Below are positions 1-64,000 of a DNA stretch of 64,000 nucleotides, piece after piece. Each line of letters begins with the position of its first letter. The stretch's first letter is position 1. The notes below the pieces were generated by a model. The model did no database searches. It saw nothing but the letters and a program-made list of their open reading frames with translations, and was not told where the DNA came from. A program made the translations under genes and the position numbers. Source of the stretch: Notolepis coatsorum (lineage: Eukaryota; Chordata; Actinopteri; Aulopiformes; Paralepididae); contig OZ020592.1 of the NCBI GenBank assembly GCA_963971535.1, positions 57,603,028 to 57,667,027 of the forward strand, in the 5' to 3' direction.

Positions 1-154
1 TTTAGGCATCAGTGTACTTTCTGCAGAAATTAACTTCAGCAGGTTTGAAAACATTTGGAGAGAAAAACAAAGTGCCGCATTGGCTTCGTCCAGCCACAGT
101 GTGCAGCGGCTGAACTAGACAAATTCTCCACACACCAGCTCCCAATACCTCATC

Positions 155-1275
155 AGTTTGCCTTGGTTTTCAGTATAGTTTGCCTTAGTTTCCAGTATAA
201 TGTTTGCCTTGGTTTTCAGTATACCGTTTGCCTTGGTTGTCAGTATACCGTTTGCCTTGGTTTTCAGTATACCGTACTGTTTGCCTTTGTTTTCAGTATA
301 CTGTTTGCCTTTGTTTTCAGTATACTGTACTGTTTGCCTTTGTTTTCAGTATACTGTTTACCTTGGTTTTCAGTATACTGTACTGTTTACCTTTGTTTTC
401 AGTATACTGTTTGCCTTTGTTTTCAGTATACTGTTTGCCTTTGTTTTCAGTATACTGTTTGCCTTTGTTTTCAGTATGGTTTGCCTTGGTTTTCAGTATG
501 GTTTGCCTTAGTTTTCATTTCAGTATACTGTACCGTTTGCCTTTGTTTTCAGTGTACCGTTTGCCTTTGTTTTCAGTATACTGTTTGCCTTTGTTTTCAG
601 TATACTGTTTGCCTTTGTTTTCAGTATACTGTTTGCCTTGGTTTTCAGTATACCGTTTGCCTTGGTTTTCAGTATACCGTTTGCCTTGGTTTTCAGTATA
701 CCGTTTGCCTTGGTTGTCAGTATACCGTTTGCCTTGGTTTTCAGTATACTGTTTGCCTTGGTTTTCAATATACTGTTTGCCTTTGTTTTCAGTATACCGT
801 TTACCTTTGTTTTCAGTATACCGTTTGCCTTGGTTTTCAGTATACTGTTTGCCTTGGTTTTCAGTATACCATTTGCCTTGGTTTTCAGTATACTGTTTGC
901 CTTGGTTTTCAGTATACTGTTTACCTTTGTTTTCAGTATACCGTTTGCCTTTGTTTTCAGTATAGTGTTTGCCTTGGTTGTCAGTATACCGTTTGCCTTG
1001 GTTTTCAGTATACTGTTTGCCTTGGTTTTCAATATACTGTTTGCCTTTGTTTTCAGTATACCGTTTACCTTTGTTTTCAGTATACCGTTTGCCTTGGTTT
1101 TCAGTATACTGTTTGCCTTGGTTTTCAGTATACTGTTTACCTTTGTTTTCAGTATACTGTTTGCCTTTGTTTTCAGTATAGTGTTTGCCTTGGTTTTCAG
1201 TATACTGTTTGCCTTGGTTTTCAGTATACCGTTTGCCTTTGTTTTCAGTATACTGTTTACCTTTGTTTTCAGTAT
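155..1275. repeat. 24-bp minisatellite, block 1 (about 46 copies)
   Basis: Tandem copies of a roughly 24-bp unit, core GCCTTGGTTTTCAGTATACT, varying at a few positions (TTGG/TTTG, ATACC/ATACT). Because 24 is a multiple of three, several frames stay open for hundreds of bases on both strands; these are repeat artefacts, not proteins. The same array resumes at 5283, 7210 and 19605, so one ancestral array was split by three insertions. Confidence 0.95.
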
Positions 1276-1709
1276 TGTTGTAGCCAATTCGATGTTTTCA
1301 CTGTGTCACTTTGTTGTTGTGAAGGTGCTGTGTTGTCTTGGGGGTGTTGTGGAGATTATTGACTGGCTAATGCCACCTGCCCAGTTAACTAATCAGATGA
1401 TCTCAGGCACAGCCTATTTGTATGTGTGTCACAGGTGTGCAGCGAGAGGGAATTGGGAATCATCACAGGGATGTGATGTTTTTTAGTTATCTTTCAGGTT
1501 TATTTTGCAGCACTATTCATTTGTTTAGGTTACAGTTAAACAAAGAGTTTATGTCATGCTTTGCTTTTTCCACTCTGCAAGCTAAAATAAAACTTTTAAA
1601 TGCACTCAACGAGAAGACATCATTTACTATCAACAAGCACTACGCGTTGGAAAGAGCTTCGTACCATATTCCCTCACTGGCATCTTTTTGTTGTTCGGTT
1701 GCCCTTACA
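1276..1709 (+). repeat. 5' LTR of the acidic-ORF element
   Basis: 434 bp, TG...CA ends, with AATAAA near 1588 as a likely polyadenylation signal. It lacks about 39 bp that the 3' copy has near 5006-5050. A 26-bp segment (1365-1390) is the exact reverse complement of the corresponding segment in the 3' LTR (4899-4924). Confidence 0.85.
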
Positions 1710-1754
1710 CTAAGTTGAGAAACTAGCTTCCAAACAAAATCGTTTCGAAGACCG

Positions 1755-1850
1755 ATGGACACGGAAGGAGTCAAGGGACAGCGCCCCGTTCATTGCCGTT
1801 TCTGCCGATTCCATCCACGGTACAACAGCCCGCAGTGCAATGCGGATTGA
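1755..1850 (+). other. Short ORF with Cys/His cluster
   Basis: A 31-codon ORF just inside the 5' LTR contains HCRFCRFHPRYNSPQC, a C-x2-C-x2-H-x7-C spacing vaguely like zinc-binding segments of some retroelement Gag/Pol proteins. It ends in TGA at 1848, and downstream codons in the same frame keep reading for 13 more codons. It may be the decayed remnant of a larger ORF. The family is not recognised and this is a weak call. Confidence 0.25.
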
Positions 1851-2029
1851 CACATCAAAGAAGCTACGGTGAGACGGATTCATGAATGAAATAAAGTTGT
1901 GGAAGGAGTGGCTTCACGCAACAGGATACAGGCAAATCCCAATAGTAATTCTAAATAAAGCCTCCGCCGATTGCTTGATATTTAAAGATGAGTAACGTGG
2001 GGAATCAGGAAATAAACATTGCATTGGAT

Positions 2030-2450
2030 AGTAGCCTGAAGAGCAAAAGCCTTCCGTGAAGATGAAACAGTTTGAACGCTATGCTGAAATTGAAATGGAT
2101 AGTAGCGTGAAGAGCAAAAGCCTTCCGTGAAGATAAATAGTTTGGACGCTATGCTGAAATTGAAATGGATAGTAGCGTGAAGAGCAAAAGCCTTCCGTGA
2201 AGATAAATAGTTTGGACGCTATGCTGAAATTGAAACGAATAGTAGCGTGAAGAGCAAAAGCCTTCCGTGAAGATAAATAGTTTGAACGCTATGCTGAAAT
2301 TGAAATGGATAGTAGCGTGAAGAGCAAAAGCCTTCCGTGAAGATAAATAGTTTGAACGCTATGCTGAAATTGAAATGGATAGTAGCGTGAAGAGCAAAAG
2401 CCTTCCGTGAAGATGAAATAGTTTGGACGCTATGCTACATCGGTGAAAAA
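2030..2450. repeat. 70-bp minisatellite, 6 copies
   Basis: Six head-to-tail copies of a 70-bp unit carrying AGAGCAAAAGCCTTCCGTGA, recurring near 2034, 2104, 2174, 2244, 2314 and 2384. It lies in the leader of the LTR element upstream of the acidic ORF. No coding potential is apparent. Confidence 0.9.
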
Positions 2451-2553
2451 TTGAAGTTTATTTTTATTGTATTATATTACGTTAAAAGGAAACCCACACA
2501 CCAAGTGAATGCAACGTTCAAACTACAAAGGATAAATAAAAAGAATAAACAAA

Positions 2554-3893
2554 ATGTCTGAAGCCAGAGAGCAAGCAGCCAAGCAAGCATCATCAATAAG
2601 AGTGTTGACTGAGAGGCACTGCATTGAACCGGCCAATGAATATCACAATAATGATGCAGATAATGCTTTTATTAATCACTGTGTTGATTTCAGCGCCAAG
2701 GAGTGCAAGCACAAAATACGAAAAAATTTGAACTTCGCAAGTCGTGGTCGGAGTCCAGAGGAAAGGACAGCGATGAAGGAGAGGACAGCGCTGAAGAAGA
2801 CAGCGATGAAGAAGAGGGCAGCGAAGATGAGGAGGACGAGTCGATCCCCATTTATGTCCCCTCCAGCGAGTGGATGATGAAGAGCCACCTGCTGGATCCT
2901 TCCCAGAGAGTTCCTCAGAATGAAGGGAACGACGATGGTGAGGATAATAAGGAAGAGGACAATAATGAAGAAGAGGATGGCGATTCGATTCCCATTTATG
3001 TCCCCTCCAGGGAGTGGATGATGAAACGTGGCCTGATTGAGGAGGAAGATTAAGATGAGGAGGACGAGTCGATCCCCACTCATGTCCCCTCCAGGGAGTG
3101 GATGATGAAACGTGCGCTGATTGAGGAGGAAGATGAAGATGAGGAGGACGAGTCGATCCCCACTCATGTCCCCTCCAGGGAGTGGATGATGAAACGTGGC
3201 CTGATTGAGGAGGAAGATGAAGATGAGGAGGACGAGTCGATCCCCACTCATGTCCCCTCCAGGGAGTGGATGATGAAGAGCCACCTGCTGGATCCTTCCC
3301 AGAGGGTTCCTCAGACTGAAGACAAAGAGGAGGACGGTGATGAGGAGGATGAAGAGGACGACGATTTGATCGCATTTTATGTCCCCTCCATTCTGACTGT
3401 GCCTCAAGAGGACATCGAAGATGATGATGAGGAGGACGACGATGAAGATGGGGACGACGATGACTATTCAATCCCACTTTATGTTCCCTCCAGGGTGTGG
3501 GTTGAAGGTGACCTGCTGAGTCCTACCCAGAGACTTCCTCAGAATGAACCAGAGGACAATGGTGATGGGGACGGTGAGGAAGAGGACGACGATGATGAAG
3601 AAGACGATGACAAAGCGATCACGCCTCATGTTCCCTCCAGGGAGTGGATGGTGAAGGGTGACCTGACCGACCTGGATGCAGAGGACAACCAACCGGTCAG
3701 TGATGACAAAGAAAAGGAAGAAGCTTATCAAGTGAAGCCCATAGAAGCCCACGGTGTTACCGGGGCCGGTGATGGCCAAACACTTTTGAATATGCCAGTT
3801 TCTAAGAGGAGAAACTATGAAAGACGACGGCGTAAGGAAACCTGGGAAAGAATGGCTGAGACTTCCCGACCGACTTACCGCCGCCATTCCTGA
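2554..3893 (+). pseudogene. Acidic repeat protein ORF inside LTR element (broken)
   Basis: I do not recognise this family. An ATG at 2554 in good context opens a frame that runs to 2877. The long acidic frame, open from about 2703 to 3893, lies in a different phase, so the two parts are joined only by a frameshift or an undetected splice. The acidic frame holds eight repeats of a motif IP-x2-VPS-R/S-EW-M-M-K followed by Asp/Glu-rich spacers, some with LLDPSQRVPQ. A stop TAA at 3051-3053 interrupts repeat 2; the equivalent codon in sister repeats is GAA, so it is a single-base nonsense change. The C-terminus is basic (RRNYERRRRKETWERM) before a TGA at 3891. The sequence is acidic and low in complexity, with no enzyme motif, signal peptide or membrane segment. 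Its position between LTRs suggests it is the element's own cargo. Confidence 0.6.
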
Positions 3894-4809
3894 TGAGCCT
3901 GATGGAGAGTCACAACCAGTAGACATTGGCTGTATGCCTATCAGAGCTAAGGCTCTTTTTGAAGTATGGTAACAAGTGTTATTTTTGAATGTTGAAAACT
4001 GACATTTGCTCTTCCCATACACAGGGACAAGTGGAGGTGATTTAAAGGCAGGCATTTGGGAATGGCCACGCCGGGATAACAAGGTGTTGATTGGAGCCCC
4101 TCAACCTTAGTCTATTCGTCCTCGTGTGCCGATGGGGAACCACGAGAAAACTGTTTTAGTGATGTTTCTCCTTGTTGTGAGCCAGTAGTTCAGGCCATTC
4201 TACTGATGTAGTCTTTAAAAAGGGAATCGGTCCTGGGCAGTTTTAAGCTGCATTTCATGGTTAATCGTCTTATTTAATAAGAGAGCCGGCACTTCAGTGG
4301 CATTCTCGCTCCACCAGGAAAAACCTCTGGTGATTTAACTCCACAAACTCTGTTGCTGTCTCAGCAAAGGTAATGACGGGGCTTGACTGTAGATGTCAAA
4401 CCAAAGATTTTACATAAAATCTATTACAATGGAACTCTTGCAAACACATGTACTTTAATGCAGAGCTTTCTAATGGTTTTATTGCACTTCTTTTCTATGT
4501 GTCATAAATTATGTCAGTCCTCTCATTGGACTACCATCATGCAGTAAGGTGGGGTGGGGGGCTGAATTGCAATATTGCATTTGAAAAATTGGACCAAGTA
4601 CAACGTCCTGGAGCGACCCATCACAAAGATCTGTCTTCTATTGGAAGCTGAATAGACTGACACCCATTTTCTATTAATGGGGTCTCCAACCCTATTGGAT
4701 TACTTGAACATTATGAGCTGAATACTGATGTGGACTATCTGCTTGGCTACAATGATTTGCATCTGTTGAAATTGTTATGTTTTTATACAGTAGCAATTAG
4801 GGGCCGGGG
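3894..4809 (+). other. 3' untranslated interior of LTR element
   Basis: About 0.9 kb between the acidic ORF and the 3' LTR with no coding signal. It ends in the purine tract immediately before the LTR at 4810. Nothing else is recognised. Confidence 0.5.
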
Positions 4810-5282
4810 TGTTGTAGCCAATTCGATGTTTTCACTGTGTCACTTTGTTGTTGTGAAGGTGCTGTGTTGTCTTGGGGGTGTTGTGGAGATTATTGACTAG
4901 TTAACTGGGCAGGTGGCATTAGCCAATCAGATGATCTCAGGCACAGCCTATTTGTATGTGTGTCACAGGTGTGCAGCGAGAGGGAATTGGGAATCATCAC
5001 AGGGAAGCCACACAGTTTCTCAACCGTTCGTGTTTTGTTTGTTTTCTGTTGTTTTTTAGTTATCTTTCAGGTTTATTTTGCAGCACTATTCATTTGTTTA
5101 GGTTACAGTTAAACAAAGAGTTTATGTCATGCTTTGCTTTTTCCACTCTGCAAGCTAAAATAAAACTTTTAAATGCACTCAACGAGAAGACATCATTTAC
5201 TATCAACAAGCACCACACGTTGGAAAGAGCTTCGTACCATATTCCCTCACTGGCATATTTTTGTTGTTCGGTTGCCCTTACA
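4810..5282 (+). repeat. 3' LTR of the acidic-ORF element
   Basis: 473 bp, TG...CA ends, followed by the AGTAT target duplication. Apart from the 39-bp length difference and the 26-bp inverted segment at 4899-4924, it matches the 5' LTR closely, with only scattered substitutions. Confidence 0.85.
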
Positions 5283-5359
5283 AGTATACTGTTTACCTTT
5301 GTTTTCAGTATACTGTTTGCCTTGGTTTTCAGTATACCGTTTACCTTTGTTTTCAGTAT
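5283..5359. repeat. 24-bp minisatellite, block 2
   Basis: About three copies of the same unit as block 1, stranded between the LTR element and the next insertion. It begins with AGTAT (target duplication of the upstream element) and ends with GTAT (target duplication of the downstream one). Confidence 0.9.
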
Positions 5360-7209
5360 TGAGAGAAATCTGTGGTTTTTCAATGTATGTAATGTATATT
5401 GGGGGAGATGACCGCATCTAAAGGGGCCAGGTCAGAGAGGTCAAAATGTGCATGCCTTAGCAGAGGGTGGTGGAAGAGGTGGTTCAGAGCAAGCAGGAGT
5501 CAGTTGAGCCGCACACTGAGCAAGCAGGGTGTTTACATTCCGATCAAGAACATCAACAAGCTGATACAGGCAGAGCGAGGGAGAGGTTTGACATTAGGGG
5601 TGCACCGATGGGTCGGGTATTGGTATCGGCCGATAAGTGCCTTGTTGACTGCAATCGGCCTATCGGCCGATAAGCTCGAATGTGCCGATGGCAGTAGCCG
5701 ATAAATATCCGTCAATTTGTGTCGCGTCAAATGGCAAAAAAAAGTTCAGTCGCGTCGCGACCTGCACAACGCCGCCCCCGGCCCAAACACAAGCTACTGC
5801 ATCAAAGTTACTACTTATGATTAACAAATGCATTCGTTTTGTGGCATTAACGTTATATAGTTAGTGTTACACGTTCAATAACATCAGCATATTATTTACC
5901 CGAACATAGCACGTAGCAAGCATAGCACTCAATTCATAGCTCAGTTCCTTCCGTTGCTCAGAGCCCGTACTGAGTTGTACCCATTCTGCAATCTGTTAAT
6001 AAAGTTTTCAATCAGACACATGTATAGAAAGGCTTTGTTTTATTATAACATTCGTTGCAGTAAAATCATTATGCCTCGTTTAGTCATCCTGCGGAGCTAA
6101 AAGCTAAACGCCGGCCGCGGGGATGTAACGTTGTTGTTGTTGTAGAGCACCCGTCAAAATCAATGGCGGACAAAAGCGGAAGTAAAAAATGTATACGCTC
6201 TTGCCGATTGGTGGTAACAGCAGAGGCGGGTGCAAGCGGTGTGTGACGTAATTGGCAGAATCGACTGTCAATCAAAATTTCATTGGTTGAGAGCTCTGGT
6301 TGAGACAATAGTATCCAGCTGCAGCCCGGTAGACCATACTGGGCGAACTAGTATCTAGCTGCAGCCCGGCAGACCACACTGGGAGAGAGATAGTGCTATT
6401 TCTTGATGTTTCCTTTTTTTAAGTAAGTAAAGAGGCCTATGTTCATATCGGTGAGCACAATTTGTAACACAAATATACAGTAGTTTCATAAAAAAATATA
6501 TATATATTAAAAAATAAATAAAATTGCCACAAATATCGGTATCGGCCAATTGTGTTAGTTGAACAATCGGTATCGGTGGCAAATTTTCATATCGGTGCAT
6601 CCCTATTTGACATCATTAGAAACTGCGTTTTAATGGTGTGAAAGTTATTAGCAGTTGTCATGACAGCACATCGCATGACAACCAGGAGAGGGGCAGGGCC
6701 GTCGTTGCTATGACGAAGATCTATAAATCGAACAGTGTTTCCGGGTGTAAGGCAGACTAAGGGCAGACTACAATCTGACTAGGACTGAGATCACACAGAA
6801 GAGACTTCCTCCTCTCATCACGGAGAGGGGGGGGGGGGAAGGATGTCACATCATCATTAGCTTCGGCTAACACGAGGAGGGTTTTGGCTAACGACCAGGC
6901 CTGACCACTATTGGACTGAAGAAGGATGATAGCAAGGACAATACAATTTGATAACATCCGAGTATGAAGTTTATTTAATAAACAACGCTCTTCCAAGAAA
7001 GGTATCATGCTGTCAAGGTGTCGAAATCTTACGAAGGTGGTGAATACTTATGCTGCGGATTGCACTAACGGGGAATGATAAGGGTTTATCAGCCAGTATG
7101 AGAAGACGTCGGGGGAATCAAATACACAACGCAGAGTCAGTGGATGGAAATGAGAACACAAGCCAAACAGACGGAGACGTGATACCGGCTGATTGATCAG
7201 AATCTAACA
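5360..7209 (+). mobile_element. Probable solo LTR (interrupted by a hAT)
   Basis: Between minisatellite blocks lies a unit beginning TGAGAGAAATC and ending TCTAACA, flanked by GTAT at 5356-5359 and 7210-7213. Subtracting the internal hAT and its duplicated target leaves about 830 bp. A TATA-like CTATAAATC near 6720 and AATAAA near 6977 fit an LTR with promoter and polyadenylation signal. No internal coding region is seen. The solo-LTR reading rests on the TG...CA ends and the 4-bp duplication. A different kind of insertion cannot be excluded. Confidence 0.55.
5595..6605. mobile_element. Non-autonomous hAT element, 8-bp TSD TTTGACAT
   Basis: Terminal inverted repeats TAGGGGTGCACCGAT and ATCGGTGCATCCCTA bound 1011 bp, and TTTGACAT is duplicated at 5587-5594 and 6606-6613. 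An 8-bp duplication is the hAT hallmark. The interior is rich in repeated TATCGG motifs and lacks a transposase frame, so it depended on an enzyme from elsewhere. Confidence 0.93.
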
Positions 7210-7434
7210 GTATACTGTTTGCCTTGGTTTTCAGTATACTGTTTGCCTTGGTTTTCAGTATACTGTTTACCTTTGTTTTAAGTATACTGTTTGCCTTTGT
7301 TTTCAGTATGGTTTGCCTTTGTTTTCAGTATGGTTTGCCTTTGTTTTCAGTATACCGTTTGCCTTGGTTTTCAGTATGGTTTGCCTTTGTTTTCAGTATA
7401 CTGTTTGCCTTTGTTTTCAGTATGGTTTGCCTTT
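7210..7434. repeat. 24-bp minisatellite, block 3
   Basis: About nine copies of the same unit, including shorter variants that lack ATACT (CAGTATGGTTTGCC). The block ends in CTTTGTT where the DIRS terminus begins. Confidence 0.9.
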
Positions 7435-7620
7435 GTTATATACTCGTACTGGCAATCGCGTCTCGCTCTTCGCCATATTGAGATATACCTCATCTCCAGT
7501 ACCTACTGTACTACATGAACGAAAACAAAGCACCCTTGCACTTGACCAGGCCCCGCCCCAGTGACCTTGTATAAGTCACCAGGCGTGGTCATACTCACCC
7601 TTCCTCTTTTTTCGTTTTCC
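7435..7620 (+). repeat. Left inverted terminal repeat of DIRS copy 1
   Basis: Starts GTTATATACTCGTACTGG and contains GCGTCTCGCTCTTCGCC. It is the reverse complement, with few changes, of the sequence ending AAC at 19604, including the stretch carrying CTTGCACTTGACCAGGCCCC. Confidence 0.88.
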
Positions 7621-8019
7621 ATCATGGACGTGCTTTGCACCCCGTGTAACTAGCTGTGATGTAATGCAGAGAGAAATTGAACAATGTTGGTTTTCGCCTG
7701 AGATTTTCCAGCCCACTGGTGCTCCGTGTTTATGAAGCAGGTGGAATCAGTCCTTTGCCTCTGGCATGTTGAAACAGTGCCCCGCCCGGCCGACGTCATG
7801 AGGTGAGTCGGCCCGGCGGGTGGCTGGTGGGCTGTTAAGCCTATACCGCCACGGTATAGAATTAACAGCGATTAGTAACTTTGTTCGAAACTTTGTTTCT
7901 CTGTCAAAAATGGTGTCTGGTGGCGGGGCCATGAGGGCCAGCCGACGTCGAAACATCGCGCAAGGTTTTTGACGTTATTAGCTTTGACCTAGCCGCAAGC
8001 TATAACCGCAGGGAGGGCT

Positions 8020-10532
8020 AGGATGCTGTCAACGCTTGTTTACAAACATCTTGGTTGGATTAGTCTCCCTTTGAGGGGGTGAGAAGTTAAAAATAATTTT
8101 TTCCCTCCTCAGGGCTCCCCTCTCCGCAGGGGATCTTTGGTCTTCCGCTGGAGCGCGGGCGGTATTTGACCTAGGCCCCACACCGCCTCACGCCGCGCAG
8201 CCAGAGGTGAGAGCACAGCCTCGCCAGCGGCTGTGGCGAGGCCCTCGACCAGCGGCCATGTTTCCCCCGCCTGAGGTACCCTGGGCTCAATGTCAACAGG
8301 TGTCCACAAGGCCGACAGCCTTGGCGGCCGAGGGATCAGCTACATTGGATGAGCACGCCCTAAAAAAACGTCGCCGTCCGGCTGTGTGCAGCCCGCTCTC
8401 CGGTCACTCCCTCCCCCAACACCAGCGGAAAAGGGGCTCCAATTTGTTTTCTTTTGGCTGCGGGCCGCGTGTCTTCAATGAAGTGCAGGCGGCCCCACGT
8501 TCGCTTCTCATGGGGACAGGGGCTGACACCCAGTTGATGGCTGAGACTGGGTCTGTCCGTGAGAATGTTGTGCCGTCAAGCGGCTCCCACTCCATAAGCT
8601 GTGTTGGTTGAGCCTGGTGTTACGTCTGTCAACTACAAGGGTTGTCAGCAGGGGGGCTCGAGACCTTTTGAGGCAAACAGTGCGGGCTTCCCCGACCTCG
8701 CCTTCGCCAGGCCGGGTATCACGTTGGTGCCTCCCACTCCCGCAAGATCGGCAGTGGTCTGGCAGGCGTGCCTGATTTGGGTGGTAGTAATATCACTGCA
8801 GGGCTACGGTGTGTAGGAACCCATGGGGGCCTCACACCTTGCATGTCCAGCTGCTGAACAACTCCTCAGCATGTTCTGGAGGGGTGTTCAGTGGGGGAGC
8901 TTTTGTCACCTAGTATGATGTCAGCTTCCCCCGTATCAAACCGGCCCTTTCTGTCGGGGTCCCCCCTTGGGTGCGATTGCTCGTGGGTAGTGTCAGGGTC
9001 CGATGTCCCGACTCCACGGAACGTTCTGCTCGCACGGTTAGCGGATCCAGGGTTGGCTACGCACAGCGGGTGGGACCGGGCCGCCTATCTACAGTTCCTA
9101 GCGGACCAGCGCCAAATGGCGGCGGGTGCGTTTGGGAGTATCATCACCTATGGCTACAGCAGTACCATATGTCGAGGTGGATGGAGAGAACGCTGAGGCG
9201 GGGACTTGTATTTACACAACCCCACCCGTTTTCAGGTTTGGTACAGACCCTATTGTCAGGGTCACCAGCAGTGACAGCTCTGGTCAACGAGATCCAATCT
9301 CTGTGGGCGAAGCAAGCCATCGTCGTGGCGTTTTCCTCCCGGTATTCTCTGGTGCCCGAGAAATCGGGAGGGGGGGGGTGTCAGACCCATGCTGGACCTG
9401 TCCCATGGGAAGGTTCAGCATTTTGGACAGTCTCCTACCTGTTGAACACTGTCAGGTGGGGGCCTGGTTCTCCTCCATAGACCTGTAGGATGCGTATTCG
9501 CATCCCCGATCTTCCATCCTAGGGCTTACCTACGCTTCCTTTGCAGGGTTTAGCGTATGAGTACCAGAGGCTGCCGTTCGGTTTTTCTCTGGCTCCCCGC
9601 ATCTTCGCCAAGTGCGTGGAGGCCGCACTGGGGCCTCTGCGTCGTCAGGGGTTACGAAGTGTATTCTGCCCTGACGACGTTCTGGTCCTTGGTGGTCAAG
9701 GTGGATCGTCAGGTCTCATACCAGGCAGGTGGTGGAATTCCTCACCAGCCTGGGGTTTGCTGTAGACTGGAAGTGGAGTACTCCTCTTCCCAGTCAACGG
9801 GTGGAGTACTATGGGCATCCCTCTCAGAGCATGTTATCAACACGCTCGGGAGGTTCCGTCCTAGGACGATTACGGCGCTGTCCGTGATGCGCCTGCTCGG
9901 TATGATGGCATCTGCTCATTCCGTGGTCCCTCTTGGCCTCCTCTTCACCTCATGAGGAGGATACGGAGGTGGTTTTCCAGTATGGAAATAGACCCGGTGA
10001 GAGGCAAATGGAAGCGGCTAAGGTTCCCGTGGCAGTACTGGGGAACCTCACCCTCTGGGGAGGGCCTGGGGCCCTCACCAGGGGGGTCCCCATGGGCAGT
10101 AGGCTGTCACATGTCACGGTTTTCACCGACGCCTCCCTCACTGGGGACGCGTCGGGCCAACGCAGTAGGGGGCAGATGGCAAGACCATGCTGCCCGGTCT
10201 GCGCTACGTTCAATGTGTTGGTATTGAAGGCGGTCCTTCTGGTCCTCAAACAGTGTTTTGATCAGGACGGACAATACGACGACAATAGGTCTGGGACCGA
10301 TGCCGTGGCCGCCTGGGATTCTTTTCCCCCTATACATCTGATAGGTCAGTTGTTGGTGCGGATACGTCGGGAGCACAGGACCTTGGTCCTGTTCGCGTCG
10401 GACTGGGGCACAGCTGTGTGGTTCCCGGTCCTGATCCAGCTCTTGTTAGCCCCGCCGTGGCCTGTTCCTTGGTCGTCGCGGGCCCTCTCTCAGGCGCACG
10501 GGTCTCTGTGTCGACACCATCCGGAACGCGCT
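8020..10532 (+). pseudogene. DIRS copy 1 pol region (RT and RNase H), degenerate
   Basis: Pieces in all three plus-strand frames correspond to the polyprotein of DIRS copy 2. YEYQRLPFGFSLAPRIF (near 9560) is the DIRS reverse-transcriptase palm segment. The catalytic box that follows reads CPDDV, keeping the two Asp. The RNase H segment TVFTDASLTG is near 10,120. Numerous frameshifts and stops rule out a functional protein. The frame stops matching at about 10,530, where the LINE enters, and resumes after 18,120. Confidence 0.8.
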
Positions 10533-11049
10533 GTGGACATATTTCGAGCCCGAAAAGGAAGCTACTTAGTAAGGGTTAAGGGTTGCCCGAGTGGTCAACT
10601 ATGCTTCCCATCAAATGAGAAATACAAAATGGCTGCCGTGATAGTTGTGTGAAATGACAGCTCCTGAAATGCTTGTTGGATTTTATTGGATTTTTAGCAC
10701 GGAATTGTACTACCAGTTGAAAGGGTCTGTTTTATCTAATCTGCTTTAAAAACAGTTGACTACTTACTGTTTTTGGGAACTTTTCTGAATTTGTGCTCAG
10801 CTTTGTTAGCAGTAGCCTAGCCTAGCCTAGCTGGCTCTGTTAGCAATTAGCCAAGAGCTGGAAGACCTGCAGTAGCTTAGCTAACTCTGCTAGCCCTGCT
10901 ATCAATCCAGTCCAGAGTTGGACGAATAATCTCCTGCTTATCTGCCCATCACAACCATCTTACTGCTGCAGTGTGGCTCGTCTAGCCTAGGTCTGCAGCA
11001 GGGGCTTATTGCCCTGTGGACTGAGAGATATATTTTTTACTTTGGCCTG

Positions 11050-11405
11050 ACTTGGGCCTCCAGCCTGCTACACCTGGGCCTTCAGCTCTACTGGGCCTCC
11101 AGCTCTACTGGGCCACTAGCTACACCTGGGCCTCCAGCTCTACTGGGCCTCCAGCTCTACTGGGCCACTAGCTCTACTGGGCCTCCAGCTTCACCTGAGG
11201 ACCCCCAGCTCCACTTAGCCTCCAGCCTGCTCTACCTGGGCCTCCAGCCTGCTCTACCTGAGCCTCCAGCTCCACATAGCCTCCAGCCTGCTCTACCTGA
11301 GCCTCCAGCTCCACATAGCCTCCAGCCTGCTCTTCCTGGGCCTCCAGCCTGCTCTACCTGAGCCTGCAGCCTGCTCTACCTGAGCCTCCAGCTCCACACA
11401 GACGT
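11050..11405. repeat. Degenerate minisatellite in the LINE 5' region
   Basis: Repeats of about 18-27 bp built around GGGCCTCCAGCTCTACTGG and CCTCCAGCCTGCTCTACCTG. Such GC-rich leaders occur upstream of some LINE ORF1 genes. No ORF spans the array. Confidence 0.75.
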
Positions 11406-11646
11406 GTTCAGCGTTCAGCTCCTGCTCTAAACTTTTTCCGTGTTATTTCTAAACCTAGCCGTATTTCTGGACTTGTTGTTTTTATCTTATTTTTAACTTG
11501 TTTCTATCCTGCAGATCAGCCTACTTGTTTTTATCGTTGTTTTTACTCTTTTAGTTGTATACGCAACACCACTGTTTGTACACTTGAGAGACTGAGTTCA
11601 TTTACCTGTTGTTGTTAGCCTGGAGCTAGGCTATCCGGGCTTGGTC

Positions 11647-12480
11647 ATGGTGGCCACAGATGAACTGTCATGCCTCAAATCTGAGCTTCTTTCCCTGGAG
11701 AAGCACATCCATGAACTCCTGCACCGGCAGTCCCAGATTATTTCCAGTCTCCGGCTGGCTGGCGTGGAGTTGACCAGGGACAGGCTCCCTCCCGCCTCGG
11801 AGTCGGCAACCGGTGACGACTCCAAAATTCCCTCCACCTCCTGGACTACGGTGTTGAGAAGCAGAAAAAAGCTAGCCATGCCTCTTTTTCCGGATCCACT
11901 GAGCGAAGAGGACAGCGAAATGCCCCAACTTTTCAACCACTTTGAATCAATTCAGAGTATGGACGATGGCGAAGTTGGACCGCCGATGCCTGCGGTCTCC
12001 CCCTCTCGGCTCCGGTTCGGGTCATCTTCCTGGGCATCAGTGGTGAGAAATGACCATGCTGGGTCTGGTCCATCCTCCCGTAGGAAGCGATCTTCACCTG
12101 GCAGCACTACTTCCAACTCCCCAGCCGCCTCCCCCTCCGGCAAGCGTTCCCGAGTGGACCCAACACCAAATTCTTCCACTCGTCCACCTGCTGCTCCAAC
12201 AGCGAGCATAACTCATCATGCCAGCCGCCTCCTATTCCCATTTCCCACCTCCAGAGTGTATAATCATAGGTGACTCAATCGTTAGATCCGTCGCTGTCCC
12301 AAATAGCATTTCATACTCATTCTCAGGTGCAAAAGTTCTCGATCTACTACAATATATCCCCACCATCATCGACCTTCACCCAGCTGCCCACAACGTGATT
12401 GTCCATGTGGGTACAAACGTGACTGACTATTTTCATTGCACACTCCTGAATCCCTCTCTCCTTCTCCGGTGCCATCTCTG
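11647..12480 (+). pseudogene. LINE ORF1: coiled coil plus SGNH esterase-like domain (frameshifted)
   Basis: The first part (11647-12273) starts at an ATG, has a short Leu/Glu/His-rich helix that could form a coiled coil (residues about 5-40), then Ser/Pro-rich linkers. A second part, in another frame from about 12,218, has IIGDSIVRSV followed by HNVIVHVGTN. These resemble blocks I and III of the SGNH/GDSL esterase domain found in ORF1 of CR1-clade LINEs. The normal VGTND Asp is replaced here (VGTNVTDY). The frame change between the two parts indicates inactivation. Confidence 0.7.
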
Positions 12481-13155
12481 ACCTCATCTCTGGCTAGCCC
12501 CTCCGATTGCTCCTACAATTGTTCTTACGATTTGATTACATTTGAGTACATTAATTATCATTGCGCCCTCTCCTCCCCGCCTCTCGCTCCCATTCTGACA
12601 ATTGTGGGCTACAGGCCAGGAAAACTGCCGGTGGGCAGGCGATATAGAGAGGGTCACCTGCGCAGATCACCAAATAATCTGCGCCCTCTGCCCAGGGTTT
12701 CTGCTGCTGCGACTACTGTTGCTGGTTTCACAGGCCCACCCCTCAAGATGCCGTTACTGAATGCCCGCTCCATTGGAAATAAATCCTTCATTTTGAATGA
12801 TGGTATCTCCTCAAAAGGTTTGGACTTCATGTTTTTGACTGAGACCTGGCAAAAGAGTGAGGAATATAGTCCACTAATAGAACTGTGTCCATCGGACTGT
12901 TCCTTTATCAGCACCCCTAGGACATCAGGACGCGGTGGAGGCCTCGCTGTGGTGTTCAGAAACTGTTTTGCAAGTCAAATGGTGAGCGCTGGGACTTTTT
13001 CCTCATTTGAACTGCAATTGATCAAAGTTGGTCGCTCAGATCCGTTTTATTGTGTTTTAATTTACCGCCCTCCTGGCTCAAATAGCTCTTTCATGCCTGA
13101 GTTTAGTGAATTCCTTTCCTCCATTATCAGTCTGGACAGAGTTAATAATAATAAA

Positions 13156-13655
13156 ATAATGCAGGACCTGTTGCAGAGGTCTTTATTCGGCATGCAACGA
13201 CACTCAATGTTTTAGCGGTACACACAGCGGTTAGTTTTTAGCACACACACCGGAACACACACACGCATGCATTGTCTCTTTAGAATCGCCGATGTGATTC
13301 GTCTCTGCGATTAACCCATCCCATCGTCCTTCACCCCCAAGGGCAGCCGGGAGCAGACAGGCGTCAACGTGAGCCGCGCCAGGGGACCAATCCAAGTGCT
13401 CCTGTCCGTCTTCGTCAAGGACGCCACAGCGTTAGCGATCTGTTGTTGTGCATGTTTTTCCATTGGGTTTATCTTATCGGGGGGAAACCCTTGCGAGCAC
13501 GGGGAGAACATGCAAACTCCACACAGAAAGGCCTGGGAGATACCCCACCTGGGTACCTGGCATCATGGAAACCTGGTCCCCAAGCGGGAATCGAACCCTG
13601 GACCTTCTTGCTGTGAGGCGACAGTGTTAACCACTACACCACCGTGCCGCCCTAG
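13156..13655 (-). mobile_element. tRNA-derived SINE-like insertion in LINE endonuclease
   Basis: Read on the minus strand it starts GGGCGGCACGGTGGTGTAGT and contains GTTCGATTCCCGC, a B-box-like sequence, then GGAGTTTGCATGTTCTCCCC, a core common in fish repeats. It interrupts the LINE endonuclease frame between an AAT-rich stretch and VLMAGDFN. The exact ends were not resolved. Confidence 0.7.
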
Positions 13656-13825
13656 TTTTAATGGCTGGTGATTTCAACATCCACGTCGATGATGAAACAG
13701 ATAACTTTGCTGTTGATTTTCTAAATCTCACTGAGTCATTACATTTCACCCAGCACGTGACCGGTCCCACTCACACCCATGGACACAGGGCCGCCTCAGG
13801 GGGTGTGCGAGCAGTGCGGTCGCAC

Positions 13826-13924
13826 AGGGCCTCGCGGGAAGGGGGGCCTCGCAAAAAAAATAAAAATAAAAAATTTATTATTTTTTTTATTTTTTTTGCG
13901 AGGCCCCCCTTCCCGCGAGGCCCT
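13826..13924. repeat. Near-perfect hairpin inside the hAT left end
   Basis: Arms GGGCCTCGCGGGAAGGGGGG and its complement enclose an A/T-rich centre; the stem is about 45-49 bp. The first bases of the stem also recur near the right end (AGGGCCTCGC at 15,633). Confidence 0.9.
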
Positions 13925-15583
13925 TTTTCATCACAGACCTAAAATCTAGTTTTGCTTATATGCTTATATATTTCACATTAGACACGTTTGTAGAATGTGT
14001 CTGACTTGTTCCTGGGTCCTGCAGACATACTCACTATTGGAGCTCAGCTTCTGGGGTTCTGCAGCAGCAGGCAGGTTTCAACGAAGGGAGTGGTTTTACT
14101 TACATCATGTGTAGTAGTACGCCCGCCGGCGCCGCGTGAGTCAGCTGCGTTTGACTATTTCAGCGTGCAGCTTTTGACTATGCTTAGTTATGCCAGCCAA
14201 GATCAAGAAAGAGGTCGGTCATTATCATCATTATCAGTCGGTCGGTCGGTCACCAAGGAACGTTGACGAAAGGCCTCTCGCTAGCGGGACAAATGGCCGG
14301 AGCCATGATGTCGGCTAGTAGCTAGCTTAGCTAAATGCTAACTAGCGTTAGCTAACCTATCCAGAGGAGCGAGGCGAGGCGAGTGGATGTCTTTTCAAAA
14401 GAAGGAGAAGAGAACTTGTGAGCAGATAAATCTGTTAGGCAGCAATACGCCGAAAGGTGTCCAGTCTGCCGGAAAGTACTCGAAGAAGAAGAAGAAGAAG
14501 AAATTACACCGTGGCGTGGGCCAAGAAAGTCTCCTTCCAACTTTACCATTGGCGCCGGCGTTGATACTGCGTTATGGTGAGTCACCTATGATTATATACC
14601 CGCCGTGGACCCGTCTCTCTTTCTCTCTCTCTCTGGAGCCAAACTGGTCGACTAGCTAATACTACTAGTAGCTAACTGTGTGTGCCTGATTGAGCTAACT
14701 GTTAGCCAGTTAGCTGTTTAGCGTCAGCTGGGAACGTTCGTTTGATGCTATCAGTTAGCCTTGAGAATAGCAGGCCCTTTGACAGAAGATGTAGTCGGGC
14801 CTGCACCATGACAAGGCTCTGGCCATAGCTTCTTTTTGTCCCGCCAGCGAGAGGCCTTTCGTCAACGTGGAGACCTGTGTTGCGGCCTTTCGCCCTGCGT
14901 TCCTCGTGCAGGTAACTTGGATTAATGAAAATGTCATGACATTACCCCACTCTTCCTTCCTTCCCCTCCCGAATGTTTTGTTAATAACGATGTTTTTTTC
15001 CAGGCAAAACATATGCTACTTCACAACATTTGGAGATACGACATGTGCTGTGTGTGAATGGTCGTTTGTGTAGCTTGGGTAGCGTTGGGCCATTGGCCAA
15101 AGCTGTGTGTGGCCTGGTGTCACAGTACCTGGCTAGCCTATTTAGCTGATGTCGGCCATTGGCTCCTTGCTGCTTTGGTTTCTCTGGTATACCCTCTTCT
15201 TGTTGGATTTAAGTGTTGATCTTTGTCCTTTTGAATCTGTCATACATGCTCTAGTCTCTCTCTAACACACACACACATGACAAACACACATGTTCACTCT
15301 CTCTCTTTCTAACATACACAGTCTGCCTATGGCGGCCTTTCTCGATGGCTAGGCTGTGCTCAAGGATCTTCAGTCACAGTGCTCAGGTATTCTGCCACTG
15401 TGTACTCTCTGTTTAGGGCCAAATAGCATTTCAATTTCTTTCCAATGTGTCTCTCTCTCTCTCTCTCTGTACACTGTATATTGACTGTAGAACGGGAGCT
15501 CTCTCTCGCTCTCTCTTTTGCTATATGTTGACTGTATCATGCCCCGCCTCGGGCAGCGCTATTATTTAAGAATATGTTGACCT

Positions 15584-15586
<3 letters not shown>

Positions 15587-15614
<28 letters not shown>
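15587..15614. repeat. Poly-G tract
   Basis: An uninterrupted run of about 28 G within the hAT, just before its right end. Its length is probably unstable and could be a sequencing or assembly weak point. Confidence 0.95.
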
Positions 15615-15615
<1 letters not shown>

Positions 15616-18083
15616 TCGCGTTAAATCTCGCACAGGGCCTCGCATTTCTCCCAGGCGGCCCTGCATGGACATACGTTGGACCTTGTGTTCTCGCTTGGGT
15701 TAAGTGTTGACTCCATTTGTTCCGAAGATTTGCATGTTTCTGATCATGACTGTATAATGTTTAATCTATCATTTGAGTTGACCTTCGTGCCCGGTAAACA
15801 TGTAAAGTCCTCTCGTGTCCTTGGTAAACTCTCTGCAGAGACATTTTCCTCAGCTTTTGATCAAAGCGCGGTGCAGTCCTCACAAGCTGATGTAGACTCT
15901 CTGGTCAGCGCATTTAACTCATATTGCTCATCCATATTGGATAAAGTGGCTCCAATAAAGACGCGCCTCATTCCGTCAGTAAAACCATATCCCTGGTTAA
16001 ATGATGCCATTCGTTGTTTCAGGCGTACATGTCGGAAGGTGGAGCGTTTATGGAAATCCACTACAAGGAACTGTTAACCGATTTTAACAATATGGTCAAG
16101 GACGCGAGAGTCTCCTATTTTTCCAATCTGATTAGAACCAGTAAGCGAAATCCAAAACATTTATTTGACACCATCGCCAATATTTGTCACCCCCGCTCCC
16201 CCGGTTGTACCCATATTCTCAAACAAGGATTGTAGTGATTTCCTCTCCTTCTTTGTGAACAAGGTTGAATATGTTAGGGCCAACATCATCCCCTCCCTCA
16301 CTTTCCCTCCAACCACACCCTCCCGCCCATCAATTCTTAATGATTTCCTTCCCATCTCCCTGACGGACCTGATAAAACTAGTGGGATCTATGAAAACCTC
16401 CTCAAGCCCATTAGACATCATACCGACATGCATGCTAAAAAATGAAGGCGTACTCACCTCCATTGCTCCGTGTCTGGTTGCCATTATAAACTGCTCACTT
16501 CAAACTGGTTGTGTCCCAGTATATTTTAAACAAGCAGTTGTTCAGCCTCTCTTAAAGAAGCTAAACCTTGATCCGTCCCTCCCCAAAAATTATAGGCCCA
16601 TATCAAAATTGCCGTTCATCTAAAAAATCACTGAAAAGGTTGTTGCCATTCAAATCACTGCTGCCTTAAATGCACACTCCATTTTTGACAAATTCCAATC
16701 TGGTTTGCGTCAGAAGCATTCTACCGAAACAGCCCTCCTCAGAGTCTCAAATGACATCATGAGATCATCTGACGAGGGAAAATATTCTGTGCTGGTGCTA
16801 TTGGACTTAACTGCAGCTTTTGATACAGTCGACCACTGCATTTTGATCGAAAGGCTGAGGCAGTGGGCTGGCATCACTGGGAGTGCGCTGGACTGGTTCT
16901 CCTCCTATCTGCAAGATAGGAGTTTTTCTGTGTCTACTGGCACTTTCACATCCAAAACTGCTCCATTGTCCTGTGGCGTGCCCCAGGGTTCTGTGCTGGC
17001 TCCTACTCTATTTGCACTTTACATGCTCCCCCTGGGAGTAATCATTAGTCAATTCAAAGAGGTCTCTTATCATTTCTACGCTGACGATATCCAATTATAT
17101 GTCTCTTTCAAGCCTGAACAAACTGACAAATTATCTGCCCTCTTTGACTGCCTGACTGCTGTCAAGGATTGGATGGCAATCAACTTCCTTCAGTTAAACG
17201 CAGAAAAAAACTGAGGTTCTTATTATAGGCTCAGAAAAAGTCACCTCAGAAGTTGCCACATGCATGGGGACCCTCTCAACAAATCTGAGGCCCAAGCTCA
17301 GAAACCTTGGTGTGATCTTTGACCAGCAGATGCGCTTTGATCACCACATTAGATCTCTCACACGTACCCGTTTTTTCCATCTACGAAATATTGCCAAACT
17401 CCGATCTGTTGTGTCCCAGGTAGAGCTGGAAATGATTATTCATGCTTTTGTTTAATCCCGCCTGGACTATTGTAACTCCCTTTTCACTTGCCTCGATGCA
17501 TCCACTTTGGGCCGGCTACAAATGGTCCAAAACGCAGCCGCTAGGCTGCTGACTAGGTCCAGAAAATATTGCCACATCACTCCCATCTTAGTTTCCCTTC
17601 ACTGGCTCCCCATCAAATTCAGAATTCACTTTAAGGTTCTGGTCATCACCTATAGAGCGATCCTTGGTCAGGCACCTGCCTACATCTGCGACCTACTGCG
17701 TCCATACACCACAAACAGATCTCTCAGGTCGTCTGATCAGGGCTTGCTGGCTGTCCCCCTGTCTAGATTGAAGAAAAAAGGGGACCGAGCATTCAAAACC
17801 GTGGCCCCCAGGTTGTGGAATGCTCTGCCCTTGGACCTTAGATCTGTGGTCTCTGTAAACACTTTTAAAAAGCAGCTAAAGACTGTGCTGTTTAAACAGG
17901 CGTTTGGCGAATTATGCTCTATGTAAATCTTTTATGTCTTTTTATCTGTTTTGGCTTTTCCTGATCTTTCACGTTTTTAATAATTTTCTTTTACCATGCT
18001 GCTATCTTTTGCATTTTATTGATGTTTTTACTATGTGAAGCACTTTGTGACCCTGGTCTGTGAAAGGTGCTATATAAATAAAC

Positions 18084-18120
<37 letters not shown>

Positions 18121-18121
<1 letters not shown>

Positions 18122-19078
18122 ATCGCGGGTTACGCGGGTAGGTGGCGTATTTTCCAAGAGTGGTGTAAGGTGGGGGGCTGGGAACCAGTGTCCTGCCCCC
18201 TGGACGCTGTCCTTTTCCTTCCGTCAGTCTATTTTTGGATAGACCGTCGGCTTCGTATGCCGCGGCTATATCCTCTTGTCATGAGGGGTTTTGAGGGCGT
18301 TACGTTGTTCAGCCACCCTCTTGTGAAGCGTTTCCTGCTTGGTGCTTGGCGCCTTAAACCGGTGGAACGTTCTGTCTCCAAGTTGGGACCTCCAACTGGT
18401 CCTCGGCCGGTTGTCCGAGGCCCCGGTTGAGCCTCTTGAGCAGGCGTCTTTGGAACAGCTGTCTTCAAGACTGCATTCCTGCTGGCCATCACCTCCGCTA
18501 AGCGCGTGGGTGAGCTCTGTGCTCTCTCGGTGCGACCTGAGTGCTTGTCTATTCGTGTCAATAGCGGTGCGACTCTGAGGCCTAATCCAGTCTTCGTGCA
18601 AAAAAATATCCGGAGCTCTTTTCGCTCCAGGGATATTGTGGTTCAGGCGTTTCATCCGCCTCCTCACGCTGGTGAGTTAGAGGCGAGCCTTCACCTGTCG
18701 TGTCCAGTCCGGGCTTTGGGGGTTTACCTCAGCCGGACTCAGGACCTCAGGGCTACCGATCAGCTCTTTGTTTGTTACGGTGGCTCTTGCGCTGGTAAGG
18801 CACTGTCGAAACAGCGCCTGTCACATTGGTTGTGCGAGGGCATTGCCCTTTGCTACACGTTGGCTGGGCTGGCCCCCCCCTGGCACTCCACTCGTGGAGT
18901 GGCGGCCTCTGCCGCCTTGTTAGGGGGGGCCTCGGTGGAGGACATCTGTGCTGCGGCCTCCTGGTCCTCCCCGGGTCCCTTCGTTAGGTTTTACCTCATG
19001 GACATGACTGGTGGTTCTGTTTCCCAGGCGGTTCTGAGGTCTGGGACCTCCCCTGCGTCCCGCCCTTCGGTGGGTTAG
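18121..19078 (+). pseudogene. DIRS copy 1 tyrosine recombinase
   Basis: The region resumes with YAGRWRIFQEW, then, in a second frame, a recombinase C-terminal segment to a stop at 19,076-19,078. HSTRGVAASAALLG (about 18,890-18,930) carries the H-x2-R signature of tyrosine recombinases. It is followed by a Trp and by a FVRFYLMD stretch holding the candidate nucleophilic Tyr. The upstream half is frameshifted (18,035-18,430 versus 18,506-19,078). In DIRS elements this enzyme integrates a circular copy. Here it is broken but the catalytic half is well preserved. Confidence 0.8.
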
Positions 19079-19289
19079 CAGGGGTGTGTGGGTGTGTGCC
19101 ACGAGGTAATGTGTCACACGTGGTCCCGCCTGTGCTGTGCGTTTTTAGGGGTCTCTAGTTCCCTCTTTTTCGCACTTGGGTGGAGTTGACTGCCGCCCTC
19201 TTCACTAGGAAGGGGGGGTGACGGGACTCTCCTCCCCCTGGTTGTAGGGTTTGCGGGTCCTCAGGGGGTACATTTGTCAGGCCTCGCGT

Positions 19290-19604
19290 CTGCTCTGCCC
19301 CATATCTCAATATGGCGAAGAGCGAGACGCGATTGCCAGTACGAGTATATAACAATGGGTACTGGCTGAGCGTCTCGCTCTTAGCGCGCCCTGAGGTCCC
19401 TTGAGGTTTTCTTTTCCTAATGGAAAACTTTTCCCGAGGAAGGGCGAGTATGACCACGCCTGGTGACTTATAGGAGGTCACTGGGGCGGGGCCTGGTCAA
19501 GTGCAAGGGTGCTTTGTTTTCATTCCTGTAGTACAGTAGGTACTGGAGATGAGGTATATCTCAATATGGCGAAGAGCGAGACGCTCAGCCAGTACTCATA
19601 TAAC
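19290..19604 (+). repeat. Internal complementary region and right ITR of DIRS copy 1
   Basis: Contains two oppositely oriented copies of the GCGAGACGC terminus. One at about 19,310-19,395 is the internal complementary region; the other ends in CATATAAC at 19,604. This pairing of termini with an internal patch is the diagnostic DIRS architecture. Confidence 0.85.
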
Positions 19605-19690
19605 GTTTTCAGTATACGGTTTGCCTTCGTTTTCAGTATACGGTTTGCCTTTGTTTTCAGTATGGTTTGCCTTTGTTTTCAGTATACTGC
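19605..19690. repeat. 24-bp minisatellite, block 4
   Basis: About three copies (GTTTTCAGTATACGGTTTGC and variants), the right-hand remnant of the array split by the DIRS element. It ends where sequence without repeats begins. Confidence 0.9.
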
Positions 19691-20110
19691 CACCTTATGG
19701 CACAACTCTTGAGCAACACATTGCTACCATCCTATTGGGCTGTCTATGACAAGCAGTATGTGTTATCTAAACATAGGGATAGGGGCAATATATCGATATT
19801 TATCTTCTGTATCATTGCATAATGGGATTTTATGACATTGTGAATTGTGACACAAAATGTATAAATCAAAGATAAAACGTACATTTCCTGATGTGGAAAT
19901 CATTTCATTTTGACACTGAAATCACCCTTCCTATTACCATGCAGTCGACAAATGGATTACTTAGCGTGATTATTCATATCGAAGCAGTTATCGTAATATG
20001 CTGTATATTGTTATAAAAAGAAATTCCTTGTCATATAGGGTATATATGCTTTTCGCCCATCCTTAGATAGGAAGCTTGGCTTTGGGTCAGTTCATGGGTC
20101 AGTTCTGTAC
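19691..20110. other. TAP2 intron 9, part: no gene seen
   Basis: A/T-rich sequence with ATATCGATAT motifs typical of decayed hAT-type repeats. I checked it for a TAP2 signature-motif/Walker-B exon on the minus strand and found none. Confidence 0.5.
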
Positions 20111-20285
20111 CTGTGTCATATTCGTTCTTCATGTGAGAGATGAAGCAGTCGGCTTTGGCCCTCCTGGCAGCCTCTCTCACCCTCTCCATAGTGCTCTCAC
20201 CCTCTCCATAGTCTTTCAGCCCATACGCGATGTTGTAACTTACTGACCCGGAAAACAACACAGGATCCTGGGATACCAGGGCGAC
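20111..20285 (-). CDS. tap2: tap2 exon 9 (Q-loop)
   Basis: 175 bp, acceptor AATGGCAG, donor GACACAG/GTACAG. It encodes VALVSQDPVLFSGSVSYNIA with the Q-loop Gln. It is 15 bp longer than the human exon because of a local duplication (DYGEGESTMERV). Confidence 0.94.
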
Positions 20286-23200
20286 CTGCCATTTGGAGAA
20301 AGATGAGGGTGTTTGGTCTAAAAACAACACAATACATACAGTAGTGCAAACTAACCACATTTTAACACATGTTTAATGTATGGCCTGCCTTACAGAATAC
20401 GGCTGGTGTTAATCAACCCCGATTAACTACTAGGGGTGGTAATCACCAGAGGCCCCACGATATGACATTATCACGTTATTAAAGATATATTGCGATTTAT
20501 TACTTTTTTCCAATTGCAAATGATGTCCCCAGCGGAAAACATTGTTAACTCATTCAGCGCCAGGGGTCGCTGTTTACCTTCTGGGTAGAATGCCATCGCT
20601 GTAAGTCAATGGGGAGACTGCAAAACTTGCGAGTGCTTAAAATATATGAAATATTGAAGATGACCGTTTATCATGAGCATTTAGCAGGGGTGGGCAAGAT
20701 TACATGTTTAATATTACTATTTAGTAGGGATGACAATCTTATATTATCACCAGTTAAAATCTAGTCACGTTTGATGATCAAGATAGTTTACTTGCGACTG
20801 ATAAGTTCACATTTATAACATTTCTTTTTAATCTTTTTTTTTTATCCACTTTTTCTCCATCTTTTCTGTTTTTCTCCCATCACAATTTAGTCGTGCCAAT
20901 TACCCCCTCCCCTGTCTTGATGGTTGCTCGCATGTCGTTGAAGAATCCATCGCATGTCCCCTCCGATACATGCGGGGTCAGCCAGCCACATCTTTTCACC
21001 CGCCAGCGCGGACTCTCATTGGCGAGGTGTAACATGTGGGAGGCTCACACTACCCTCGTCATCTCCTGTCCTTGCTGTGCAGGCGCCCTGATCGACATGT
21101 AGGAGTCGCTGTTTACAACGACCAGATTACCACCCATCGACTTCCCTCCCGCTGACTCTGCCAATTGAGCCAGTATGACGGCAGGCCAAGCCGGAGGCAA
21201 CGCTGACAGCCGGATTCGATCATTTCTTTTTTATCTTGTAGGCTTATACTTTCGTCAAAGACTACTTTATTCTTACCAATTGGGATTTACTGTTATTGTT
21301 TCACCATTACTTGCAAACTAGTGTGATACATATCGTGAATCATGATAATGTCGGAAAATATGGTGATATGCTATATTAGTCATCATCGCCAAGCCCTACA
21401 AGTTAGCCTACTCTACCTTTTGGTGAAGGTACTTGTGCTGGTAGTGGTGTAGGGGCCGTCCATCCAGCAGGATCTGTCCCTCCTGAGGCTCGTATAGCCT
21501 CTTCAGCAGCTGGACGCAGGAGGACTTCCCACCACCAGAGGGCCCCACCAGCGCCGTGATCTTACCTGGTTGCAGCTCCAGAGACACCGCCTGGTGCAGA
21601 AGAATTAATAACAGTGTTGGGATCATTACATTTATATATATCGCTGCTGGCGGAACAAAACCTCCTAACTCCATTTTTTTTTTTTTTTATCAACTCAGTA
21701 GATCATCCTCCATGTGTGTGTGGTTTTACAAAGTCTACACAATGGGAAAGCATTAAACCAATCATCGGTCTAAACCTCGTAACTCTATTCGCCCTCAAAT
21801 CTGTGTTCGTTTTTTCATCTGCTGAAAAGTTGGGTTTTTGGAGTTATGAGGTTTTGTCCCGCCAGCAGCGATATAATATATATATATATAAAAAGAAATA
21901 ACAATAATATAATATTCAGTTGTACTTCTCATTGCTGAAAAATATTTTCCTGTAATGCATTATTTTTCCCCAAAACTGGTTAATATACACTCCCACCAGG
22001 GATACCGTTGATGGTAAACAAAATTGTGTTCCACCAATAAAAGTGTAATATTAAAAGCAAGTATTTTTGTGTGGTGTGGTCAACCACTAACCTTCAGCGC
22101 TGGTTTATCGGGGGTTGAGGGGTAGGAGAAGGTGACATTATCGAAAGTAACTCTTCCCTCCAGCTTCTCAGGAACGAAGTCTCCTGTCTCTTGACATCTT
22201 GGTTTCCTGTCCAGGAAGTTGAACACATTGGCGATGACACCGACCGTGCTCACCATATCTCCAATACCAAACATAATCTCCTGAGGGGAGGGGGTCAATA
22301 ACAGATCTTTATCAAAAACTTCATCATAGACAGTAGGGAAGGATGAAATACTGGTATCAAAAAGGGTTGTGCGATTAATCGAGGTTCAATTTCAATTATG
22401 ATTTTGGCTTCCCGCAATCATGAAAACATGATAATCGGGATAAAAAGCTCTCATTATGCTCTAATTTTGTCTTGTGTTGTAAATACAGCACATCCTTCCT
22501 TTACAGCACTGTACTCCGCCCCTCCCCCCAAACAGTAGTTTCAGCTCGTGTTGAGAGGGAGGAGGGAGCCACGGCGCGTTTCTCTAGTTATTTTGAAACG
22601 TCTTTGGTAACTTGTAGAAGATTACAGAAAGGCAGCCTTTGGTCAAGTTGTCGTCATATGTTCTCAACTCAATGAGTAATCGTGTTTAATAAATTGTGAT
22701 TTCAATATCAATACAAATAATGGTGATTATGATTTTTGCCATAATTGAGCAGCCCTAGTATCAGATATTGGGTCAATAACAGACTGAATCAGTGCATCAG
22801 TATCGTTGATACCAAGAGTAACATGCGGTTTGGTTTTCTTGCTTTCCCACACAATTATCTTAGAGGAGGATGAGTGAATGGATTACATTTCCATAATTAA
22901 TATCCAATGGTCGCAAACTACTGGTTTACATCAATATTTTTCAGTTAAAGTAATGGATCAAAACAAATCTGCTGATACTAAGGGGCAGTTCACCCAAACA
23001 AACAACATACATACTTACCAAGAGTAATATCTATCCATTCAGATAGTTTCTGTGTGATTAGCTTAATTTGAGATATCTACTGTAGAGATATCTGCCATCA
23101 CTCCAATACAATGGAGCTAAAGGCACTCGGCTTGTGATTAGATTAGAAAACTTTATTGTCATTCTACAGCAGGGCTATTATGTTTGGCTCAACATACACC

Positions 23201-26200
23201 TGTGAATCCAGTTTCTCTCACATGAATGCCATTAAAACAAGCAACGTGCCTCCTTGACAAATGAGCATTTGCATCACTGTTTGCGGGTAGCCCTCACTTC
23301 CTATGAACCCTCTTTCTCTGCCATTGCCCAGTCAAAGAAGTGCAATCGCTCTCATTAGATGTGTGTATGTAGGCTAGGCCTGTCTGCCCCCCACCCCCCT
23401 GATGTTTGAGAGTTAAGAGTGGACAATAAGTGCTAATAAGATGCTGTGATTTGCTGTTGTTGCACAGACATGAAGCACTTTTTCATAAGCTCAGCTGCAC
23501 TATAATGTGTTTTTTTGTTCAAGTGTTGATGTTAGAATGTTCAGATGCACATCATGCACTTGTTTGTTTTTTATTTTATTTTTATATTGAAATGTTGAAG
23601 AGGAGATGTTGCAGTTGTTGCACAGTCATAAATGAAGCACTTTCTGCAGGAGATGTTGCAGATGTGGCACATAAATGAAGCACTTTTTTTGAAAAGTATA
23701 CTAATTTTGCAATGTAGTTAAATAAAAGTTGTGAAAATGTGGTTGCGTGTTGTGTCAAGTGTACATATATTCATAGCACGGGGAGGCGCCGTGGCAGTCC
23801 GGCCCCTGGCCCCTTGGGTTTCTGACAATGTGGCCCCCTGAACAATTTAGTTGAATAGCCCTGTTCTACAGGATACAACGAAATTAGGAGTGCTACAGTA
23901 CTCCTGATGTGGTGCTCAAAGCACCAAAAGAATACATTTGGAAAACTCAAAAGTAAAGTCCCTTTCCAGAAATCATGACCCAGTTACTCAAGATAATCCA
24001 CAGACCTTGTTGTGTCATGTAGGAACTATTTTCTACCGAAGTACACCCCTATAATAATGAATGGTGGTTTTATTTTGGGTGAATTGCCCCTTTAAAGCTT
24101 AGTAATTATTAGTAAGTAAATTTTAACATATATATATTATAATAATCAGTGCATCCTTATGAATGAATGAAGGTCATTCATAAAGTAGAGTGTCTATTTC
24201 ACAGCTCGAATACAAATGTATACAAAGTGTAACCTACAGTATCCTGGTTTCATAATGTGAATGTCTCACCTTCATATTGACCATCATAGGTTTCTGATAG
24301 AGGACTAAGGTCAGAAAGCTGCCTATGGTGAGTTGTCCGGAAGAGAGGAGGCTGCGGCCCTGGTACAACATGGCCACCTTCACCCCCAGACTCACCACCT
24401 ACATGGGAAGAGTTAGAGGAACGGAGAAATTTGTTTCAGTATGCTGCTAATGATTAATTAAGTAATAGATTCATCCAACCATTATTTTATCGATACATCT
24501 AAATGATTCATTACTATTAGAAACAACTCGGACCATTGAACAATTACATTTAAAAGAATACGCCAACATTATGGGAAATGCGCTCACCGTTTTCTCCAGA
24601 GTCAGACGTGAAGATAGATACCAATTTCCTTTCTGTGTGTTCAGTAGAAAGCTATCCGGCTGCAAGCTAGCCTAGCTTAGCACAAATTAATGGAAGCAGA
24701 TAAGGACCACTAGCCTAGCTTAAAACTCTGAGAGAGGTGTTTTTGGCCAACAGCTAGACTCCCTGATCCGGCTTGCTGAAAACTGTCCTGTTTAATAACA
24801 TCTCTCTTTTTGGAAAAACTATTTATTAAAACGAATTAAATAAAAACAACTAATTATCCATTAGAGAGTCATGCTGCTGTAATCTCACCCTCCGAATCAG
24901 CAGGTAGACCGCACTGAAGATGCTCTTCTCCCATTTGACATTGTACATCTGCTCCAGTGTGTCACTATATCTCTTCAGTTCTTCCTCCTCTCCTTTGAAG
25001 CTGCGAACGGTCGTGATTCCAGCAAAGGTTTGGGTCGCCAGCTCTTTAGCCTTAGCCTGGCTGTCTTGCATCTTGTTTTTATACTCCTGTTGATCAGAGA
25101 ATACGTTGAAACGGATCAGTAACAAGGCATATACCATGTAATTCCAGTGTTATGGGGTTCAAGTCCAGCTCGTAACTTATGTCATATAGCTCATCCCATT
25201 TCGGTCTCACATCCTTCCTGCTACTCTCAACTATACTGTCCAGTAGAACAGGAACAACCTTCCAAAAATACATTGATCACAAAGACCTAAACCAAAGAAT
25301 TTAGCCAATAATTAACAAATTAAAGAATTAACCCAATAATGTTAAGAGGGGGTTCTGGTGGGATTTGATCCCAAATCTAAATCTAAAGTGGTTCCAGGAT
25401 ACAGGGGCAGCAAACTTAAAGGCCTGTTCGGTGTGAACCTCTGGGACAGTCACAGGCGGAAAGAGGGTGTCATTTGAGAGCAAACCATACTTAGTTACAT
25501 ACACTAGATTTATGTGAGATTTACCTACAAAAGAAAGGTAAGAGGGAAGCAAACCAAGGATGGACTTGTGTTATGTGCCAATGAGTGAGTCTGCACATAT
25601 ACTAGCATATACTGTAGGTAGTGTATTGTGCTATAGGTGGTGTATTTGTTCAGGTACATTATATCTACCTGGCTCTAGGTTGTGTATTTGGTCTATGTAC
25701 AGTACCTGGCTGTAGGTGATGTATTTGGTCTATGTACCTGGCTGTAGGTGGTGTATTTGGTCTATGTACCTGGCTGTAGGTGGTGTATTTGGTCTATGTA
25801 CCTGGCTGTAGGTGGTGTACTTGGTCTATGTACCTGGCTGTAGGTGGTGTATTTGGTCCATTGATTGATTGATTGATTGATTGAAAACTTTATTAACAGA
25901 TTGCAGAATGGGTACAATACAGTACAGCTCAATACACACAATTGTTAAGGGGATGCAGACCAGAGAAAGACTTTCGTCTTGTTTACATCAGGGTCCCCCA
26001 TTTTCAATTCATCTGGACATATATGACATACATGACATACAGATAGTCAGTACTGCTACATCTATACATTTATGACATACCAGATTTGCAAATACAGTAC
26101 TGTTTGTGATACAGAAGGAGTCAGGAAAAGGGAGTATATACATTTGACGTAGAAACAAACTGTACATTGGAGGTTGGGTGGGGGGGGGTTGGGTACACTG

Positions 26201-29200
26201 GGATATTGACAACCATACTGGGTAATCTACATTGGAGGTGGTTGGTGGGGGGGGGGGGGCACACTGTATATACAAGCAAAACTGTACATTGAGGGGGGGG
26301 GGGGAGACACTGTACAAACAAACAAACTTGTACATTGGACTATTGACAAAACCATACTAGGTAAATGACTGTACATTGGAGGGGGTTGGGTTAGGATATT
26401 TACAGGGGCCAGTGTTGAATTGCAGTCTCCCGTAGGTGTCCCTTGAGAGTACAGTAACTGGCTGTAGGTGGTGTATTTGGTCTATGTACCTGGCTGTAGG
26501 TGGTGTATTTGGTCTATGTACCTGGCTGTAGGTGGTGTATTTGGTCTATGTACCTGGCTGTAGGTGGTGTACTTGGTCTATGTACCTGGCTGTAGGTGGT
26601 GTATTTGGTCCATGTACAGTACCTGGCTGTAGGTGGTGTATTTGGTCTATGTACCTGGCTGTAGGTGGTGTATTTGGTCCATGTACAGTACCTGGCTGTA
26701 GGTGGTGTATTTGGTCCATGTACAGTACCTGGCTGTAGGTGGTGTATTTTGTCTATGTACCTGGCTGTAGGTGGTGTATTTGTTCTGCAGCAGGGCCATG
26801 AGGGGCATCTCTATGCAGGTGAGCAGAGTGAGCTCCCAGGACAGGCCTAGCATGAGATACAACATGAGGCAAGTCTTCACTGTACTGCGGACCAACACGT
26901 TGGAGTTAAGGGCTACTGTACGACCCATCCTGTCCACGTCAGAGTGCAGGCGTGCAGAGAGGTTTCCTGTGAGGAGAGGTAGAAAATAAAATAAAGACTA
27001 AAAGACTAACGGTGAAGAGAAAGAGTTACTGACTACCAGTGCTTGAGCCTCACAAATACTGAGAACTCCGACAGGCCACACCTCCTGTCTGGCCAATGTA
27101 ACCTGATGTGGGTGTGGTAAAACTTTAAGAGTTTATCAGGTCTAAAACACTGTCGAATTGCAACGCTGCGTGGATGAAAACAGCCACACTTGTTGCATCA
27201 CGTGTGCAATAAGTTATTAGTTAGCAATGACAGTTCAAACTTCTGCACCAACTCTCACCAGGCTTGTTTTCGTTGAAGAAGTGCACATCTTGCTTCAGCA
27301 GATTGTGGAACAGCATGTGTTTCAACCTCTTGTTCAGTCTGGACAGAGTCCACCTGAACAGGCTGCCTCTTAAGCCAGAGCACATCGAGCTGGAGGAGAG
27401 GAAGAATACAATGTTATACATAATGTATATAAGTATCTATTAGAGATGCACTGAGCTGGAGGAGAGGAAGAATACTACCGGGTATATATATATATATATT
27501 AGAGATGCACTGCTGGAGCAGCTGGGTAGTGAGAGTATGAGTCCTGGTCGTCGCAATAGTGACTCCTACTGCTCATTCAAGGTACTGTTCAGCATGGAGG
27601 GGATCTGGGGAATGGCGTGGACCTCTGCACGCATTACGCTCTCCCAGTGAAAGTACTCACCGTCAGGTGAAAAGAAGCGGCTCCACACTCCGCAACACCA
27701 CATGTATCAGGAGAAGGCATGTGGTAGTCTACACCCTCCCCAGACCAACAGTAGGGTAGCACAACAACGACTAAATTGGGGGATGGGAGAAAAGGTCTGA
27801 CAGAGTTCATTGAAAGCATGCTTGAGAACAGGCACTTATTTGTTGAGCTAGGAGGAAATAAAAGCAGGTGGCGAAGACTCAAGAATGGCCTCCCACAGGG
27901 AAGTGTGCTTGCACCACTTCTCTTTAACACCTACGTGCAAAGCCATCTAAGACACAGGTGTGTGCCTTCCACCTGAGAAACTGTGAAGCCAAGTGCCAAC
28001 GGAAGGTCACCTGGTCAGGAACCTCCCTTGAACACTGCGAGCACCCAGTCTACCTAGGGGTAACCCTGGATAGAGCCTCTCTTTTAAGACCCACACTGAG
28101 AAGACCAAGTGCAAAGTGAGTGCGAGGAACAACATCATCCGCAAGCTCACTGGCACAACCTGGGGTGCTAACCCACAGACCCTGAAGACAACCGCACTAG
28201 CTCTCTGCTACTCAGCTGCCGAGTATGGGAGCGAGCTGCCCATGCCAAGAAGTTGGATCCTGTCCTCAATGCTAGCTGCCGCCTTATCACTGAAATCAAC
28301 ACCTACAGACTGTCTATACATCCTGGCAGGCATAGCCCCACCAGAGATACGACGAAATGCAGCAAGCAAGAAAGAGCGCCAACAGCAGTCTATTGACCAA
28401 AGACATCCTCTCTTCGGCCATGTGACAACCAAAAGCCGCCTTAAATCCAGGAAACGTTTCCTGAAGAGCGTCCCGCCCCTCGGAATACCGAGCACAAGCA
28501 GTGAAAGAGTCACTTGTGGGAAGAAAGACTTGACAACCTCTCACCAGCTACAACAATTGAGCTAAAGGCGAGCGAGGCACTGCCCCCTGGAGCAGACACC
28601 AACTATGCAGTGTGGAAATGCCTAAACAGAATAAGATCTGGTGTTGGACGTTCAAAAGCCACTCTCGCCAAATGGGGATTTCTTTTTTTTTTATCCACTT
28701 TTTCTCCCATTTTTCTATATTTTCTCCCATCCCAATTTCGTATCATCCAATTCAACCCTCCCCTGTCACGAACGCCGTTTCTTGCCTCCCACAAGCCGGC
28801 TGCAATGTGGACTAAGTCATACATAGCACAAGTCCCCTCCGGTACTTGAGGTAACAGCAGTCGCATCTTTTCACCTGCGCAGCTCGATCTCTCAGTGGCG
28901 AGGAGTAACGCGTGGGAGGCTCACGCTGCCCCCGACACTTCCTGATTCTACTGCGCAGGCGCACCAACCGACCTGTAGGAGTCGCTGTCCACAACGCCCG
29001 ATCCCCACCCATCAGTTTCCCACCCCCTAATACGGCCAATGTGTATTAGTATGAACGACCAGCTAAACTGAAAGCAATGTGGAGCGCTGGGCACGAACAG
29101 GCAAGCCCAGCGTCTCAGTCATTCGTGGCGAGCGCCTTGCCCACTACGCCACGTAGCCGCCCTGCCAAATGGGGATACTTACATGATGGGGACGTTGTGT

Positions 29201-32200
29201 GCGATTGTGGCACTGAAACACAGACCATGCAGCACCACCTGATATGCCCCCTGCTAGAACAGCCCTGCACAGCATCGGACTTGGCAGAGTTCAATGAGAA
29301 GGGACAGCAATGTGTTCAGCTGTGGTTGAGCCACATCTAGCCAAGCCTTGTAATTGACTGTCTTGTGGACACGACAAGAAGAAGAAGAGTCTACACCCTC
29401 CCTAGACCGACAGTAGGGTAGCACAACGACTAAATTGGGGGACGGGAGAAAAGGTAAAAGAATTATTTAAAGGGATGTGCCGCTATCACCATGTCACTGT
29501 CAGTACAGTTTCTGAGTATTCAACTTTAGGTATAATTAAATCCAGAGTATCAATTCCATCTAGACTTGGGACCATTCGTTTGGAGTAACTGGACAACATT
29601 TTTGATATAATCCATTTTCTCCATAAGACACATCTTTCAACATTTATAAAATTCCCCCGACTTTCCTTCTCTGGAATACACCTCTCAAAATGCTTCCAGG
29701 AATTCCAAACCCAGTGGGAACGCTGCTTTATGGGAAATTGGGAATGCTTCTAGTTCAGTGTGTCTCAACTGGTATAAGGACTGATGACCAGATGATGTAG
29801 CTACACAATGTTCCCCTATTAAAGTTGTTCTTCATTCCATTAATTATGGCCATCCTTGATCAAAGCCATTCTTACGTTTACATTTTGTCATTTAGCTGAC
29901 ACTTTTAACCAAAGCAACTTACAAGTTTTGTATGACAAGCCAGTAAGAAGGGTACAACTCTATCAGCAGAGTAACAATGTTCATCAAAGTGTTAAGACTT
30001 GAGTGCTAGTGTTGAGTGTATGAGAGTAAGAGGGTTATTATTATATTACATTTTTTAATTTCAGATATTGATTGAAGAAGTGTGTCTTCAGTCAACGGCG
30101 AAAGATTGGTCGGGTTTTGGCTGTCCTAATTGTGGTGGGAAGTTTGTTACACCATTGTGGGGCAAGGACCGAGAATAGGCGGCTTTTCTTTGATGACTCT
30201 CCCGGAGCTTGGATAGGAGTTAGTCGGGTATTGAACTGTGTGTGTATCGAGCAGAAGAGACTGTCATGAGCAGGAGACTACTGTCTGATACGGCTTGCCT
30301 TAAAATGTGCATTTGTGGTGTCAGGCAGCAGGAGACTGTCATGAGCAGGGGAGACTGTCAGCTTTAATACTGTCTGATATGGCTTGCCTTAAAATGTGCA
30401 TTGTGGTGTCAGGCAGAAGAGAAGACTGTCATGTTTTGAACTATGGATACCGAACAAAGGTTTGGGACGGCTTTGAACTGTTGAAACAGTAATCCAGAAC
30501 TATTTTATTTCACTGTAAAATATATATATATTTTTTTTATCTATTCTATAATTTTATTGCACTGCACTATTGCACTATTTTACTCTGTCTATTTTATCTT
30601 GCTCCTTTTATTATTGTCTATTTAAAACTGAATCAAACCATAAACTAGGTGGCCTGTTGGGATGTTAGATCCTAATGTGAAAAACTGTGATTTTATATGT
30701 CTGCACTTTATGTGCTCATTTTATGCTCGTCTTTTTTCTGTTGTGAAGCACTTTGAGCTGCAGTTTCTGTATGAAAGGTGCTATACAAATAAAGTTTATT
30801 ATTATTATTATTATTATTATTAGTAGTCGGAGGTGGCCAGAGGATGGGGGTTCGGGGGCATCGTCCCCTGGTAGAAAATTGTAATGATTTTAATACGCAA
30901 ATGAAGCTTTTAGGAGTATTTTGAAACTAGAATTACAGAGCGGGAGTAGATACACTACTCTTGATAGCACATATTATTGGGGGGGACAATTCATATTTTT
31001 TAAAATTTTGGGGGGGGACATGCCCCCCTCCGGGATCTGCAGCCATGGGGATGGTGGATTTTATCATATGGGGACATCATTTGTGCTGAGTGATAATGGC
31101 TAAAAATGTGCGCAAAACTGAATGTTGAAATAGCAGTTAATACCATGTTCATTGATAAAATTACACAAGGGAGGGGTGCTCCAGTAGCACATCATGTTAC
31201 CGCGCTGCGTCGCGGGACTCCGTGCTGCGTCACGGATCTGGTTGACTCCGAGTTCGATTCCCGGACTCGCCGTCATTTGCCGAATGTCTCCCCCTGCTCT
31301 CTCTCCCGTTTCACCCTACAACTGTCGGTCATGCTTGACCAGAAAAGCGATAAACGCTAAAAAATAAAGTTAAAAAAAAATAAAAAATTACACAAGGGAT
31401 GGGAAGGGGGGATGGCTGTTTTATAAGGGGGATGATATTGACCGTTTTTATTTCAGGGGGGATGCCATCCCCCCTCAACTCGAGTACTGCCTACAGTACC
31501 AGGATAGTGGAGAAGAGAAAATATTTACACGAAAGAGGGAGACAAGAACATTGATCGGTTACCTTCCAAAAGAGACAAAGGCCAGGCATCCTATTGCTTG
31601 AGAGAAGCTGGTTTGAAGGTGCTGCCCACTCAGCATATCAATAACCTTCCCCTGGTAAAATGGGATAAATGTGTCACCTGTGAACAGAGAATCAAATATT
31701 AATGATAGATTTGTTACAGATGCCTCGCCAACTGATGCCATCGTTGTCAGGTGAAAATTGGGTTGAACCACAATTAAACACCAGGGCCCCGTTCCTCGTA
31801 TGTGCCTAACTGAGTTAGCTGGATAATTTCCAGGATAACTTGACATAAGTCAGGCTTTTCGGTTCCATGAAGCAAGTTTGGCTAAATCACTATAGCAACA
31901 CATCCATAAACTTGAACCTGCTCCAGCGCAGGCTTACTTAAGTTAGCTGGATAAGCTTGCCCCTCCCTCGGAAAAGAAATGGCAGCTCCCTTCCTCAGAG
32001 ATCTCATTATACCATTCTGAATAATGTTTTTGTGCTTAGTTTTTCTAGAGGGGTCACGAGATGATTTCCAGAATGTATTGATTTCATAGAATGTGTGAAA
32101 TGGGCCTATAATTAAAAACAATTAAAAAAAATACATTAAACTGGTAAAAGAAACACTTTTGAAATAATAGACTTAAAATGCTGAGAATAAATCATATTCA

Positions 32201-34967
32201 GCCTATGGATTTACTTTGTCCTACATAATGCACATCATAGCTACGGTGCGCATGACAGTTTGAGCTGCGGGATGAGGCATGCTTGTTTCTGACGGAGAAT
32301 GCGTCCCAGCTCGCTGCACACCTCCTATGCCGACTGGATAACAAGGCTAGCATATTTGTCTTGCATATTTGCTCAAATTAATGGACTTAATCTGTCACTA
32401 CAAGGTGAAAACACAACCATCCTGTCGTTCAATGATAAAATACAAGCGTTCACGAGAAACTCGAGCGCTGGAGTAGAAACGGGCGGATTTATGTTTCCAG
32501 AGCTTGATGAATTTATGGAGGAAAATTAACTGAGTGTGAACACAGTGAAGATGTCTATAACTCGCCTCCAAGCCCTTCTTGAACGGTTTAAAAAGTTTTT
32601 CCCCGATGAACTCAAGTGACTGAACCTTAAAAACAGTGTTTCAGTCCAAGTTCTGGATATCAATTGAGGGAGAATACGCACAGCTATCCGGCATTTGGAT
32701 CTACCTACCTATGCGAAAAAACATTCTCTGCACTGGCTTATATAAAAAATAATTACAGATCACGTCTGAATGTGGAGGATGATTTCCGAGTCGCTGTCTC
32801 CTAAATTAAACCCAGACTGGACTTGTTGTGCTCCAAGCATAGTGGCCATCCATCTCATTAGGTGAGTTGAACATTAGCCTTCTAAATGAAATGCGCTTAT
32901 GTATTAATTTTATGGTTGTTTGATTATTGTGTTATTTTGTGTAGTTATTGTGCATGTTAAAAGCCTCCAATGCTTATTAGTGCGTGTGCGTGTGAACGTT
33001 TGCATGTTTCAACCACCTCCTATAATAGTGGGGGTCGTGACTCTCTGATACCGTTATTTCGGGGGTCGCGGCCTGAAAACGTTGGGAACCCCTGATCTAC
33101 ACATACATGTATTTATATATTACATGATACCTAAGCGCATACAGTACATACTGTATATCCTCATAAATATCTATTAATTCGTATCAATTAGATACTCTTT
33201 GGGCTTGTTTTTATCTACTTATTCTGAAAGAGTTGAAATAATTATTTTCGCTAGTAAGATCTCATTCGATGATTCATTCCATTAAGCCTACTGCCAGCAA
33301 TATAATCTGATTGATTGGGGGAATGCGGCACTTAAAATTAGCCTATACATTTTCCCAACACTTACGCATTTAACTTGTCTGTGATATTTTCCCGTTCTAA
33401 AATCATGGTTTCGGTGACCATGACGCTTCCCCCTTTTGAAGTAGGACAGGCAAGCGCAATTATTCTGATTACTGAAGTCTGGTTCGAATTAACAAGATTG
33501 TTTGAGCGCGAATCAGCCTTTGAGAAACCGAGATAGCCTGACATCAATCATTGGGTTAATTTAAGCTGGCTAATAGGACATTTGATCGGCTTAGTTGAAC
33601 CACGTACGTCATATGAGGAACGTGGCCCAGGTCGTAAAACTATATATGCGCATCAAGAACTGAATCCCACCCTACCCCCACTTCTGCACTTGATTTTGCA
33701 CTGCTGTCAATGTTTACAATGCTATTTGCAGCTCCATTACATTATTCTACCTCATTTAACGCAAGTCTGCAAATATGATATTTGTGTGTTCCTTTTATTT
33801 ATATCCACATATCTTTAGCCCTGCTGTGTTTTTATCTGTATTTATCTGATGTTATGCATGTCCCCCCTTTTGCAGTGTTGGTGAAGCCGCAGCCCTCCTT
33901 TCGTTTTCATATGTGCCAGCGCATTGTGTTAATGACAAATAAAAGTGAATTGATTCATCGAGTTTCAATATCAATGAAAATAATCGAGAAAAAACTATTA
34001 TTGGTATTTCAGCTTGTATTGAGAGGGAGGAGGGAGCCACGGTTCATCCAGTTACTTTGAAACATTTTTGGGAACTTGTAGATGACAGAAAGGCAGCCTT
34101 TGGTCGAGAAGAAAGGTAAAACTAATTCAGTCGTCGTCATATGATGTTCTCAAATCCATGATTAATCATCTTTAATAATTGTGATTTCAATATCAATTAA
34201 CATAATCGCGATTATGATTTTTGCCAAAATCAAGCAACCCTAATCTGCCATCGGCACTGTTAGTACAAGAGTTTGAGTATGAGACTACTTTGACTGCAAA
34301 TAAATTTAATTGGCTGGTGATATTCTGTATCCACTGTGATATTCTGTATCCACTGTGATATTCTGTATCCGCTGTGATATTCTGGTGATATTCTGTATCC
34401 ATGGTGGCCACACATTTATATGCTTTATGATCAACACTCACAGATGACTGCTAGGATGAGGGAAACAAAGGCTCCAATCAGGTGGAAGACGTCTGGTCTG
34501 AAGTATCTCACCATCCTCATTAACAGTGCCCTGGTATCCAGCTTCTTCTTGCCCTCCTTCGTCCCTCCAACATCGGGGAAGACCGCTTCAAACGCCCCAC
34601 AGGCCACTGTAGAGAACACCAGGGCCAAGAGCACCATGGCAGGATCGGGGAACGGTCCTCGGTCACTGGGGGGGGGTCTCTGCTCCGTGATGAGCGCTCG
34701 TCCACTCTCAAACGCGGGGAGCAGGGTGCAGAGAAGCACCACCCACCTGTGGTGCACAGGCTGGGGCTTCCCGTCAGTCAATATAAAAGTGAGTGAGTGG
34801 AGAAACACCCATCTCACTGCCCCAATGACCCACACACCTGCTAGTCCTCCACAACTGGTGCATTCAAACAGCCCAAGGAATATGTACAGCGCCAACCACA
34901 ACACTGTATCACAGAGAATGAGAATGCCACATGTTTTCATTCCCGGCATTGTCCTCAGGTAGACCAT
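20111..34967 (-). CDS. tap2: TAP2, antigen peptide transporter 2 (exons 1-9, 3' end outside window)
   Basis: ABC half-transporter of the endoplasmic reticulum that, with TAP1, pumps proteasome-derived peptides to MHC class I. Nine exons with GT-AG borders join without a frame break into 614 codons. Exon sizes 115, 131, 206, 198, 129, 189 and 174 bp (exons 2-8) equal those I recall for human TAP2; exon 9 is 175 bp instead of 160. The N-terminal multi-span region is in exon 1 (residues 1-175). Exons 2-6 form the transmembrane core with the intracellular-loop segment TFAGITTVRSFKGEE. The nucleotide-binding domain starts in exon 7; Walker A is GPSGGGKSS (residues about 514-522), and the Q-loop is LVSQDPVLF (Gln about 562). 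The signature motif, Walker B and H-loop, which belong to exons 10-11, are absent from the window. The start at 34967 is the first ATG; ATGs at codons 7 and 10 are alternatives. TAP1 and ABCB9 are less likely because exon 1 is short and the sequence fits TAP2. Confidence 0.93.
20286..20829. other. TAP2 intron 8, left part: repeat remnants only
   Basis: A/T-rich sequence with the MITE-like start TAGGGGTGGTAATCACCAG at about 20,431. No second end was found. Nothing coding is seen. Confidence 0.4.
20830..21225 (-). mobile_element. tRNA-derived SINE, copy A
   Basis: In the plus strand it starts with a poly-T, TTTATCCACTTTTTCTCC, and ends in an Arg-tRNA-like B box on the minus strand (GATCGAATCCGGC). 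It belongs to the same family as 28,679-29,163 and 47,617-48,060, judged by shared segments such as ATCTTTTCACC and AGGAGTCGCTGT. Confidence 0.75.
21417..21590 (-). CDS. tap2: tap2 exon 8 (Walker A)
   Basis: 174 bp, acceptor GCACCAG, donor AAAAG/GTAGAG. Walker A is GPSGGGKSS (about 21,519-21,545), with the nucleotide-binding Lys and Ser present, then LLKRLYEPQEGQILLDGRPL. Confidence 0.95.
21633..21880. mobile_element. MITE with about 38-bp terminal inverted repeats
   Basis: TATCGCTGCTGGCGGAACAA at the left is mirrored by GTCCCGCCAGCAGCGATATA at the right, and the inner ends CCTAACTCCA / GGAGTTATGAGG also pair. The flanks are TA-rich. No ORF is present. The superfamily is not resolved. Confidence 0.8.
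22092..22280 (-). CDS. tap2: tap2 exon 7
   Basis: 189 bp, acceptor CCCCTCAG, donor GAAG/GTTAGT. It encodes the linker to the nucleotide-binding domain (VIANVFNFLDRKP) and its first strand, including VTFDNVTFSYPSTPD with the aromatic A-loop Tyr. Confidence 0.94.
22362..22757. mobile_element. hAT MITE, imperfect 8-bp TSD
   Basis: Ends AAGGGTTGTGCGATTAATC and GAGCAGCCCTA form diverged inverted repeats. GTATCAAA (22354-22361) and GTATCAGA (22758-22765) are a 7/8 target duplication. It lies in intron 6. Confidence 0.75.
23170..23863. mobile_element. hAT MITE, 8-bp TSD TTCTACAG
   Basis: CAGGGCTATT and AATAGCCCTG are perfect inverted ends, and TTCTACAG flanks the unit at 23162-23169 and 23864-23871. 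It is 694 bp in intron 6. It interrupts an older repeat whose halves read AAAACTTTATTGTCATTCTACAG and GATACAACGAAATTAGG. Confidence 0.92.
24270..24398 (-). CDS. tap2: tap2 exon 6
   Basis: 129 bp, phase 0, acceptor CATGTAG, donor GAAG/GTGAGAC. It encodes VVSLGVKVAMLYQGRSLL and the last core helix (IGSFLTFVLYQ). Confidence 0.93.
24540..24760. repeat. Interspersed fish-type repeat in intron 5
   Basis: Contains ACGCCAACATTATGGGAAAT and CTAGCCTAGCTTAGCAC, segments I recognise from a repeat common in teleosts. Boundaries and family are not established. Confidence 0.45.
24889..25086 (-). CDS. tap2: tap2 exon 5
   Basis: 198 bp, phase 0 at both ends, acceptor ACAG, donor GGAGG/GTGAGA. It encodes the long cytosolic loop with KAKELATQTFAGITTVRSFK and ends in the membrane segment AVYLLIRRV. 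Confidence 0.94.
25600..26790. repeat. 32-bp minisatellite built from the tap2 exon-4 splice donor
   Basis: Repeat unit (plus strand) CTGGCTGTAGGTGGTGTATT followed by TGGTCTATGTAC, with 37-bp variants containing ACAGTAC. On the tap2 strand each unit is the last 20 bases of exon 4 ending in CAG, then a GTACATAGAC donor. The true exon end is at 26,761; about 9 copies lie beside it and about 7-8 more at 25,600-25,857. The two blocks are separated by a LINE 3' end. Confidence 0.9.
25858..26453 (-). mobile_element. 5'-truncated LINE copy (3' end only)
   Basis: Reverse orientation. It opens on the plus strand with (TTGA)n and AAAACTTTATTAACAGATTG, and continues into the G/C-rich 3' UTR shared with the longer copy at 35,515-36,717. 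It interrupts the splice-donor minisatellite. Confidence 0.85.
26761..26966 (-). CDS. tap2: tap2 exon 4
   Basis: 206 bp, acceptor CACAG, donor AGCCAG/GTACAT. It encodes NLSARLHSDVDRM and two membrane helices (MLYLMLGLSWELTLLTCIEM). Its last 20 bases and the donor are the unit of the minisatellite that follows. Confidence 0.93.
27259..27389 (-). CDS. tap2: tap2 exon 3
   Basis: 131 bp, acceptor CCTCTCCAG and donor CCTG/GTGAG. It encodes CSGLRGSLFRWTLSRLNKRL and the start of a cytosolic helix (LLKQDVHFFNENKPG), typical of the TAP family. Confidence 0.93.
27797..29340 (+). pseudogene. Jockey-like LINE reverse transcriptase C-terminal half
   Basis: Shows NGLPQGSVLAPLLFN of the reverse transcriptase, then a break. 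Next come IRKLTGTTWGANPQ, CYSAAEY and ILAGIAPPEIRRNA in another frame, and finally CDCGTETQTMQHHLICPLL, a Cys-rich terminus, ending in a stop at 29,338-29,340. This matches the C-terminal part of jockey-like proteins often annotated in fish. Several frame changes and an internal SINE show it is inactive. Confidence 0.8.
28679..29163 (-). mobile_element. tRNA-derived SINE, copy B, TSD GCCAAATGGGGA
   Basis: Inserted in the LINE fragment. GCCAAATGGGGA occurs at 28,667-28,678 and 29,164-29,175. Poly-T is at the left, and a tRNA-like head with the B box lies at the right (minus strand). Confidence 0.88.
29456..30510. other. Intron 2: unassigned sequence
   Basis: No gene is seen. TTGTCATTTAGCTGACACTT near 29,885 resembles a common fish interspersed repeat. 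Two near copies of CTGTCATGAGCAGG...GGCTTGCCTTAAAATGTGCAT lie at about 30,260-30,320 and 30,335-30,402, a local tandem duplication. Confidence 0.4.
30510..30835 (+). mobile_element. L2-like LINE 3' end
   Basis: Ends GAAAGGTGCTATACAAATAAA followed by (ATT)n, the canonical L2-type 3' terminus. It is 5'-truncated. The segment TGGCCTGTTGGGATGTTAGA recurs inverted near 56,560. Confidence 0.75.
31160..31387 (+). mobile_element. tRNA-derived SINE, other family
   Basis: Begins GGGGTGCTCCAGTAGCAC, has a B box GAGTTCGATTCCCGG at about 31,250, and ends in an A-rich tail after AATAAAGTT. It lies in intron 2, antisense to tap2. Confidence 0.7.
31563..31677 (-). CDS. tap2: tap2 exon 2
   Basis: 115 bp, acceptor TTCACAG and donor GGAAG/GTAACC. 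It begins in TFIPFYQGKVIDML, the conserved loop after the first core helix. The codon spanning exons 1-2 gives Cys where human TAP2 has Gly. Confidence 0.92.
31785..32280. other. Intron 1: MITE-like remnants
   Basis: Contains CAGGGCCCCGTTCCTCGTA and two GTTAGCTGGATAA motifs, resembling decayed PIF/Harbinger-type elements of fish. The second terminus was not located. Confidence 0.35.
32285..33100 (+). pseudogene. hAT transposase fragment (ZBED5/GTF2IRD2-like), degenerate
   Basis: Fragments LAYLSCIFAQINGLNLSLQG (32,335-32,400) and, after frame breaks, SRLNVEDDFRVAVS (about 32,760-32,805). The second is the C-terminal dimerisation region of hAT transposases of the ZBED5/GTF2IRD2 type. The end resembles GTTGGGAACCCCTG, a hAT-like terminus at about 33,080-33,094. 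It is multiply broken and lies in tap2 intron 1, antisense. Confidence 0.7.
33100..33930. other. Intron 1: no gene recognised
   Basis: A/T-rich sequence without a convincing ORF, repeat border or splice-supported exon. Confidence 0.4.
33930..34245. repeat. Decayed hAT MITE copy
   Basis: Shares GAGAGGGAGGAGGGAGCCACG and AGAAAGGCAGCCTTTGGTC with the MITE at 22,362-22,757 and ends in CAAGCAACCCTAA. The left end is ragged. Confidence 0.65.
34442..34967 (-). CDS. tap2: tap2 exon 1 (first coding exon)
   Basis: Encodes residues 1-175 plus one base. It is rich in hydrophobic helices (ILILCDTVLWLALYIFLG, WVVLLCTLLPAF, MVLLALVFSTVACGAF, FHLIGAFVSLILAVIC), the extra N-terminal membrane segments that bind tapasin in TAP proteins. 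The donor is ATCT/GTGAGT. An acceptor-like CACACCTCCAG lies 1 nt before the ATG, so a 5' untranslated exon may be spliced here. Confidence 0.92.
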
Positions 34968-35514
34968 ACTGGAGGTGTGAGTTTGATCCTAGAACCAAGC
35001 AAATATGTTATTATTATTTTTTAACATTAGTTCCACCATAAATCTTCAATAGACTTGGAGACATTTTATATAAGTTAGGATACAAATTTAATTGATTGAT
35101 TGTCTAGTCTACAGACTTGTAAAAGAGACTTGGTAAAGAATGTCACCAGTTTTAAGAATCCACGTGGGACAACTCAGTCTGTATGTGAACCAGTACTACT
35201 CTCATAATGCAATACATCAGATAGAGAACCCTCCAATCTGTGATGTAAAATCTGGGGCTGCTCCATACACAAATAATGTTTGTGTGAGCTCTTATTCCCA
35301 AATGAGGTTTATTTCTTATTAATTCTAGTTCAGACCTTCTAGCAATGTTAGAATAAACACATTTTGGTGTAACCATTTGATGGCATCAGAAAGTCAGAAC
35401 CCCATTGTCTATGGAGGATTATCTCGGATTTCTATTTTAGGAGAGAGTGGTGCACATTTACAAATACTGACTGAACGTCAAAAAGAATGTGCATTATGCT
35501 GCATTCGTTTATGA
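34968..35514. other. Upstream of the tap2 ATG: candidate 5' intron
   Basis: No coding sequence seen. On the tap2 strand the region immediately before the ATG ends CACACCTCCAG/T, which would serve as a splice acceptor for a 5' untranslated exon. Confidence 0.4.
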
Positions 35515-36717
35515 TCGGAGGTGGGAAGTTGGAAGAGAGAAAGGCGTCGTCTCAGACCTACTTGTAGCATAACTCTTCGGTTCAAATAACAAACTCAGCA
35601 AGGCCGACGGCTTCTCAGTTACAGTGGGTGACAATATTGTCACAAGGAAAGATGAAATTACATACCTAGGTTCCATCCTAGAGGCAAATCTTTCCTGTGA
35701 CAAAATGGCATCCAATGTAATAAAAAAATCAACCAACGAACTAGATTCTTGTACCGGATTTCCTCTCTGGTAAACAAGAATACCCTGAAGACTCTGGCAG
35801 GAGCACTCATTCAAGGGTACTACGACTATGCGTGCACCTCATGGTACCAAAGCACCTCAAAGGCGCTAAAAACAAAATTACAAACATCACAAAACAAACT
35901 GGTCAGACTACTGCTTGACCTTACTCCTAGAACCCACCTCACCCCTGCCCACTTTGACAACCTAGGATGGCTTAGAGTAGACGACAGAGTACAGCAACTT
36001 GCAATGGGCCTGGTCTACAAGATACACTTCACGACTAAGGTACCCATGTACATGTCAAAATACTTCCAAAAGGTCAGTGAATAACACGACCACAACACCA
36101 GAGGGAGCTCCACAAATCATGTTAAACCCAGATTCGGCTCAAACAAGGGACAAAACACGTTTCGCAATTATGCCACATCAATGTGGAACGCCCTACCCAC
36201 AGCTGTAAAGGAATGTGAATCACTACCCACTTTTAAAACCACTTTCAAGGAGCACCTACGGGAGACTGCAATTCAAAACTGGCCCCTGTAAATGTCCTAA
36301 CCCAACCCCCTCCAATGTACAGTAAATGTCCTAACCCAGTAATGCACGAGACCCTTCTTGGGGACCAATAAGGTTTTGTTAATATTCCAATGTACAGTCG
36401 TCGTCGTCGTCCCCCCCCCCCCCCCACCGCCAATGTAAAAAAAAATCGTCAAATGTATATACTCTTTTTTTTCCCACTCTTTTGGTATCACAAACAGTAC
36501 TGTATTTGTAAATCTGGTATGTCATAAATGTATAGATGTAGCAGTACTGTCTATCTGTATGTCATGTTGTTATGATGAATTGAAAATGGGGGACCCTGAT
36601 GTAAACAAGACGAAAGTATTTCTCTGGTCTGCATCCCCTTAACAATTGTGTGTATTGAGCTGTACTGTATTGTACCCATTCTGCAATCTGTTAATAAAAT
36701 GTTCAATCAATCAATTG
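35515..36717 (+). mobile_element. 5'-truncated LINE with (TCAA)n 3' tail
   Basis: Encodes the C-terminal part of a non-LTR reverse transcriptase: TYLGSILEANLSC, then CTSWYQSTSKALKTKL and DRVQQLAMGLVYKI. It is broken by a frame change at about 36,080, then NALPTAVKECESLP. The 3' UTR is repeat-rich and ends CTGCAATCTGTTAATAAAAT followed by TCAATCAATCAA. It is the longest copy in the window of the LINE whose short 3' ends recur from 25.8 to 60.9 kb. Confidence 0.85.
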
Positions 36718-36891
36718 TAGCATTATTACGGTCAACAAAAAGTACCGTAAAGACACAAAAAGTTAAGGTTACATTTGGGCTACAACTTTAGACATACAAC
36801 CCATAGTGCGCCTACACCTCAATTAATCTGTATGACAATTCAAAAAATAGCTTAAAGAACAAACAGAACGAAGCATGTTTTAGCTACATAC

Positions 36892-37053
36892 CATCAACTT
36901 GAACAGAGTAGTTTGCTTTTACTTTCGCTTTCAAGTGGAATTGGCATGGTCTACCCATTTCGAATATATCTATTTCGAATCGCCACGGGTTGCTTGGGCA
37001 GCCAGTTTCATTTTCACTGCTATGTTATGGACAGTTCATATTAGCCGGAAGTT
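36892..37053 (-). promoter_or_regulatory. tap2: Candidate interferon-responsive tap2 promoter
   Basis: Non-repetitive sequence between the LINE and the repeat block. It holds AGTTTCATTTTCACT (37,004-37,018), a full match to the ISRE consensus, and TTTCGCTTTC (36,923-36,932), a second GAAANNGAAA-type site. It also has CCGGAAGT (about 37,035), an ETS-type site, CAAGCAAC (about 36,990), like an RFX half-site, and a CCAAT box on the tap2 strand (about 36,942). A donor-like GATG/GTATGT ends at 36,892 on the tap2 strand. TAP genes are known to be interferon-inducible. Assignment to tap2 is by position and strand only. Confidence 0.5.
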
Positions 37054-37062
37054 GAAACAGCC

Positions 37063-37282
37063 AGGCTCCGAGATGCAACCAGCTGCAGAACCACAGCACC
37101 AGCAGGCTGGGGTCCCGCAGGCTGAGGTCCCACACGCTTCCATTGGCTGATTTGGGTCACGTGACCGTCCCACCCAATGGCTGAATTGGAGTGTTGCACT
37201 GCGGGCATTGGCTGATTTGGGTCACGTTGCACTGCGGGATTGATTGATTGAAAACTTTATTAACAGATTGCAGAATGGGTAC
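37063..37282 (-). repeat. Outer inverted-repeat arm, left
   Basis: CTGCAGAACCACAGCACCAG through CACTGCGGGATTGATTG and a LINE tail. It is the reverse complement, with few changes, of 41,343-41,575. It includes repeated ATTGGCTGATTTGGGTCACG. Confidence 0.88.
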
Positions 37283-37299
37283 ATGTGACCGCCACAGGC

Positions 37300-37445
37300 A
37301 ATAGGGTCCAGCTGCAGCCTCGGAGATTGTTCCAGATTGGGCAACTTCCGCCCGCTCCCACGGCATTTCTCCCGGGACAGGACAATGTGCGCTGATTGGC
37401 GGAAAGTACTGGAAGTATCTCGAAGTACGTCTGACGTTGAACGTC
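37300..37445 (-). repeat. Inner inverted-repeat arm, left
   Basis: Runs from GTCCAGCTGCAGCCTCGGAG to a stretch with CTGACGTTGAACGTC. The reverse complement is at 38,690-38,855. Confidence 0.88.
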
Positions 37446-37629
37446 AAAATCAAAAGCAAGTACGTCTGCGCTGACGAGAGGGGGGGGGGGGGGGGCTTGT
37501 ATTGATCAGGTTAGTAGATATTGTACCGATCAGGTATTACAGATCATATCCGCATGAAATAAACTAAAATGTTAAAACCCATTTAGACTGTTTCTCATTC
37601 CTGTACTGTTGTTTATACTCTGCTCCTGT

Positions 37630-37955
37630 GTTGTAACCCAACCCCCTCCAATGTACAGTAAATGACCAAGTATGGTTTTGTCAATATTCCAATGTACAGT
37701 TTTGCTTGTACAGTTGTACAGTGTCCCCCACCCACCCACCCTACCCAACCCCCCCCCCCCCCCCCCCCCCCCCAACCACCTCCAATGTACAGTCGTCGTC
37801 CCCCCCCACCTACCCAACCTCCTACAATGTACAGTTTCTATGTCAAATGTATATACTCTCTTTTCTGGACTCAATACTACTTGTGTGTATTGAGCCGTAC
37901 TGTATTGTACCCATTCTGCAATCTGTTAATACAATTTTCATCCAATCAATCACTT
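37630..37955 (+). mobile_element. LINE 3' end copy
   Basis: CCCAACCCCCTCCAATGTAC through poly-C tracts to CATTCTGCAATCTGTTAATA and a TCCAATCAATC tail. It is the same family as 35,515-36,717, 5'-truncated. Confidence 0.85.
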
Positions 37956-38689
37956 GCGCGGTTCCTACATTGTATAGGAAATTAAATTAAGAAAATAAAC
38001 ATTTAAACAACTGTGTCTTTATTGTATTATTATCAACTGAAAATAAACAAACATGTCAAACAAAAAAAGGTTACAACTGACACTTATTCATATCAATAGT
38101 TAAGATGGACGTCCTACCTAGAATCAACTTCTTCTGACGGAGGTATGGCATTTCCAGATTTCTACCACTACTTTAAGGCGTACACTTTAAGACCACTAAC
38201 AACATGGTTTGATCCCCAAGCATTAGTATCCTGGAGAAATTTAGAAGAAAATATAGTAGCTCCACATAGGCTGAAGGGCATAGTATAGACCAAATTATCA
38301 ATTAAGCAATGCGAACGGATTTTTTTTTGTGTCTGTCCAGATGTGTTAAGAGTAAGACCCTGCTCCTAAACGTTGGCTTAAACACACCAGGCTTGCAGAA
38401 CGGGCAATGGTATGCTGTGCAGCAGTTGACACATCGTTCCAGCTGAGGAATGATTCCCCTCCTCTGAACTGTAATGTGTTGTCCTAACTAGAGTACATTA
38501 CAGTACAGTGCGGGAGGGGAGGGGAGGGGATATTTTGGTTAATTAAGAATTGTGATAATTAATCACCAACTAACCATGTAGCAACCAGTAGTAATCACCA
38601 ATAATCCCCTTAGAAACCACACAGGCTCTGCCACACCTAAACGTAATCTCACAAGTTGCAAAAACTAACTGCATCGGCTTTTGACGTTC
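37956..38689. other. Loop sequence between inner inverted arms: no gene
   Basis: A/T-rich sequence. A segment near 38,100-38,290 resembles the C-terminal part of an L1/Tx1-like reverse transcriptase in broken form, but I cannot fix a frame. GGGAGGGGAGGGGAGGGGA occurs near 38,511. Confidence 0.35.
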
Positions 38690-38855
38690 AATTAACGTTC
38701 GCTAACGTAGAGATACGTCAGACGTACTTCGAGATACTTCCGTACTTTCCGCCAATCAGTGCACATTGTCCTGTCCCGGGAGAAATGTCGTGGGAGCGGG
38801 CGGAAGTTGCCCAATCTGGAACAATCTCCGAGGCTGCAGCTGGACCCTACTCGCC
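38690..38855 (+). repeat. Inner inverted-repeat arm, right
   Basis: Mirror of 37,300-37,445; contains GGGAGCGGGCGGAAGTTGCC and TCCGAGGCTGCAGCTGGACC. Confidence 0.88.
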
Positions 38856-38864
38856 ACAGGCCCT

Positions 38865-38929
38865 GATTGATTGATTGAAAACTTTATTAACAGATTGCAG
38901 AATGGGTACAGTGACCGTGACAGGCCCGA

Positions 38930-38967
<38 letters not shown>

Positions 38968-39130
38968 AACTTTATTAACAGATTGCAGAATGGGTACAGT
39001 GACGTCACAGGCCCGGATTGATTGATTGATTGATTGATTGAAAACTTTATTAACAGATTGCAGAATGGGTAGCGACGTCACATGCCCGGATTGATTGAAA
39101 ACTTTATTAACAGATTGCAGAATGGGTATA
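38865..39130 (-). repeat. Tandem array of LINE 3' ends, reverse orientation
   Basis: Four copies of (ATTG)n-AAAACTTTATTAACAGATTG-CAGAATGGGT separated by short GACGTCACAGGCCCG-type spacers. Each copy is only about 45 bp of LINE 3' end. Confidence 0.9.
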
Positions 39131-39332
39131 GAGGTGTGAGAGGTCTGATAGGTGTGATAGGTGTGAGAGGTATGATAGGTGTGATAGGTGTGAGAGGTGT
39201 GAGAGGTGTGATAGGTGTGATAGGTGGGATCGGTGTGATAGGTGTGATAGGTGTGAGAGGTGGGATAGGTGTGAGAGGTGTGATAGGTGTGAGAGGTGTG
39301 ATAGGTGTGATAGGTGGGATCGGTGTGATAGG
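39125..39332. repeat. 10-bp minisatellite (GGTGTGATAG), left block
   Basis: Units GGTGTGATAG and GGTGTGAGAG, with GGTGGGATCG variants. It continues at 40,723-40,990 after the hAT. Confidence 0.93.
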
Positions 39333-40586
39333 TAGGGTGACCAGGTCAAAATGGTTCAGTCGCAGGACAGCAGCACTGCTTTTGCGGGACAATGCGGGAC
39401 ACGTAGGGGGGGGGGGGGGGGGGCAAAAAAAAAAAAAATATTTACATTTTTTTTTATTGCTAATTAAAATTAAATAAATGTATTTATTATTTAAATGCCT
39501 ATATATCATATTCGACGCAGACGGTAGGCTATATATAGCTCATTTTGTTATTAATCTTATTAAACTCACCTCCGGTTTTGGGGATATTCTATTGCGGATT
39601 CTATTGCCCCCTTCCCTCTGGACAGTGTCCCGGTGATACTCCCCGTGTATTCTGTTATTATAACAAACCGACCCTCTGATTGATTCAGTTCTCAATAATA
39701 GTCGGGCCAGACTTGCTGAACAACTATATGTGACGTCCCCCTCTCCTCCATGTGTGATGGTGAAGCTCCTGTCAGTGGCAGATCCTGCATTCTACCTTTT
39801 GGGGATCATCTGAAACGGTGTTCTGCGAAATTCTACTATACCTGCTGGCACGCATGGCGCACGCATTCGCATGACCCACAATCGTTCACACTACAATATC
39901 CTGCCACCTTATTGCTGACGAACGTCTTGTTGAGTCTTGTTGTTGATATATCTTAAACAATATCTTAAACATATGTTTTTCATTGCACCTTTTGAACTGT
40001 ATATGCATGTAAATATTTGCATGTAATTGGCTTTGCAGCCGAATGTATTTGTAGATGATAAAATGTCGGTACACCTGTTTGTTGGAATTCGGAGTGAACT
40101 ATAGGGTGACGTCACCCAGCTGTCCAAACATATAGGCGATTCGCGCTACGGCAGCAGTTCTCAGCAGAGTAGTAGAATTTCGCAGAACACCGGCTCGGAC
40201 AGGTGACAGGCAGCGCGACTCGATTGAGCTGCTCAGCAGCCTCGGCTGGAGATGCATCCTGCTGCAGGACCACAGCACCGATACTCTCAGGACCGTGACA
40301 CTTTGCGGACCCACACTCTCCACTCAGCCATTGGGTGGGACGGTCACGTGACCCAAATCAGCCAATGGGAGCGAGGGTCTGGAGAGTGTGGGTCCGCAAA
40401 GTGTCGCGGTCCTAAATGTGTCGGTGCTGTGGTCCTGCAGATGGATACTATTGCTCGGCTGCGCACTGCATTGGTTTGTGACGTCGCCCGATTTTTTTAT
40501 TTGAAATATAAGAGGGTATTGGAACGAGGCATTAAATTAACAACATTTAAAACATTTTTTTAATAATAATCTTTGAAAGATAAAAA

Positions 40587-40619
<33 letters not shown>

Positions 40620-40722
40620 TTTTTTTAATCTTTGAATTGCAGGACATTGCTTTGTTGTTGCGGGACGCGGGACAAACGGCCCAATATCAGGACTGTCCCG
40701 CGAGTCGCGGGTGGTCACCCTA
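39333..40722. mobile_element. hAT element in the 10-bp minisatellite, TSD GTGATAGG
   Basis: Ends TAGGGTGACCA and TGGTCACCCTA, with an 8-bp duplication GTGATAGG at 39,325-39,332 and 40,723-40,730. It is 1390 bp, has poly-G and poly-A tracts, and lacks a transposase ORF. Its interior carries partly inverted segments (GAAATTCTACTATACCTGC against CAGAGTAGTAGAATTTC). Confidence 0.9.
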
Positions 40723-40990
40723 GTGATAGGTGTGAGAGGTGTGAGAGGTGTGATAGGTGGGATCGGTGTGAGAGGTGTGATAGGTGTGAGAGGTGTGATA
40801 GGTGTGATAGGTGTGATAGGTGGGATCGGTGTGATAGGTGTGATAGGTGTGATAGGTGTGATAGGTGTGAGAGGTGTGATAGGTGTGAGAGGTGTGATAG
40901 GTGTGAGAGGTGTGATAGGTGTGATAGGTGGGATCGGTGTGAGAGGTGTGATAGGTGTGATAGGTGTGAGAGGTGTGATAGGTGTGATCA
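40723..40990. repeat. 10-bp minisatellite, right block
   Basis: Same units and same orientation as 39,125-39,332, so it is not part of the surrounding inverted symmetry. Confidence 0.93.
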
Positions 40991-41400
40991 CTCAATCACT
41001 CAATCAATCCGGGCCTGTGACGTCACTGTACCCATTCTGCAATCTGTTAATAAAGTTTTCAATCAATCAATCAATCAATCCGGGCCTGTGACGTCACTGT
41101 ACCCATTCTGCAATCTGTTAATAAAGTTTTCAATCAATCAATCAATCAATCATTCAATCAATCAATCAATCAATCCGGGCCTGTCACGGTCACTGTACCC
41201 ATTCTGCAATCTGTTAATAAAGTTTTCAATCAATCAATCAATCAATCAATCCGGGCCTGTCACGGTCACTGTACCCATTCTGCAATCTGTTAATAAAGTT
41301 TTCAATCAATCAATCAATCAATCAAACAATCAATCAATCGGTCACTGTACCCATTCTACAATCTGTTAATAAAGTTTTCAATCAATCAATCAATCAATCC
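40991..41400 (+). repeat. Tandem array of LINE 3' ends, forward orientation
   Basis: Five copies of ACCCATTCTGCAATCTGTTA-ATAAAGTTTTC-(AATC)n, preceded by CCGGGCCTGTGACGTCA or CCGGGCCTGTCACGGTC. It mirrors the reverse array at 38,865-39,130. Confidence 0.9.
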
Positions 41401-41585
41401 CGCAGTGCAACGTGACCCAAATCAGCCAATGCCTGCAGTGCAACACTCCAATTCAGCCATTGGGTGGGACGGTCACGTGACTCAAATCAGCCAATGGAAG
41501 CGTGCAGGAACTCAGCCTGCAGGACCTCAGCCTGCGGGACCCCAGCCTGCTGGTGCTGTGGTTCTGCAGCTAGATACTATTGGAG
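41401..41585 (+). repeat. Outer inverted-repeat arm, right
   Basis: Contains GACCCAAATCAGCCAATG, GGGTGGGACGGTCACGTGAC and CAGCCTGCTGGTGCTGTGG, mirroring 37,063-37,282. It ends GATACTATTGG. Confidence 0.88.
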
Positions 41586-41589
41586 GCTC

Positions 41590-41700
41590 CTGCTCTTCTT
41601 CTTCTTCTTCTTCTTCTTCTTCTTCTTCTTCTTCTTCTTCTTCTTCTTCTTCTTCTTCTTCTTCTTCTTCTTCTTCTTCTTCTTCTTCTTCTTCTTCTTC
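41590..41700. repeat. (TTC)n microsatellite
   Basis: Over 100 bp of uninterrupted TTC/CTT. Frames through it encode poly-Glu, poly-Phe or poly-Ser and are not genes. Confidence 0.97.
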
Positions 41701-42156
41701 AATGGATTTAATGGCAGATCGCGACCACAAAAGGCGCATACCGCCACCTACTGTACAATCCATTTTACAATGTCTTCTTCTTCTTCTTTGGAAGTAATGT
41801 CGGGTCGCAATCACAAAAAATCTACTGTACATCCCAGCAACTGGCCGGATAAACAAGACCCGGCAAATAAAAGAAAACAATAAAGAAAACCAATAAACCC
41901 CATAACACACAAAACAAAAAACCCATCCCTAACATCGCCACCCTATCCAAACCTAATCTATGAGTCACTCATTTCCTCCTGTGGGCTGAGGGCTGACTGG
42001 CCTTCTTGATCACTCACCACCCCCTTCCCTAACTCTCTTACTTGATCACTCACAACAACCCCCTTCTCTAACTCTCTTACTACTTCCCCCGATGTCAACC
42101 CCTTCATACAGGCTCCTGCTCGCCCGATAACAATAACATAAAACGTAAGGTTCCTA
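41701..42156. other. Between (TTC)n and DIRS copy 2: no gene
   Basis: Contains a short A-rich repeat-like segment and two similar units TGATCACTCACAACAACCCC and TGATCACTCACCACCCCC. No gene recognised. Confidence 0.45.
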
Positions 42157-42582
42157 GTTATATGAATACTGGCTGAGCGTCTCGCTCTGCCTACTGAGAT
42201 ATATCATTATCTCCAGCACCTAGTGTGCTCTGGGAAACAAGACAAATGCACCCACTTGCACGTGACCATGCCACTCCCATGCGTCCTCTATATTAAGCCG
42301 GAAGTGGTCACGCCCTTCCCTGTTCGATTTCCATAAGCGGAAAACATCCAAGGGACCTCAGGGCGCTAAAGAGCGAGACGCTCAGCCAGTATTCATATAA
42401 CTATAAATAGGATAACCTTACGTTATATATCATCTGGCTTCGCGTCTCGCTCTGCCTACTGAGATAAAGGGCAGAACGGACGCGTGGCCACGTCAAATGC
42501 ACCCCCTGAGGGCCCGTAAGCCCCAGCTAGGGTGGAGGGGAGTCCCGTCCACCCGCCCGTCCTAACAAAGGGGGGGAGGCAG

Positions 42583-42903
42583 TCAACTCCACCAAAGTGC
42601 GAAAAAAGGGGAACCAGGCACCCCCGAACGCACAGCGCAAGCGGGACCACGTGTGACACAGCACCCCGCTGTGTCAATATCCTTGGAGCGAATAGAGCTC
42701 CGGATATTATTTGGCACGAAGACCGGATTAGGCCTCAGAGTCGCCCCGCTATTGGCTCGAATAGACAGGCACTCAGGCCGCACCGAGAGAACACACAGCT
42801 CACCCACGCGCTTAGCGGAGGTGATGGCCAAAAGGAACGCGGTCTTAAAAGACAGCCGATCCAACGGCGCCTGCTCAAGAGGCTCAAACGGGGCCTCCGA
42901 CAA
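42583..42903 (-). pseudogene. DIRS copy 2 tyrosine recombinase, catalytic part deleted
   Basis: Opens like copy 1 (LLAITSAKRVGELCVLSVRP), then after IRSKDI jumps straight into what is the 3' untranslated region in copy 1 (TGTCACACGTGGTCCCGC). About 400 bp encoding the H-x2-R and Tyr region is missing, so the enzyme is dead. Confidence 0.8.
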
Positions 42904-42915
42904 GGAAACGTTTCA

Positions 42916-44976
42916 CTAGAGGGTGGCTAAACAGCGTACCGCCCTCAAAGCCCACGTGACAAGAGGATATACCCTCACAGTCGAGGCCGACAGCCTATCC
43001 AGGATAGACTGGAGGAAGGAAAGAACCGAGTCCAGAGGGCAAGACACTGGGTCCAGGCCCCCAACCTCACACCACTCCTGAAAAATACGCCACTTCCCAG
43101 CGTAAACCGCGGTAGTGGACGGAGCGCGCGCGTTCCGAATGGTGTTAACCACAGTAGGGTTCAGACACATCTCCTCCAGATTCACCCTTTCAGCAGCCAA
43201 ACCATCAATGGCTGCCCCAGAACAGGACGCAGAAACAGCGTCCCGTGTGCCTGAGAGAGGGCCCGCGACGACCTCGGAGGGAGGAGTTGTCTTTCCGACT
43301 GACCGAGAACCACAAGGGGCACTGGTGGGACTGTCTGCTCGCAAACAGGTCCACCACGGCCTCCCCGAATCGGTCCCAGACCTGTCTGACTGTCTGGACG
43401 TAGTCCCCACTCGTCGGGATGAGGACCGCCCCGCGACATCACATCTGCACCCACATTCTCCCTGCCGGGGATGTGGAGAGCCCTCAGGCTGCGCAGATTG
43501 AGAGATGCCCATAGCCAGAGCTCGACCGCCACCCGGTGCAGACGGGGGGAGCATACTCCCCCCTGTCTGTTGATATACGACACTGACGTTGTGTTGTCCG
43601 TCCTGATCAGGACCAGAAGGACTGCCTTCAATTCCAACACATTGATATGTAGAGCAGACCGGGCAGCATGGTACTGCCATCTGCCCCCTACTGCGTGGGC
43701 CCGAAACGTCCCCCCCATCCCGTGAGGGAGGCGTCGGTGAAGACCGTGACATGTGATAGCCTGCTGCCCATGGGGACCCCGCTGGTGAAGGCACCAGGCC
43801 TCCCCAGTGGTCGAGATCCCCCAGTACTGACACGGAAACCTTCAGCCGCTTCCACTTTTCTCTCACCAGGTCTATTTTCATCCTGGAAAACCACCTCTGT
43901 ATCCTCCTCATGAAGAGGAGGCCAAGAGGGACCACAGAGTGAGCAGATGCCATCATACCGAGCAGGCGCATCACGGACAGCGCCGTAACCGTCCTGCCAG
44001 GATGGAACCTCCTGAGCGTGCCGAGAATATCCTCCCGCCGCTGCTCTGAGAGGGTTGCCCTCATGGGCCTTGAGCTTAGAACCAAGCCCAAGTACTCCAC
44101 CTGTTGACTGGGAAGAGGAGTACTCTTCTCCCAGCTCACAGCAAAACCCAGACTGGCGAGGAATTCCACCACCAGCCTGGTATGAAACCTGGCGATCTCC
44201 TCTGACCGGCTGAGAATGTCATTGAGGTAGAATAAAATTCGTATCCCCTGACGACGCAGAGGGTCCAGCGTGGTCTCCACGCACTTGTTGAATGTGCGAG
44301 GAGCCAGAGAGTAGCGGAACGGCAGCCTCTGGTACTCGTACGCTATGCCCTGAAACAGGAAGCGTAGGAATTTCCTGTGAGGAGGGAAGATCGGGATGTG
44401 AAAATACGCATCCTTCAGGTCTATGGAGGTGAACCAGTCTCCCACTCTGACAGCGATTAACAGGTGTTTGACGGTCAACATTCTGAACTTTCTCGCCACA
44501 ATCAGTCGACTGAACACGGACAGGTCCAGTATAGGTCTGACACCTCCCGATTTCTTGGGCACCAGAAAATACCGGGAGCCACACATCGCGTCCTCCCTTG
44601 GGACCACGACGATGGCCTGCTTCGCCAACAGAGATTGGATCTCGTCGGCCAGAGCTGTCACTACTGCGGACCCTGACAAAAGGGTCTGTACCAAACCCAA
44701 AAACGGAGGGTGGGGTTGTGCAAACTGTAACACAAGCCCCTCCCTCAGCGTTCTCTCCATCCACCTCGACATATGGCACTCCTGTAACCATACGTGATGA
44801 TAATCCCAAAGCGCACCCGCAGCCAACTGGCGCTGGTCCACCAGGAACCGTAGATAGGAGGCCCGGTCCCTCTCGCTGTGTGTTGCCAACCCTGGACTCA
44901 CCAACCGCGTGAGCAGGGTGTCTCGCAGAGCCGGGATATCGCACCCTGACTCTACCAACGAGGCAATCGCACCCAA
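42916..44976 (-). pseudogene. DIRS copy 2 reverse transcriptase/RNase H
   Basis: A 686-codon open frame. Its first about 400 residues are a clear DIRS reverse transcriptase: SGGVRPILDLSVFSR, FTSIDLKDAYFHI, then AYEYQRLPFRYSLAPRTF. The catalytic box reads FYLNDI where an active enzyme has two Asp, so one catalytic Asp is Asn. RNase H residues (TVFTDASLTGWGG, ELKAVLLVL, RTDNTTSVSY, GRENVGADV) are all present but in two other frames (43,688-43,894 and 43,182-43,718), showing at least two frameshifts. After these the long frame realigns with the DIRS segment YAGKWRIFQEW. Confidence 0.85.
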
Positions 44977-45961
44977 CGGGGGACCCCGACAGAAAGGGCC
45001 GGCCTGATACGGAGAGAGCGGCCATCACCCCTGGTGACATAGGCTCCCCCGCTGAGCACCTTCCCGGCATAGACTGCTGAGGACAGCCTGCTCTGCAGCT
45101 GGACATGCAAGGTGTGTGGTCCCCACGCTGCCCGATAGGGTGAGTCCCTACACACCGTAGCCCTGTAGTGATATTACTACCACCAAAATCACGCGTGCCT
45201 GACTGACCACTGCCGGTCTGTCTGTCGGGGGAGGCACTAACGTAATACCCGGCCTGGCGAGGGCGGGGCTGGGGGAACCCACACTGAGACCTCCTGGGCC
45301 TAGAGTTCCCCATCTGACAAAAACATTTTGATACAGGGAACCCTGTTCCGTCGACAGACACAACACCAGGCTCACCAAACACAGACGCAGGACGTGTGGT
45401 GTGGGAGCCGCTTGACAGCACAGCATTCTCATAGACAGAACCAGGCCTAGCTAGCAACTGGGTGTCAGCCCCTGTCTCCATGATAAGCGAAATGTGGGGC
45501 CGCTTGCGCTTCACTGGAAGAACGCAGCCCGCAGCCAAAGGGGACAAATCAGAGCCCTGTGTCCCGTAGTGTAGCGGGGGGGAGTAACCGGAGAGCGTGC
45601 TAGACACAGCTAGAGGGCAACGTTTTTTTAGGGCGTGCCCATCTAATGTAGCCGATCCCTCGGCCGCCGAGGCTGTCGGCCTTGTGATCACCTGTTTTCT
45701 TTGTGCCCAGGGTATCTCAGGCGGGGGAAACATGGCCGCTGGCCGGGGGCCTCGCTGCAGCCGCTGGCGAGGCCGTGCTCTCACCTCTGGCTGCGCGGTT
45801 TGGGGCTGTGTGGAGCCCAGGTCAAATACTGCCCACGCCCCTGCGGACAGACCAAAAAGTCCATCTGCGGAGATGGGAGCCCTGAGGAGGGGAAGTCTCC
45901 TCTCCTCCTCAATGGGAGATTGCTCCAACCAAAGATGCCTGTGAACAAGCGTTGACAGCAT
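44950..45961 (-). pseudogene. DIRS copy 2 polyprotein N-terminal region
   Basis: An ORF in another frame (44,219-45,961) carries the Pro/Arg-rich region upstream of the reverse transcriptase (VRARPRQRLQRGPRPAAMFP, SATLDGHALKKR). It matches copy 1 at 8200-8400. It changes frame near 44,950, so the polyprotein is discontinuous. Confidence 0.7.
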
Positions 45962-45991
45962 CCTAGCCCTCCCTGCGGTTATAGCTTGCGG

Positions 45992-46585
45992 CTAGGGCAA
46001 AAGCTGTATAACCTCAAAAACGCGTGCAATGTTTTTGACGTCGGCTGGCCCTAAGGCCCCACCACCCGACACCATTTTGGACAGAAAAGCAGCCAATTGA
46101 GCAATGTTATTGGTTGCTGCTAAATTCCGTCCCGCAGCGGTATAAGCTTCATCAGCCCACTCAGCCACCTGCCGGGCCGACTCGCCCTCCGGCGTCGGCT
46201 TCCGGGTGGGATACAGTTCAACCATGCAAGGGCAAAGGACCGATGCTACCTGCTCCTCTAAGCACGGCACACCTGTCCTGAGCCCTGTCGTCAGCCCATC
46301 CACCCGTGTAAAGGGTAAAAAAGCCTCAGCAAAACCCTCAACATTAGACACCGATTGACCTTCAGCAATGAAACGGTTAAGAGGAGGGAATAGTGGTGAC
46401 AACCCCGGCGGGGCACATGGTAACGGCGGCCCAAACATCTTAGCATTAGCATTAGCTGCGCGAGCTAGGATACTTGGAAAAACATCCAAAAGAGAGTCAT
46501 GATGACCACGTTTATCCAAATATCCCGCCCCCTGCGCCAATACATCACTCGGTCGTCTCACGAGACAACAAGCAGTATTACACAT
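45992..46585 (-). CDS. DIRS copy 2 gag-like ORF
   Basis: A 197-codon ORF with no stop, containing HDSLLDVFPSILARAANA and PTPEGESARQVAEWADEA, the usual location and composition of a DIRS ORF1 (putative capsid). Its upstream end passes a splice-like CAGGTAAGACC boundary, so the true start is uncertain. In copy 1 this region is largely deleted. No enzyme motif is seen. Confidence 0.6.
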   Translation of the reverse strand: MCNTACCLVRRPSDVLAQGAGYLDKRGHHDSLLDVFPSILARAANANAKMFGPPLPCAPPGLSPLFPPLNRFIAEGQSVSNVEGFAEAFLPFTRVDGLTTGLRTGVPCLEEQVASVLCPCMVELYPTRKPTPEGESARQVAEWADEAYTAAGRNLAATNNIAQLAAFLSKMVSGGGALGPADVKNIARVFEVIQLLP

Positions 46586-46911
46586 GCCAGTACCAATGCC
46601 TTCTAGCGCAGGTCTTACCTGGGCGCGACTTGGCTCGACTGCCTACCATCGCGCGAAGTCCCTCGGTCCGCTGTGACGCGACAAGGAAAAAACAGGACAG
46701 GACCGCCGCGCTGTTAGGACATGCCGAGAAGGTTCCGGGGGCTGACGAACTTCTGGCCAGTTCCCAACATTGTGTAATTTCTCCTTACGCTTCATAACAA
46801 TCTCCAGTTCAAGAAGTGCATCTGAGCTGCTTCCGCGTTGGAAACGAATGAGGAAGAGTGAGGCGTGACCACTTCCGGCGTAATATAGAGGACGCATGGG
46901 AGTGGCGTGGT

Positions 46912-46985
46912 TTAGTTTAGTTTATTCGGATCCCCATTAGCCATTGCCACAGGCATAGGCTACTATTACTGGGGTCCACATGCAA
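46912..46985. repeat. Short repeat inserted in DIRS copy 2 ITR
   Basis: TTTAGTTTATTCGGATCCCC to TACTATTACTGGGGTCC interrupts the terminal repeat between GCGTGG and ACATGCAAGTGGG. It resembles the 3' end of a common fish LINE/SINE. Confidence 0.6.
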
Positions 46986-47092
46986 GTGGGTGCATTTGTT
47001 TTGTTTCCAGAGCACACTAGGTGCTGGAGATAATGATATATCTCAGTAGGCAGAGCGAGACGCGAAGCCAGATGATATATAACTGCAGTGCC

Positions 47093-47435
47093 GCAGCCCC
47101 ATACATAGGAGGGGCCTGTACTGTGAGTTGGGGGCCTGTACTGTGCGTTGGGGGCCTGTACTGTGCGGTGCACTACTGCGCATGCGAGAAACAAAGTAAA
47201 GTAATTCTAATCTAGTCTAAGGGTTAAATTTAGGCCCTCATCCAGAAGAGGTTAAGCGAGTAACAGTCAGGGCTGGTAATCCAATTGATATTCAGTTTAA
47301 GACAAAAATATATTAGGTCCTATTTTCCGTATGTTACTTTATGTTCCGTATGTTACTTTATGTTTCTAGTGTCCTATTATGTTACTTTGTTTCTCGCATG
47401 CGCAGTAGTGCACCGCACAGTACAGGCCCCCAACG
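47093..47435. mobile_element. Small inverted-repeat element, arms about 46 bp
   Basis: GGCCTGTACTGTGCGGTGCA (47,154 on) is mirrored by TGCACCGCACAGTACAGGCC (to about 47,427), with the inner stem extending through CGCATGCGAGAAACAAAGTAA. Fragments of the same terminus occur at 59,035-59,075 and 61,438-61,455. The repeated unit GTGCGTTGGGGGCCTGTACT precedes the left arm. Confidence 0.82.
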
Positions 47436-47616
47436 AAACAGGGAAAATGCCAGGGCGGGCCGGACGCCACAGGGGTTGATATCATAAATGTTGTGTGTCA
47501 TAAAAATGCCACTACGAGTTGGAAATGGGGGACCCCGATGTAGACAGGACAAACGTCTTCCTCTAAAGAGGATCTACATCGTCTTAAGAGTTGTGTGCAT
47601 TGGTCCATACTATGTT

Positions 47617-48060
47617 TTTTTTTGTATCTACTTTTTCTCCCATTTTTCTATTTTTCTCCCATCCCAATTTCGTATTGTCCAATTCTACCCTCCCCTGTCT
47701 CGAACGCTGTTAGGCCATGCCTCCCACAGGCCGGCTGCAATGTGGACGAAGCCTTGCATCACGTGTCCCCTCCGGTACACGAGGAGGCAGCCGTCGCATC
47801 TTTTCACCTGCACAGCGCGATCTCTCAGCGGCAAGGGTCTGCGTGGGAGGGACACGCCGCCCCCGTTGCTTCCTGATTCTACTGCGCAGGCGCACCAACC
47901 GACCTGTAGGAGTCGCTGTCCACAACGTCCGATCCCCACCCACCAGCTTTCCACCCCTAACACTGCCAATTGTGTTAGTATGAAGGACCAGCCAAGCTGG
48001 TAGCAATGCCGAGAGCTGGGCTCGAACCGAGCATCTCCTGCGCCACTTAGCCGCCCATAT
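47617..48060 (-). mobile_element. tRNA-derived SINE, copy C, TSD CCATACTATGTT
   Basis: CCATACTATGTT is repeated at 47,605-47,616 and 48,061-48,072. The minus-strand head has GGCGGCTAAGTGGCGCAGGA and GGTTCGAGCCC, good A- and B-box matches. Same family as copies A and B. Confidence 0.9.
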
Positions 48061-48072
48061 CCATACTATGTT

Positions 48073-49570
48073 GTACCTTTTTTGCAAAACTGTTAAAGTG
48101 GGTTTTACCCTTCTCCATTCATTTCACCCCTCCCTCCCTGCTCGACCGGGGGGTGGGAGGGGGCTGTTGGGGGGGCTGCTTATTATCAGTCAGCTCCTCT
48201 ATGCATCCCTGTGTAGTTCCCGGTCCTCCAGGCACAGGTCGGGCCTTGCCCTCGTTACCTGTTGGCCTGGGTTAACCCTTTTTAAGCCTGAAATGCCTTG
48301 AAGTGCATTGTATAGCCTGTGTATACACGCAGGTGTGTTTCCGGGTTTTGGGTTAAGGGAACAACCATTTTCTGTTGAGATGGTTGTCTCCCCGGTGTGC
48401 CGGTAGCGGAGTCGACTCTCTGGTAGAGCCCGGGTTTGACTCCGGCTCCCCGAGAGTATGCCCCCGCATGTTTTATGACGTCTGCCAATTGTGTCAAACT
48501 CTTTCTCTGAACCCCGACCCCACGGGATTAATAAATTGGCAGGGTCAGGGTTCGTGGCGGAGTCATTTCACTGGCGCAGTCGGTTGACCCTGATTCCGCG
48601 AGGTTCGTGGCCCCACGAGATTATGACATTGTGCACGGCATACCGAACACCCTTCCCGCCGGGATACTGTTCTTGCAGTCAGCCCCTTTAGGCGTGCCTG
48701 TGTAGTTTGCAGTCCTCCGGGCGCAGGTCGAGTTCTGCTCTTGTTACCTGTCGGCCTGGATTAAGGGATAAACCTCCTTGGACTGTTGTCTCTCCGGTGC
48801 GTCAGCTGACCCCACGATATTGTGGGGGGGAAGCCTCCTCGGAGAGCCTCAGAGCCTCCTCCTCAGGGAGTTTCAGAGCCTCAGGAGGTTCTTCTGAGCC
48901 CCCCCCCCCCCCCCACCCCGTACTCCGAGACTGGATTTGACTCCAACTCCGAGACGAGAAGCCCTTCTATGAAAAGACTGCTTCGGGCGTCGGCTCCCGC
49001 CTACCAAGTGGTCTGAGCTACCCGAACGCGAGGGATGCGTTTACAGAGCCTACTCCTCTGGGAGTTTTCAGAGCCTCTTGAGTAAACCTCGGGGGGGAAC
49101 CTTGTACTCCGAGTGCCAACTTCGAGACGAGAAGCCCTTCTTTATAAAAAGACTGCGTCGGGCATCGGCTCCCGCATACCGAGTGGTCTGAGCTGCCCGA
49201 ACACGAGGGATGCGTTTACAGAGCCTCCTCCTCCGGGAGTTTGTCAGAGCCTCTTCCTCAGGGGGTCTTCGCGGCGTGCCAGGCGGAGAAGGGCCTTCAC
49301 TTGTTGTAGGCTCTGTCCGATACACTGGCGGTGTAGAGGGTGGTGTCACCAGTGAATGCCTGGAGAGGTCTCGATGCCATGGCCTCGTTGACCTCACCAG
49401 GCCCCTTTTCTGGGGGTCCTGGCTCTCGAACTCGGCGGTAAGTCTGCCTTGTGTGGCCTGGGGCTGGGACCTCCTTCGCGGCCCGCTGCTACGGTTTCAC
49501 CCGCAGGGTCGGGGTTTTTGAATCCCGACCCCTCGGAATACCTCGCGGCAGAGCCGAGCTATCTACGAAA
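48073..49570. other. GC-rich repeat region, probably degenerate retroelement
   Basis: No intact gene. It contains a tandem duplication of about 170 bp (about 48,950-49,090 and 49,118-49,260, sharing CGAGACGAGAAGCCCTTCT) and several CAGAGCCTCCTCCTC units. It leads into a DIRS terminus, so it may be the decayed 3' part of another DIRS. Confidence 0.45.
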
Positions 49571-49574
49571 CATA

Positions 49575-49859
49575 ACGAAGGTTATCCTATAACCCTAGTT
49601 ATGTGAGTAGATAGCGAGCGCTCTGCTCTCATTCACTGAGGACCCCTGATTGTCTTCCTACCGAAGGTCAAGACTTGGGAAGGTGGAGTACGGTCACGCC
49701 CCTCGCCTATATGCATATGGGCGGAAGGGGCGTGGCCGGGCAGGTAAAGGTGCAAGTAGCGGAATTCTTTCAAGGTCACGCTAGGTGACACGGGATATCC
49801 CATAGAGCAGAGCGCTCGCTATCTACTCACATAACTAGGGTTATAGGATAACCTTCGTT
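49575..49859. repeat. DIRS terminus with 55-bp inverted arms, copy 4
   Basis: AACGAAGGTTATCCTATAAC...GAGCGCTCTGCTCT at the left is mirrored to AACCTTCGTT at 49,859. The layout (internal complementary patch, spacer, ITR) matches DIRS copies 1-3 but with a different subfamily sequence. Confidence 0.75.
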
Positions 49860-49947
49860 CCAATGGGTGCACGCTGTATGCAGCGCGCGATACAAGGAGC
49901 ATACGGGCGAACAATAAAACACTATCAGGTCAACAGTAAATATATAT

Positions 49948-50348
49948 TGTCGTGGAAATATATTATCATGTTCTTATATATCTGTGTGGAGATATCATGT
50001 TATACAGCTTGAGTTTCAATATGACCAGATTGACTGGTTAATGTGTGTATGTCTCTTTAAGATCACTCTGACATCCTACCAGTCATAACAAAGTTGTTGT
50101 TTGCTTCCAGTTACTGAGAAACCATATCTGATATAATATGTTACGTCTGACAACTGTGTATTTAACATATGTCTGAACAGAACTCTTGGTCAGTTCATGG
50201 CCAGACGCTACTGTGTGAACATGTGTCTCTGACTGTGGGTTGAACTTTCATTGTGGCCACGGTGAAATAAACGTTTCTATTATTAATAATGACTCAGAAT
50301 GATTAATGTAAACGGCTCATCGTTTGTCCTTTAATAATTCCCATTACA
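49948..50348 (+). repeat. 5' LTR of the young element
   Basis: 401 bp, TG...CA, with AATAAACG near 50,266 as a possible polyadenylation signal. Confidence 0.92.
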
Positions 50349-51672
50349 GATGGCGACGAGAGATGTTTTCTTTTTAACCGATGGGTGTCGAGGTCGGCCG
50401 CCAAACGGACTCTGCAGAAAGGGTGGATCCTGGAATTCCGGGGGAGCGCTGTCTCGAGGCTCCTCCGTACGAGACACCGAGGGGAGAGAACCAGCTGCGC
50501 CGTCCGCTTGGCTGTCACCTCCGGCATGAACCTTGGGGACGCGTGATAAGGAACACTCTGTGAGCTGTTGACATTCTGATTTCTGTTTAAACATTTTTGT
50601 TTTTAAATTTATAATTAGAGGTCTAAACTAGAACATGGTGCCGGTCAGAGCTATTTTTTAAATGTATATTACTATGTGCTCTGCAGTGGTTATTTTTTCA
50701 TTGTATTGGTATATTACTGTGCTTGGTAGACTGGCGATGGTTTTTTCTATAGTTTCTCAATCTTGGTACGGGGTGCGGGGGCCTACCACGAGTATAATAA
50801 AAGATGTTGAGTTCAAGTCTGCATCCCGAAGAAGAGGGGTGGGGGTTTTTGGGCTTCAAAATTAAGGGTGGTCCTGGGAGGATTTTTTTTTGGGGTTTTA
50901 AAAGGTCCTTTGGAACGCTGTGAGACAGTATGTTCCACAGGGGTTGATTATCTTTAATTATTTTACCTGGTAAGAACTAGGGTATAAGGGTATTTTCTCA
51001 TGGGGTCATGGACAAGGGAGGCAGTGCTCTGAGGGTTAATTCCATTTTTGTTTGTCTGTACTATAAGGTTTTTTTTTCTCACAAGAGGCGGGAACGCGGG
51101 ACTGTGAGTCGGGAGAATTTACCTATGTTTTTCAGACCTACAGTACCGTCATTTGCCATTCAGTCTGTTTTGACCTGTTCAGTACTTGCATGTTTATAGT
51201 AGCTGCTAGCAACGGCGATCATCTAATTTCATGTGACCTGCAGAAATCATTATGACCTGTTTGCCGACGAGACTCTTAGAGACGTTGTTTTTTGTTGTCA
51301 TGACTTAGGGAATCTGCCCTGCTCGTTGGAGCTGATCGAGGTACTATAGAATGTCCTAACTTCAAGCCTGGAGGGGACCCTTTCTACCGTTTAGTGTGTA
51401 ACTGTCTATGATGTGTGGTAATGGGCAAATATTTTTTAAGCGTGGTTGAGAAAAAAAAACAAAAAAAAAGGGGGAAAGAAAGGGAGATTACAGCCAGCCA
51501 CTCATATCTCTCTTTTGTCTCTTCTCTCCCACATACACCTATGTATGTACCCCTCTCCTTTGTAGTTTCTCAGGGGGGGGTCCTCCGTCTCTGTGCCAAA
51601 CAAGTGACCGCCGGGCCCTACTGACCACTGCCTCAGTGAGAGGAAGCTGTTCCCAGAGAAGCATATACCTAT

Positions 51673-51790
51673 CAGCCTGCTCTAGCCTGCAGCTGGCCTA
51701 CTACTCTAGCCTGCAGCGGGCCTACTACTCTAGCCTGCAGCGGGCCTACTACTCTAGCCTGCAGCTGGCCTACTGCTCTGGCCTGAGCTA
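51673..51790. repeat. 24-bp minisatellite inside the young LTR element
   Basis: About five units of CCTACTACTCTAGCCTGCAG with CTGG/CGGG variants. Confidence 0.88.
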
Positions 51791-52550
51791 CATCAGACAC
51801 TGCCCAACAGCTGACCACAGCTGGGCCATCACTGGCCGAGTCATTGGCCGAAGATAAAGAACTAAGACAGTTCAATCCTAACTGCGATTCATCAACAGGC
51901 TTTTAACGTCGGAGGATAAGACAGTTAGCCTGTTTTCAGTTGTGAAAACGAACCAAGGACAGTGCGAAAGAACAGACCATCTGCAACGACGAGGGAACCA
52001 TCAGACTGGATCGGCCCGGGGGTGTTTGGTGGCGGAGAGGGGGGGACCTGCCTGAGATTCAACAACTGATTAAGAGGCAAGTCTGACCCACATCACATTA
52101 CATTATCTCAGAAATGTTGTTTTGGGAACACTGCCTCTGCATTATGTTTCATTAATTTTGCAAGTTTGTTTTGGTTTGTGCCATCTCTTTGCTCTGGGGA
52201 GTAGCAGCCTTGAGTCTCTCCTCTGCGGGGGGAATTGTTATTGTTCGGCAAAATACTTTCCTGGGTTTTGTTGTGTTCTTTCCAGCCTGGTGGTTGGTGA
52301 TATCTGTATTCTGCACCCTTGACCGCCCAGAGCCTGGACACTGTGTTGTGAAATCCCGACCATCCAGACAGGGGTTTTGCTGGAGACCACCATGTGTGGA
52401 TTTCGTTCTCCCTCTAGTGACTGTTTTTTAGATAATAAAAATAGTTTGTGCTGAGTTTTTATTATTTGTGTTATTTTTGGTTTACGGTTGATAATATTTT
52501 TTGTTGTCTTTATGAAGTGATAATGATTGATTATTATCAGAGGAGGGAAC

Positions 52551-52951
52551 TGTCGTGGAAATATATTATCATGTTCTTATATATCTGTGTGGAGATATCA
52601 TGTTATACAGCTTGAGTTTCAATATGACCAGATTGACTGGTTAATGTGTGTATGTCTCTTTAAGATCACTCTGACATCCTACCAGTCATAACAAAGTTGT
52701 TGTTTGCTTCCAGTTACTGAGAAACCATATCTGATATAATATGTTACGTCTGACAACTGTGTATTTAACATATGTCTGAACAGAACTCTTGGTCAGTTCA
52801 TGGCCAGACGCTACTGTGTGAACATGTGTCTCTGACTGTGGGTTGAACTTTCATTGTGGCCACGGTGAAATAAACTTTTCTATTATTAATAATGACTCAG
52901 AATGATTCATGTAAACGGCTCATCGTTTGTCCTTTAATAATTCCCATAACA
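52551..52951 (+). repeat. 3' LTR of the young element
   Basis: 401 bp, same ends as the 5' LTR. Visible differences are ACTTTTC against ACGTTTC, GATTCATG against GATTAATG, and CATAACA against CATTACA. Confidence 0.92.
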
Positions 52952-52955
52952 ATAT

Positions 52956-55555
52956 CTTATACAAATAAAACAACATTTTATTCTTCACTATATACCTCTG
53001 ATTCCCCTAAAGACCCCTCTCTCATGAATAGTTTCTTCGCAGATTTGGATATACCAGTCATAGACAATGATTCAATTACTCTTTTAGAAGAGCCCATTAG
53101 CGCTGATGAAATTCAACAGGCTTTAACTATGATGCAGAGTGGGAAAAGCCCAAGCCCAGACGGGTTCCCAGTGGAATTCTTAAAAAAATATTCCACCCAG
53201 TTATGTCCCATTATGGCTTCTATGTTTGAGGAATCATTTCAAACCTGCTCGCTTCCTCCGACTCTCTACCAAGCCTCAATATCCCTGCTCTTAAAAAAAG
53301 ATAAGGACCCGAAAGACTGTGGCTCATATCGTCCTATTTCTCTCCTCAACAATGAAGCAAAGATCTTGGCAAAGGTACTCGCTCGACGACTGGAATCCGT
53401 TATACCAAGTATTATCCATCCAGATCAGTCTGGTTTTGTGAAGGATGGAATGGCTTTTTTCAACCTGCGGCGCCTTATGAATATAATTTACTCTTCCACC
53501 GAGTCTCCCGTTGCAGAGGTCGTTGTTGCGCTAGACGCAGAGAAGGCCTTTGACCGGGTTGAATGGGACTACTTATTCTATACTCTGCAGAAATTCGGTT
53601 TCGGTGAGAAATTTGTGTCCTGAGTCAAACTTTTATACTCCTCTCCAGTGGCATCAGTTCGAACAAATGATGTAACTTCGGAATATTTCCCCCTACAACG
53701 CGGTACAAGACAGGGTTGCCCTCTCTCCCCGCTACTATTTGCGCTAGCGATCGAGCCACTAGCTATTGCCTTTCGCATGGACCGCCATGTCCAAGGCATC
53801 ATTAGAAATGGACAGGAACAAAGAATCTCGCTATATGCGGACGATGTCCTGCTGTATATCGCGGATCCAGCGGCCACACTTCCACGTGTCCTTCACATAC
53901 TACACGAGTTTGGCGTTTTTTCTGGCTATAAATTAAACTTAAACAAGAGTGAACTTTTCCCCATAAACTCCTTAGCTAGAAATATCCCCCCCTCTAGGTT
54001 CCCCTTCAAGCTTTCCCCAAGCAGCTTCCGTTACCTTGGCATAACGATAACACATAAACATTCTAATCTCATAGCGTCCAACTTCACCCCTCTACTGGAG
54101 TGCACCAAGCAGGATTTTATCAGATGGTCATCACTTCCTTTATCACTTGTTGGCAGAGTGAACACTGTGAAAATGAACACATTACCGAAATGTCTGTACT
54201 TATTTCAAAATATTCCAACCTTCATTCCAAAGTCATTTTTCAAAGCCCTCGACAAGGCAATATCAGATTTTATTTGGAATAAACGCCCAGTCCGAATAAA
54301 TAAAATGGCCCTCCAGAAGCCTAAATCGCAGGGAGGCTTCGCACTACCCAATTTCTTGGTCTACTATTGGGCTGCAAATATTCACAGCATTCTCTATTGG
54401 AGTCATTCCCATTACGGACTCTGTCAGTGGGTACCGGCATGGGTGGACATGGAAAGGGCATCTTGTTCTAGAACATCCTTGCAATCCTTAGTTTGCTCTC
54501 CGCTCCCAGTCACAACCGCCCAGTACACCAACAACCTCTTAGTACAACACTCCCTCTGGATCTGGTCCCAGTTCAGAAAACACTTTGGTCTCCACGCCAT
54601 GTCACCGTCGTCACCTGTCCACAAAAACGTCCTTTTCCCTCCCTCTATGGTGGATGAAACCTTCAGCAACTGGTTTAAGAATGGCATTCTGAACATTTAT
54701 GATTTGTACCAAGACAGTTCATTTATGTCTTTCACACAACTGTCCCTAAAGTTTAACTTACCAAAAACAAATTTTTTCAGATATCTACAGATACGTGATT
54801 TTGTTAAGAGCAAATTTGACCAGTTCCCCCATACACCTCCAAAAACGTTGATCGATCGCATCTTGGAGGTGAAGGTTGTAATCAAAGGCTCAATATCTAA
54901 ACTATATAACATCATATCCCTATCCCTACCCTCCTCAGTATTGGCTATAAGACAAAACTGGGAGTCCGATCTAAATCATCAATTTACAGACAAAGAATGG
55001 GAAAATGCTCTTGCCCGAATACACTCTTCTTCAATATGTGCCCGCCATTCACTGATACAGTTCAAGCTCCTCCACCGTCTATATTGGTCAAAGACTAGAC
55101 TGGCGAAGATAAATCCTGGCATGGATCCCACATGCGACCGGTGCCACCAAGCCCCTGGCACACTTATTCATATGTTTTGGCATTGTCCAGTACTGGCCCC
55201 TTTCTGGACTTCCATTTTTAAATCTTACTCAGACATATTTTTTATGAATATTGACCCATGCCCTCTTATTGCATTATTATTTGGTTTGACACCGGAAAAC
55301 GCTGCAATATCTATTGGGCAATCCAATGCCATGGCCTTTGCCTCACTCATTGCCAGACGCCTCATCCTATTCAACTGGAAGGCAGCCACTCCCCCTTCAT
55401 ACTTACACTGGATGAGGGATGTCATGTCTCTTATACATATAGAGAAAATCAGATTTACAACACAAGGCCACACAGATATCTTCCACAAAACATGGCAGCC
55501 CTTCCTATCTCATTTCAACACCCAAATTACTTTATCCAAACTTGGGACCCCATGA
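52956..55555 (+). pseudogene. Tx1/L1-like LINE ORF2, single nonsense codon
   Basis: A continuous frame from 52,956 to 55,555, apart from TGA at 53,621-53,623 where a Trp (TGG) would fit. It encodes a reverse transcriptase: MMQSGKSPSPDGFPVEF, YRPISLLNNEAKILAKV, VVALDAEKAFDRVEW, GTRQGCPLSPLLFALAIEP and YADDVLLYI with both catalytic Asp. The C-terminal CDRCHQAPGTLIHMFWHCP fits the Cys-rich end of L1/Tx1-clade proteins. The endonuclease is absent. It could be one mutation away from an intact C-terminal half. Confidence 0.88.
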
Positions 55556-56159
55556 CCCCCCTCCTCCCCCTATCTACCTTCATGGCACTGCTAGCCCACG
55601 CATGGCTGGGGAGATGGCATTGTGGTGGTCTGCTAAGGGTGTTAAATTTACTTTCTTTTTACTTTACTTTTTTATCTGTTTTACCATCTGGAAATCACGC
55701 TACCAAAATGGAGAGTATCATTTATATTATATATTATTATTATATATATATATATTTTTTTTTCCCCTTTGTTTTCTTTTAATTTTACTTTTTTTTTTTT
55801 TTTTTTTTGCCACATCTGTACTTTTGTTTAATTATTTAAATTTCTATATTTTTTATTTTTATTTTATTTCTTATTTTTTTACATGTATGTTTGTCGTCGC
55901 CCTCACTGGGTGGGATGGGTGGGATTAGCCGATTAGGGGATAGGAATGGGGAAGGAAATGGAAGTTGTATAATTTGGATAACTGAAATGTATAAATGTAC
56001 TAATTCTTCCAATAAAAAAAAGATAAACCTAACAAATAAAACAATATACAGTATATATATATATAGAAAATAATAAACGTGGACTTTAGGTGATAGCCTA
56101 ATCTACCTTTTTGTTGAACTAATTCTAATTATTAATCTGGACCTTCAGAACAATCACAC

Positions 56160-56425
56160 TACAGAGTAAAGGGTTAACCTTCTGTAGTGTGGCAGTGAAA
56201 GGGTTAAGGGGATGCAGACCAGAGAAAGACTTCCGTCCCCCATTTTCAATTCATCATAACATACAGATAGACAGTACTGTTACATCTAGACATTTATGAC
56301 ATACCAGATCTACAAATAATAATTATTATATAATAATAATTGTGTATATTGAGCTGTACTGTACTGTACCCATTCTGCAATCTGTTCATTAACGTTTTCA
56401 ATCAATCAATTCAATCATATACAGT
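56160..56425. repeat. Two LINE 3' ends facing each other
   Basis: GGGGATGCAGACCAGAGAAAG at the left is in reverse orientation. CATTCTGCAATCTGTTCATT-AACGTTTTC-(AATC)n at the right is forward. Both belong to the (TCAA)n-tailed family. Confidence 0.8.
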
Positions 56426-56509
56426 ACTGTTAAATGTGTAACATACAAGATATGCAAATATGGTTAGTAGTTACATAGATGGAGAGACTAATGAACTAAG
56501 TACCAGTCT

Positions 56510-56720
56510 TCTCCTCAGACATAAAATCAGTTTTTCACATTAGGATCTAACATCCCAACAGGCCACCTTGTTTATGGTTTGATTCAGTTTTAGTCAAATG
56601 TGAAAGACATGAATGACATTGATGTGACATACTATAAAATCAGTGCAATGAAATAGTTCTGGATTACTGTTACTGTACAGTTCAAAGTCATCTTTAACTT
56701 CTGTTTGGTATCCACAGTTT
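56510..56720 (-). mobile_element. L2-like LINE 3' UTR fragment
   Basis: TTTTTCACATTAGGATCTAAC and CAACAGGCCACCTTGTTTAT are the reverse complement of sequence at 30,640-30,690. Confidence 0.7.
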
Positions 56721-59000
56721 AAAACCTGACAGACTTCCCTCTTGTCTGACTGACACCCACTCTTAATGGTTTATATGGTATATATCAGTAAACACAATGG
56801 GTTTGATACTTAAATGAATGTTCAATTCATCAAGACATTTAGAGACATACAAATATACAGTACTATGTAAGAAAAAAGCATCAAGTCATGTTTTGGACTA
56901 AAATAGAGGAATGTTTCTCATGGTTATAAAACGCTTGAACCGGGATTTGATTGAATAAGCAACACGTGTTTTTTACAATGACGTTGACAATGTGTGTATT
57001 GCGGTGGACAATAACAGAGAATGTGAAGTTGAACACCTTGTAAGAATGGTTCATGTTGAAGTAAAAAGGGTCCTTGGTTCTTATATTAAGAACCAGCTAT
57101 GATACTCTGCGTTGTGTCTGTCCGTTTACTAATTCCCTTTTACTTTAAAAAGGCCAAGCATGGCCTTGTAACGACGGCGGAGCAGGAGAATGAAATGAAG
57201 ACGATGAGAGTTTGCTAATGTACAAAATCCGCTTTTTATTTCACAAGCAAAAGTGAAATAACAAAGGCTTGATTCAAAACGTGCAATGAAACAAAGATAC
57301 CATGAGACTATGCCCTCAGCTCTTTGTTTCAGACTAATCAAAAGGAAGTTACTAAAGGAATGGTCAATGTAGGCCTCTGTTGCCTGGTGTCAACAAAGGA
57401 ATCTGGTTTCTCGTCTGAAAAGCGTCTTCTTCTCTGTTCCTGCTGCCGTCCTCCTGTGGGTCTCTGTCTGGGCTCAAGAAAGCGTGTGTGTGTTGTTGTT
57501 GCGTTCGTCTTGCTCTCTCTAACTAGACTGCTAGTCTTTAAAGCCTTTTCTCCTCCCCTTGGGATCTTACGTCAGAGGGGAGGACCTCTTTAGAAGAGAG
57601 AGATTCTGATTGGCTGAAACCCTAGAGCGGCCATTTTGAGTAGGCCTGTCGTCCGATATTACCTTATAGGGAAATATCTTTGCTAGATGTAATTTTTACA
57701 GGGCAGGCTGTTTCTTGTTTTAGAGAATTCTCTAGTTTAGCGTTTAAATGTATCCGCATTAGATTTATCAATTTATCAATCAAAGATTAATGCTTATTTT
57801 GATTAAACATCTCATTTAGTCTTTCCACTGAATTTAGATTAAACCTATTGTGGGTTTATAAGACAAACTGTTTTACTTTCTGTAATCTAGGTTAATATCT
57901 TTGAAGTTAATTTGATGCTTAAACCTGTTTTAGACCATATGAATATCAGTTCAATATTGTAAACAGATTGATTTCTATAGCTTGACTATACTTTGTAAAG
58001 ATGAATACACTATTTTATAACTGTTTTTACTGATTGATTTAGACTTTACACCTATGGAACCTATTTATTATTTTCTACTTCTATTAAGTTAGGTTTATTT
58101 AATCAAGTACATTATCACTAAATTAGTGTATTCTTATATTAAACCAATGTTTTAGTTTGAACGCTGATACTCTCTCCCTGCAAACCAGGAGAGGCGTTTT
58201 CTGCCGGCCGTTTGTCTCAGCTGGTGTTATCTGAAACTTCCTTTTGAAGCTCTGTGTCCTATCTTTATGACCCGCAAACTGGGTGTCCGCTCTCAGCGTT
58301 TCTATAGAAAGCTGCAAGCCTGTAAATGGTAACAACCGGGCGTCTGCTAACAGCTGGATTCAGCGTCCTGTTTTGGTAAACACAGTCTTTTGTTCTAATT
58401 TCAAAGCTGGCTGACCAACTTTGACCAGTATCCTGTCTTATTTACATATAATGATCTCCTGGGGGGTTGCTTACTCAGGTGCAGTTTGCCCAGACCAAAT
58501 AGTGCATTATCTAATCAGTCACTTTACTTGTGGTCTATTATAAAAAGCTTTTAGGGATTTACTAATATGAGACTTCTAAAATCCATGTATTTTGACTACC
58601 TGTTGGGGAGAACATTCAGACTATTCTAAAATGTGTGTGCACTGGTCCTATACCCAATCCAACCTCTTTCCGGAGCCGTTAACCTATGGAACTCAAGATT
58701 CAACCAACATTCCCATATTTCCATAATAGTTGGACAGTTTGAACAGAGAAATCTACCACAATGTTTAACATAACTTTAAAGGAAAACTCCAACACGTTAG
58801 GTTAGTGCAGAACTAGCCCCCAGCTGCAATCCCGGAGCGTGCGTTAGCTAACGTTAGCTCACCACTAAAGCAAATTACAGACGGAAAATAGGCCCTAGTG
58901 TCCAAAATAGCGAAGGTTCCCCGGCCCGGCCTAAGGTACTTACATTTCCACTGAAAGACATATTTGGTTATTTTTCAACGAAGAAGAATGAATGAGAGCT
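56721..59000. other. About 2.3 kb without a recognised gene
   Basis: A/T-rich sequence with a few short frames and no family I recognise. The stretch 58,780-59,000 (CTCCAACACGTTAGGTTAGT, GCTAACGTTAGCTC) resembles a common fish interspersed repeat. Confidence 0.4.
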
Positions 59001-59012
59001 AGAAGTCGAAAC

Positions 59013-60707
59013 TCATATTTGCTCATATGCTCCACACACATGCGCAGTAGTGCACCGCACGGTACAAGCCCCGACGCCAAATGTGTTTAGGTCACATAGA
59101 TTATGTACGTCTTTCATGGCATTGCAGCATCCGCGCAAGAATAGGCTGTATGTTTGTAAGGCTTTCCCATCCTCCGACTTAATAGCTGGCCATGCAAAGA
59201 TTTTGTCCATGTAAGCGGATGCTATGACATGCTCGTTCCCAAAGTGTTCCTGGAGTAAAGCCTTCGCCGTAGCATATCCAGTGCCATCAGTCATATGTTG
59301 ACAACTTTTGACTAGTTGTTTAGGCTGCCCCCTGGTGTATTGATCCAAATAGTGCAGGCAGTCAACAGCATTGTCAGTCCTCCTTTCTATAGTCTGTTCA
59401 AAGGACTGTATAAAGCCATGGTACTGCAGAGGGTCACCTTCAAATGGTTGGATGTCTCTTTTAGGCAGTGAAGCAATGCATTGCTGATGCACCAACATGG
59501 AAGTGAGGTCGTTTTGTTTTTGCATAATAGACATTATGTTGTTCTGCTCACTGCTGTTGTTCCTGGAAACAGGTTGTATGTCTCTATGCACAGACAATAG
59601 AGGCCATGTAGTCTTTGGGACCGTGCTCTGTCTCGGTGTGAGCGCTGGGTACTCTGTAGCGTTTGAGATCACAGTCTGGGTCTGTGTGAGTGCTGAGGGC
59701 TTCTGGAGGTATTTGGCTCCGTCAGATTGCCTTTGCTTTGGTCGTGTGCCTCCAACACATGCAGGTTGTCCTCTTCCATCCTTGTGTGATACAAATGTCT
59801 CTGCATTAATGTTGAGGCCCTTTTTAAAGTAGGATTCCATTCCATCCGATTTACGAGAAGCAGCACTCCACACACCTGACCCAGAGGTTCTCAGAATATT
59901 TAGCCTTGCTGCCGATGCAGCTATGTCCACTTTCAACTGAAGTTGTTCCTTTTGTTTCTTTATGTGAGCTTCCTCGTCCTGTAGAGCATGCCTTGCTATG
60001 TCTGCTTGTTTCTTTATTTGAGCTTCCTGGTCCTCAAGAGCATGCTTTTGTTCAAGCAACTCTTGCCGAGCCATTAAGGCGGCCATGTCGGCCTCGGCTC
60101 TGAGGCGTGTGGATGCATTAGAGGAAGCCTTTGATCTAGAAGATCTTGAACCATAATTATTGCTACTATGGTTGGATATGCTGTCTCCTGGTTGAACATC
60201 CTCTTGAGCATAACGAGTACTGTGCAACTGAGGCCCCGTCACTTCCACATTTCCCACACTCCCATGCTCTCCATTTTCCTCCTCTGCAACCTCATGCTGC
60301 TGTATTTCAGTAGGCCTGTTATGAGCCTCTAACTGAGGTGTGTTTCCTTTGGTTACTGAAAACCAGGCATTAACATCGCTAATGAACCCATCTTTATGTT
60401 TATTGACCTTTGAGAACCAGTCATTTTGCCGTTCCTGTTCATCGAGTGGAATAAGAGGCACCAAACAGCCATGAAGTTCATCAGCACTGTCAGACAACTG
60501 CATCAAAATGTCAAGTTGTGCTTCAACCAGTGCAACATTTTGCTCATTTTCCATGAGCTCTCTGACAGAGGTTATCAGACGTTTTATTTCCTCCACTTTC
60601 CCCTTGCATTTCTTTTGGAGTGATTCGACTTTGTTTGCAAGAGCTTTTGCAGTGAGAGTTATTTTCCTCTTTTCTTTGTCCTGTTTCCCAACATTTGAAT
60701 CACTCAT
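59013..60707 (-). CDS. BEL/Pao-type retrotransposon Gag ORF (3'-truncated)
   Basis: An open frame of 564 codons from an ATG at 60,707. The N-terminal third is Lys/Glu-rich (LTAKALANKVESLQKKCKGK); the middle has a heptad-like Gln/Glu/Lys coiled coil (ALEDQEAQIKKQADIARHAL). The C-terminal part, LPKRDIQPFEGDPLQYHGFI and LLQEHFGNEHVIASAYMDKI, is the DUF1759 region that precedes the zinc knuckle in BEL/Pao Gag. Similarity ends at about 59,080, where an inverted-repeat terminus (GCGCAGTAGTGCACCGCAC) enters and supplies the last 20 codons. LTRs, protease, reverse transcriptase and integrase are not in the window. That the gag frame is intact for 1.6 kb is notable. It could be a domesticated gag gene, but truncation is the simpler reading. 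Confidence 0.75.
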   Translation of the reverse strand: MSDSNVGKQDKEKRKITLTAKALANKVESLQKKCKGKVEEIKRLITSVRELMENEQNVALVEAQLDILMQLSDSADELHGCLVPLIPLDEQERQNDWFSKVNKHKDGFISDVNAWFSVTKGNTPQLEAHNRPTEIQQHEVAEEENGEHGSVGNVEVTGPQLHSTRYAQEDVQPGDSISNHSSNNYGSRSSRSKASSNASTRLRAEADMAALMARQELLEQKHALEDQEAQIKKQADIARHALQDEEAHIKKQKEQLQLKVDIAASAARLNILRTSGSGVWSAASRKSDGMESYFKKGLNINAETFVSHKDGRGQPACVGGTRPKQRQSDGAKYLQKPSALTQTQTVISNATEYPALTPRQSTVPKTTWPLLSVHRDIQPVSRNNSSEQNNIMSIMQKQNDLTSMLVHQQCIASLPKRDIQPFEGDPLQYHGFIQSFEQTIERRTDNAVDCLHYLDQYTRGQPKQLVKSCQHMTDGTGYATAKALLQEHFGNEHVIASAYMDKIFAWPAIKSEDGKALQTYSLFLRGCCNAMKDVHNLCDLNTFGVGACTVRCTTAHVCGAYEQI

Positions 60708-60719
60708 TTTGAAAGCACA

Positions 60720-60870
60720 AGAATGAATGAATGAATGAATGAAAACTTTATTTAACAGATTGCAGTATGGGTACAACACAGTACGGCCCAACACACACAA
60801 CCGTTAAGGGGATGCAGACCAGAGAAAGACGTCTGTCCTGTTTCCATCAGGGTCCCCCATTTTCAATTCA
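60720..60870 (-). mobile_element. LINE 3' end copy with (GAAT)n tail
   Basis: (AATG)n-AAAACTTTATTTAACAGATT to CATCAGGGTCCCCCATTTTC. It is the same family as 35,515-36,717 in reverse orientation, placed just upstream of the gag start. Confidence 0.85.
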
Positions 60871-61560
60871 TATAGAATTTATATAGAAGAAAGTTATCAC
60901 AAGCCATGAGAATCCAATTCCAACGTTCAACGCGTTTGCAAAACCCGCCACATATATCAGCCTGAGCCACGGCAAGAGAGCAGTGCAGCGCACGTCAATT
61001 GTTTGTTGTCACACTCACACACACATGATAGAAGTTTTGCCCGGCGGGCTGCGCACACACATCCACAGCGTGTTTCAGCATAATAACAGTTAGTTAGGTA
61101 GAACCAGCTCAAAACTGTTCCAAACGAACCAACATGGGTCCACACTGCGCAACGGGTCGGGTTACGTTACCGCAAATCCGTTGACGAATGCTGGTCTGGA
61201 TCGGTCCGGTCCTTTGTGCGTGCGTGCGATCATCCCATTGTTTACATGCGCGCGTTGCTCCTTTGCTCCGTCCAATAATGTCTGACTTATCGGGACCTTT
61301 CGTGGATCCAATCCTTCGTTCAGTGTCGCTTTTGCTAACAAAAAAATCACGCCTCACAGCAGGGCCGTCAGAGCGCCGGTCCTCAGAGCGCCGGTCCTGA
61401 GAGCGCCGCTCTGCGGCTCTGCAGCTGCATGCTTCTCAACGCACAGTACAAGCCCTGAAGCCCCGCCCAGACATTGGGCTCTGCGGCTCTGCAGATATAC
61501 CCTACTAGATTATTGACACTATACAGGGCACATCAACGTTATGTGTGTCCCCGGCCTAGA
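60871..61560. other. No gene recognised; duplicated GC-rich motifs
   Basis: Contains three direct copies of CAGAGCGCCGGTCCT near 61,370-61,400 and two of TGGGCTCTGCGGCTCTGCAG-type motifs. CGCACAGTACAAGCCC at about 61,440 is a terminus fragment of the element at 47,093-47,435. Confidence 0.5.
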
Positions 61561-61563
61561 GCA

Positions 61564-62350
<787 letters not shown>

Positions 62351-62639
62351 CGACCCACTCAAAATGGCCCTTGCTTCTATCGCTGCATCAGAGATTGAAT
62401 CGCTGAGTGAGCCTTTAGATAAAATATAATTCCCATAAAAACCAAGTCTCCGTTTCTGCCTGTTTCTGTTTTCTTCAAATGCAACAAGATTTTTATAAAA
62501 AAGCATATTCCTAAGAAATCGCTGTTGCAGCAGACATAACATAAATTTAATTGAAATGCTTGTATGTTTAAATGCTTATATGTTTGCTAAATAATAATAT
62601 ATGTATTTTATTAATAAGAGTATATATAAAAAGGTAAAT

Positions 62640-62860
62640 GGCTGCATTTATATAGCTCTTTACAATTTGTTCCTGACATTTGACGAATTCAATCCCACAT
62701 TCACACACCGACGGCAGAGGCGACCATGCAAGGTGCCAATCTGCTCATCGGGAGCAATTAGGGGTTAAGTGTCTTGCTCAAGGACACTTCGACACGCTGC
62801 CAAGGAGGAACGGGAATCGAACCAGGAACCTCCGGTTAACCCTTTCACTGCCGCACTACC
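62640..62860 (+). repeat. Fish interspersed repeat (SINE-like)
   Basis: Contains CACATTCACACACCGACGG, GTGTCTTGCTCAAGGACAC and GGGAATCGAACCAGGAACC, a sequence type scattered in many fish genomes. The last part is B-box-like. Confidence 0.65.
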
Positions 62861-63055
62861 AAACGGTTAACCCTTTTCACTGCGACCATACAGAAGGTTA
62901 ATAACCCTTTCACTGCCACACGACAAAGGGTAAAAAAATACTTTCACTACCACACTACAGAAGGTTAACCCTTTACTATCCCATTAACCGTCTGTAGTGT
63001 GATAGTAAAGCGTTAACCTTCTGTAGTGTGGCAGTGAAAGGACGACTGCTCTACC
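62836..63055. repeat. Degenerate about 35-bp tandem repeat with inverted copies
   Basis: Units of GGTTAACCCTTTCACTGCC and CACTACAGAAGGTTAACCC. The later units (TTAACCTTCTGTAGTGTGGC) are inverted, so the array can form a hairpin. A related copy is at 56,160-56,215. Confidence 0.8.
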
Positions 63056-63378
63056 TACCGAGCCACTGCAATATTATTATTATTATGCTTGTTGTGCCAT
63101 ATTTGTCATGCAGGTATCACTTTCTATATCCAAGGCATGTTTTACTTCTGGTTGCTGTTTTCAGGTATCTGTAGGTCTCTCTGTGATGTCACTGGTGTTA
63201 CTCTTGTTTCAGGACCAGACCTGGTCAATTACTTGTTAAAAATCTGTTTGATTACTTTGGAGCTTTTACTTTGGTCTGCCTGGAAATCAAGGCGGACAAG
63301 GTGTGCATTGAGTGTAGTCGATTTGGTTCAGTGGTGACCAGGGATCCACCGATATGGAAACTTGTAATGGAATCGTAT
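63056..63378. other. Unassigned stretch with a short open frame
   Basis: A frame at 63,089-63,337 is open for 82 codons but has no recognisable domain. TCCACCGATATGG at about 63,346 looks like the start of a hAT terminus cut off by the DIRS. Confidence 0.35.
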
Positions 63379-63905
63379 GGTTATTCTATAACCCTAGTTA
63401 CATGATACTGGCTGAGCGTCTCGCTCTGCTACTGAGATAACCTCGTATCTCCTCGCACATAGCGTGCACACGAAACAAAAACAAATGCACCCACTTGCAT
63501 GTGACCGTGCCACCCCCATGCGTCCCTATATGCCTCACCCTTCCCAGTTCGATTTCCATAAGCGGAAACACCCCCAAGGGACCTCAGGGCGCTAAGAGCG
63601 AGACGCTCAGCCAGTATCATGTAACTAGGGTTATAGAATAACCATACATTACATTTCAACTGGCTGAGCGTCTCGCTCTGCTACTGAGATAAGGGGCAGA
63701 GCGGACACGCGGCCCGACAAATGCACCCCCTGAGGGCCCGTAAGCCCCAGCCAGGGAGGAGGGGAGTCCCGTCCCCCCGCCCGTCCTAACGAAGGGGGGG
63801 AGGCAGTCAACTCCACCAAAGTGCGAAAAAGGGGGAAACAGGTACCCCTGAACGCACAGCACAGGCGGGACCACGTGTGACACAGCACCCCACGGTCCAC
63901 ACCCA
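63379..63905 (-). mobile_element. DIRS terminus, copy 3
   Basis: Inverted arms: TATAACCCTAGTTACATGAT with GAGCGTCTCGCTCTG, mirrored at 63,596-63,646. These are followed by a second GGCTGAGCGTCTCGCTCTGC and the same 3' untranslated sequence as copy 2 (GAACGCACAGCACAGGCGGG). It is cut off at about 63,905 before the recombinase ORF. Confidence 0.85.
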
Positions 63906-63929
63906 CACACCCCTGCTAGCCCACCTGAT

Positions 63930-64000
63930 CAATAGTATCTAGCTGCAGAACCACAGCACCAGCAGGCTGGGGTCCCGCAGGCTGAGGTCCCGCAGGCTGA
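63930..64000 (+). repeat. Copy of the outer inverted-repeat arm
   Basis: ATAGTATCTAGCTGCAGAAC, then CACCAGCAGGCTGGGGTCCC and a repeat of GCAGGCTGAGGTCCC. It is the same unit as 37,070-37,130 and runs out of the window. Confidence 0.85.

Follow-up and report, generated by a model that had tools for sequence, protein, structure and literature searches.

Splice sites within tandem repeats

Human IFI6 (6-16, G1P3) reportedly carries a splice-donor minisatellite, which Turri, Cuin and Porter are said to have described in 1995. The normal donor of IFI6 belongs to its repeat, the unit of which is 12 bp long and so in frame. In fish, expression of brook charr MH class II beta is said to be modulated by a minisatellite, in relation to temperature and length (a report attributed to Croisetiere et al., 2010). 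Two downstream repeat units of IFI6 are reported to be used as donors, with three mRNAs resulting (PMC4526556). In human UBC and VCX3A, AGGT splice sites of dual specificity form tandem arrays (PMC10809524). In potato RdRp, a single duplication over the intron 1/exon 2 boundary yielded a new intron.

The locus described here lies in a window of 64,000 nucleotides from the fish Notolepis coatsorum (contig OZ020592.1), and belongs to tap2, part of the peptide-loading pathway for immune display. As in IFI6, an interferon-induced gene, the array sits in an immune gene, its tandem unit supplies a 5′ splice site and the gene's own donor is one of its members; a splice-donor repeat is thus a kind already known from human IFI6. 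Unlike the 12-bp repeat of IFI6, the tap2 units measure 32 or 37 bp, and splicing at 13 of 14 decoys would disrupt the protein. Downstream units are reported to be used in IFI6 (PMC4526556), whereas the tap2 decoys are candidate donors. AG/GT unit boundaries and repeat expansion at a splice site are shared with UBC and VCX3A (PMC10809524), but the UBC repeats are coding and offer both 5′ and 3′ sites, whereas the tap2 array is intronic and has poor acceptor features. Tandem copying over an exon–intron boundary yields extra splice signals in potato RdRp as in tap2, although tap2 carries many copies of a donor boundary and gives no hint that a new acceptor arose. Like brook charr MH class II beta, tap2 is a fish MHC-pathway gene with a minisatellite in cis, the charr one being said to act by length. 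A literature search for TAP2, minisatellite and intron, mostly among papers outside subscription, found no such case by title.

Gene identity and exon model

The initial annotation had placed the array at exon 4 of tap2, an assignment upheld by tblastn, structure matches and Pfam. Searches with three fish TAP2 proteins identified the array-bearing gene as tap2 on the minus strand, 'Antigen peptide transporter 2' was the best match to the array-adjoining exon among solved structures, and the Pfam domain ABC_membrane was assigned to the exon 4 product. Exon 1 (34442..34949) was delimited by tblastn and its donor, with its start at the Met aligned with that of other fish; a second in-frame Met is present upstream. 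From tblastn and splice borders, the following minus-strand exons were placed: exon 2 (31563..31677), exon 3 (27259..27389), exon 4 (26761..26966), exon 5 (24889..25086), exon 6 (24270..24398), exon 7 (22092..22280), exon 8 (21417..21590) and exon 9 (20111..20285), the last found within the window. Joined, exons 1–9 give 608 codons and zero stops, with AG and GT at every internal border and GT also after exon 9. Exon 4 is of ordinary length (206 bases), and is followed by an intron 4 of 1674 bases (25087..26760).

With the three fish proteins as queries, tblastn located no match in the window for the last ~107 residues of the protein (603–709 of Centroberyx TAP2). Correspondingly, a profile of 105 C-terminal pieces, searched at full sensitivity against all six frames of the window, gave a best E of 9.9, while a positive control profile of exon 9 scored 8.9e-27. 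The window extends 20,110 bases beyond exon 9; the missing exons may lie past its edge, behind an intron of >20 kb.

Anatomy of the array

The minisatellite starts at the end of exon 4 (26,761), the last ~20 bases of which form its first copy, and continues through 15 further CAG-ending copies in intron 4. Unit-by-unit inspection confirmed the initial observation of a junction array: each unit joins ~20 exon bases to ~12 intron bases and is 32 or 37 bp long. The count of about 17 copies was reproduced as the exon copy, the 15 CAG-ending copies and a degenerate last copy without CAG (25627..25647, minus strand; 4 mismatches to the 21-base core). An array had been reported at 25600..26790; it is present there, but is discontinuous, since a 587-bp dispersed repeat within a 37-bp unit splits it into two parts.

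Part A (26458..26760, minus strand) consists of nine units of 32 or 37 bp with CAG ends at 26729, 26692, 26655, 26623, 26586, 26554, 26522, 26490 and 26458, eight followed by GT and the last by TT. Part B (25669..25861, minus strand) comprises the remainder of the interrupted 37-bp unit and five units, with six donors at CAG ends 25834, 25802, 25770, 25738, 25706 and 25669. TRF reported both, at 26454–26786 (period 32, 9.9 copies, 90% matches) and 25662–25858 (period 32, 6.0 copies, 90% matches). CAG/GT, and with it AGGT at the unit boundary, is kept in 14 of the 15 non-exon copies, the exception being CAG/TT at 26458. A five-unit block (37, 32 with an A-to-G change, 32, 32 and 32 bp) is present twice, so the array turns over. 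Chance origin of the copies is excluded, because the next-best match to the 31-base junction anywhere else in the window has 12 mismatches. In viral contigs, a set from which the window's own genome records were possibly left out, the exact 25-base junction pattern had 0 matches, and exon 4 gave 35 pattern matches and no relative.

The inserted repeat (25862..26448, minus strand) ends in AATAAAGTTTT plus (TCAA)n and has matches elsewhere in the window at 36241–36323 (94%) and 36412–36715 (88%). Judged by eye, it is LINE-like; this label rests on its tail, as Pfam gave no LINE family for the frame before the 36 kb copy or the frame after the array.

Donor sequence and strength

The true exon-4 donor (26752..26763, minus strand) reads CAG/GTACATAGA, with A at +5. 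That it heads the array, as proposed, is borne out by the decoys: nine of the 14 GT decoys are identical to it over −3 to +10, and seven over −20 to +10, so that exon context is copied too. The row of decoy donors stands in that each unit repeats a complete junction, but the donors are unequal (nine CAG/GTACAT, four CAG/GTACTG and one CAG/GTAGAT, besides the TT at 26458). The first decoy is just 32 bases away. When identical donors are duplicated, the intron-proximal copy is often preferred; heavy decoy use would therefore be predicted unless exon context overrides this preference.

With a donor scoring matrix (PWM), the true donor scored 1.99, sixth of the nine tap2 donors, and the nine identical decoys scored the same. 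A weak donor is not peculiar to exon 4, because G at +5 is lacking in four of the nine (exons 2, 4, 8 and 9). Over the 14.5 kb scanned (20,001–34,500), 50 of 821 GT sites scored at least as high: six true donors, ten sites in the array and 34 elsewhere, four of these in intron 4. Given those 34 sites outside the array, most GT sites of such score are presumably silent. U1 duplex energies were −7.1 kcal/mol for the true donor and the nine decoys identical to it, and −8.0 kcal/mol for the four GTACTG decoys and 25,669, which contradicts the matrix order for the four; they were given no weight, because the best-scoring register does not in every case coincide with that of splicing. Folding of part A (26,440–26,800, 100 shuffles) gave a z of −0.27, no better than shuffled sequence, and thus no structure hiding the decoys was seen in this part.

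Predicted consequences of decoy use

The frame table predicts a premature stop from 13 of the 14 GT decoys, in agreement with the earlier expectation that decoy use would usually truncate TAP2. The exon-4 frame stays open past the exon end over 26650..26760 (minus strand), to a stop at 26647–26649 (ORF 26647..26997). Decoys 26729, 26692 and 26655 fall inside this stretch, and 26692 is in frame, adding 69 nt and 23 residues. The proposition that every decoy truncates TAP2 was accordingly rejected.

Comparison with other fish

Among the matches listed, the closest TAP2 protein is 72% identical. The end of exon 4 has its homologue in other fish TAP2s, and an insertion at this junction is absent in 119 of the 120 matches listed (the best 120 of 3478), and in the remaining protein (P0106) the junction residues are unrelated. 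Of the 38 proteins homologous to exon 4, all but one continue into intron 4, and inspection of these 37 fish read-throughs by eye found no repeated exon end. All 37 are compatible with G at +5, a position occupied by A in the window: the residue after the first Val is Gly in 27, Arg in 2 and Cys in 1 (n = 30, G at +5 certain) and Ser in 7 (which fits G at +5), and His (CAT) in the window. These sequence comparisons support a spread of the repeat from the exon toward the intron. In a tree built from 29 fish proteins plus the window, the window is weakly placed, between Polymixia and the salmonid, smelt and galaxiid fishes, some nodes being poorly supported.

Origin and effect of the array

Most probably, although at no better than about even odds, the array is a minisatellite of recent origin that derives from the junction, causes a degree of leaky splicing and is tolerated as near-neutral baggage. 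Tandem copying of the exon-4/intron-4 junction would have grown it in this fish's lineage, with later reshuffling by block duplication and splitting by the dispersed repeat. As nine decoys are locally equal to a weak true donor, the spliceosome would have to discriminate by position and exon context, and presumably does so imperfectly. A minority of tap2 pre-mRNAs would then be cut at decoys and nearly all the resulting mRNAs, carrying a premature stop, would be degraded; use of the +69 decoy would lengthen TAP2 by 23 residues, putatively where the membrane domain extends into the cytosol. The predicted cost in tap2 output is small, and the array is probably not an evolved switch.

An inert intronic minisatellite, with 26,761 as sole donor, exon 4 defined by its own acceptor and exon signals and the decoys passed over as other pseudo-donors are, is a possible but rather doubtful explanation. 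The ordinary length of exon 4 is consistent with it, as are the 34 equally scoring GT sites outside the array and the high cost of using 13 of 14 decoys; since exons 1–9 join open, normal TAP2 could be made, given that the last exons exist. Identity of nine decoys to the true donor, and of seven across the wider junction, argues against inertness, as do the proximity of the first decoy and the downstream units reported used in IFI6 (PMC4526556).

The interpretation in the initial annotation is that array length could tune tap2 output, more decoys raising the share of unproductive mRNA and lowering the supply of peptide to MHC class I, to a degree that varies from one individual to the next. 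It accords with the premature stops and with the block duplication, which makes length variation plausible; the brook charr minisatellite is said to act by length (Croisetiere et al., 2010). The analysis covered a single assembled sequence, and selection on the array is not apparent from it; this reading is unlikely. We think it similarly improbable that this tap2 copy has lost full function, as a pseudogene or through 3′ truncation, and tolerates array and weak donor through decay. Residues 603–709 were not detected in the window despite the sequence past exon 9, and the exon-4 donor holds A at +5, whereas the relatives are compatible with G, but the open codons and intact borders of exons 1–9 point the other way, and the last exons may sit past the window edge. 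Collapse or mis-joining of the repeat in assembly is highly improbable: the orderly unit differences (two types, a common A-to-G variant and an insert within one unit) would be unexpected for a mis-join. Five points go beyond the initial annotation: a dispersed repeat interrupts the array, one decoy keeps the reading frame, the true donor has A at +5, the last exons are missing from the window, and IFI6 provides a precedent.

The locus offers a natural experiment in which the spliceosome chooses one 5′ splice site among as many as fifteen that are nearly identical, and splicing errors would be visible because decoy use mostly costs the reading frame. Should decoy splicing occur, the amount of TAP2, and hence class I peptide loading, in a fish would be set by a minisatellite, and the length of the array would serve as an immune variant that is simple to type; tap2 would then join IFI6 as another immune gene so arranged.

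Repeat units as possible acceptors

Within the leaky-splicing reading, and counted as part of its probability, a very remote variant is a self-cleaning splice buffer, in which a transcript cut at a distal decoy would be recut from the true donor to the decoy AG. Because every boundary but one is CAG/GT, such a recut would restore the exact normal end of exon 4. Redundancy would then allow the A at +5, many weak interchangeable junctions replacing one strong donor. As acceptors, the copies look poor: in all 16, pyrimidines fill 7–9 of 17 positions, and yTnAy is absent from 40 bases. The true tap2 acceptors have 10–15 of 17 in the seven of eight scored, and that of exon 3 likewise has no yTnAy.

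A splice-donor array within tap2 intron 4

Exon 4 of tap2, placed at 26,761-26,966 on the minus strand by tblastn with fish TAP2, ends in AAATACACCACCTACAGCCAG and is followed by GTACATAGAC, and this combination recurs within intron 4. Beyond the exon's own end at 26,761, 15 copies end in CAG, with GT as the next bases in 14 and TT in the other; one additional, degenerate copy is also present. The exon part is joined to GTACATAGACC in the 32-bp unit and to GTACTGTACATGGACC in the 37-bp unit. Because the closest match to the 31-base junction elsewhere in the window has 12 mismatches, the array is not a chance arrangement.

A 587-bp insert (25,862-26,448) interrupts a 37-bp unit, which stops at TTACTGTAC on one side and picks up at ATGGACC on the other. 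In the order of units, a five-unit block (37, 32 with an A-to-G change, 32, 32, 32) is present twice consecutively, indicating that duplication of blocks enlarged the array and that the array predates the insertion. That such an array is an artefact of assembly is extremely improbable. The insert is a dispersed repeat: parts of it match 36,241-36,323 (94%) and 36,412-36,715 (88%), and the window contains 15 matches to its end, TTAATAAAGTTTTCAATCAATC, at three mismatches or fewer, the insert's own end among them. By eye, it resembles the tail of a LINE; Pfam found no LINE family in the reading frame preceding the 36-kb copy.

Origin of the array

The end of exon 4 is homologous to the exon end in other fish TAP2 proteins. 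An insertion at the exon 4/5 junction is absent from 119 of 120 TAP2 proteins (the best 120 of 3478 matches), and the extra residues of the one exception, fish protein P0106, are unrelated to the window's repeat. P0106 is a Scortum barcoo gene model with 24 extra residues at the junction, perhaps an annotation artefact. Exon 4 plus its read-through, used as a query, retrieved 38 proteins, of which 37 extend from exon 4 into intron 4; P0155 was left out, being without intron read-through. By eye, none of the 37 repeats the exon end within its read-through, which spans a few to about 100 residues in one frame, so that an array farther into intron 4 is possible in some of these fish. The simplest reading of these alignments is that the array arose from the exon end in this fish's lineage. 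Three of the proteins (P0148, P0149 and P0151) carry KVGV twice in the same frame, first where exon 4 ends and then about 35 residues farther on; this may be chance, or another fish may have a second copy of the donor.

Integrity of the tap2 gene

Exons 1-9 were placed on the minus strand by tblastn with three fish TAP2 proteins; together they form an open reading frame of 608 codons, and AG precedes exons 2-9 and GT follows exons 1-9. A profile of 105 fish sequences, run against six frames at full sensitivity, did not find the C-terminal ~107 TAP2 residues in the window (best E 9.9), including the 20,110 bases 3′ of exon 9 (1-20110); a control profile recovered exon 9 at 8.9e-27 in the same six frames. 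Either intron 9 exceeds 20 kb, which is allowed by the many repeats in that stretch, or the copy is truncated. We consider a decayed gene, whether a 3′ truncated copy or a pseudogene, unlikely; the missing terminus speaks for it and the open exons against it. Five residues of exon 9 (20112-20288), YGEGE, are absent from three aligned fish TAP2s.

Donor strength and predicted outcome of decoy use

In all 37 read-throughs, which are related rather than independent sequences, the first intron codon is Val, reflecting the intron-start GT, and the second residue is G in 27, S in seven, R in two and C in one. G, R and C demand a G at codon position 2, which is intron +5, and S is compatible with it if encoded by AGY. 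At the window's true exon-4 donor the second intron codon is CAT, placing A at +5. The +5 G is also missing after tap2 exons 2, 8 and 9, which weakens the case for a change special to exon 4.

Scored with a donor frequency matrix, the true donor reaches 1.99 and ranks sixth among the nine tap2 donors; nine decoys also score 1.99, four score 0.64 and one scores 2.58. Scores this high are not rare: 50 of 821 GT sites within 20,001-34,500 reach at least 1.99 (six true donors, ten in the array and 34 others, four of these in intron 4). The decoys differ from other equal-scoring GT sites in reproducing the exon side too. Seven of the 14 are identical to the true junction over -20 to +10, and nine over -3 to +10; those identical to it are therefore not separable by local sequence.

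When each GT decoy was joined on paper to exon 5, a premature stop was predicted for 13 of 14, lying in exon 5 for decoys 26,729 and 26,655 and in retained array for the other 11. Splicing from decoy 26,692 (+69 bases) would leave the frame intact and insert 23 residues behind the position that corresponds, in the alignment, to about residue 315 of the TAP2 chain 9n63_B. By analogy with ABC exporters in general, we take this site to be the cytosolic extension of a transmembrane helix close to a coupling helix, and for that reason the 23 residues would probably disturb TAP2 function.

We lean, with about even confidence, to a reading in which position and exon context would favour 26,761, some splicing would leak into the decoys and most such products would decay. 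That the decoys are never used, and only 26,761 serves as donor, is possible though doubtful, given junctions that local sequence does not separate. The initial annotation went further and proposed that array length could tune tap2 splicing, and hence MHC class I antigen supply, between individuals; the predicted stops are consistent with this, and we hold it to be improbable.

Relation to known splice-site repeats

The array is a clean, unusual piece of gene anatomy, but its kind is already known from human IFI6, a precedent dating from 1995. The minisatellite of IFI6 is reported to supply several splice donors (Turri et al. 1995), and two downstream repeat units are reported to serve as donors, giving three mRNA species (PMC4526556). 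The tap2 array has units of another length, belongs to another gene and lineage, and would affect the reading frame differently. For competition between donors, a study of DOK7 intron 4 describes two sites whose choice is shifted by SRSF1, the preferred one being the intron-proximal, stronger donor (PMC5585400).

The boldest reading, that array boundaries act as dual-specific sites, is very unlikely. In its favour, every tap2 unit boundary but one is CAG/GT, the motif for which dual-specific use is reported in the tandem repeats of human UBC and VCX3A; the authors suggest that such expansions may be less harmful, since removable by splicing (PMC10809524). The acceptor features of the tap2 units are weak: all 16 copies have 7-9 pyrimidines of 17 and none has a yTnAy motif within 40 bases upstream. 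True tap2 acceptors have 10-15 of 17 (seven scored, exon 7 left out), and one of these seven, that of exon 3, likewise lacks yTnAy.

Other repeats in the window

The end of the insert (AATAAAGTTTT plus TCAA repeats) stands in tandem at 38864-39128 and 41027-41399, adjoining 9-bp minisatellites. Downstream of the array in intron 4, a reading-frame fragment at 25328-25570 (minus strand) is LINE-like by eye and had no Pfam match. At 2688-3893 there are acidic reading frames that contain a coding repeat of 84 bp (Pfam on 3054-3890: no match). A 24-bp minisatellite family, judged the same by eye, occupies 156-1275, 5283-5359, 7208-7437 and 19604-19687, with 46 copies at the largest site. Pfam identified reverse transcriptase in retroelement frames at 16624-17211 (plus), 42919-45024 (minus) and 53624-55552 (plus), and DUF1759 in another at 59016-60803 (minus). 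The first of these lies 3′ of tap2 exon 9, within 1-20110, together with minisatellites and further frames that look retroelement-like by eye.
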